DNA from: Bryobacter sp. CoA8 C33
GTDB lineage: Bacteria > Acidobacteriota > Terriglobia > Bryobacterales > Bryobacteraceae
Assembly: GCA_019931185.1 (NCBI GenBank)
Contig: JAINDK010000038.1
Location: forward strand, 126,391 to 165,349
DNA length: 38,959 nt
Reading direction: 5' to 3'
The position numbers were made by a program, and so were the translations under genes. Positions 1-38,959 of this stretch are shown here, one piece after another (positions within the stretch are counted from its first letter, which is position 1; each line of letters starts with the position of its first letter). The notes beneath the pieces are model-generated. The model was not told the DNA's origin. It saw only the letters and a list, made by a program, of their open reading frames with translations, and did not search any database.

Positions 1-1
1 C

Positions 2-2062
<2,061 letters not shown>

Positions 2063-3890
2063 ACCGCGCCCGCTCATACAGCCGCGTCATCTCCCCGTCC
2101 TCCACCTCCCGCGCCGTCTCGCTCGCCGCCCGCCGCCTCGCCTTCATCTCCAGATATCGCCCAAACAGCACGCTCGCCTCGTGTCTTTCCCCCTCGCCCC
2201 GCCTCCTCCGCCGCCACAACAGCCACCCCAACGGCAGCAACACCGCCACTCCCGCCCACCTCCAGTCCACATCCGGCACCGTCAGATTCGGCCTCTTCAG
2301 CCCGCTCCCGCTCCCCATCCACTCCTCGCTCAAGATCACCATCCGGTCCTGCAACCGCACCAGCCATGCCAGCACCGCCGGCATTTGCTTTTGCACTCCC
2401 CCCGGTGGCGTCGGATCATAGCTCACCCACCCCCGCCCCTCGATCCAAGCCTCCACCCAGCTATGCGCATTCGCGCTCCGAATCACATACCATGGCCCCA
2501 CCGGTTCCGGCAGCGCCGCATAAAAACCCGTCACCACCCGCGACGGCACTCCCTTCAACCGCAGCATTACCGCCATCGCGCTCGCAAAGTACTCGCAATG
2601 CCCCTCCTTGGCCTCAAACAGAAAATCCACCAGCGGATCCTTCCCCCCAATATTCGCCTCCAGACTGTAGCCGTACTTTGTTCGCAGATGCGTTTCGATT
2701 CGCCCCGCAATCTCCGCCCCATCCCGGCTCGACCCCGTTACCTCTTCGGCCAACTCCCGCACCGGCCCGGCGATCGCCGGCAACCGTAAATACCGCCTCC
2801 TGACCAACCCCTCCAGCACCACCCCTGGCTCCGAGACCCGCGGTGGCCGCTCCCCGTCCAGCCAGCCCGATATCGAATAACTCGGCAAATCCTCCCCCAA
2901 CGCGATCTGCCGCAGCGCCCCCTCCCCGTTGCGCCGCAATCTCCCCTGCGGCAAGTACACATACTCCGGCACCCCCACCGTGAACAACACCCGCTCCATC
3001 GCCGCCAGCGTCTGGATCTCGTAGAACAGCCGCTGCCCCTCCCGCCGCCGCTGCTCATCCGACGCCGTGATCACCTTGCCCTGCTGCGCCGACTCCTGCC
3101 ACCCCTCGACAATATTCGCCCACTGGATCCCATTAAAGTCCCCCAGCGCCACTCCCCGCCACCGCACCACCGCCGGCGGCTTCCCGTCAAGAAAACGAAC
3201 CCGGAACGCCGGCGTCCGGTCCTCCTGCAACCTTCCGATCTCCCCCAGCCTCACCGTCCCGGAAAATCCCACCAGCCGCCGCGGCGGCCGGAAGTTCAAC
3301 GGAATCGCCGCGATCGCCGTCCGCGGCATCAGCACATAAAGCACACCCCCAAATAGCCCGATCCCCACCGTCATCAACAGCGTAAAGCCCACCAGCGGCC
3401 GCACCAACCCCCACCCATCCGGTCCCTTCCAATCTATCGACTGCTCCCGGTTCCGCCTCAACTCATTCAGGCTCAGCACCACCAGAAACCAGATAAACAA
3501 CGCCCCCAGCAAGAACCATTGCTGCGGCCCGCTTGACGGAAACAGCGATGCCAACATGATCCATACGCAATAGCTCGACACCGCTCCGAAATCCCGCCCC
3601 GTCCTCGCACTCAACAAAAACACCATCAACACCGACAAGAGAAAATCCTTCAACCCCATCGTTCCGATTCCGCGAAAGAAAAACCAATACAGCGGCGCCA
3701 CCCCCGCCACCCCCAGCAACAGCGCACACCCCACATTCGTCGAGACTCTCACCCCCGCCAGCCGCAACCCCCCCAGCGCCACACAAAACAGCAGCGTCGG
3801 CCACCCCAGCCCGTCCGTCACCAATACCAGCAGAAACGTGCCCGCGATCAGCAGCCCTACTGCCCCTTCCTGGATTCGCGGCAACAACAC

Positions 3891-4265
3891 CTACAAGCCC
3901 TTCTGCAGCGCCCGGCTGAAGTCCATCATCATCTCCCGGTTCGGATGCCCACTCCGCACCACCACAAACACGTTCCGCTTATAAAACCGGTCCTCCTTAC
4001 CCTTGGCCCGGTATTTCTGCAGACACTCGAATGCCGCCGTCTCGCCCGGCATTTCGTAAAACTCCACCTCCACATCCGTCGGCCCCTCATAGCGCACCCG
4101 CACCGCTTGCCGGATCTTCAGAATCTTCAGCCAGTCCTCCGCCTCAAACCCCTCCTTCCCGCTCATCTTCCATCCCCCTTCCACCGCCTCCGGCGCCACA
4201 AACGGCCCCGCCGCTCCCCCGCATCCCCACAATCCCCATCCCATCGCCCCCACCAACACCTTCAT
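3891..4265 (-). CDS. Small putative lipoprotein (possibly DUF6599-like), unknown function
   Basis: The frame stays open upstream to 4397, but the likely start is ATG 4265. It gives a 124-residue protein beginning MKVLVGAMGWGLWGCGG, a lipoprotein-type signal with C19 or a close cysteine after a hydrophobic run. The mature part is mixed alpha/beta in character (VRVRYEGPTDVEVEFYEM, then KRNVFVVVRSG), and it ends in DFSRALQKGL. It resembles the DUF6599 type of acidobacterial proteins, but I am not certain of that family. Its TAG abuts the GTG of the TgpA-like gene with no spacer and in the same frame, so the two are almost certainly co-transcribed and translationally coupled. The start codon lies 19 bases from that of the divergent small membrane protein. 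Confidence 0.65.
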   Translation of the reverse strand: MKVLVGAMGWGLWGCGGAAGPFVAPEAVEGGWKMSGKEGFEAEDWLKILKIRQAVRVRYEGPTDVEVEFYEMPGETAAFECLQKYRAKGKEDRFYKRNVFVVVRSGHPNREMMMDFSRALQKGL

Positions 4266-4284
4266 GGCATACCATCGAGAATAT

Positions 4285-4452
4285 ATGGCTAAATCCCGGC
4301 CGTCGCGCGGCGGCATCAGGAAGGCCGCCCCCGAAACACCTTCCCCTAAGTCTTTCGTCGGCGCCATCCCCTGCTTGCTCATCATTCTCATTGGCATTGG
4401 TCTTCTTTCGCTTCTCTTCTATGCTTCTCTCTCGGGGATGAAAGCCAAATGA
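4285..4452 (+). CDS. 55-residue single-pass membrane protein preceding rph
   Basis: An ATG at 4285 gives [14 protein letters not shown] followed by a proline/serine linker and one hydrophobic helix ([24 protein letters not shown]). A basic cytoplasmic N-terminus and a very short tail (SGMKAK) give an N-in, C-out prediction. An in-frame ATG at 4264 would add seven residues, but the MAKSRP start looks better. The stop TGA at 4450-4452 overlaps the rph ATG at 4449 as ATGA, a classical translational-coupling arrangement, and this is the best argument that the gene is real. Function is unknown. It may only serve as the leader gene that drives rph and rdgB. Confidence 0.7.
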
Positions 4453-5183
4453 CGCGTCTCGATGGCCGCGCCCCCGGCGAGCTTCGCCCCGTTCATCTCC
4501 ATACTGATTATCTTCTGACGGCCGAGGGCTCCGTGCTTATCTCTGTCGGTCATACCCGCGTGCTCTGCGCCGCCTCGATCGACGACGGCGTTCCTTCCTT
4601 CCTCCGCGGCAAGGGTTCCGGTTGGGTCACCGCCGAGTACGCCATGCTCCCTCGCGCCACCATCACCCGCACCCCCCGCGAGGTCAACAAAGGCCGCCAG
4701 TCCGGCCGCACCATGGAAATCCAGCGCCTCATCGGCCGCAGCCTCCGCGCCGTCATCGACCTCGCCGCCCTCGGCGAGCGCACCCTCACCATCGACTGCG
4801 ACGTCATCCAGGCCGACGGCGGTACCCGCACCGCTTCCATCACCGGCGCCTATGTCGCCCTCGGCATCGCCGTCGGTAAGCTCCTCAAATCCGGCGTCCT
4901 CAAAAAATCCCCCCTGCGCGATAACGTCGCCGCCACCAGCGTCGGCATCCACCAGGGCATCCCCTTGCTCGACCTCTGCTACGAAGAAGACTCCGCCGCC
5001 GAAGTCGATATGAATCTCGTCATGACCGGGGCAGGGAAGTTCATCGAAGTCCAGGCCACCGCCGAACAACTCCCCTTCGACGACCCCCAACTCGCCCAAC
5101 TCATCGCCCTCGCCAAGTCCGGCATCGCCTCCCTCATCCAACTCCAAAATGAAGCTCTATCTGGCCACCTCCAACCCCGGTAA
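4449..5183 (+). CDS. rph: Ribonuclease PH
   Basis: Phosphorolytic 3'-5' exoribonuclease that trims tRNA 3' ends to nucleoside diphosphates; the family forms a hexameric ring in the cytoplasm. The 244-residue length is normal. The N-terminal RNase PH fold opens with [14 protein letters not shown]87 in [16 protein letters not shown] matches the phosphate-site arginine, and the hallmark [18 protein letters not shown] lies at 117-134. The second half carries [17 protein letters not shown]. The ATG overlaps the stop of the preceding membrane-protein gene (ATGA). The last 35 bases overlap rdgB, the usual rph-rdgB pairing of nucleotide-quality genes. A short GAAAG lies five bases before the start. 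Confidence 0.97.
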
Positions 5184-5730
5184 AGTCCGCGAATTCTCCG
5201 GCGCCGGCCTCGACATCGAGATGCTCCCCGCTCTCGCCTCCCTCCCCGTCGCCCCCGAAACCGGGGCCACCTTCGAGGCCAACGCCATCGAAAAAGCCCT
5301 TTACTACGCTCGCCACTCCGACCGCTGGCTCATCGCCGAAGACAGCGGCCTCGAGGTCGACGCCCTCGGCGGCGCTCCCGGCATCCACTCCGCCCGCTGG
5401 GCCGGCAACGACGCCGACAACAACGCCCGCCTGGTGCGCGAAATCGCCGGCCAGTCTCTCCGCTCCGCTCGCTACGTCTGCGTCATCGCCCTCGTCGACC
5501 AAGATCGTGTCCTCGCTACCTTCCGCGGCACCGTCGAAGGCGCCATCCTCGACTCCCCCCGCGGTGAACATGGCTTCGGCTACGATCCTTACTTCCTCTA
5601 TCCCCCCGCCGCCCGCACCTTCGCCGAAATGACCAAGGAAGAAAAAGCCACCATCTCCCACCGCGGCAACGCCATCGCCCAACTCCTCACCTGGCTGCGC
5701 AATCATGCCCCGGTGCCCGAAAGCCTCTGA
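5149..5730 (+). CDS. rdgB: XTP/dITP diphosphatase (RdgB/HAM1 family)
   Basis: House-cleaning pyrophosphatase that hydrolyses XTP, ITP and dITP to monophosphates and keeps deaminated purines out of nucleic acid. The 193-residue protein has every family signature: [10 protein letters not shown] at 7-16 (phosphate-binding lysine), [16 protein letters not shown] at 63-78 with the metal-binding E64/D65, GFGYDPYF at 142-149 (base recognition) and SHRGNA at 170-175. The start lies 35 bases inside rph without a visible Shine-Dalgarno, so translation probably depends on ribosomes finishing rph. The stop lies six bases from the convergent Nudix gene. Confidence 0.97.
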
Positions 5731-5736
5731 TCTCCC

Positions 5737-6264
5737 CTAGCTCCCCCCGTGGTATCGCTTCCACGCCAGATACCCGATCATCGTCTTCCCATCGTCCATC
5801 TTCCCCCCCGCGATCAACTCATCCATCTCCTCGCCCGTAAACCACCGCATCTCGATCCGCTCATCCTCCATCGGCGCCGCCTCCCCGGGCGCCAGTTCCG
5901 TCGCCAAGTACACATTCATCCTCTCGGCCAGAAACCCCGGGCTCGCCCAATAACTCGCCAGCTTCTTCCACCTCCCCGCCCGATACCCTGTCTCCTCCCG
6001 TAACTCCCGCTTGGCCGCCGCCAGCGCCGTCTCCCCCTCATCTATCTTCCCCGCCGGTAATTCCCAAATCCGCTTCCGCGCCGGCAACCGGTACTGCCTC
6101 ACCAATAGTACACGCTCGCTCTCGTCCACCACCAGCACCACTGCCGATCCCGGATGATGCACCACCGCCCGCTTCATGCGAAACCCATCCCGGCCTTCCG
6201 CCACCTCTTCCACTACCTGAAACAGGCCGCACCGGTATATTTCCTTGGATGATAATAATTTCAT
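5737..6264 (-). CDS. Nudix hydrolase, ADP-ribose pyrophosphatase type
   Basis: This 175-residue protein has a complete Nudix box at residues 72-94 (G-x5-E-x7-RELREETGY), with the metal-binding glutamates E87, E90 and E91 intact. The preceding LLVRQYRLPARKRIWELPAG and following SPGFLAERMNVYLATEL are typical of the ADP-ribose pyrophosphatase (NudF-like) branch, which splits ADP-ribose or related nucleoside diphosphate sugars to AMP plus a sugar phosphate. Substrate choice within the branch cannot be fixed from the motif. It is convergent with rdgB (gap of six bases) and divergent from the exported protein at 6294. The start at ATG 6264 follows an A/T-rich stretch that probably also serves as the promoter area for the opposite gene. 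Confidence 0.93.
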   Translation of the reverse strand: MKLLSSKEIYRCGLFQVVEEVAEGRDGFRMKRAVVHHPGSAVVLVVDESERVLLVRQYRLPARKRIWELPAGKIDEGETALAAAKRELREETGYRAGRWKKLASYWASPGFLAERMNVYLATELAPGEAAPMEDERIEMRWFTGEEMDELIAGGKMDDGKTMIGYLAWKRYHGGS

Positions 6265-6269
6265 ATAAT
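6264..6269 (+). promoter_or_regulatory. Candidate -10 element for the gene at 6294
   Basis: A perfect TATAAT lies at 6264-6269 in an island of A/T-rich sequence, 24 bases before the ATG at 6294. No good -35 hexamer stands 16-18 bases upstream; TTCCTT at 6241-6246 is the closest in spacing. An AGG at 6284-6286 could be the ribosome site. The element overlaps the start codon of the divergent Nudix gene. This rests on motif and position only. Confidence 0.35.
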
Positions 6270-6293
6270 TTAGTCAGGTCTCCAGGTATAGCT

Positions 6294-7085
6294 ATGCGCT
6301 TCGCTGTCTGTCTCTTTAGCGTACTCTCCCTCACTGCTGATCCTCCGACTGACGTGGTCCCGGCGGACCGCATCCAGGCCTCCCTTGAGCGCATGATGCA
6401 GCGCAACAAAGACAAAGACCTCCTGCTCTACACCCGCCGCCAGCAAAAGCGCGAGCTCACCGCTGACGGCAAGGTCGAAAAACAAACTATCCTCACCCTC
6501 CGCCGCGATCCCTGGGACGAACTCGTCGTCACCCGCGTCATCGCCAAGGACGACAAGCCCCTCCCCGCCGACCAACAGGCCAAGCAGGAAGAACGCCTCC
6601 GCAAACAAATCGAGACCATCCGCCGCACTCCGCCGCAATCCAAACTGGAGGAATACTCATTTCTGCGCGAAGTCCCCAGCGCCCTCCTGTTCCGCCGCAA
6701 TGGTTCGGAAATTCACAACGGCCGCCCCTGCGACATCATCACCTTTGAACCCCGCCCCGGCTACAAAGCCAAACAAACCCGCGCCAAACTCTTCGAAAAA
6801 ATCCGCGGTCAAATTTGCTTCGACCAAACTGACGGCGAAGTCGCCAAAATCAATGCCCTCGTCTTCGACAATGTCAATCTCGGCTTTGGCCTCCTCGGCA
6901 AAATCGACAAGGGCACCCAGTTCGAAATGGATCGCAAAAAATGGGATATCGGCGTCTGGTTCGAACAATGGCAGCGCATCCGCTTCGATGTCCGCATCAT
7001 GATGGTCAAAAACATCCGCCAGGAAATTGAAACCAATTGGTCCAACCTCAATTTCCACCCCCGCTCACAAGAAGCCAACCGCTAG
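6294..7085 (+). CDS. Exported protein of unknown function
   Basis: The preferred start at 6294 gives 263 residues beginning MRFAVCLFSVLSLTADPP, a short Sec-type signal with likely cleavage after LTA. An in-frame ATG at 6249 would put 15 residues before the signal and is unlikely. The mature protein is rich in charged residues (ERMMQRNKDKDLLLYTRRQQKRE; KQIETIRRTPPQSKLEEYSF). It has a central VPSALLFRRNGSEIHNGRPCDIITFEPRPGYKAK and a C-terminal part with alternating short strands (FDVRIMMVKNIRQEIE). This pattern recalls LolA/outer-membrane lipoprotein sorting folds or acidobacterial 'outer membrane lipoprotein-sorting' proteins, but no diagnostic motif is present and I do not assign a function. 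Its TAG and the TAG of the convergent acyltransferase share the palindrome CTAG at 7082-7085. Confidence 0.85.
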   Translation: MRFAVCLFSVLSLTADPPTDVVPADRIQASLERMMQRNKDKDLLLYTRRQQKRELTADGKVEKQTILTLRRDPWDELVVTRVIAKDDKPLPADQQAKQEERLRKQIETIRRTPPQSKLEEYSFLREVPSALLFRRNGSEIHNGRPCDIITFEPRPGYKAKQTRAKLFEKIRGQICFDQTDGEVAKINALVFDNVNLGFGLLGKIDKGTQFEMDRKKWDIGVWFEQWQRIRFDVRIMMVKNIRQEIETNWSNLNFHPRSQEANR

Positions 7086-8179
7086 AGATACCGCATCCGC
7101 CTCGGCTCGTACCACCGGCAGAGCGGATACAACAACGCTGTCACCCCCAGCGCCACAACCGCCGTCGCCCATACCGGAAAACCCACCACCTCCGGCACCC
7201 CGCCAAATCGCGCCCCCAACTCAACCTTGCCCCCCGCCACCACTCCCGCCAGCAGCGCCCCCGCATGCAGCACCACCAGATGCGTTATGTAGAAGAACAT
7301 CGCCGTCCGTCCCAGTTGCTCCAACTGCTCCTGCCTCCACCCCCGCCGCCGCGCCACCCCCAGAAACACCATCGCCGGCCCCACCGTCATCAACACGAAT
7401 TGCAGCGACAGCGGATACTTCGTTACGTTCAAGAAAGATTGCAGTGCCAACGAGTTCCGCTCCCACTCATTCGGATCTCCATACACTCCGCTCGCCCGCA
7501 AAGCCACGAATAGCCCCATCATTCCCAGACCCGTCTTCACCCACGGCGCCTCCCCCCTCTTCCACCAGTTCCCCAACCCATATCCCGCCAGCCCCAGCCC
7601 CATCACCGGCAGTACCGGATAGGTCGTTCGCACCGAAAATCCCCAGCCTGCCGGCAATACGTTCTTCTCATGCAGCAACGACCAAAGCGCATGCTCCCAT
7701 GTCCCGCTGGCGAAATGGATGCCGTCGAGCAGGTTGTGCCCCGCCACCAGCCCCACCCCCGTCCACAGCATCGCCCGCTCCCCCAGCGGCTTCATCGCCG
7801 CCATCACCAGCATCGCTACCCCCATCGCTCCGATGATCTGGAAAAAATACCGGTGCCACATCGGATTGAACGTCCACGCCCAGTTCATCACCGTGAACTC
7901 GAGGGCCAACATCACCAGTCCCCGCTTCAACAGCTTCTCCCGGCTCGCCCCGCTCAACCACGCGCTCATCCCCATCAGCAGCGTAAACACCGGCGCGCAG
8001 AAATGCGCCAGGATCCGCCAGAAATACACTAGCCCCGGTGTCACCGCCAGATTCATCGGGTCCGTCACCAGCCCCCGCCCCGGTCCCGCCTGATATTCCT
8101 GCGCATGATCCACCACCATCAGCACCATTACGATGCCTCGTAGTAGATCAATCGTGCTTTCCCGTTTCTTCGCTTCCAT
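7082..8179 (-). CDS. DUF1624/heparan-alpha-glucosaminide N-acetyltransferase-like membrane protein
   Basis: A 365-residue polytopic membrane protein opening STIDLLRGIVMVLMVVDHAQEY, the signature of the COG3503/DUF1624 family. The conserved DH (residues about 24-25) at the end of the first helix matches the acyl-transfer histidine region of HGSNAT-type enzymes. About ten hydrophobic helices follow, including FWRILAHFCAPVFTLLMGMSAW and FYITHLVVLHAGALLAGVV. Family members move acetyl groups across the membrane onto sugars; the acceptor here is unknown. The ATG overlaps the TAA of the upstream TonB receptor gene by one base (TAATG at 8177-8181), so the two are translationally coupled. This is an unusual partner for a siderophore-type receptor. 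The stop shares CTAG with the convergent gene. Confidence 0.85.
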   Translation of the reverse strand: MEAKKRESTIDLLRGIVMVLMVVDHAQEYQAGPGRGLVTDPMNLAVTPGLVYFWRILAHFCAPVFTLLMGMSAWLSGASREKLLKRGLVMLALEFTVMNWAWTFNPMWHRYFFQIIGAMGVAMLVMAAMKPLGERAMLWTGVGLVAGHNLLDGIHFASGTWEHALWSLLHEKNVLPAGWGFSVRTTYPVLPVMGLGLAGYGLGNWWKRGEAPWVKTGLGMMGLFVALRASGVYGDPNEWERNSLALQSFLNVTKYPLSLQFVLMTVGPAMVFLGVARRRGWRQEQLEQLGRTAMFFYITHLVVLHAGALLAGVVAGGKVELGARFGGVPEVVGFPVWATAVVALGVTALLYPLCRWYEPRRMRYL

Positions 8180-10527
8180 TAGCGCCCGCGGCGCGCCACA
8201 AAGTGCAATCCAATGCTTGCCGTTCGCGGCGCCCCTGGCATATTCCCGGCCCGCGCCGCAAATAAGCTCGCCGTTCCGTATAGTCTATCGAAGGCATTAT
8301 CCAACTGCGCCCGTAAATCCAGCCTCGGCCCAATCTTCTGAAATACTCCCACGTCAAACACCGCGTAGCCCCCTGCCGCAAACCCCGCATACGGCTCAAA
8401 CCGCCGTCCCCGCGCCTCCGACCCCACATGCAGACTCGTCCCCGTCCGCTCATAGTCATAGCGCACAAACACCCCTCCCGCATGCCTCGCTACGTTCGGT
8501 AACGCTTTGCCCACCGCCGCCGCCGTAAACCGGTCTGCCAGGATCTCGCTGTCTAGCAGCGCATAGTTCACAATTACGCTCAGGTTCTTCGTCACCTTGC
8601 CCGTCACATCCATTTCCACTCCCTGGTTGCGCACCACCCCAATCGGAAACACCGCCGCAAAATTATCCCCGTTCGGCCCGAAATTCGGATCCAGCCTCAA
8701 CACATTCGTCTTCCGGATCCGAAAGTATGCCGCGTTTACCAATATCCGCCCCCCGCTCAACTCCTGCTTCACCCCCACCTCCAATTGACGTCCCCGCTCC
8801 GGATCGTGCGGCCCGTTGGCCAGCGGCGTCTGCGCCAGCGACGGCGCCCGGTTGAAGTTGTTGCTCACGCTCGCATATGCCGCCAGCCCCGGCATCAACC
8901 GGTACACCGCCGCCGCTCGCCCCGTCCAGGCCCCCACTTCCGCCCGTAATGGCAGTGCCCCCGCCCGCCCCTCATCCGTGAATCGCTCCCACCTCCCCCC
9001 AAACAACAATTGCAGCCGCGGACTCACCTCGATCTGATCCTGCACGAACAAACCCTGCCGCTGCGCCAGCACTTTCTGCTGCACATACGCCCCCGCATTG
9101 ATCAGCGGCCTTGTGCTCCGCCCATACACCGGCGCCAGGAGGTCGATGCCCGGCACCGGCCCGCCCCGCTCCGCTTCCCGCGCCGTCCCATACCGCCCCG
9201 CCCAATCCTGCCTCACTACCTCATAGCCAAAACTCAAGTTGTTCCGCTTCACCCGCTCATAGAAATTCGCCGTCAGCGATACATCCTCGTTGCCCCGAAA
9301 CTGATCCCGGTACTCCCGCCGCATCGTGCGGCCATCCGCGTTGATCCCTCGCGGCTCGTGATACCGCTCCGGCCGGTCATAATTCAAATACCGCACCGTC
9401 ACATCCGTCCGAAAAGTCGACGTGATTCCATGGTCCAGCCGCCCCTGCAATACCCGCGCCTGCAACTCCGACCGGTCCGTCGGCTCTGCCGCCGACCACT
9501 CCCGCGCCGCCAGCCAACCCCCCGCCGCATTCACCGGGATCCCTCTCAGCCGGTGCCCCAATAGATTCTGGTCGATGTACTCATACTCAAACCCAAGCGA
9601 AGTCGCTTCCTTCATCTTCCAACTCAGCCCCGAAGCAAAATGAAGATTCTCGCTCCCCGAGTTGTAGCGAAAAATCTTCCGCTCCTCCCCATAAATCGCC
9701 GCCCGGTAAAACACGTTTTTCACCCCGGCCAGCGGTCCGCTCAACTCCCCATGCCCGCCCCGCTGCGCAAAGCTCCCCATCCGGTAGCTTGCCTCCCCCG
9801 TCGTCGTCCGCCGCGGTTTCCGCGTGACAAAATTCACCACCCCGCCCGGCTCTCCTCCTCCAAACAACACCCCCGCCGGCCCCTTCAATACCTCCACAAA
9901 CTCCACATTCGTCAGCCGCCCCTGCGATGTCGAAAACCCCGCATCGTTGATGTCGTTGTCCAGGCTCCCGTAAGGATTCCCCCTCACCCCGTTAAACAAA
10001 ACCTCCCGCTGCGTAAATCCCCTCATCGTCATCGCGGAATACGGCGAATCCTGCACCCCGCTGATGTTCCGGTACAGATCCTTGATGTCTTGTATGTTCC
10101 GGTCCTCGATCAGCGCCTTCGGTAACACCTGCACCGGCTGCGGCAAATCCAGCAGATTCATCGGCGACTTCGTCACGCTCACCGAAACCGTCGCCAGAAA
10201 ATCATCCGTCGGCGCCTTCACCTCGATCGTCGTCTGCACCGTCTCCATCTTCACCACCACATCCCGGCACGGCAAACTGACACTCACCTGCACCGGTATG
10301 TACCCGCGCCCCTTCGCCGTCAACAGCGCTACGCTCCCCGTAGCCCCCTCCAGCCGGAACCGCCCCTCCCCATCGCTCACCACCGGTTTCAGTCCGCTGG
10401 CCTCGATCTCGATTCCCCCGATGGGCTTGCCCTCCGCATCTCCCACCCGCCCCGTGCAAGTCCCACTCTCCTGTCCAAACGCCGCCATCATGGCGGCCCC
10501 TACCATGCAAATAATTCTGTTCGTCAT
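8179..10527 (-). CDS. TonB-dependent receptor, siderophore type, with N-terminal carboxypeptidase-regulatory-like domain
   Basis: This is a 782-residue outer-membrane receptor. A signal peptide (MTNRIICMVGAAMMAAFGQ) is followed by a CarboxypepD_reg-like domain at about 20-95 (CTGRVGDAEGKPIGGIEIEA). The plug starts near 120 (VTKSPMNLLDLPQPVQVLPKALIED) and includes EVLKGPAGVLFGGGEPGGVVNFVTRKP, the hallmark of TonB-dependent siderophore receptors of the FhuA/FpvA kind. The 22-strand barrel fills the rest. The usual terminal aromatic occurs in IGLHF, but five extra residues (VARRGR region) follow it, which is odd for BAM recognition and may come from the overlap with the next gene. larA lies 39 bases upstream and DUF1624 overlaps by one base downstream. 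The ligand is unknown; an Fe-siderophore or another metal chelate is likely. Confidence 0.92.
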   Translation of the reverse strand: MTNRIICMVGAAMMAAFGQESGTCTGRVGDAEGKPIGGIEIEASGLKPVVSDGEGRFRLEGATGSVALLTAKGRGYIPVQVSVSLPCRDVVVKMETVQTTIEVKAPTDDFLATVSVSVTKSPMNLLDLPQPVQVLPKALIEDRNIQDIKDLYRNISGVQDSPYSAMTMRGFTQREVLFNGVRGNPYGSLDNDINDAGFSTSQGRLTNVEFVEVLKGPAGVLFGGGEPGGVVNFVTRKPRRTTTGEASYRMGSFAQRGGHGELSGPLAGVKNVFYRAAIYGEERKIFRYNSGSENLHFASGLSWKMKEATSLGFEYEYIDQNLLGHRLRGIPVNAAGGWLAAREWSAAEPTDRSELQARVLQGRLDHGITSTFRTDVTVRYLNYDRPERYHEPRGINADGRTMRREYRDQFRGNEDVSLTANFYERVKRNNLSFGYEVVRQDWAGRYGTAREAERGGPVPGIDLLAPVYGRSTRPLINAGAYVQQKVLAQRQGLFVQDQIEVSPRLQLLFGGRWERFTDEGRAGALPLRAEVGAWTGRAAAVYRLMPGLAAYASVSNNFNRAPSLAQTPLANGPHDPERGRQLEVGVKQELSGGRILVNAAYFRIRKTNVLRLDPNFGPNGDNFAAVFPIGVVRNQGVEMDVTGKVTKNLSVIVNYALLDSEILADRFTAAAVGKALPNVARHAGGVFVRYDYERTGTSLHVGSEARGRRFEPYAGFAAGGYAVFDVGVFQKIGPRLDLRAQLDNAFDRLYGTASLFAARAGNMPGAPRTASIGLHFVARRGR

Positions 10528-10566
10528 TGCTGCAAATGACCTATCAGTATCGCATGGCTGCCGCCC

Positions 10567-11835
10567 TTACGCTACTCGCGCCAGCACATACGGCCCCTCC
10601 GGTATCACCGCGATCTCCGCTCCCGCCCCCAAGCCCGCCGTCAGCCGCTCCATCGCCGGCCCAAACTCGCTGTACACCGGCCCCCACATCTGCCCCCGGT
10701 ACTCCTCCGGTACCCCCGGCGTGTGAAACACCACTTCCTTCGTCTCCATCACCAGCGCCAACTTCTCCAACTGCCATTGATCCACCGTCACCGGCGCATC
10801 CTTCACCGCTTCCAAAAAGCCCCGCGGCGTATTGAACCGCTTCATCATCTCCCGAAACTCCGGCGCCCCCGGCCCCTCCGAACACTCCGCCGAAATCAGA
10901 ATCCTCCCCCCCTCCCGCACAATGTGGCTCGCCGCCGTCACTCCCTTCACTGCCTGATAGAACGTCAGATCCAGCGGATACCCCGCGCACGTCGTCACCA
11001 CCGCATCCACCGGCCGCTCAATTTTCTCGAGCATCACCCGGCTCACAAAATCCACCCCCGCCGCATGCGCCTGCTCCGGGTGCCCCGCGAACACCTGCGC
11101 GATCTCGCGCTTGCGCGTCAGCGCCACATCGAGCATAAAGCTATGCCCCGCCATCCGCGCAATCTCCTGCAATTCCCGGTGCAGCGGATTGTCCGCGATC
11201 GAACCCTCCACGCTCCGCCGGTCCCTCATAAAACGCGGGCTGTGTATCACCTTGATCGTCTCCTGCGCCGCCAGCCCCGGTGCAATCAGCTTCCGCCCCC
11301 CCGAATAACCCAACATCAGGTGCGGCTCGATAAAGCCCAGCGTGATCCGCAGATCCGCCGCCACAAACGCCTCCGCGATGTAAACCGGAATCCCGCTCCC
11401 CGTCTCCCCCAGCCCCCGATGATCCCCAAACACCTTGGCATCGTGATTGAAAATCTTGTACTTCGCCGCGATCTCCGGCCCCAGAATCTCGTCCAATTCC
11501 CCCGGCGTCGCAATCCGGTGCAGCCCCGTCGCAATGCAGATCGTCACGTTCTCCGGCGCGATTCCCCCCTGCTCAAGCGCCCGCAACACCACCGGCAACG
11601 TCCTCCGGTTTGGCGCCGGCCGCGTAATGTCGCACACCGAGATCGCCACCGTCTTCTTGCCCCGCGCCATCTCGCGCAACGCCGGCGTCCCGATCGGATT
11701 CTCTACCGCGTGTTCGAGCGCCCCCCGCTCATCCGCCAGCGCCGCCGCCGATTTCGCCTCCAACATCCGGTAGGCATATCCCCCCGGCAGCTCCACTTCC
11801 AATCCCGTCTTCCCAAATGCCAGCTCAGTATTCAT
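10567..11835 (-). CDS. larA: Nickel-dependent lactate racemase family protein (LarA homologue)
   Basis: The 422-residue protein matches LarA (DUF2088), the enzyme that interconverts 2-hydroxyacid stereoisomers using a nickel-pincer (NPN) cofactor. Residues equivalent to the Lactiplantibacillus plantarum active site are present two positions earlier: H106 (TGLHR), H172 (EPHLMLGYSGG), K182 (GRKLIAP) and H198 (VIHSPRF). Family members act on lactate, malate, sugar acids and other substrates, so the substrate is open. The cofactor genes larB, larC and larE are not in the window. The stop is 39 bases before the TonB receptor, suggesting co-transcription. The start at ATG 11835 is the first in-frame ATG; no strong ribosome site was seen. 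Confidence 0.9.
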   Translation of the reverse strand: MNTELAFGKTGLEVELPGGYAYRMLEAKSAAALADERGALEHAVENPIGTPALREMARGKKTVAISVCDITRPAPNRRTLPVVLRALEQGGIAPENVTICIATGLHRIATPGELDEILGPEIAAKYKIFNHDAKVFGDHRGLGETGSGIPVYIAEAFVAADLRITLGFIEPHLMLGYSGGRKLIAPGLAAQETIKVIHSPRFMRDRRSVEGSIADNPLHRELQEIARMAGHSFMLDVALTRKREIAQVFAGHPEQAHAAGVDFVSRVMLEKIERPVDAVVTTCAGYPLDLTFYQAVKGVTAASHIVREGGRILISAECSEGPGAPEFREMMKRFNTPRGFLEAVKDAPVTVDQWQLEKLALVMETKEVVFHTPGVPEEYRGQMWGPVYSEFGPAMERLTAGLGAGAEIAVIPEGPYVLARVA

Positions 11836-11922
11836 ATGCGCAAGCTAACATATTTTCCCCACGCCCCCCCTCACTTTGGCCCATTGCGTGCTCATTTTAC
11901 GCTTATCCAGTTGGAGGACCCC

Positions 11923-12015
11923 ATGACACTCGCCGCTTTTCTCTGTGGATTATTGATCGTAGGCCTTTTCTTTGCCATGCTTTCCGGCTCTCCCCGCGAA
12001 GAAGAGTCCGAATAG
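11923..12015 (+). CDS. 30-residue single-helix membrane peptide
   Basis: An ATG at 11923 is preceded by a strong TTGGAGG at 11911-11917 with a five-base gap, the best ribosome site in this part of the window. The 30-residue product begins MTLAAFLCGLLIVGLFFAML, one hydrophobic helix, and ends in an acidic cytosol-type tail (SGSPREEESE). The gene sits alone between larA (divergent) and the MFS gene (convergent) and is followed by a perfect hairpin at 12040-12061. Size and layout recall small regulatory subunits of membrane complexes such as KdpF-like peptides, but the sequence is not one I recognise. It would be missed by most gene callers because of its length. Confidence 0.65.
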   Translation: MTLAAFLCGLLIVGLFFAMLSGSPREEESE

Positions 12016-12039
12016 CCACTACCCTTGCCCCTGTCGCCA

Positions 12040-12061
12040 TTTCACCCACCCCTGGGTGAAA
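12040..12061. terminator. Perfect hairpin between convergent genes (candidate bidirectional terminator)
   Basis: Arms TTTCACCCA (12040-12048) and TGGGTGAAA (12053-12061) pair perfectly across a CCCC loop. The hairpin lies between the stop of the 30-residue peptide gene and the stop of the MFS gene. It is not followed by a long T-run in either direction; on the minus strand the T-rich stretch precedes the stem. A terminator or transcript-stabilising role is therefore inferred from position. Confidence 0.5.
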
Positions 12062-12082
12062 AAGACCCAATTCCTCCACCCC

Positions 12083-13333
12083 TTAGGCCGCCTTCTCCTT
12101 CGTCCCCCAATCAATCGGCTTCAACTCCGGAATGATAAACGCATAGGCCAGCGCCCCCATCACCACCATCCCCGCCACGGCCAAAAAAGCTCCATCAAAG
12201 CTCTTCGTCTCGTTCACGATCCGCCCCGTCAGCCACCCCGCTGCTACCCCGGCAAAATTCCCGAAGCAATTCTGGAATCCCGTCCACTTGCTCGCCGCCC
12301 CCGGCCCCGCCAGCGTCTGCGTCACCGCCCAGTGATTCGAGGTCGCAAACCCAAACGCGAAACACGCCAACAAAAACAAACCCATCGACACGTTATCATC
12401 CGTCGCAATTCCCGCCGGATACAGGATCGTTCCCGTCAGCAGCCCCGCGATAATAAACGACTTTCTCACCAGCGTCGGTGTATGTCCCTTTGAGATCAGC
12501 CGGTCCGAAAGCCACCCTCCCAGCGTCGCCGACACCGCAATCATCGCAAACGGCAAACTCCCCAGCACCGCCATCTTTTGGGTCGAAAACCCACGCTGCT
12601 TCTCCAGGTAATACGGGAACCAGTTCACCATGAAGTACCACGCGTAGTTGATCGCAAACAGACCCAGAAACGACCCCCACACCGCTCGCCGGCTCAATAG
12701 ATCCATCGTCGTTGGCTCTGCCACCGGCTCCGCCTTCACCGCATTCTCCGCCCGGTGCTTCGGCGCCGACCGCATCCAGAACGGCAGCCACGCCAGCGCG
12801 CCAAACCCCAGAATCAAAAACAGGCTCCGCCACCCCAGGTTCGCCACGATCAGTCCCCCGATCAGCGTCCCCAGCGCCGGCCCCAGCTTCGAGCCCGCAT
12901 CGATAAACCCGTTTGCCTTCCCGCGCTGATCCTCCGGAAAATCCTTCGCGATAATCTTCGAAAACGCTGGGTACGCCACCGATTCGCCCACCCCCAGAAT
13001 CAACCGGAAGGCAAACAACGTCGTGAACGTCGTCGTCAATCCCGTGAATGCCGTCGCCAGCGACCACAATAAAAACCCGGCCGCGAATACCTTATGCACG
13101 TCATAGCGCTGTATCAGCCACCCCGCCGGCACCTGACACAACGCATAGGTCCAGAAGAACGCCGACGACAGTTGCCCCATCATCGCCGGATTCAATTGCA
13201 GCTCATCGGTGATCTTTGCCGCCGATACGCTCAGGTTCCCGCGGTCAATGTAATTGACAAAAACCGCAATGACCAGCAATATCAGCAGTCGCCACTGCAT
13301 CTCGCTCTGGGGTTGTGCTACCGGTGTCGCCAT
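12083..13333 (-). CDS. MFS transporter, anion:cation symporter (ACS) type
   Basis: The preferred start ATG 13333 (MATPVAQPQ) gives 416 residues; the frame also allows a GTG at 13351, whose GTGAAAGAA then serves as a plausible ribosome site. Twelve hydrophobic segments are interrupted by a central polar loop near 190-215 (APKHRAENAVKAEPVAEP). NYIDRGNLSVSAAKI in the first helix and GWLIQRYDVHKVFAAGFLLWSLATAFTG in the A-motif region are typical of the ACS family that carries hexuronates, galactonate, glucarate and similar organic acids with protons. The LarA homologue on the same strand nearby (a hydroxyacid enzyme) makes an organic-acid substrate attractive, but a separate transcription unit is likely because of the hairpin in between. 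Confidence 0.9.
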   Translation of the reverse strand: MATPVAQPQSEMQWRLLILLVIAVFVNYIDRGNLSVSAAKITDELQLNPAMMGQLSSAFFWTYALCQVPAGWLIQRYDVHKVFAAGFLLWSLATAFTGLTTTFTTLFAFRLILGVGESVAYPAFSKIIAKDFPEDQRGKANGFIDAGSKLGPALGTLIGGLIVANLGWRSLFLILGFGALAWLPFWMRSAPKHRAENAVKAEPVAEPTTMDLLSRRAVWGSFLGLFAINYAWYFMVNWFPYYLEKQRGFSTQKMAVLGSLPFAMIAVSATLGGWLSDRLISKGHTPTLVRKSFIIAGLLTGTILYPAGIATDDNVSMGLFLLACFAFGFATSNHWAVTQTLAGPGAASKWTGFQNCFGNFAGVAAGWLTGRIVNETKSFDGAFLAVAGMVVMGALAYAFIIPELKPIDWGTKEKAA

Positions 13334-13402
13334 CGTGGCATATTCTTTCACGAATTAGCCGGTCCAGGCGGGAAAGTGATAAATTTCTCTTGGGTTCACG
13401 TC

Positions 13403-13792
13403 ATGAGCAACTCTTCGCCCACTCTCTTCGATCGCATCGGCGGCGATATCGGCATCTCCTTGCTCATCGATCGCTTCTACAAACGCGTTCTCGCCGATCC
13501 CGCCCTCGCTCCCTTCTTCCTCCATCTCCCCATGGATAAACTCCGCCAGATGCAGTTCGAATTCTTCACCGCCGCTCTCGGTGCCCCAGCCCGCTCCTAC
13601 TCCGGCCGCCCCCTCGACGCCGTCCATAAAGGACTCGGCATCACCAGCCACCACCTTGACCTCTTCCTCCGCCACCTGCTCGATACCATCGAGTTCCTCC
13701 ATCCCAACGAGTCGGAACGCCGCGAAATCTATGACCGCATCGCCCTGTTTGGTGAATCCGTTCTCGATTCCCCAATCGAAGGCACCGAATAG
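13403..13792 (+). CDS. Group I truncated haemoglobin
   Basis: ATG 13403 gives 129 residues. The frame is open upstream, but the homology starts here (TLFDRIGGDIGISLLIDRFYKRVLADPALAPFF). The proximal haem ligand is H75 in DAVHKGLGI, and the B10 tyrosine that stabilises bound O2 is Y26 in DRFYKRV. The double-glycine turn GG at 13-14 fits the 2-on-2 fold. Group I proteins bind O2 and NO and often act as NO dioxygenases in the cytoplasm; the exact role here is not shown. It is divergent from the MFS gene and convergent with the FAD oxidoreductase (gap of ten bases). Confidence 0.93.
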   Translation: MSNSSPTLFDRIGGDIGISLLIDRFYKRVLADPALAPFFLHLPMDKLRQMQFEFFTAALGAPARSYSGRPLDAVHKGLGITSHHLDLFLRHLLDTIEFLHPNESERREIYDRIALFGESVLDSPIEGTE

Positions 13793-13802
13793 CCCGCCCC
13801 GC

Positions 13803-14735
13803 TCAGGCCGGCCGCGACCACCCATACAACACCTGTGCCGGCATCAGCTTCGCCAGATACGGCACCCCCGGCCAGTTCAGCGCTTTCCGCATCACACTCG
13901 ACCACGCAAACGCCGGCGCCAGCATCTTCGCGCACTCCCGCATATACTGCTCCCGCCTCCACCCCTCCGCCACCGCCCGCCCCGCCAGTTTCCCCGTTAC
14001 CACCGCCCCCAACATCCCCGAACCCGTAAACGGATCGACGAAACTCAACGCATCCCCGCACGGATACCCCACCGTCTCCTCCACCGGCCCATAAAACAGC
14101 GGCCCCGTGAACAACCAATCCATCCGCCGCTCCAGTCCCCCCAGCCGCTTCGCTACATGCGATTGCCCCGCCAGAAACCGGTCCACGTCAAAACCCACCG
14201 CCCGCAATTGTTCCTCCTTGGCCACCCCGCACACATTCGTCCTCCCCCCTTCCACCGGGTTCACCCCCGTATACCCCACCCCCTCGAAATACAATTCCAC
14301 CGCCTCATTCACCGGCCCGGCAAAATGCGCCTTGTACCCGAATAACCGCTCCCCCCTCGTGCTCACCGGCTTCCTCCCATGCGCCACAATCGCCCCCGCA
14401 TGCGCCTTGCCCGCCTCCTCCCGCCACACACCCCCCAGCGCGCAAACCTGCTCTTTCAGTGCCTGATCCAACCGGTACCGGCTGATCCCCACTGCCGCCC
14501 GCGGCAGCGCAAATCTCTTCTCCACCCCCCGCCACACCAGCGCCGTTTCCGTAATCCTCGCCCCTTCTATCCCAAGTCCCCCCAGTAACTCCACAGCCTT
14601 CCCGTCAAGAAACTCCCCGCACACCTTGTGCCGCGGAAACTTAGTCTTCTCGTAAACAGTAACTTCCCGCCCCCGCCGCAGTAATTCCAGCGCCGCGCTG
14701 GCCCCCGCCAGGCTTCCGCCGATCACCTCAACCAT
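13803..14735 (-). CDS. FAD-dependent oxidoreductase, geranylgeranyl-reductase/flavin-dependent halogenase-like
   Basis: ATG 14735 gives 310 residues beginning MVEVIGGSLAGASAALELLR, a Rossmann FAD site with an IGGSLAG variant of GxGxxG. VTVYEK ends the second strand. FPRHKVCGEFLDGKAVELL at about 34-50 is the marker of the group including geranylgeranyl reductases and related hydroxylases. GDALSFVDPFTGSGMLGAV near 228-246 is the second FAD motif, contacting the ribityl chain. The protein is short for the group (usually 370-430), with a reduced substrate domain. A TTG at 14744 is an alternative start. The gene overlaps the upstream TPR gene by eight bases and is the third in a fucosidase-TPR-oxidoreductase unit. 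The substrate is unknown. Confidence 0.85.
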   Translation of the reverse strand: MVEVIGGSLAGASAALELLRRGREVTVYEKTKFPRHKVCGEFLDGKAVELLGGLGIEGARITETALVWRGVEKRFALPRAAVGISRYRLDQALKEQVCALGGVWREEAGKAHAGAIVAHGRKPVSTRGERLFGYKAHFAGPVNEAVELYFEGVGYTGVNPVEGGRTNVCGVAKEEQLRAVGFDVDRFLAGQSHVAKRLGGLERRMDWLFTGPLFYGPVEETVGYPCGDALSFVDPFTGSGMLGAVVTGKLAGRAVAEGWRREQYMRECAKMLAPAFAWSSVMRKALNWPGVPYLAKLMPAQVLYGWSRPA

Positions 14736-16251
14736 GATTTGCAATACTCGTGTTCACCGGGTTCAGTTTCTTCATCGCCTCCGCCACCGGCCGCGGATAC
14801 CAGCTCGGCTCCGTATACCGCAGTTGACGCTCCCGCACGCTGGCCTCCTCCAGCTTCTCGAGCGCATGGTGCGCATCACCCTGCAACCAAAAATAATGCC
14901 CGTCCAGCTCCATCCGCGCCACCGCCAGCTCTTCCGGCATTGAGTAATTCGTCAGCCGCAGAAATTCACCCAGGGCCTTGTCCATCGCCGTCATGTGCTC
15001 CCGCGCCTTCGCCGCATCCTTGTCCCGGTGCATCGCCGCCAGCGCCTGCAGCCAGTGCCGCCATGCCTCGAAGCGCGGCTGCTTGATGTTCGGGATCAGC
15101 TTCTCATCCCCGGCCACTCCCCACATCTCATGCTGCGCCACCGTCCGCAACGCCGAGAAAAACCCTTGCCGGTACGCTCCATAAATCGCATCCGGCCGCG
15201 CTGCCTCCGCCGCCGTATCCCCAAACGCCAGCAGGTGCCGAGCGCACTCGAGCGCCTTCTCCGGCTGATTGTCCATCGAATACACCATCGCCAAGAAATG
15301 CACGTTGTGCCCGTGATGCCCGCTGCCGTATTCCTTGTCCTGCGCCATATACTGCAACTCCAACGCCATGCATTCCCGAAACGCCGTCTGCGCTTCCTTC
15401 AGCTTCCCCGTCTGCGCGTAAATGTGCCCCGGCATGTGCAGTGCATGCGGAATCATCGGCACCAGCCGCGCATACGCCTCGCAGCTCGCCCACGCCTCCC
15501 GCGCAAAGCTCGATCCCTCAAACCCATGAATGATGTAGTGATGCAGCCCCGGATGCTCCGGCGCCTCCGCCAGCAGGCTCCGCAGGATTTCCACCGATTC
15601 CGTCGTCCCCTGCCGCGGCTTGTGGTCCGGTAGCGTAAATCCCCGCATCGTCGCCAGCGCCAGATACAACTTCGCCTCGATCTCATTTGGGTAAATCGTC
15701 AGAATCTTCCGCAGCCCCTCAACGTATGCCCCATCCGGGTTCACCGCGCCCGGATCACACTTCCCCTGGATCGACTCCACATACAGCCTCTCGATCAGCG
15801 GCAGATCCTTGCGCTTTCCCGCCAGCTCCCGCGCCCGCTGCGCCGCCTCCCAGGCCCGCGGCGTGGTCCGCGGTTGCTTGCCAAAAATCTCGTCCAAATG
15901 CTCCTGCTGGAACTTCGGCCGGTAATCCCCCGACGCCGCCATCGCCACGCCCCACCATGGCATCGGCGCCTCGGGATCAATGCTCGCCGCCATCCGGAAG
16001 CTCCGCTCTGCTTCCTTCGCCCAAAAGCTGTGCAACTGCGCTACGCCCTGCTGAAAGTACAGCAGCCCGATATGTTCCTTGATCGTGATCGGAAACGCGA
16101 TCTGCCCCATGCCCCCCATCAGCTTGGCCGGCAGGCTCGGCGCCCCAGCCGTCGGCGGTGGCGTACATCCGTGCCCGGCGTGTTCGCCCGGCTTCGTCGT
16201 TTGGGCAAACAGCGGCGTCGTAGCCAGGCTCATCAAGGTGCGGCGGGTCAT
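14728..16251 (-). CDS. Tat-exported TPR-repeat protein, unknown function
   Basis: A 507-residue protein beginning MTRRTLMSLATTPLFAQ, a short twin-arginine-type signal. It has helical repeats throughout (HIGLLYFQQGVAQLHSFWAKEAERSFRMAASIDPEAPMPWWGVAMA near 60-105; HALHMPGHIYAQTGKLKEAQTAFRECMALE near 285-320). Histidine-rich patches GLHHYIIHGFEG, ALHMPGHIY and GSGHHGHNVHF are conserved-looking and could bind metal. This kind of protein is common in Acidobacteria as 'tetratricopeptide repeat protein' without known function. It starts nine bases after the fucosidase stop, with GAAGGG directly before the ATG, and overlaps the FAD gene at its end. Confidence 0.8.
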   Translation of the reverse strand: MTRRTLMSLATTPLFAQTTKPGEHAGHGCTPPPTAGAPSLPAKLMGGMGQIAFPITIKEHIGLLYFQQGVAQLHSFWAKEAERSFRMAASIDPEAPMPWWGVAMAASGDYRPKFQQEHLDEIFGKQPRTTPRAWEAAQRARELAGKRKDLPLIERLYVESIQGKCDPGAVNPDGAYVEGLRKILTIYPNEIEAKLYLALATMRGFTLPDHKPRQGTTESVEILRSLLAEAPEHPGLHHYIIHGFEGSSFAREAWASCEAYARLVPMIPHALHMPGHIYAQTGKLKEAQTAFRECMALELQYMAQDKEYGSGHHGHNVHFLAMVYSMDNQPEKALECARHLLAFGDTAAEAARPDAIYGAYRQGFFSALRTVAQHEMWGVAGDEKLIPNIKQPRFEAWRHWLQALAAMHRDKDAAKAREHMTAMDKALGEFLRLTNYSMPEELAVARMELDGHYFWLQGDAHHALEKLEEASVRERQLRYTEPSWYPRPVAEAMKKLNPVNTSIANHG

Positions 16252-16260
16252 CCCTTCATC

Positions 16261-17676
16261 TTAATCCCGCACCAGTTGATACGGCGCCGGCGTAATCTTC
16301 AGCGCCCCCGCCATCGGCCCGGCATGCCGCGTCTTGACGATCACGTCGGCCCCCGCCTGCCGCCACTCGAGCGCCCCAGCCTCGCCCAGCTTCACGATCG
16401 TCGACCCCGGCGCCGCCATCACCCGCGGCACCCGCAGTTCGTTGCCCGTCGTCGGTTTCAGCAGATACGCATACACCGCGTCCCCCTTGCGCGTAAACCG
16501 CACATCCGCGTCCGCCTCGCGCGCCGCCGCCCGGATCCATGGCTTCGATTCAAACAATCCCTCCCCGTGCACCTTCAGCCATTGCCCCAGCGCCTTCAGC
16601 CGGTCCTTCTGGATCTCGCTGATGCTCCCGTCCGGCCGCGGCCCCACGTTCAACAACAGGTTCCCGTTCTTGCTCACGATGTCCACAAACAACTCCACTA
16701 GCTTGTCGCTCGCCAGCACATGCTCCGGCCCTTCAATCTGGTTGTAGCCAAAGCTGAAGCCCAGCCCCCGGCAACTCTCCCATTTCTTCTCCACGATCCG
16801 GTCATAGCGCGAATACTCCGGCGTCGTGAAATCAAAGTGATCCCGCCCAAACCGGTTGTTTACCAGCCCTTCCTTGTCCCGGTTGTAGAAGTCCGCGAAG
16901 ATCTTCTCCAACTTCCCCACCTTCGGATAGCCGATATCGTTCCACAACACCGCCGGCTGGTAGCGGTCCATCAACTCATACCAGTGCGCATCCGCGTAGT
17001 CCGCATATTGCTGCGTCTGCACCACCGTCTTGCCCACGTCCATCATCGTCCGCACTGGCCGCGTTTCAAACGTCCAGTCAAGCCCCCCTGAATAATACAA
17101 ACCCATCTTCATCCCCGCCTTGCGCACCGCCCCCGTCAGGTCCCCCACCAAGTCCCGCCCAATCACCGGCAGGTCCGCCTTCACCGGGTTCTTTACCTTC
17201 GACGGCCACAACGTAAACCCGTCATGGTGCTTCGTCGTCAGCACCACATACCGCGCCCCCACTTGCTGAAACAGCCCCGCCCATTCCTCCGGGTTCCACT
17301 TCATGCTCTCCTGCGTGAACTTCTCCGCGAACCGGTAATAGTCATAATCCGCCCCATACGTCTTGGCGTGATGCGCATACGCCGAAGACTCCTTCAGCCG
17401 GATCGAATTCAAATACCACTCCGCATACGGGTTCTGGTAAAACCACTTCGAGAAATCAACCTTGCCCAACTCCCCGCTCGGCTGCGCCCACGCCGGCACC
17501 GAATACAGTCCCCAATGGATGAAGATCCCCAGCTTCGCATCCCCAAACCACTTCGGCAGCGGATGCCGCTTCAGTGAATCCCAGCTCGCCTCATACTTCG
17601 ACGGCGGCCCCACTTCCCCAAATTGCGCCATCGCCATGCCCGCCGGCATCGTCGCCAGAAATTGCCTTCTTCTCAT
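16261..17676 (-). CDS. Alpha-L-fucosidase, glycoside hydrolase family 29, exported
   Basis: The preferred start ATG 17676 gives 471 residues (MRRRQFLATMPAGMAMAQFG), a Tat-type signal. The frame runs open to 18150, but the extra part is antisense to the neighbouring cytochrome gene and lacks homology. GH29 enzymes retain configuration and remove alpha-L-fucose from glycans. The barrel shows FIHWGLYSVPAWA (H54 region), TTKHHDGFTLW at 147-157 and the nucleophile D247 in VLWNDIGYP; E287 in TTPEYSRYD is the likely acid/base. NGNLLLNVGPRPDGSI ends the catalytic domain and a beta-sandwich domain follows. It heads the operon with the TPR and FAD genes, 39 bases from the divergent cytochrome gene. This points to glycan use in the periplasm. 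Confidence 0.94.
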   Translation of the reverse strand: MRRRQFLATMPAGMAMAQFGEVGPPSKYEASWDSLKRHPLPKWFGDAKLGIFIHWGLYSVPAWAQPSGELGKVDFSKWFYQNPYAEWYLNSIRLKESSAYAHHAKTYGADYDYYRFAEKFTQESMKWNPEEWAGLFQQVGARYVVLTTKHHDGFTLWPSKVKNPVKADLPVIGRDLVGDLTGAVRKAGMKMGLYYSGGLDWTFETRPVRTMMDVGKTVVQTQQYADYADAHWYELMDRYQPAVLWNDIGYPKVGKLEKIFADFYNRDKEGLVNNRFGRDHFDFTTPEYSRYDRIVEKKWESCRGLGFSFGYNQIEGPEHVLASDKLVELFVDIVSKNGNLLLNVGPRPDGSISEIQKDRLKALGQWLKVHGEGLFESKPWIRAAAREADADVRFTRKGDAVYAYLLKPTTGNELRVPRVMAAPGSTIVKLGEAGALEWRQAGADVIVKTRHAGPMAGALKITPAPYQLVRD

Positions 17677-17715
17677 CCCTGACTGTCTATCACAAATGGT
17701 TATGATTGTCATGGA

Positions 17716-19128
17716 ATGATTCGGAGCGTCTGTCTTTTCCTTGCCGCTCTTCCTCTCCTCGCGGTCCACCCCTGCCAGTCTTGCCACCCCGCGCAAGTCT
17801 CGGCCTTCGCCCGCACCCCCATGGGCAATGCCATCGCTCCCGCCCAGCCCACCGCCCCCGGTTCCTTCGTTCATTCCCCCTCCCAGTCCCGCTTCGAGTC
17901 CTTCACCCGCGACGGCCGCCTCTGGCACCGCATCGAGCGCGGCTCCCTCTCCGCCGAATACCCCATCGACTGGCAAATCGGCTCCGGTGCCCACGCCGCC
18001 GGCTACCTCGTCCGCATCGGCGAGGCCCTCTTTCAATCCCCCGCCGCCCTCTACCGCGACAACCACCTCTGGGCTGCCGCACCCGGCTATGAACGCCACT
18101 CCCGCCTCGACTTCGATCGCCGCGTCACCACCCAATGCCTCGATTGCCACTCAAGCGGCGATGCCGCCAATCCCCAACCCATTTCCTGCGATCAATGCCA
18201 CGGCAATCCCGCCGCCCACCTCGCCCGCCCCTCCCGCGCCAACATCTCCAATCCCTCGCGCCTCGCCCCGGCCGCCCGCGACTCCGTCTGCGAGCGCTGC
18301 CACCTCACCGGCGAAACCCGCATCGGTCCCCTCACCATCGTCTACGACCGCCCCCGCCAGGACCTCCGCGTCGTCAGCCACGTCGAACAACTCGCCCTCA
18401 GCGAATGCGCCCGCCAATCCTCCGGCAAGCTCTGGTGCGGCTCCTGCCACGCCTCCCACGGCCCCGCCATCAACGTCACCGCCACCTGCCGCTCCTGCCA
18501 TTCTTCCCTGTCCCCGGCCCACCCCGTCTCCTCCCAGACCTGCGCCTCCTGCCACATGCCCCGCCGCCCCGCCTCCGACGGCGGCCACAGCGCCTTCACC
18601 GACCATCGCATCCAGTCCCGCCCCACCCCCGCCTCCTCCGCCCCCGCCCAACTCCGCGTCTGGCGCGATGCCGGCTCCCCCTTCGACCGCGAGCGCGCCC
18701 TCGGTCTCGCCTCCATTGAAATCGGCGAACGCGACGGCGCCCCCGAACTCATCCAAAACGGCTACCGCCGCCTCGCCGCCCTCATCGCCCGCCTAGACCG
18801 CGATCCCGAAGTCCTCTCCGCCCTCGGCATGGTTCTCTTCCTCAAAGACCAGAAAGCCGATGCCCGCAAGCTCCTCCGCACCGCCGTCTCCCTTCGCCCG
18901 AACGACCCCTCCCTCCGCGAAAAACTCGCCCTCATCGAAAAATCCCTCGGCGATACCTCCGCCGCCGTCACCCACCTCGAACAGGCCGTTCGCCTCGACC
19001 CCTTCTCCCCCCGCGCCTGGTTCCTTCTCGCCGACTGCCAGCCCAACCAGCGCCGCGCCATCCTCTCCCGCTTCCTCCGCCTCGCCCCCCAAAGCCTCCT
19101 CGCCCGCGAAGCCCTCCTATCCCCCTGA
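17716..19128 (+). CDS. Heptahaem c-type cytochrome with C-terminal TPR
   Basis: A signal peptide (MIRSVCLFLAALPLLAVHP) leads a 470-residue protein with seven CXXCH sites at residues 20, 141, 158, 192, 241, 258 and 276. TPR-like helices fill about 345-465 (LKDQKADARKLLRTAVSLRPND; SAAVTHLEQAVRLDPFSPRAW). A non-haem cysteine, C231 in ALSECARQ, sits ten residues before haem site 5. The order and spacing match the convergent cytochrome at 19117-20658, and IDWQIGSGAHAAGYLV pairs with VKWAIGSGVNGYSFVV there, so the two are paralogues placed tail to tail with a 12-base overlap. A periplasmic electron carrier or redox enzyme of the cytochrome c554/DmsE-like group is likely. The ATG has only a weak GGA before it. 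Confidence 0.9.
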   Translation: MIRSVCLFLAALPLLAVHPCQSCHPAQVSAFARTPMGNAIAPAQPTAPGSFVHSPSQSRFESFTRDGRLWHRIERGSLSAEYPIDWQIGSGAHAAGYLVRIGEALFQSPAALYRDNHLWAAAPGYERHSRLDFDRRVTTQCLDCHSSGDAANPQPISCDQCHGNPAAHLARPSRANISNPSRLAPAARDSVCERCHLTGETRIGPLTIVYDRPRQDLRVVSHVEQLALSECARQSSGKLWCGSCHASHGPAINVTATCRSCHSSLSPAHPVSSQTCASCHMPRRPASDGGHSAFTDHRIQSRPTPASSAPAQLRVWRDAGSPFDRERALGLASIEIGERDGAPELIQNGYRRLAALIARLDRDPEVLSALGMVLFLKDQKADARKLLRTAVSLRPNDPSLREKLALIEKSLGDTSAAVTHLEQAVRLDPFSPRAWFLLADCQPNQRRAILSRFLRLAPQSLLAREALLSP

Positions 19129-20658
19129 TACCTGCTTCAACAACCGCCTCACAAAATCATCTTCCGGAAACAAACCCACATACTTCTCCAGCGTTTCCTT
19201 CGCCTCCCCGTATTGCCGCATTTGAATCAACCGCAACGCCAGCGACTTGTACAGCACCGCGTGAAACGGCGCCACCGCGATTCCTTCCCGCAATACCCTC
19301 ACCGCCCGCTCGTTCTGCCCCGTCCGCGCCAGCGCTTCCCCCAGATCCTCATATGTCGTCGCTACCTTCCAGCCCCGCTCGAGCGCCCGGCTCAGTTGCT
19401 CCACCGCCACCCCATAGTTCTTTTCCCGCAGCGCTCTCCGCCCCAGCGTCGCCAGCACCAGCCCGTCCTCCGGGTTCTCCACGGCCGCCTTCCCCAGCCG
19501 CTCCTCAAACTTCCTCATCCATTGCGGCCCCTTCTCGGCCACCATCCCATAGGCCTGCATTTCAATCAGCGTCCCCCACGGTTTCCCCGTCCGGTTCACT
19601 CCCACTAGTTCCTCACCACTCTCAAGCGCCGCCTTCATTTCCGGCCGTCGCGGAATCCGGTGGTTCGTCAAGGCCGCATGCGCAATCACTCCCACCTCCC
19701 GCTTCGGCATATGACAACTCACACAATCGCTCTGCGCTCCCACGTGCTTCGGCCCCAGCTTGCCCTCATGGCAGCTCAAACACTTTGCCCGGTAATCCGT
19801 CTTCACCTCGTGCGGGTTGTGGCAGCTCTGGCAGTTCATCGTCCCGCTCTTCTGGTAACACTCGCTCAGCCGCATCGATTCGTGATGCTCGAGCAGGTCC
19901 GTATCCTTCTGCCGCGGCAGCCGGAAGATCGCCACCGTATCCGCTAGCGCCTGCCCGGGCCGGTAATCCGCCTCCGTCTTGCCCGGCAGCAAAACCCGCG
20001 CATCCCCTCCCTGATGACAGCGCATGCAGATCTCATCGGCCCGCTCCCGCTCCAGTTTCTTCGGGTTTACGATCGTTCCCTTCGCCCCGCCTGCCGCAAC
20101 ATGCTTCTGCCCCGGCCCATGACAACTCTCACAGCCGATCGCCAACTCCGCAAACGGCGGATCCTCATACTTCCCGCTCGTCTGCGCCACCGTCCGCGGC
20201 CTCCCGCTGTGACAGTGTATGCACCCCGCCGCGATCGGCCGGTTAAACCCATAATCGGCAAACTCATAGCCCGGCGACAAGCCCCATTGCCCCACCCGCG
20301 CATAATACGACAGCGGCGCCTGAAACAAATGGTCCCCCCTCTGCACCACAAAGCTATACCCGTTCACTCCCGATCCGATCGCCCACTTCACCACCTGATC
20401 ATGCGCAAACCCCTCCCCCGCCTCCCGCTGCTTCATCACCCCTTCCTCCACCCGCACGCTGAACTCCCGCCTCAGCTTCTCGGCGCCTACCTTCGTCTCT
20501 CCCCCCACTTTCCCCAAATGTTCCCCCGCACTGCTCATGCTCCGTCCCATCGCCGACCCCTTCCAGTGCTCGCTGATCGCCCGGTGACACGGCGCGCACC
20601 GCCCCGATCCCACATACTCCTCGCCCAACAAACTCGCCCCGATCAATACCCACAACAT
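19117..20658 (-). CDS. Heptahaem c-type cytochrome with C-terminal TPR (last gene of operon)
   Basis: A 513-residue exported protein (MLWVLIGASLLGEEYVGSGR) with CXXCH at 21, 146, 176, 211, 276, 293 and 312. A lone cysteine lies at 267 in RLSECYQKSG. Two to three TPRs occupy about 390-510 (ALREKNYGVAVEQLSRALERG; LARTGQNERAVRVLREGIAVAP; LIQMRQYGEAKETLEKYVGLFP). GCESCHGPGQKH and CVSCHMPKREVG are typical of multihaem cytochromes related to c554/DmsE. It starts four bases after the CRTAC1 gene and is the fifth gene of the operon. It probably transfers electrons in the periplasm to or from the other haem proteins encoded here; TPRs would give a docking surface. Confidence 0.92.
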   Translation of the reverse strand: MLWVLIGASLLGEEYVGSGRCAPCHRAISEHWKGSAMGRSMSSAGEHLGKVGGETKVGAEKLRREFSVRVEEGVMKQREAGEGFAHDQVVKWAIGSGVNGYSFVVQRGDHLFQAPLSYYARVGQWGLSPGYEFADYGFNRPIAAGCIHCHSGRPRTVAQTSGKYEDPPFAELAIGCESCHGPGQKHVAAGGAKGTIVNPKKLERERADEICMRCHQGGDARVLLPGKTEADYRPGQALADTVAIFRLPRQKDTDLLEHHESMRLSECYQKSGTMNCQSCHNPHEVKTDYRAKCLSCHEGKLGPKHVGAQSDCVSCHMPKREVGVIAHAALTNHRIPRRPEMKAALESGEELVGVNRTGKPWGTLIEMQAYGMVAEKGPQWMRKFEERLGKAAVENPEDGLVLATLGRRALREKNYGVAVEQLSRALERGWKVATTYEDLGEALARTGQNERAVRVLREGIAVAPFHAVLYKSLALRLIQMRQYGEAKETLEKYVGLFPEDDFVRRLLKQVSGG

Positions 20659-20662
20659 CGCT

Positions 20663-22411
20663 TCAAGCCTTCTTCTTCCACGGCGTTGCCTTCACAATGC
20701 CCGCGCCCTCTTTGATCTCGATCAGTTGCCCCGCCGCCACCTTCGCAAACCTCTCCACGCCCCCACTCGGCCACCGCACCTCCACATCCACCACCGTCGC
20801 CGCCCCCAGCCCAAAGTGCAGACGGAAGTCGTTCACCGAATAAAAACTCCCCTGGCTCATCACCTCCTGCGCTTCTTTCTTCACCCCCCGGCTCACCGTC
20901 ACCCGCGCCCCGATCGCGCTCCGGTTCGACTTCACTCCCTCCAGCTTCACCTTCAACCACTGGCCCCCACTCGTCACATCGTTGCGCAACAGACTCGGCG
21001 GCTCATGCAGATTCACCACCACCACGTCCATGTCCCCGTCGTTGTCAAAATCGCCAAACGCGCACCCCCGGCTCGAGTGCGCCTCCCCCACCGCCGGCCC
21101 CGCCAAATCAAACAGCTCCTCAAACTTGCCTCCCCCCAAATTCCGGAACACCACCCGCGGCGTCTTGAACGGATAAGCCGGCAGCTTCGCTTCAATCTCC
21201 GGATACACGTTCCCCGTCACAAAAAACAAATCCGGTTGCCCGTCGTTGTCGAGATCCACCATCCCCGCCCCCCAACTCACATACCGCGTCTCCACCCCCA
21301 CCCCGCTCCGCGTCGTCACATCCTCGAAATTCGCCTTCCCATCGTTGCGGTACAACACATTTGAATCATCGGCGAAATGCGTCTTGAACAAATCAAGGTT
21401 CCCGTCCAGGTCGAAGTCCCCCACCCCCACCCCCATCCCCGCCTGCTCCATGCCGTCTTCATTCACTGCCACCCCCCGCTCCAGCCCCACCTCCTCGAAA
21501 GTCCCGTCATGCCGGTTCCGGAACAGAAAGCTCGCCGTCGAATCGCAGGCCACATAGATGTCCGGCCAGCCGTCGTTGTCAAAGTCCGCCGCCACCGCCG
21601 TCATCCCGTAGCTGCCCCGCGCCTTCGCCACCCCCGACTTCACGCTCACATCCTCAAAGGTCCCGTTGCCCCGGTTCCGGTACAACGAATGCACACCCGG
21701 CGTCAGCCCCCGCGGCCCACAGTTCACCGGCACCCCCTTCCAGTTGCAGAACGAGTTCTGCCCCGGCCGCGGCACCTTGTCCGGATCGAAATCCACATAG
21801 TTCGACACAAACAGGTCGAGATGCCCGTCCCGGTCATAATCGACAAACGTAGACCCCGCCCCCCAGCGCCGCTTTGCCTCCCATAGCCCCGCTTCCTTCG
21901 TCACATCGCTGAAGGTCCCGTTCCCGTTGTTCCGGTACAGCACGTTCTGGCCCCAGTACGTCACAAACAGGTCCGTCCAGCCGTCGTTGTTGTAATCCCC
22001 CGCGCACACCCCCGACGCCCAGCCCGTCCGCTCCAGCCCCGCCTCCCGCGTCACGTCCGTAAACGTGCCGTCCCGGTTATTCCGGTACATCCGGTTGCTC
22101 GCCTGAGACCCCTCGAGCGTCGTCCCGTTCAACAAAAAGATGTCTAGCCACCCGTCGTTGTCATAATCGACAAACGCCACCCCACACCCCACCGTCTCCA
22201 GCAGATATTGCTTTGCTTTTTCCCCGCCATACGTGCACGGCTCGAGCAGTCCGGCCTGCTTGGCCACGTCCACTAGCTTCGAGTGAAACGGCAGCCCCGA
22301 CGGCTTACCACGCTGCTGCGGTCGCACCACGCGCGACACCACGCCCTGTCCGCGCGCCGCCCACACCCCGCCCAGCAAACTCAGCAGGCTTCGTCTGGTT
22401 GTTTTACCCAT
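20663..22411 (-). CDS. CRTAC1-family protein: FG-GAP/VCBS repeats with C-terminal ASPIC/UnbV domain
   Basis: A 582-residue exported protein with a Tat-like start (MGKTTRRSLLSLLGG). Seven calcium-type loops of the form DxDxDGxxD are visible: DYDNDGWLD, DYNNDGWTD, DYDRDGHLD, DFDNDGWPD, DFDLDGNLD, DLDNDGQPD and DFDNDGDMD. Between them lie LYRNNGNGTFxDVT-type strands of a beta propeller. The C-terminal ASPIC/UnbV domain is marked by NRSAIGARVTVSRG and VEVRWPSGGVERFAKV. The family is extracellular or periplasmic with no settled biochemical role. The ATG overlaps the end of the DUF1501 gene by eight bases, and the next cytochrome begins four bases after its stop, so it is firmly inside the operon. 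Confidence 0.93.
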   Translation of the reverse strand: MGKTTRRSLLSLLGGVWAARGQGVVSRVVRPQQRGKPSGLPFHSKLVDVAKQAGLLEPCTYGGEKAKQYLLETVGCGVAFVDYDNDGWLDIFLLNGTTLEGSQASNRMYRNNRDGTFTDVTREAGLERTGWASGVCAGDYNNDGWTDLFVTYWGQNVLYRNNGNGTFSDVTKEAGLWEAKRRWGAGSTFVDYDRDGHLDLFVSNYVDFDPDKVPRPGQNSFCNWKGVPVNCGPRGLTPGVHSLYRNRGNGTFEDVSVKSGVAKARGSYGMTAVAADFDNDGWPDIYVACDSTASFLFRNRHDGTFEEVGLERGVAVNEDGMEQAGMGVGVGDFDLDGNLDLFKTHFADDSNVLYRNDGKANFEDVTTRSGVGVETRYVSWGAGMVDLDNDGQPDLFFVTGNVYPEIEAKLPAYPFKTPRVVFRNLGGGKFEELFDLAGPAVGEAHSSRGCAFGDFDNDGDMDVVVVNLHEPPSLLRNDVTSGGQWLKVKLEGVKSNRSAIGARVTVSRGVKKEAQEVMSQGSFYSVNDFRLHFGLGAATVVDVEVRWPSGGVERFAKVAAGQLIEIKEGAGIVKATPWKKKA

Positions 22412-23840
22412 TCCTCAATCGTTTTAGCAGATTCCCCTCACCCCCGACATCCGTCAGCCGGAATTCCCGCCCTTGGAAGAAGTACGTCAGCCGCTTGTGG
22501 TCCAGTCCCAGCAGCCCCAGCAATCCCGCATGCAGGTCATGCATGTCTACTTTGTCTGCTTCCGCCTTCAGTCCGATCGCATCCGTCGTCCCGATCGCCT
22601 GGCCCCCCTTCACGCCCCCGCCCGCCAGCCACACCGTAAATCCATATGGGTTGTGGTCCCGGCCATTGCGGTTCCCACCCCCACCCTCGGCTCCGTCCGT
22701 GAACGGCGTCCGGCCAAAATCCCCGCCCCATAACACCACCGTGCTCTCCAGCATCCCCCGCGACTTCAAATCCGCTAGCAGCCCCGCGATCGGCTTATCC
22801 ACCTTTCGCGCCATGAATTCGTGGTTCTGGTCACACTCGTTGTGCCCGTCCCAGCCCACCTCAGCCCCCTTCTTCCCGCCCGAATAAAGCTGAACAAACC
22901 GCACACCCTTTTCCACCAGCCGCCGCGCCATCAAACACTGCGTGCCAAACTCCGCCGTCATCGGGTCATCGAGCCCATACAGCTTCTTCGTCGCCTCGCT
23001 CTCCCGGTCGAGTTCAGTTACTTCCGGCACCGACATCTGCATCTTGAACGCCAGCTCATAGCTCGCCATCCGCGCCGCCAACTCCGTATCGTCTGCCCGC
23101 GGCGCCCGGTGCGCTTCGTTCAGATCGCGCAACACCGATAGCATCGCCTCCTGTTCCCGGTCGCTGATTCCCTCCGGCCGCTTGATGTTCAAAATCGGCG
23201 GCCCTTCGCTCCGCAGTACCGTCCCCTGATACGCCGCCGGCAGAAATCCCGACCCATACGCCGGCGCTCCCGCCTTGATTCCCCCATCGAGCATCACCAC
23301 ATACGCCGGCAGATTGTCACTCTCATTGCCCAGCCCGTACACCACCCAGGAACCCACGCTCGGCCGCCCCACCCGGCTCCATCCCGTGTTCATCCACGTC
23401 TGCCCCGTCACGTGCGTAAACCCGTCATGATGGCACGACCGGATCACCGCCAGATCGTCCGCGTGCCCCGCCGTGTGCTCAAACAGATCCGATATCTCCA
23501 GCCCCGATTGCCCCCGCTTCTTGAACTTCCGCGGCGAGCCCATCAGCGGCGTCCTCTCCATATTCGAGAACTGAAAGTCCACCTTCCCAAAACTCTTCGG
23601 TATCGCCTGCCCGTGCAGCCGGTTCAACTCCGGCTTCGGGTCGAACGTGTCAATGTGGCTCGGCCCCCCGTGCATGAACAGGAAGATGACGCTCTTTCCC
23701 TTCGCCTCGAAATGCGGGCTCCGCCGCGCATACGGGTTCGCCATCACATTCCCCGCCAGCGCTCCAAATCCCAGCGCGCTGCGCAGCAGAAAATCCCGGC
23801 GAGAGTGCGCCGCCACCGTTTTCGGGCAATCAGTCCACAT
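22404..23840 (-). CDS. DUF1501 protein (Tat-exported, alkaline-phosphatase-superfamily-like)
   Basis: Start ATG 23840 gives MWTDCPKTVAAHSRRDFLLRSALGFGALAGN, a twin-arginine signal (SRRDFLL); ATG 23852 would add four residues. The 478-residue protein follows DUF1501 throughout: KSVIFLFMHGGPSHIDTFDPKP near 50-70, SCHHDGFTHVTGQ, GAEVGWDGHNECDQNHEFM and WGGDFGRTPF. DUF1501 belongs to the sulfatase/phosphatase-like fold; activity is unproven. In Planctomycetes and Acidobacteria it nearly always follows a DUF1549/DUF1553 gene, as here. It overlaps the upstream gene (stop at 23830) by 11 bases and the downstream CRTAC1 gene by eight, so all are probably coupled. Confidence 0.92.
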   Translation of the reverse strand: MWTDCPKTVAAHSRRDFLLRSALGFGALAGNVMANPYARRSPHFEAKGKSVIFLFMHGGPSHIDTFDPKPELNRLHGQAIPKSFGKVDFQFSNMERTPLMGSPRKFKKRGQSGLEISDLFEHTAGHADDLAVIRSCHHDGFTHVTGQTWMNTGWSRVGRPSVGSWVVYGLGNESDNLPAYVVMLDGGIKAGAPAYGSGFLPAAYQGTVLRSEGPPILNIKRPEGISDREQEAMLSVLRDLNEAHRAPRADDTELAARMASYELAFKMQMSVPEVTELDRESEATKKLYGLDDPMTAEFGTQCLMARRLVEKGVRFVQLYSGGKKGAEVGWDGHNECDQNHEFMARKVDKPIAGLLADLKSRGMLESTVVLWGGDFGRTPFTDGAEGGGGNRNGRDHNPYGFTVWLAGGGVKGGQAIGTTDAIGLKAEADKVDMHDLHAGLLGLLGLDHKRLTYFFQGREFRLTDVGGEGNLLKRLRNG

Positions 23841-26184
23841 ATAAAAACTCATTCGTATTCAGCATGACCAGCGCCAGTTGTTCGCGGTTCGCAATGCGCC
23901 CCGCCTTCTCTTTCTCCGCCGCCGTCGGCTGCCGTCCATGCACCCGCCGCCACAGGCTTTCCACGTCCCCCGCCTTGCCCGCCAGCACCTTCGCCTGCTT
24001 CACCATGAAGTCCCCGTTCATCAACGTCAGCGCCTGCGGCGCCACCGTCGTATTCTCCCGCCGCGAACAGCTCTGCGACGTCTCCGGCGCGTCAAACGTC
24101 GTAAACATCGGCAATGGAAACGCCCGCTTCACATACAGATACACGCTCCGCCGCGCCTGCTCACTCTCATCGAGCGACTCCGGCCACTGGTTCCGCGCCC
24201 ACATCACCGTGTATTCCTCCGGGCTCAACCTCGGCACCACCGGCCGTCCTCCCATCTTCAGGTTCAACTCCCCGCTCACCGCCAACACCGCATCCCGCAG
24301 CGTCTCGGCGTCCAGCCTCTGCCGGTTCATCCGCCACAGATAACGGTTGTTCCCGTCGATCTTGGAATTCGCTTCACTCGCCTCACTGCTCAATTGATAC
24401 GTCTCCGACAGCAGTATCTTCCGGTGCAGCTTCTTCAGGCTCCAGCCCGATTCCATGAATTCCGCCGCCAGCCAGTCGAGCAACTCCGGATGCGTCGGCT
24501 CCTCGCCCTGCCGCCCAAAGTCATTCGGCGTCGCTACGATTCCCTTGCCAAAATGCCAGTGCCACACCCGGTTCACCATCACGCGCGCCGTCAGCGGATT
24601 CTCCTCGCTCCCCACCCACAACGCCAGCGCCGACCGCCTCGCCTCCTCCGCTCCAATCTTCTGCCCCCGCGCCAGCACCCCCGGCACCGCCGGCCCTACT
24701 TCCTCGCCCTGGCTCCGCCAGTCCCCCCGGTGCGTCAGATGCACCTTCGGCACCACCGGCGCCGGCCCCAACACCGTGGCCGTCTGCGCCACCGGGTTCG
24801 CCTTCAACGCCGCCCGGCCCAATTCCACCACCAGCTTTTCCCGCTCCTGGCTCTCGGCCTCCGTCAACGGAATGTCCGCTTCCTTCCCTTCGGCGTTCTC
24901 CAGCAGCCCCGCTTGCGTCATCGCCGCCTCCACCCGCGCCGCCGTCTTGCGCTGCTCGGCCGTCCGCTTGTCCACCGCTACGTCATACGCCGCCAACTCC
25001 TCGACCGTAAATCGCTTCCGTACCAAGTCCACCACCCGCTTTCTCGCTTTCTGGTCAATCCTCTGGATCGCCCCCTTTAGCTCCTCCACCCGGATCCAGC
25101 TCGGATACCCCGACTTGAACCCGAATGTTGCAAACCGGCTCACCACCGGGATTTCCTTCTCCTCGCTCGCCGCAAACACCGCCATCATCCCGTGATAATC
25201 CCGCTGCGTCAGCGGATCAAACTTGTGGTTGTGACACCGCGAACACCCCAGCGTCAACCCGAGAAACGCCTCCCCCGTCGTATCCACCGCATCCGTCAGC
25301 CACTCATAGCGCACCTGCCCGCCAAATAAAGCCGCCTCGTGATACACCGGTCCGATCGTATACATACCCGTCGCGATGCTCGCATCCAGCTTCGCCAGCT
25401 TCTCCGGCGCAATCTTGAAGCCCCCATCGAGATCGAGATTCGTCGGAAACAACTCATCCCCGGCGATCTGCTCCTGCACAAACTGCTTGTAGGATTTGTC
25501 CTCGTTGAAGCTCCGGATCACATAATCCCGATACCGCCACGCGTTCGGAAAGTAGATGTCCGTCTCAAACCCCCCCGTATCCGCGTACCGCACCACATCG
25601 AGCCAGTGCCGCCCCCAACGCTCCCCATACCGCGGCGACGCTAGCAACCGGTCCACCTGCCGCGCATACGCATCCGGCCGCCCGTCCTGCTCAAACTCGG
25701 CCAACTCCTGCTCGCTCGGCGGCAGTCCCGTTAGCGAATAACTCACCCGCCTCAACAACTCCCGCTTCGTCGCTTTCCGCACCGGCCTCAGCCCCGCCTG
25801 CTGCCACTTTTCCCGAATAAATCGGTCAATCGCCTCTCCCTCCCCGGCCGGTACCGCTGCGCGCTTTACCGCTTGAAACGACCACCAGTTGCTCTTCGCC
25901 TCAAGTTCCTTGCCCAGGCCCGGCGCCCCGGCCTTCACCCAATTCGCAACCGCCGCAATCTCACTCTCGCTCAGCCCCTTCTTGCCCGGCGGCATCGCCT
26001 TCGTCGTCACCATATGCGTTACTTTTTCGAGCACCGCATCCCCGCTCTTCACATTCCGCAGATCCAGATTCCCCATCTTCGCCGCGCCATGGCACGCCAA
26101 ACAGTGGCGCGACAGGATCTCCCGCGCCTCTTGCCCCAAGCCAAGCATGCCCGCGCACAGGCCCACCATCACAGCCCGAATCAT
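23830..26184 (-). CDS. PSCyt1 + DUF1549 + DUF1553 protein (dihaem 'Planctomycete cytochrome')
   Basis: 784 residues with a signal peptide (MIRAVMVGLCAGMLGLGQ). An N-terminal cytochrome-like domain carries CLACH at about 28-32 and the axial methionine candidate in TKAMPPGKKGLSE. DUF1549 starts near 117 (AIDRFIREKWQQAGL) and contains GERWGRHWLDVVRYADTGGF and a second haem motif LGCSRCHNHKFDPLTQRDYH. DUF1553 fills the C-terminal third (NPLTARVMVNRVWHWHFGKGIVATPNDFG; LDAETLRDAVLAVSGELN; NTTVAPQALTLMNGDFM). The family is exported and paired with DUF1501; its reaction is not established, though the haem domain suggests electron transfer to a partner. It begins 27 bases after the heptahaem cytochrome gene and overlaps DUF1501. 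Confidence 0.93.
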   Translation of the reverse strand: MIRAVMVGLCAGMLGLGQEAREILSRHCLACHGAAKMGNLDLRNVKSGDAVLEKVTHMVTTKAMPPGKKGLSESEIAAVANWVKAGAPGLGKELEAKSNWWSFQAVKRAAVPAGEGEAIDRFIREKWQQAGLRPVRKATKRELLRRVSYSLTGLPPSEQELAEFEQDGRPDAYARQVDRLLASPRYGERWGRHWLDVVRYADTGGFETDIYFPNAWRYRDYVIRSFNEDKSYKQFVQEQIAGDELFPTNLDLDGGFKIAPEKLAKLDASIATGMYTIGPVYHEAALFGGQVRYEWLTDAVDTTGEAFLGLTLGCSRCHNHKFDPLTQRDYHGMMAVFAASEEKEIPVVSRFATFGFKSGYPSWIRVEELKGAIQRIDQKARKRVVDLVRKRFTVEELAAYDVAVDKRTAEQRKTAARVEAAMTQAGLLENAEGKEADIPLTEAESQEREKLVVELGRAALKANPVAQTATVLGPAPVVPKVHLTHRGDWRSQGEEVGPAVPGVLARGQKIGAEEARRSALALWVGSEENPLTARVMVNRVWHWHFGKGIVATPNDFGRQGEEPTHPELLDWLAAEFMESGWSLKKLHRKILLSETYQLSSEASEANSKIDGNNRYLWRMNRQRLDAETLRDAVLAVSGELNLKMGGRPVVPRLSPEEYTVMWARNQWPESLDESEQARRSVYLYVKRAFPLPMFTTFDAPETSQSCSRRENTTVAPQALTLMNGDFMVKQAKVLAGKAGDVESLWRRVHGRQPTAAEKEKAGRIANREQLALVMLNTNEFLYVD

Positions 26185-26211
26185 GAACTGAAATCTATCA
26201 CAGCCCGCCGC

Positions 26212-27543
26212 CTATTTCTTGCGTGGCGACTCGATCTGGTGCGTCCGCGCCTCAAATAACAGTGCACTCATCGTCTTCGGCATGTGGCAATCCACGCACA
26301 CGCCCTTCTTGCTGTGGCTCGCCTCGTGGCACTGCAGGCACATCCCATTGTCCTCGGGCCCAAACTTCAATCCCTTTTCATTCACCCGCCCGCTCTTCGG
26401 ATGCGGATCATGACAGTGCGCGCACGTCGCCTGCCCCTTCTGGTAACACGCGCTCCGCTCAAACGATTCCACAATAAACGTCGTTTCCCGGAACCTTCCG
26501 TCCGCATGGAACGCATTCCGCCCAAACTCCACATACGGCCTCCGCTCATATCGCGGCGGAAATTCCGCCCGCGGCGTTCGTAGCGCCGATTGCGCATGAC
26601 ACTGCGCGCACACCGCCACCGATTCCTCCGCGCTCAGCTTTCGCATCTTAGCCCCCTGCGCATGCGCCTTGCCCGGCCCGTGGCACATCTCGCAGTTGAT
26701 CCCCGCCTCCTTCGACTCCCGCTCCGCCCACTGGCTCGTGTGGCACGGCGCGCAGTTTGATTGATACTCCGTCACTTCCCGGAACCGGTGAAACAGACTC
26801 GGGTCCCCACGGTCATAATAAGGCGGATCAATCATCCGCCAGTAATTCACCCACTCTCCCTTCAGCTTGTTGTATTGCAGCGGCAGAACGTGCAGCTTGC
26901 CGTCCGGCGCCCGTGTTGCGTATGCCTCCTGCCACTTCGATCCAATCCGCGCATCCACCGGGTAGCGCCGCGCCCCAATATCCACATACTCCTTCTTGCC
27001 CTCCGTCACCGGCCGGAACATCTTCGCCATCCCCGTCTGCCGCCACGCTTCATATTCCGCTTTGTGGCAACCCTGGCACGAGGCCGTCCCGGCGTAATCC
27101 CCTGCTTGGGTCAGCGTCTGTTTCGGTGCCGGTCCCAGAATCTTCTCGACCGTTGTTTCGATTCCCGGCCGGATCGCTTCCCATTGCTTAGGGCGGAACA
27201 ATTCGAGGTAACGGCGGCTTAATTCCGCATAATGCCGTGCGCCTTTTTCGTCTCCCCGGTTCTTCAGCACGGCCGCCACGCTGCTGGCTAGCAGCGGATT
27301 CTCCGGATAAATCCCCAGCGACTGCCGCGCATAATAAAGCCCTGTTGCCTGATCGCCTAGCTCAAAGCACGCCATCGCCCCCGCCTCGTACACCGCCGCC
27401 CGGTGCTCCGATTCCGGATACCGCTTCAAGTATTCGCTCACCCGGCTGCGGCGCGTCAGCGCGTCGGGGGCCTGCTGTATGGATTTGAGATCCGAAGTGG
27501 CGTCGAAACTGAAGAAAACAATAGCAAGAAGTACCGATTTCAT
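26212..27543 (-). CDS. Heptahaem c-type cytochrome with N-terminal TPR (first gene of operon)
   Basis: 443 residues with a signal peptide (MKSVLLAIVFFSFDA). TPR-like helices come first, at about 20-120 (SEYLKRYPESEHRAAVYEAGAMACFELGDQATGLYYARQSLGIYPENP). Seven CXXCH sites follow at 156, 264, 284, 312, 374, 402 and 416, with a lone cysteine at 366 (RSACYQKG). The haem domain has the same motif order as the two other heptahaem proteins, but the TPR part is on the other end. GGGGA before the ATG is a good ribosome site. As the first gene of the five-gene operon it lies divergent from the Oar-like receptor with 112 bases between starts. A periplasmic electron-transfer role is likely; the partner is unknown. 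Confidence 0.92.
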   Translation of the reverse strand: MKSVLLAIVFFSFDATSDLKSIQQAPDALTRRSRVSEYLKRYPESEHRAAVYEAGAMACFELGDQATGLYYARQSLGIYPENPLLASSVAAVLKNRGDEKGARHYAELSRRYLELFRPKQWEAIRPGIETTVEKILGPAPKQTLTQAGDYAGTASCQGCHKAEYEAWRQTGMAKMFRPVTEGKKEYVDIGARRYPVDARIGSKWQEAYATRAPDGKLHVLPLQYNKLKGEWVNYWRMIDPPYYDRGDPSLFHRFREVTEYQSNCAPCHTSQWAERESKEAGINCEMCHGPGKAHAQGAKMRKLSAEESVAVCAQCHAQSALRTPRAEFPPRYERRPYVEFGRNAFHADGRFRETTFIVESFERSACYQKGQATCAHCHDPHPKSGRVNEKGLKFGPEDNGMCLQCHEASHSKKGVCVDCHMPKTMSALLFEARTHQIESPRKK

Positions 27544-27596
27544 TTCGATCCCCGAGCAATACTATTTCAGATTTCGCTCTTGAAGTCGACCGAACA

Positions 27597-27625
27597 TTGA
27601 TATATGCTAGCGAGGACTTTGTAAT
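27597..27625 (+). promoter_or_regulatory. Sigma70-type promoter of the Oar-like receptor gene
   Basis: TTGATA at 27597-27602 and TGTAAT at 27620-27625 each match consensus at five of six bases and are separated by exactly 17. Transcription would start near 27632, leaving a leader of about 24 bases with AAGAGG ahead of the ATG at 27656. This is the best promoter-like pair in the window. Confidence 0.6.
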
Positions 27626-27655
27626 CTATTTGTACCTTGAAGAGGTGTCCGTTTC

Positions 27656-30600
27656 ATGATCCGAATTCTCGTCTTCGCCTTTACGCTCTGTCTTACCGGC
27701 GCAACGGCCATGTTCGCGCAGGCTTCCTCCGCTACGATCAACGGAACGTTGAGAGATTCCTCCGGAAGTGTGATCCCGGCTGCTTCCCTCGCGTTGCGCA
27801 ACACGGCCACGGCCGTTGAAACCCGCACGGCGAGCAATGAAAGTGGTTACTACGCCTTTCTGAACATTCTCCCCGGGCAGTACACCCTCGAGGTCACCAA
27901 ACCCGGCTTCCGCACCAACAAGCTCAATCCCTTCGTGCTTGCCGTCAACCAGACCGCCACGATCGACATCGTCATGGAAGTCGGCTCCGTCGACCAGTCG
28001 ATCAACGTCGAAGCCATCGGCGCCGAAGTCCAGGCGTCCACCTCGGAAATCGGCGCGGTCGTTGCCCGCCAACAAGTCGTCGACCTGCCGCTCAACGGAC
28101 GCAACTTTACCCAGCTTCTCTCGCTCACCCCGGGCGTTGCCCCGGTCAGCGTCTCCCAAAACAACGGTTCTGGCTTCGCCCACCCCGGCATCGGCGCCTT
28201 CATCTTCCCGGCGATCAACGGGCAGACCAACCGCTCCAATTTCTGGACCCTCGACGGCATCACCAACCAGGGTCTGATGCTCTCCACCCCGGCCGTCAAT
28301 CCGATCGTGGACGCCATCGCCGAGTTTAAGGTTCAAAGCCACAACGACCAAGCCGAATTCGGCGGCGTGCTCGGTGGCGTGGTCAACGTCGCCACCATGA
28401 GCGGCACCAACCAACTTCATGGCTCAGCCTGGGAATACCTGCGCAACAGTGAATTCGACGCGCGCAACACATTCCTGCCGGAAGTCACTCCCTTCCGTCA
28501 AAACCAGTTCGGCTTTGCCGTTGGCGGACCGGTGCTCATCCCGAAACTCATCAACGGACGCAACAACACCTTCTTCCATGGCAGCTATCAGGGTTGGCGC
28601 TTCCGCCGTGCCAACAACGCGCTCTTCCGTGTTCCCACCGCGGCCAACCTGGGCGGAAATCTGAGCGACGAAAGCCGTCAGATCTTCGACCCCTCCACCA
28701 CGCGAGCCAATCCGGCCGGAGTCGGCTTCATTCGCGACCCTTTCGCGGGCAATATCATTCCCGCCAGCCGCATCAACCCCGGCACCCTCCTATACGCCCG
28801 CACGACCTTCCCGGTCGGCGGCGCACCCATCACCGCCGACCGCAATGCCCTCGACCCCTCCTCCTTCAGGCAGAACCAGGAAGAATATAGCTTCCGTGTC
28901 GACCGCGTCATCGGCCCGAAGGATAACGTCTTCTTCCGCTTCAGCCACTCCATGCTCGATCAGACTGCCTCCGGTGGCCGGCCGATCCTCGCCAGCTTCC
29001 GCGAGTTCAATGCTTTCAACGTCGGCACAAGCTGGGTCCACACCTTCAGTCCTTCCACCGTTTTGCAGGCTCAATTCGGACGTCTCGAAAACACCGACAA
29101 CAGTGGCAATCGCTTCCGCAGCCTGCCTGCCGATTTCGCCCGCAATGTCGGATACAACCCGGTCTTCTGCTGCAACTTCCTCGACAGCCAGACGCTCATG
29201 CCGGCGCTGAACATCGACGGCTGGGTGGGTGGCGCCGAGTCCCTTTCGCTCAACCGTCCCTCTGATGTTTGGCAATATAAGGCCTCCTTGACCAAGATCA
29301 AGGGCAGTCACCAGATCAAAATGGGCGGTGAGTGGAATAACATGGACTTCTTCGGTTCTCCCCGCAACGCCAGTGCTACCTTCCGTCCCCTCCAAACCGC
29401 AAACCCCCAGACTCCTGGCACCACGGGCAGCCAGTTGGCCAGCTTCCTTCTGAACGTGCCCGATGCAGCTTCGTTTCGCAACCGCGCCACGACAGTGCGC
29501 CGCGGCGGACACATGGCCTTCTTCGTGCAGGACCAGTGGAAGGTGAATCAAAATCTGACCATCAACATCGGTCTGCGTTACGACAAAACTTTCATCCCGG
29601 CCTTGGGCCAGGAAGGCAACGACAACATCTTCACCGGCGGCTACGACATGCAGCGCGGTGTCTACATCATCCAAAAGCAGCCCGGCTCTTGCGAAGAATT
29701 GAAGCGCGCCCCCTGCGTGCCCGGCGGCCGTCTCCCGGCGAACGTCGAGGTTTCCCCCAACGCGAAACTCTATCGCAACACCAGCGACAACTGGCAGCCG
29801 CGTATCGGCTTTGCCTACCGTCTGGGCCAGCGTACGGCAATTCGCTCTTCCTTCGGCATCTTCTTTGACAACTACGCGGCAGTGGTCCAGACCGCTCAGA
29901 ACTACTCCGCCCAATGGCCCAGCGTCGGGGAACAGTTACAGGAAAATCTGAATAACCCCACGGCTGCCCAGCCCACCCCAACCTTCAGCGGTCTCAATCC
30001 CTTCCCCTCGGGCGCTCTGCCCCAGTTGACCCCCTTCGAACAGGTTCAATGGTACATGGACCCGAATTTCCGCAATCCTTACTCGATGCAATGGAACTTC
30101 GGCGTGCAGCACCAGATCTCGAACGACACGGTTTTGACCGTCAACTATGTCGGATCCGGTTCGCGCCGGCTCGACATCGGCGGCTTCTACAACGTCGCGA
30201 CCACTCCCGGACCCGGTAACTTCCGCGACCGTGCCCCCTTCCCCTACATCCGGCCCACTTATTATGACCGCAGCTGGGGTCGTGGTAATTACAACTCCCT
30301 GCAAGTATTGCTCGACAAAAAGTTCCGCAGCGGCTTTGCCTACATGATTAACTATACTTACTCGAAATCGATCGACATCGGTTGTTCCGGCTGGTACGGC
30401 GTGGAAGGCTGCTCCATACAAAATCCCTATCTCTTCAATAACGACCGCAGCGTTTCGGGTTTCGACTTGACGCATGTAGCCACAATGAACTTCGTCTATG
30501 ACCTGCCTTTCGGCAAAGGCAAGAGGATGCAGGTCGGCAACGCCTTCGATTATCTTCTTGGCGGTTGGCGCATGAACGGGATCATCCGTCTCAGTTCCGG

Positions 30601-31012
30601 TCAACCCTACAACTTGCAGATCAATGGTGACTTGGCCAATACCGGAAACACGAACTATCTGCGGTTGAATTTCCTCGGTAACCCGAAATTGTCTAACCCG
30701 ACGACCGGCCGCTGGTTCGACACTTCGCTCGTGGCCTCGCCCGCTCCCTTCACCTTCGGTAACTCCGGACGCTTCCGGATGCGCTCGGATGGCTGGGAGA
30801 ACTTCGATCTATCCCTCTTCCGTGAATTCCCGTTGCCTTTCCTGGGAGAAGGACGCCGTTTGGAGTTCCGCGTCGAAGGCTTCAACATGTTCAACCACCC
30901 GGTCTACGCTGCGCCCAATGCCAACCTTTCGAATACTCAGTTGTTCGGCCGGGTGACGGGCACCGCCAACCAGCCTCGCCAATTGCAGTTGGGCGCTAGA
31001 TTCGTCTTTTGA
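27656..31012 (+). CDS. Oar-like TonB-dependent receptor with carboxypeptidase-regulatory domain
   Basis: 1118-residue outer-membrane protein. A signal peptide (MIRILVFAFTLCLTGATAMFAQ) precedes a CarboxypepD_reg domain at about 25-110 (INGTLRDSSGSVIPAASLALRNT; GYYAFLNILPGQYTLEVTKPGF). The plug region contains VVDLPLNGRNFTQLLSLTPGV and FWTLDGITNQG, then EFGGVLGGVVNVATMSGTNQLHGS, all typical of the very large acidobacterial Oar-like family. The barrel ends QLQLGARFVF with the expected terminal aromatic. These receptors are thought to take up large substrates or anchor adhesion and are expanded in Acidobacteria. A strong promoter lies upstream. The TGA overlaps the ATG of the TPR gene (TGATG). 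Codon use shows much less C-bias than the genes to the left. Confidence 0.93.
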   Translation: MIRILVFAFTLCLTGATAMFAQASSATINGTLRDSSGSVIPAASLALRNTATAVETRTASNESGYYAFLNILPGQYTLEVTKPGFRTNKLNPFVLAVNQTATIDIVMEVGSVDQSINVEAIGAEVQASTSEIGAVVARQQVVDLPLNGRNFTQLLSLTPGVAPVSVSQNNGSGFAHPGIGAFIFPAINGQTNRSNFWTLDGITNQGLMLSTPAVNPIVDAIAEFKVQSHNDQAEFGGVLGGVVNVATMSGTNQLHGSAWEYLRNSEFDARNTFLPEVTPFRQNQFGFAVGGPVLIPKLINGRNNTFFHGSYQGWRFRRANNALFRVPTAANLGGNLSDESRQIFDPSTTRANPAGVGFIRDPFAGNIIPASRINPGTLLYARTTFPVGGAPITADRNALDPSSFRQNQEEYSFRVDRVIGPKDNVFFRFSHSMLDQTASGGRPILASFREFNAFNVGTSWVHTFSPSTVLQAQFGRLENTDNSGNRFRSLPADFARNVGYNPVFCCNFLDSQTLMPALNIDGWVGGAESLSLNRPSDVWQYKASLTKIKGSHQIKMGGEWNNMDFFGSPRNASATFRPLQTANPQTPGTTGSQLASFLLNVPDAASFRNRATTVRRGGHMAFFVQDQWKVNQNLTINIGLRYDKTFIPALGQEGNDNIFTGGYDMQRGVYIIQKQPGSCEELKRAPCVPGGRLPANVEVSPNAKLYRNTSDNWQPRIGFAYRLGQRTAIRSSFGIFFDNYAAVVQTAQNYSAQWPSVGEQLQENLNNPTAAQPTPTFSGLNPFPSGALPQLTPFEQVQWYMDPNFRNPYSMQWNFGVQHQISNDTVLTVNYVGSGSRRLDIGGFYNVATTPGPGNFRDRAPFPYIRPTYYDRSWGRGNYNSLQVLLDKKFRSGFAYMINYTYSKSIDIGCSGWYGVEGCSIQNPYLFNNDRSVSGFDLTHVATMNFVYDLPFGKGKRMQVGNAFDYLLGGWRMNGIIRLSSGQPYNLQINGDLANTGNTNYLRLNFLGNPKLSNPTTGRWFDTSLVASPAPFTFGNSGRFRMRSDGWENFDLSLFREFPLPFLGEGRRLEFRVEGFNMFNHPVYAAPNANLSNTQLFGRVTGTANQPRQLQLGARFVF

Positions 31013-32952
31013 TGAAACTGGCGGTACTGCTACTGGTTTTAGGCCAGACCCCATTTGAGTTACGCGAACAGGCGCGGCGGCTGATTCTCGAGGAGAGATT
31101 CTCAGCCGCCGCGCCTCTTCTTGAGCAGGCTCTTGCCGCTGAACCCAAGGAACTCGGCCACTACTTCGCTCTCGGTTTCGTCTACACCGAGATGGGGCAA
31201 CCATCGAAGGCCATCACGATCCTCGAGCGCGCCCTCGCGCTCAACGCTCAATCAGAACCCGTGCAAACCGGCTTGGGCCGGGCCTACGCACTCGCCGGCC
31301 GCTTCCCCGAAGCCGCCGCCGCTTACAAGGAATCCCTTCGCCTCAAGCCCGCCCAGCAGGAGACCCTACTCGCTCTCGGCCGAACCCTGGTGGCCGCCAA
31401 GGATTACGAAAGCGGCCTCGCCGTTCTGCGGCAATACCGGGGCCCCGAGTCCTTCGAGCCCGCTTATCTAAAGGGCTTGGCCTTGCGCGCGCTCGACCGT
31501 CACGCCGAAGCCGAGGTGGAATTGCGCCGGGCCGTCACCGCCGGTCCCAAGCACGCCGACGCTCATTACCAGTTGGGCTTCGTCCTCCTCAAGCAGGCCA
31601 AGGCTGTCGAGGCACGGGCCATGCTCGAGCGTTCCCGCGACCTGAATCCCTTGCCGGAAACCCGTTTCCAATTAGCCCAGGCATACCGGCAGTTGGGTGA
31701 GACGGAAATGGCATCCGCCGAACTGCGCGCCGTACAACAAAGCCGCCAGCAGGCCGCCGACGCCGCTGTCGGCCTGACCCAATACAAGATGGCTATCGAG
31801 CGGCTTAAGCAGGGAGACCAAGTAGGCGCCGAGACTCACTTCAAGGCCGCCGGAGATTTGCCCGAGGCCAAGATCGACTACGGCGTGATGCTCGGCCAGT
31901 TGAACCGCTTCGCCGAGGCCGAACAGCAGTTCCGCCGCGCCACCGAACTCGATCCCAAATCCGGTTGGGCCTGGCTCAATCTTGGCCTCATGCGCGCCAG
32001 CCAAGCCCGCTTTCGCGACGCCCAGCGCGATCTGGCCGAGGCCAATCGCCTGATGCCGGCGCAGGCTCGCGTTCTCACTGCTCTCGCCATGGTCTCGGGC
32101 CGGCTCAACCAGTGGAAAGAAGCGGCGGCCCTCTTTGCCCGCGTCGTCGAAATCGAGCCAGGCTCCGCGGATGCGCACCTCAATCTCGGCATCGCCCGCG
32201 CCGACCAGTATGACCTCGATGGGGCTCGTAGCGCTTTCGAAAAAGCCGTGGCGCTCGCCCCGGCCAGCCCCCTGGCCCGCTACAACCTCGGGCGGGTGCT
32301 CTTTGACTTGAAGCTGTTCGCCGCCGCCCGGACGGAACTCGATTCAGCCGTGCGGGCCGACGCGAAGCTGTCTCATGCCTGGTATCTGCTCGCGGCGGCC
32401 CACCGCAATCTCGAGCAGCCCGAATTGGGCCTCGCCGTTGTCGATAACTTACTGACCCGCGAGCCAGCCCACCAGGAAGGCCTCTTCTTGAAAGGCCAGA
32501 TATGCGTTCAGCTCGGCCGCAAGTCTGACGCCATTACCGCCTGGGAAAAGCTCTTGGCCCTAAGGCCAGACCACCATGAAGCGCTCTATGCCCTCTCGCG
32601 GCAATTGCAGAGCGTGGATGCCAAGCGTGCCGGTGAATACCGGGCCCGGCTGGCGGCGCTGACGGCGTCGCGGCAGGTGGCCGAGCAGGCGGAATCTCTC
32701 GGTAACTTCGGCCTGAGCGCGGCGGCCGTCAATGATTGGCCGCGGGCCATCGATCGGCTGGAAGAGGCCATTCAGTTGTGTGGCGATTGCCGGGCCGATG
32801 GCGACCTAGCCAAGAATCTCGGCCTCGTGCTGGCCAAAAGTGGCGACATGCAGCGCGCCGAACTGGAACTGCGCAAGGCCCGCGCAAAAAAGCCCGGCGA
32901 TATTGAAATCGTCCGGGCTCTCGAAATGATTCGTCTGCGGCAGCGAAACTAG
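31012..32952 (+). CDS. Large periplasmic TPR protein coupled to the Oar-like receptor
   Basis: ATG 31012 shares its A with the TGA of the receptor gene. The 646-residue product has a short signal ([15 protein letters not shown]) and is built almost wholly of 34-residue TPRs, at least a dozen, for example [31 protein letters not shown] near 45-75 and [30 protein letters not shown] near 385-415. A cysteine pair (LCGDC) lies near residue 588. TPR arrays bind peptides or other proteins; one coupled to a receptor may help assemble or load it, which is inference. The stop TAG and that of the convergent DUF1552 gene share the palindrome CTAG at 32949-32952. Confidence 0.88.
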
Positions 32953-34289
32953 CTGCGTGTAAAAACGGGAGAAGAAAGCGTCCCCGTGGAGTCCGAGAAC
33001 GACTCGACCGGCAGGTTCATCGAGCGCAGAATGCTCAGGTACATGTTGGACATGCGCTGCTCGCCATTGCGCCAATACTTGTTGTGCTTCAGCCCCATGT
33101 TGGCCCCGCCGGCGACAAGCGTCGGCAGGTTGCGCGGCGTATGTGTCGTGCTCGCCCCGGAGCCGAAGAGCACGATTGTGTTGTCGAGCACGCTGCCGTC
33201 ACGATCCTTGTAGTGATTGAGCCGCCCGAAGAAGTAAGCGATCTGTTCGGCGAGGAACTTATCGTACTTGGCGAAGTTCAACTGGCCTTCCTTATCGGTG
33301 GCGTGGGAAAGGTTGTGGTGGGTCTTGCCAAGGCCCATCTTGATGGGGAAGGTGTCGGAGATCCCCATGCCGTCCTCGCGATTCAGCATGAACGCGACCG
33401 AACGCGTAATGTCCGCATCAAAGGCAAGCGTGATCAGGTCAAACATCGTGCGGTAAAAGTCCGACGGTTCCCCTTCGTTGGTCGCGTCCAGATTGAGGTG
33501 CGAGTAATCCTGCTTCTTCAGCGGAATGTCGATCCACTTCTCGCTGGCAATGAGCCGTGACTCGACTTCGTTGAGCGAAGTGAGGTATTGATCCATCCGT
33601 TCGCGGTCGCTCTTGCCGAGTTTGGCGTCGAGTTCCTTGGCGGACTGGGCCACGGCATCAACCAGCTTGATGCGGTGCTGAAGCTTGGCATGCTCTTCGG
33701 CCAGCGAGCCGCGATCGCCCTTGAACAGGCGGTCGAAGATGCGGCGCGGATTGTTCTCGGCCGGAATCGGCCGGCCTTCAAGGCTGTAAGAAATCGTTCC
33801 CGTGCGCGACAGAAACCCCGTGCCCGCGTCAATTGAAAGAACCAGCGAAGGCTGGCGGCAGTACTGTTTCGTATGCTGGGCCACAACCTGATCGAGGCCC
33901 ACCGTGTTGTATGTCCCAGGCTTCGGGTTGTGCAGCGGCGCGCCCGTCAGCCACATGTCCGAGCAGGTGTGCGGGTCGGCCTTCGGGCCCGACGGGTGGT
34001 GCAGCCCGCCAAGAAAGCTCAACTGATGCCGGAACGGCGCGAAAGGGGCCGTGGACTTCCCAAAGACAAATTCCCCATTGGTTTCCGCCGTCGGAAACCA
34101 GGACCAGTCATCGAGCTTGTGCTCGGCGCGCGGCAGCGACATGCCGTTGGCGGTGTATAGGGCGCAAAAGCGGCGCGGCGACAATTCGGTGACTTCGGCG
34201 CCCATGGCGTCCAGCACCGGCAGGGCCAGGCTGACGCCACCGAGTCCGCGCAGGAAAGCGCGGCGGTCGAGTTTGAGGGAAGCTTGCAT
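32949..34289 (-). CDS. DUF1552 protein (Tat-exported)
   Basis: ATG 34289 gives 446 residues beginning [20 protein letters not shown], a clear twin-arginine signal. The frame runs open to 34325, but the extra 12 residues overlap the upstream gene and precede the signal. Family landmarks are [60 protein letters not shown] and [29 protein letters not shown]1552 resembles DUF1501 in fold and in always partnering a haem-motif protein, here the DUF1592-family gene whose stop is four bases upstream. Activity is unknown. The two form a second version of the pairing seen at 22.4-26.2 kb. Confidence 0.92.
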
Positions 34290-34293
34290 CGTG

Positions 34294-37200
34294 TTATTTC
34301 TCCCGGAAGATTGGACTGGCAACAACGAACTGGATCATGTCACGCATACGATAGCCGGAGGCGCGAAGGGATTTCCCTTCCGTCTTCAGGTAGTTGACTT
34401 CATTGTATGTCAAGGAACGGCCTGAGGCATAGGTAGCGAGGTGCTTGAGCACCGAAAATGCGACCTGGTCGATGCGGTCATCGGCAAGGTATTTGCGGAA
34501 GTCTTCGATATCGCGCACGACGGTTGAATCGGGTAGTTTCGACTCGGCCCCCGTTGGCTTCGATTTGAATAGCCCATTGGCGTCGTACTGCTCAAGCGCG
34601 ACGCCCCAGGGGTCGATCTTCATGTGGCACTGCAGGCAACCGGGATTCGATCGGTGCTGTTCGAGCCGCTCGCGGAGCGTAAGCCCCTTGGTGTCTTCCT
34701 GCAGGGCCGGCACATTCGGCGGAGGATCCGCCGGCGGCTCGGCGATGATGCGGCGGGCCAGCCAGGCGCCGCGCTTAATTGGATTCGATTCGCGCCCGTC
34801 CGATAGGCCCGCGAGCAGAGAGGCTTGCGTGAGGACACCCCCAAGTTCCCGCCGGTTGTGCGGAATGGCCTTGAACTCGAGGCCGGAATCGGTTTTGTCA
34901 CCCAGGCCATAGTAGGTGGCCACGGTCTCGTTGGCGACAATATAGTCCGAGGCGATCAGATTACGTGCCGGCAGATTGTTGCGGAAGAGATGTTCGACGA
35001 ACTGTATGGGTTCCTTCTTCAGTTCGGCGCGCACATCGCGGGTGAAGTTGGGGAAGCGTTTCTTGTCCGGCTCGAGGACGGCAAACTTATCGAGCGCGAG
35101 CCACTGGTGGACGAACTCGCTGGTGAAGCGCGAGAAGCGCGGGCTCCCCACCAGACGGTCGACTTCGGCGGCGATGTTCCGCGACAAAGTGCCGGAGGCT
35201 GCCTGGGCGAGCGTGGTGCGGTCCGGAGCGGAGTTGGTGAGAAAGTAAGAAAGCTTCGAGGCTAACTCATAGGGGGACAGCGGTTCGGGTTTAGGTGAGG
35301 AACTCAACTCGGTCAGGAAAAGGAATTGCGGCGAGGTGAGGGTTACGATCAAGGCATCCTTAACGGCCTGGGTGAAAGGCGCACCACCCGCCGCCGATTT
35401 GGCATAGACCTGAGTGAGGCGATCGACTTCTGCTGGAGAGACGGGGCGGCGCCAGGCACGCGTGGCAAAGGAGCGGATGACTTGGTTGGCGTAGGCTGCG
35501 TCGTTTAACCCGGCGGGCCGGGCAGGGAAGAGGTTGCGATGCGCCGGCGGGGGCCAGCTTTCGAGAAAGGGTCCTTCGAATTCGACGCTGCGGATCAACA
35601 GCCTCGGCATGTCGCGGCCGTCGGTGTACTCGCTGCGCACGCCGAGTTCCTTGATCCCCGCCAGGTAGTTGACGTTATCCTTTTCGACATCAGGTTGCGG
35701 GTAGTTGTTGAGAACTCCCTCGAAGGTGTACTTGGCCAGGTTTGTACCGGGTAGCGTCACTGGCTTGCCGACCGGATACAGCGTGCTGCCGCAATCCCGG
35801 CGGAAGCCAAGATGGACACCCAGGCGCGGGCTCCGCTTCTCGAACGTGGCGAAGCGCTGGAGCGCCGAGGGGGCGGTTACGGGCGTGAGAACCACGCGGT
35901 CGAGGGAGGCCAAGCCAGCCGGCTTGGCTGACACGGCGAGAGCCCCGGCCGGTAGCCGCACGTGCAGAAAGCCAGTCTGCAGCGTGCCGCTGAATTGCCG
36001 GTCCCCGAGGGAAACGGTGACGTCCTGGATGCGCTCGGGCGGCGGGAGAGCAAAGCGCCTACCCGGTTCAATCAGCGCCTGCACTTCCGGGATCGCAAGC
36101 GGACGCGTGTAAAAGCGTATATCGTCAATCATGCCGCGGAAGGTCGGTTGTTGCTTCGGAATACGGCCGATGTGCAACTCGATTTTGGCGTTATCGAGCG
36201 GAGCAGGGCTGATGTTGCCTTCGGCGACCTGATAGCCATTAACATAAATTCGTGATTGGTTCAGCCGGGGAGCGACAATCGCGATGTGCTGCCACACGCC
36301 GGGGCGGAGCACTCCAGGGGGCGAGGTGATCGTCCCGTTCGGGGTGCCGTCCGGCCCGGTCGTTTCAAAGCGCAGCGCGCCGCGATTGTCCGGGATGTCC
36401 AGCAACCAGCCGTGCGTGTAGTCCAAGGCGCCGGCCGCGAGGATCCCCGTCTTGCGAATCTCCGAGGGGCGAATCCAGAGTGATATCGTGAAGCTCGAAA
36501 TACTGAAGTTGGTTTCCGGACCACGCGGCAGCGTCGCATAGTCACCCGTCGCATTGAGCGAGAGCCCTTGGCCAAACGGCGATTCCGCAATGGTGGCGCC
36601 CCCGTTCAGCTTGAGCTTCGGATCGGGTTGATCAAAGTTCCAGACGCCGATGCGCGACTGCGTCAGTTTCGAGTCGTCCGTGGGTGGGTGCTCAACCTGG
36701 GGCTGTGTGCGGTAAAGGTCCACCTGATAAATGCCGGCCTGGGGAATTTGCACCGTGCGGGCCGAGGAGGGATCCGGGACCGTGATGGCCCCGGGGGCGG
36801 CAGCGGGCGCCGGTGAGCTATCTTTATCGAGCAGAAGGCCGTCGTTGTACTTGGCGGCTGTGACGGTCACGCGGAAGCGGCCGCTGTCGGGAAGTTCGCG
36901 GATGGGGATCTTGAAATTCGCCTTGGGGCCGTAGGTGCCGTCGCCTTCGAAGATCTCGTCATTCGGGATGGCGGGGCGCAGTAACAGGCCCTGAGGCACC
37001 ACGGTGTGCGCCTTGCCCTTCGGGTAGCCGCCAGCGCCGCGCATGTCCGCGAATACAGCGTGGTAAATGCTGTCGAAATCGCGCCAGCCACGGACAGTAT
37101 CATTGCCCTGATAGCCCTCGATGAAGCGATATTTGGTGCGCATCCGGAAGGGTGTAAACGCAAAGGGCTTGGCCGGTGTCAACTCCGTCACCATCCATTC

Positions 37201-37920
37201 CGCAGGCTCAAGCAGAGCGCTGCCGGCCCCGAGGATCAGCTTCTCCTTGACGGGATTCGGATTGATGCCCGCCCCAAAATCGAGCCGGAAGTTCTGGATC
37301 GTGGGCTTCTGTTGGGGATCGACAATCGCTCGTGAAAGCGCTTTGTTTGCTATCTCGAAATAGGCTTCGAGCAGCAGCGGAGAAAGCTGCAGCGTGTCGT
37401 TGTTGTTCACAAAGCCATCGGCGGAAATGGCATCCGGTGGCAGGATATCGCTCGCCTCATCCTCAATGCCGAGTAGGTCGCGGAGAGTATTGCGGTATTG
37501 GGCGACGGTGAGCCGCCGGGCAATCCCGTTCTTGGGAGCGGGGCGGAGGCGGGCGACCTCGAGGCCCTGGCCAATCCAGGCCGTCACTTCGTGCCGGTCC
37601 TCTTCGCCCGGGCGGGGAAGACCTTTCGGGGGCATGGTGCCATTCTCCACGCGATGGCGAATGGATTCCCAGAGCCGGATATGGCGCTCATCGAGCGAGG
37701 CGTCAAGGTGGTCAACGCGGACGCCGGCGGTGGGATTGTCGGCGTTGTGACATTTGACGCAATGCGTTGAAAGAAAAGGCTTTACAGTCGAGCTAAAGAC
37801 AGCGGCGGAAGCGGCCGGGGCAGTGGACTGGGCGCTCAGATAGTGGGCGGCGCCGGCGAGGGCGGCGAGGCTGATGGCAGCGTAAACCGGGAGCGGACGA
37901 CTGGATTGAAAAAGCTTCAT
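34294..37920 (-). CDS. PSCyt + DUF1587/LamG/DUF1595/DUF1592/DUF1588/DUF1585 protein
   Basis: 1208-residue exported protein with a signal anchor at about 10-31. An N-terminal cytochrome-like domain has CVKCH at 54-58 and [13 protein letters not shown] as the candidate methionine ligand. DUF1587 follows ([19 protein letters not shown] near 134-152). A LamG/concanavalin-like sandwich at about 424-620 ([58 protein letters not shown]) is followed by DUF1595 ([18 protein letters not shown]), DUF1592 and DUF1588. DUF1585 carries the second haem motif [13 protein letters not shown]. Members without LamG are usually about 800 residues. The LamG insert suggests binding of a glycan or protein. It is the first gene of a two-gene operon with DUF1552. 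Confidence 0.92.
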
Positions 37921-38271
37921 ATTGGCCCGTGGACTGCCTGCATTTTATCACCTCTTCGGCCAATTTTCTCCATTTTTTGTCGCTCAAGCGTGTTCGAGTA
38001 GGGGCGTCTCGGACGGCGTGTTGAAGTGGCGCAATGCCAGGGCCAACTGCTGTGTGAGCGAGCCGGTCGATTCTTAGCCATTCGCAGGGTTGGCGCCCAG
38101 CTCCGCCGGGCGCGTTGCTTAGGTGAGTTTTCGGGTGCGGTTGTAGGTTCGGTTTTCCATGGCCATGCTTAGAACTAGCCAAGGGGCAGGACGGAACAGT
38201 GCCGTGGGTTCAAGTAGTTCAATTGTGGAGCGATAAGCCGCTCGAAATTCAGTTGACCGGATCACGCCACC
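37921..38271. other. Intergenic stretch without a convincing gene
   Basis: These 351 bases precede the DUF1592 operon. The longest antisense-looking frame that enters it is not homologous to anything I know. On the minus strand one frame reads MENRTYNRTRKLT, then stop, then 14 residues, then stop, then ESTGSLTQQLALALRHF and on to a TGA at 37984-37986. It may be decayed coding DNA, but this is weak. A small GC stem pairs GCGCCC at 38093-38098 with GGGCGC at 38108-38113; no T-run follows. Confidence 0.4.
37944..37972 (-). promoter_or_regulatory. Weak candidate promoter for the DUF1592-DUF1552 operon
   Basis: On the minus strand, TGGAGA (37972-37967) and GATAAA (37949-37944) are 17 bases apart, each matching four of six consensus bases, about 24 bases before the ATG at 37920. 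This is the only correctly spaced pair I found upstream of the operon. Confidence 0.25.
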
Positions 38272-38826
38272 TTAAAACTTGCGCCGACTGCGCAGGACTC
38301 TGACTGCTGTGAGCGCACCACCAAGCAACATCCAAGTGCCAGGCTCAGGGATCGATTCGCCCGTTCGAGTTGCTATTACGTTGTCTATGCTTGTGTTCCC
38401 TTCAACCTGACTACCGAAATGATCTGTTTTTGAAATGAAGCGAAACCCACCGATTCCACTCGACGAAGTCGCCGTAAAGTTGAAGTAGCTGCCAGGTTTA
38501 GTCGTTGCGTCGCCCCAATCTACATCTTGGCTCAGAAGGATCACACCGGAAGGGTCGAATATTTCTAAAGCATGGAAGTGTGAGCGGCAACATCCAAGGA
38601 CAACTGGGATAGAGTCGCTCCGAATGTTGGATTGAAGGCAATGGTTACAATGCTGTCATATTTATTGCTGTTGCCGTTCTCGACCCAGAGACCGTCCGGG
38701 TTATTGCCGCGATCTTTAGCATCAGCATACCAATTCTTAAGATTTGAATTCACCCCCAGCCAACGCGACTCCCAAGCCGGAAACTCATCGTTAAAGTCCT
38801 CAGAAAAAACGGCTGCCGGCGGCGCG
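38272..38826 (-). pseudogene. PEP-CTERM-anchored exported protein, frameshifted and missing its 5' end
   Basis: The C-terminal frame ends IPEPGTWMLLGGALTAVRVL plus RSRRKF, a standard PEP-CTERM sorting signal: PEP motif, hydrophobic helix and basic tail. This signal is recognised by exosortase for surface display. Upstream in another frame is FSEDFNDEFPAWESRW, then GLWVENGNSNKYDSIVTIAF and LSLDVAAH, which looks like the N-terminal part of the same mature protein. The first frame stops at 38565. The second is open just before that point and reads FHALEIFDPSGVILLSQ, so a single-base frameshift near 38590 joins them. No start codon or signal peptide is found, and reading is lost at a stop at 38829-38831 beside the transposase remnant. 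This is a broken gene, or a sequencing error for the frameshift part. Confidence 0.75.
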
Positions 38827-38845
38827 TGTCAACGACTTTGAGACA
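38827..38845. repeat. Candidate terminal repeat of an insertion sequence
   Basis: TGTCAACGACTTTGAGACA begins with TG and ends with CA, and its outer TGTC/GACA bases are inverted. It lies 14 bases beyond the stop of the transposase fragment and exactly where the PEP-CTERM reading frame ends, as expected for an element end. The other end of the element is outside the window, so the repeat cannot be confirmed. Confidence 0.4.
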
Positions 38846-38859
38846 GTCGGCAAAGAAGT

Positions 38860-38959
38860 TTACTGAGTATTGTTGTCTGGTTTCGCCACGGGTTTGTTGA
38901 TCCAGACGGCGATTGGCGCTTGGGGATGAACTGGCGGCTTTTTCACAAAGCGTTCCGGA
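38860..38959 (-). mobile_element. C-terminus of an integrase-core (IS3/IS481-like) transposase, cut by window edge
   Basis: On the minus strand, the last 32 codons before TAA at 38862-38860 read PERFVKKPPVHPQAPIAVWI and then NKPVAKPDNNTQ. The pattern PERFV-x-x-PP-x-x-P-x-x-P-x-AVWIN-x-P is the familiar tail of rve-domain transposases found in many actinobacterial and acidobacterial insertion sequences. The catalytic DDE part would lie beyond base 38959. The frame is intact as far as it can be read. It sits next to the truncated PEP-CTERM gene and probably caused its loss of the 5' end. Confidence 0.6.

Follow-up and report, generated by a model that had tools for sequence, protein, structure and literature searches.

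A conserved acidobacterial gene unit in which TPR-bearing heptahaem cytochromes, a DUF1549/1553-DUF1501 pair and an outer-membrane receptor occur together

Paired genes for PSCyt2/PSD1 (DUF1549/DUF1553) and DUF1501 proteins are found in planctomycetes, Verrucomicrobia and other bacteria. In Rhodopirellula baltica the DUF1549/1553 and DUF1501 domains occur 41 times each (PMC2754498). In Verrucomicrobia, sulfatase genes have been reported close to PSCyt genes, for which the authors propose a part in carbohydrate metabolism and describe the functions as unknown (PMC5615132). The pair described here has the same domains and the same order; however, it is preceded by a cytochrome gene and followed by a gene for a CRTAC1-like protein and another cytochrome gene. 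The short names cytA, PSD, D1501, CRTAC and cytB are used for these five genes, and cytC and TBDR for two flanking genes.

Three further kinds of described system resemble parts of the locus. The multihaem cytochromes OcwA, NrfA, c554 and MccA show sequence likeness to cytA and cytB; OcwA has nine haem motifs, whereas cytA, cytB and cytC have seven each, add TPR regions and carry a Met where OcwA and c554 have their first distal His, and their aligned relatives are all uncharacterised. Mtr-type conduits, and a verrucomicrobial cluster outlined in PMC5615132, likewise have a barrel beside exported multihaem cytochromes. In place of an MtrB-type porin and the decahaem MtrA, however, this locus has a barrel of family PF25183 (OMP_b-brl_4) and seven-motif cytochromes, and the DUF pair and CRTAC are extra. 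SusCD-type polysaccharide utilization loci share the TonB-dependent receptor class and a fucosidase-family neighbour, but the partner of the receptor here is a TPR protein and not SusD. Every part of the locus comes from a known family, and a description of the combination was not found in the open-licence PMC literature (titles and starts of abstracts).

The window, the whole stretch of 38,959 nucleotides that was analysed, is part of one contig (C15) of a draft genome of 5.05 Mb. The original prediction described an operon of five genes, and five co-directional frames are present on the minus strand. cytA (26212..27543) encodes an exported heptahaem cytochrome with a TPR-like N-terminus, which has relatives with eight motifs. 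PSD (23830..26184) encodes a DUF1549/DUF1553 protein with an N-terminal cytochrome c domain and two CXXCH motifs, D1501 (22404..23840) a DUF1501 protein with a twin-Arg start, CRTAC (20663..22411) a protein with FG-GAP repeats and UnbV_ASPIC that is related to cartilage acidic protein 1, and cytB (19117..20658) an exported heptahaem cytochrome with a C-terminal TPR. The gaps between them are 27, -11, -8 and 4 bases, as predicted, the second assuming that D1501 starts at its fifth codon, which is the first start in the three closest relatives (L067, L068 and L070); counted from the first ATG of the frame at 23852, this gap is -23. The count of 16 CXXCH motifs in the five genes is made up of 7 + 2 + 7, and seven calcium loops of the form Dx(D/N)xDG were read by eye in CRTAC. 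Export of all five products is predicted from Sec-like starts on cytA, cytB and PSD and twin-Arg starts on D1501 and CRTAC, again read by eye. TPRs had been claimed for both cytochromes; this holds for cytB, which has Pfam support, but cytA has no Pfam TPR, and TPR chains of the PDB are matched by its family profile only.

The boundary drawn around five genes proved too short on both sides, and the two cytochromes were an undercount. On one side lies a third heptahaem-TPR cytochrome gene, cytC (17716..19128, plus strand), convergent with cytB and overlapping it by 12 bases. On the other, TBDR (27656..31012, plus strand) encodes an OMP_b-brl_4-class outer-membrane beta-barrel with a CarboxypepD_reg domain, which resembles TonB-dependent receptors, and it is directly followed by a gene for a TPR-repeat protein (31009..32952, plus strand). 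cytA and the receptor gene start divergently, and the 112 bases that separate them (27544..27655) are possibly a shared control region; a sigma-70 scan of positions 17000-28000 gave 2 promoter-like sites vs 2.1 in shuffled sequences, that is, no excess. The outer flanks are a DUF1552 gene and a PSCyt1/PSCyt3-type gene on the receptor side and, on the cytC side, a gene of the alpha-L-fucosidase family PF01120, the GH29 class (16261..17676, minus strand). By eye it has a twin-Arg start, and 39 bases separate it from cytC, which starts divergently.

By sequence, the cytochromes are related to c554, NrfA and OcwA across the haem domain, the matches being helped by the haem motifs. cytB matches PDB entry 6r2q (1.3e-9), the MtrA of an Mtr complex, as well as 6i5b and c554. 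For cytA, the match to 6i5b is at 1.9e-9 with the single sequence and 9.2e-15 as a profile, and MccA (1.9e-6) and octahaem nitrite reductases (0.0008-0.01) are matched as well; PMC6703420 gives 6i5b as the structure code of OcwA, which is the closest solved relative of cytA. An eighth, C-terminal motif is present in 15 of 20 aligned cytA rows, with four lacking it and one cut by a contig end, and it has been lost in the cytA branch of the window. Where c554 and OcwA have the first distal His, an invariant Met is found in cytA (M172, 20 rows) and cytB (M37, 14 rows); M36 of cytC (10 rows) is the same residue, placed by its motif and not by alignment to a solved chain. This conserved Met may ligate the haem. 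His/Met ligation raises the potential of a haem, and the Met, if it is a ligand, would therefore suit oxidation.

The PSD protein matches PSCyt2/DUF1549 (9e-78) and PSD1/DUF1553 (1e-95) in Pfam, passing the PF07583 and PF07587 cut-offs (261 and 320 bits), and also has a cytochrome CBB3 domain. Of its haem motifs, the one within DUF1549 is conserved in 98% of the 57 aligned rows, the N-terminal one being found in 82-86%; both are putative covalent haem sites, and a dihaem protein is predicted. Apart from H320 beside the motif, no His or Met is found at 80% or more of the rows, and therefore an open-site haem is a possible candidate feature of this protein. D1501 matches DUF1501 at 1e-146 and passes the PF07394 cut-off (489 bits). 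H147, D335, H337, D352, D361 and H400 are invariant in 54 of 54 rows, as are R18 and R19 of the twin-Arg start, and D71 and D439 are conserved in 98%. Structure predictions from 12-row alignments were weak, with pLDDT of 56 for the DUF1501 protein and 62 for the DUF1549/1553 protein, and Foldseek searches of the PDB with these models gave no match at E <=0.001; the best E value for the DUF1501 model was 0.18, with several low-ranking matches to the alkaline phosphatase superfamily. CRTAC has the domains of the CRTAC1/ASPIC proteins (FG-GAP_3 and UnbV_ASPIC in Pfam) and matches PDB entry 9etn at 1.6e-16.

Gene order was sought in relatives, with genes at other loci labelled by phmmer scores against the window proteins at thresholds that we set ourselves. 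The cytA protein has a match at 1e-30 in 41 of 200 genomes of the order. With the cytA profile, 44 of 237 genomes of the host family have a match at 1e-130, a number that may be low since the best five candidates per genome were scored; all 46 loci were read. The full order cytA-PSD-D1501-CRTAC-cytB is kept in nine genomes of two genera (g1 and g8), which supports a linked unit; the outcome named beforehand as counting against the operon, a gene order missing from relatives, thus did not arise. It is contiguous in seven of them (G000, G018, G187, G189, G089, G034 and G022), where cytA shares 53-77% identity with its counterpart in the window, cytB 60-84%, PSD 68-85% and D1501 83-93%, and it runs across a contig break in two (G070, L069 + L208; G184, L072 + L209). 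Two more loci, in G153 and G139, are cut off yet consistent with it. The other arrangements are cytA-CRTAC-cytB (n=4: G094, G105, G058 and G639), cytA-cytB (n=5: G124, G133, G057, G617 and G074), CRTAC-cytA-cytB (n=3: G618, G600 and G601), cytB-cytA-CRTAC (n=6: G613 twice, G123, G172, G630 and G121), cytA-CRTAC at a contig end (n=2: G159 and G076), CRTAC-cytA (G083), CRTAC-cytA with a PSD-D1501 pair farther along (G144), and cytA with an opposed cytB (the second G159 locus). At 12 of the 46 loci, no CRTAC, cytB or pair was found within reach. Cytochrome loci without the DUF pair thus outnumber those with it in the host family.

The flanking genes are conserved as well. The nearest clade comprises the 19 loci whose cytA scores at least 390 bits against the window. 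The left flank is long enough in 17 of them, and the divergent receptor and TPR genes are present in 14 of these 17; the receptor of G139 is in two frames, and in G089, G153 and G070 it is absent beside cytA. Of the 14 loci testable for cytC, all but G094 have it next to cytB and convergent with it, and partial cytC frames stand at contig ends in G070 and G105. Farther away, the cytB profile at 1e-80 has nine matches in 396 genomes of the phylum, including its own genome. Five of these nine matches, L109-L113, come from another family of the class, and the five-gene order is absent from each of them; L109-L112 have a receptor beside the cytB relative without the DUF pair, and L109-L111 and L113 have a CRTAC relative there. 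A scan of genome contigs with cytA gave seven loci, three at 77-78% identity in named Acidobacteria and four at 22-41% in other groups; the closest named genomes are acidobacterial and metagenome-derived, one of them with the label Bryobacteraceae. Overall, the unit exists, is conserved and extends beyond the five genes first described. The idea of the five genes as one set survives as far as their linkage goes, but they are unequally bound: pair-less cytochrome loci are commoner, and the orthologous pair also stands alone.

In this genome PSCyt2/DUF1549 has 46 matches, equal to 45 genes because two adjacent matches on contig C8 were merged, and DUF1501 also has 46; in 43 of the 45 cases the gene right after PSD is a DUF1501 gene. 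Therefore the pair as such is ordinary here, and its company is not: among 39 stretches around other pairs, a frame with at least four CXXCH motifs was found in L160 only. DUF pairs in this genome were also checked for a general tendency to lie near OMP_b-brl_4 receptor genes, and none was found, with 5 of the 43 pairs within 3 kb of a receptor gene, 7 within 5 kb and 8 within 10 kb, against density expectations of 17, 22 and 35% that are based on a lower-bound receptor list (at least 65 genes, from 65 of 115 first-look candidates scored).

Orthologues of D1501 itself (at least 75% identity) are present in 29 of the 237 family genomes, one as a partial match; the best six candidates per genome were scored, so that 29 may be low. 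G139, which has the start of the operon, has no D1501 among its best-scored candidates. The orthologues occur in 21 of the 44 cytA genomes vs 5.4 expected (6e-12, hypergeometric, tree ignored) and, by genus, in 7 of 10 vs 2.6 expected (0.0025, tree ignored). The pair is in the operon in 10 of these 21 genomes and unlinked in 11, where none of the cytochromes lies within the stretch read. Such co-occurrence without linkage argues for a shared function of pair and cytochromes. Eight genomes have orthologous pairs and no cytA match, and in the seven that were read (G148 was left out) the pair stands apart from these cytochromes, which argues that the pair does not need cytA.

Neighbouring genes give some hints at a substrate. 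There are two PF01120 genes in this genome, one of them beside the unit. By phmmer, a PF01120/GH29 gene lies within 10 kb of 10 of the 46 cytA loci, Pfam-confirmed in L119, L121 and L124, and such a gene is near cytA in 7 of 33 chosen genomes vs 0.52 expected. Among the five-gene loci, only 2 of 11 have this neighbour, and the other nine have no glycoside hydrolase within 10 kb, as far as the contigs reach. Relatives of the DUF1501 protein on five plasmids from three phyla are all near a DUF1553 or PSD1 gene, and four of the five are among carbohydrate or SusD-type uptake genes: two pairs among glycoside hydrolase genes, one of these also with cytochrome c, cytochrome b/b6 and TonB-dependent receptor genes, one pair beside an L-fucose permease gene, and one near SusD-type and TonB-dependent receptor genes. 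The fifth, from Singulisphaera, has no carbohydrate-type neighbour. Genes of this kind abound on the plasmids of alga-degrading bacteria, so the plasmid set cannot serve as a controlled test. In L201 and L204 the lone pair has sulfatase genes next to it, and in L076 cytC lies next to a gene for a PQQ dehydrogenase. Around lone pairs and five-gene loci, most of the neighbours scanned have no relation to carbohydrates.

A periplasmic redox function of the unit is likely; it fits the haem content and the relation to c554/NrfA/OcwA-type cytochromes. The original prediction went further, and its 'complex', 'large substrate' and 'oxidation' are interpretation. Our tentative reading, to which we give a probability of roughly 0.38, is a periplasmic electron-transfer module coupled to the import and degradation of an organic oligomer, which may be a glycan. 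The five genes would make up half of a unit of eight genes for exported redox and uptake proteins. The receptor in the outer membrane, with the TPR protein as its partner, would bring the oligomer into the periplasm, where the dihaem PSD protein and the D1501 protein, which is hydrolase-like, may work on it as a pair. Electrons would move between this pair and the three TPR-bearing cytochromes, more likely from the substrate to the respiratory chain than in the reverse direction, and the CRTAC1-like calcium propeller may have a binding or scaffold role. The cytochrome, receptor and CRTAC genes would form an older core, which the DUF pair joined in one branch.

This oligomer reading is preferred because it best joins the receptor, the hydrolase-like protein, the cytochromes and the neighbours. 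For it speak the order kept in nine genomes, the conserved receptor and cytC flanks, the co-occurrence of D1501 with cytA, the likeness to OcwA, MccA and c554, the invariant Met, the plasmid neighbours, and the GH29, PQQ dehydrogenase and sulfatase genes. Against it stand the scarcity of GH29 at five-gene loci, the plasmid pair without carbohydrate genes, the general lack of DUF pairs near receptors, the three loci without the receptor, the eight pair genomes without a cytA match, and scanned neighbours mostly unrelated to carbohydrates. It is doubtful, though conceivable, that the locus serves a new kind of redox-driven nutrient use in which the receptor feeds the dihaem DUF1549/1553 and DUF1501 proteins and three OcwA-like TPR cytochromes remove the electrons.

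The main rival to the oligomer reading is extracellular electron transfer, in which the cytochromes would pass respiratory electrons outward to acceptors such as Fe(III) or humic substances, with the barrel as an anchor or conductor. The match of cytB to 6r2q points this way, as does OcwA, a cell-surface terminal reductase (PMC6703420), and a porin-multihaem cluster has been proposed in Verrucomicrobia (PMC5615132). Paludibaculum fermentans, of the same bacterial order, reduces Fe(III), which its authors link to multihaem cytochrome genes (PMC8407742), and extracellular respiration is all the more in play for that. However, the barrel belongs to a receptor class, OMP_b-brl_4, such a scheme offers no evident place for the DUF pair, CRTAC and the GH29 neighbours, and the Met at the first haem, if a ligand, would raise the potential. 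We consider this explanation unlikely.

It is rather improbable that the genes have no joint function, a common DUF1549/1553-DUF1501 pair having been inserted by chance into an unrelated cytochrome operon. The many pairs in the genome, the absence of the pair from many cytochrome loci and the limitation of the five-gene form to genera g1 and g8 would agree with this, but the frames overlap, D1501 is highly conserved across the aligned five-gene loci, and orthologues of this pair co-occur unlinked with cytA.

TonB-dependent receptors are classic importers of chelates, and the link between receptor and cytochromes in the nearest clade would suit acquisition of a metal, haem or cofactor, with the receptor importing the chelate and the cytochromes reducing it so that the cargo is released. 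For that purpose the cost of a dihaem protein, a DUF1501 protein and another 14 haems would be high, and siderophore or metal genes were not seen among the neighbours in a partial scan; this explanation is quite improbable. Least probable is reduction or detoxification of nitrite, hydroxylamine or an oxyanion by cytA or cytB, which the matches to NrfA, MccA and octahaem nitrite reductases and the reduction of nitrite and hydroxylamine by OcwA would favour, but all motifs are CXXCH with no CXXCK as in most NrfA, the nitrite activity of OcwA is slow (PMC6703420), and the receptor and DUF pair would be left unexplained.

The conserved operon and the unlinked co-occurrence provide a concrete partner set, cytochromes and an importer, for one DUF1549/1553-DUF1501 pair. 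If the reading as a new kind of redox-driven nutrient use is true, these cytochromes would be the first electron partners for a pair that planctomycetes and acidobacteria carry dozens of times per genome. Should the pair prove to be a redox enzyme that acts on organic polymers, annotation would have missed part of the carbon turnover of acidobacteria and planctomycetes.

In cytB, the exported heptahaem cytochrome encoded at window positions 19117-20658, a His-His motif at residues 258-259 is nearly invariant among the aligned cytB rows, with H258 kept in 14 of 14 rows and H259 in 93%. According to PMC6703420, both open-site haems of OcwA, a nine-haem cell-surface terminal reductase, have His-His motifs as well. 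The likeness is one of motif, and any equivalence of position would be tentative.

The window also encodes another heptahaem cytochrome, cytC. At locus L076, the gene next to cytC on the same strand (15744-18059) codes for a dehydrogenase of the PQQ type that contains two cytochrome c domains. At L121, L124, L180, and L184, and also at L119 and L177, two PF01120 (alpha-L-fucosidase) genes lie upstream of the cytochrome genes on the same strand, adjacent or near, and this double arrangement recurs across several genera.

The other planctomycete-type pair is present in the window too, at 32949-37920: one member encodes a DUF1552 protein, and its partner combines PSCyt1, PSD2-5 and PSCyt3 with a LamG domain. 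Relatives of both were found within 10.5 kb of cytA at 6 of the 46 cytA loci, namely in G000 (the window's own genome), G613 (twice), G123, G635, and G648. The whole G000 genome (5 Mb) has about 45 DUF1549/1553 genes and 46 DUF1501 matches, a density comparable with that published for these domains in Rhodopirellula baltica, as given in PMC2754498.

A plasmid of Saccharobesus litoralis (L129) carries a DUF1549/1553-DUF1501 pair at 12529-21490, and after the pair come genes for cytochrome c, cytochrome b/b6, a LamG protein, and a TonB-dependent receptor. The set lies among GH88 and pectate lyase genes. It is possible that this gene set represents a simpler wiring of the same pair.
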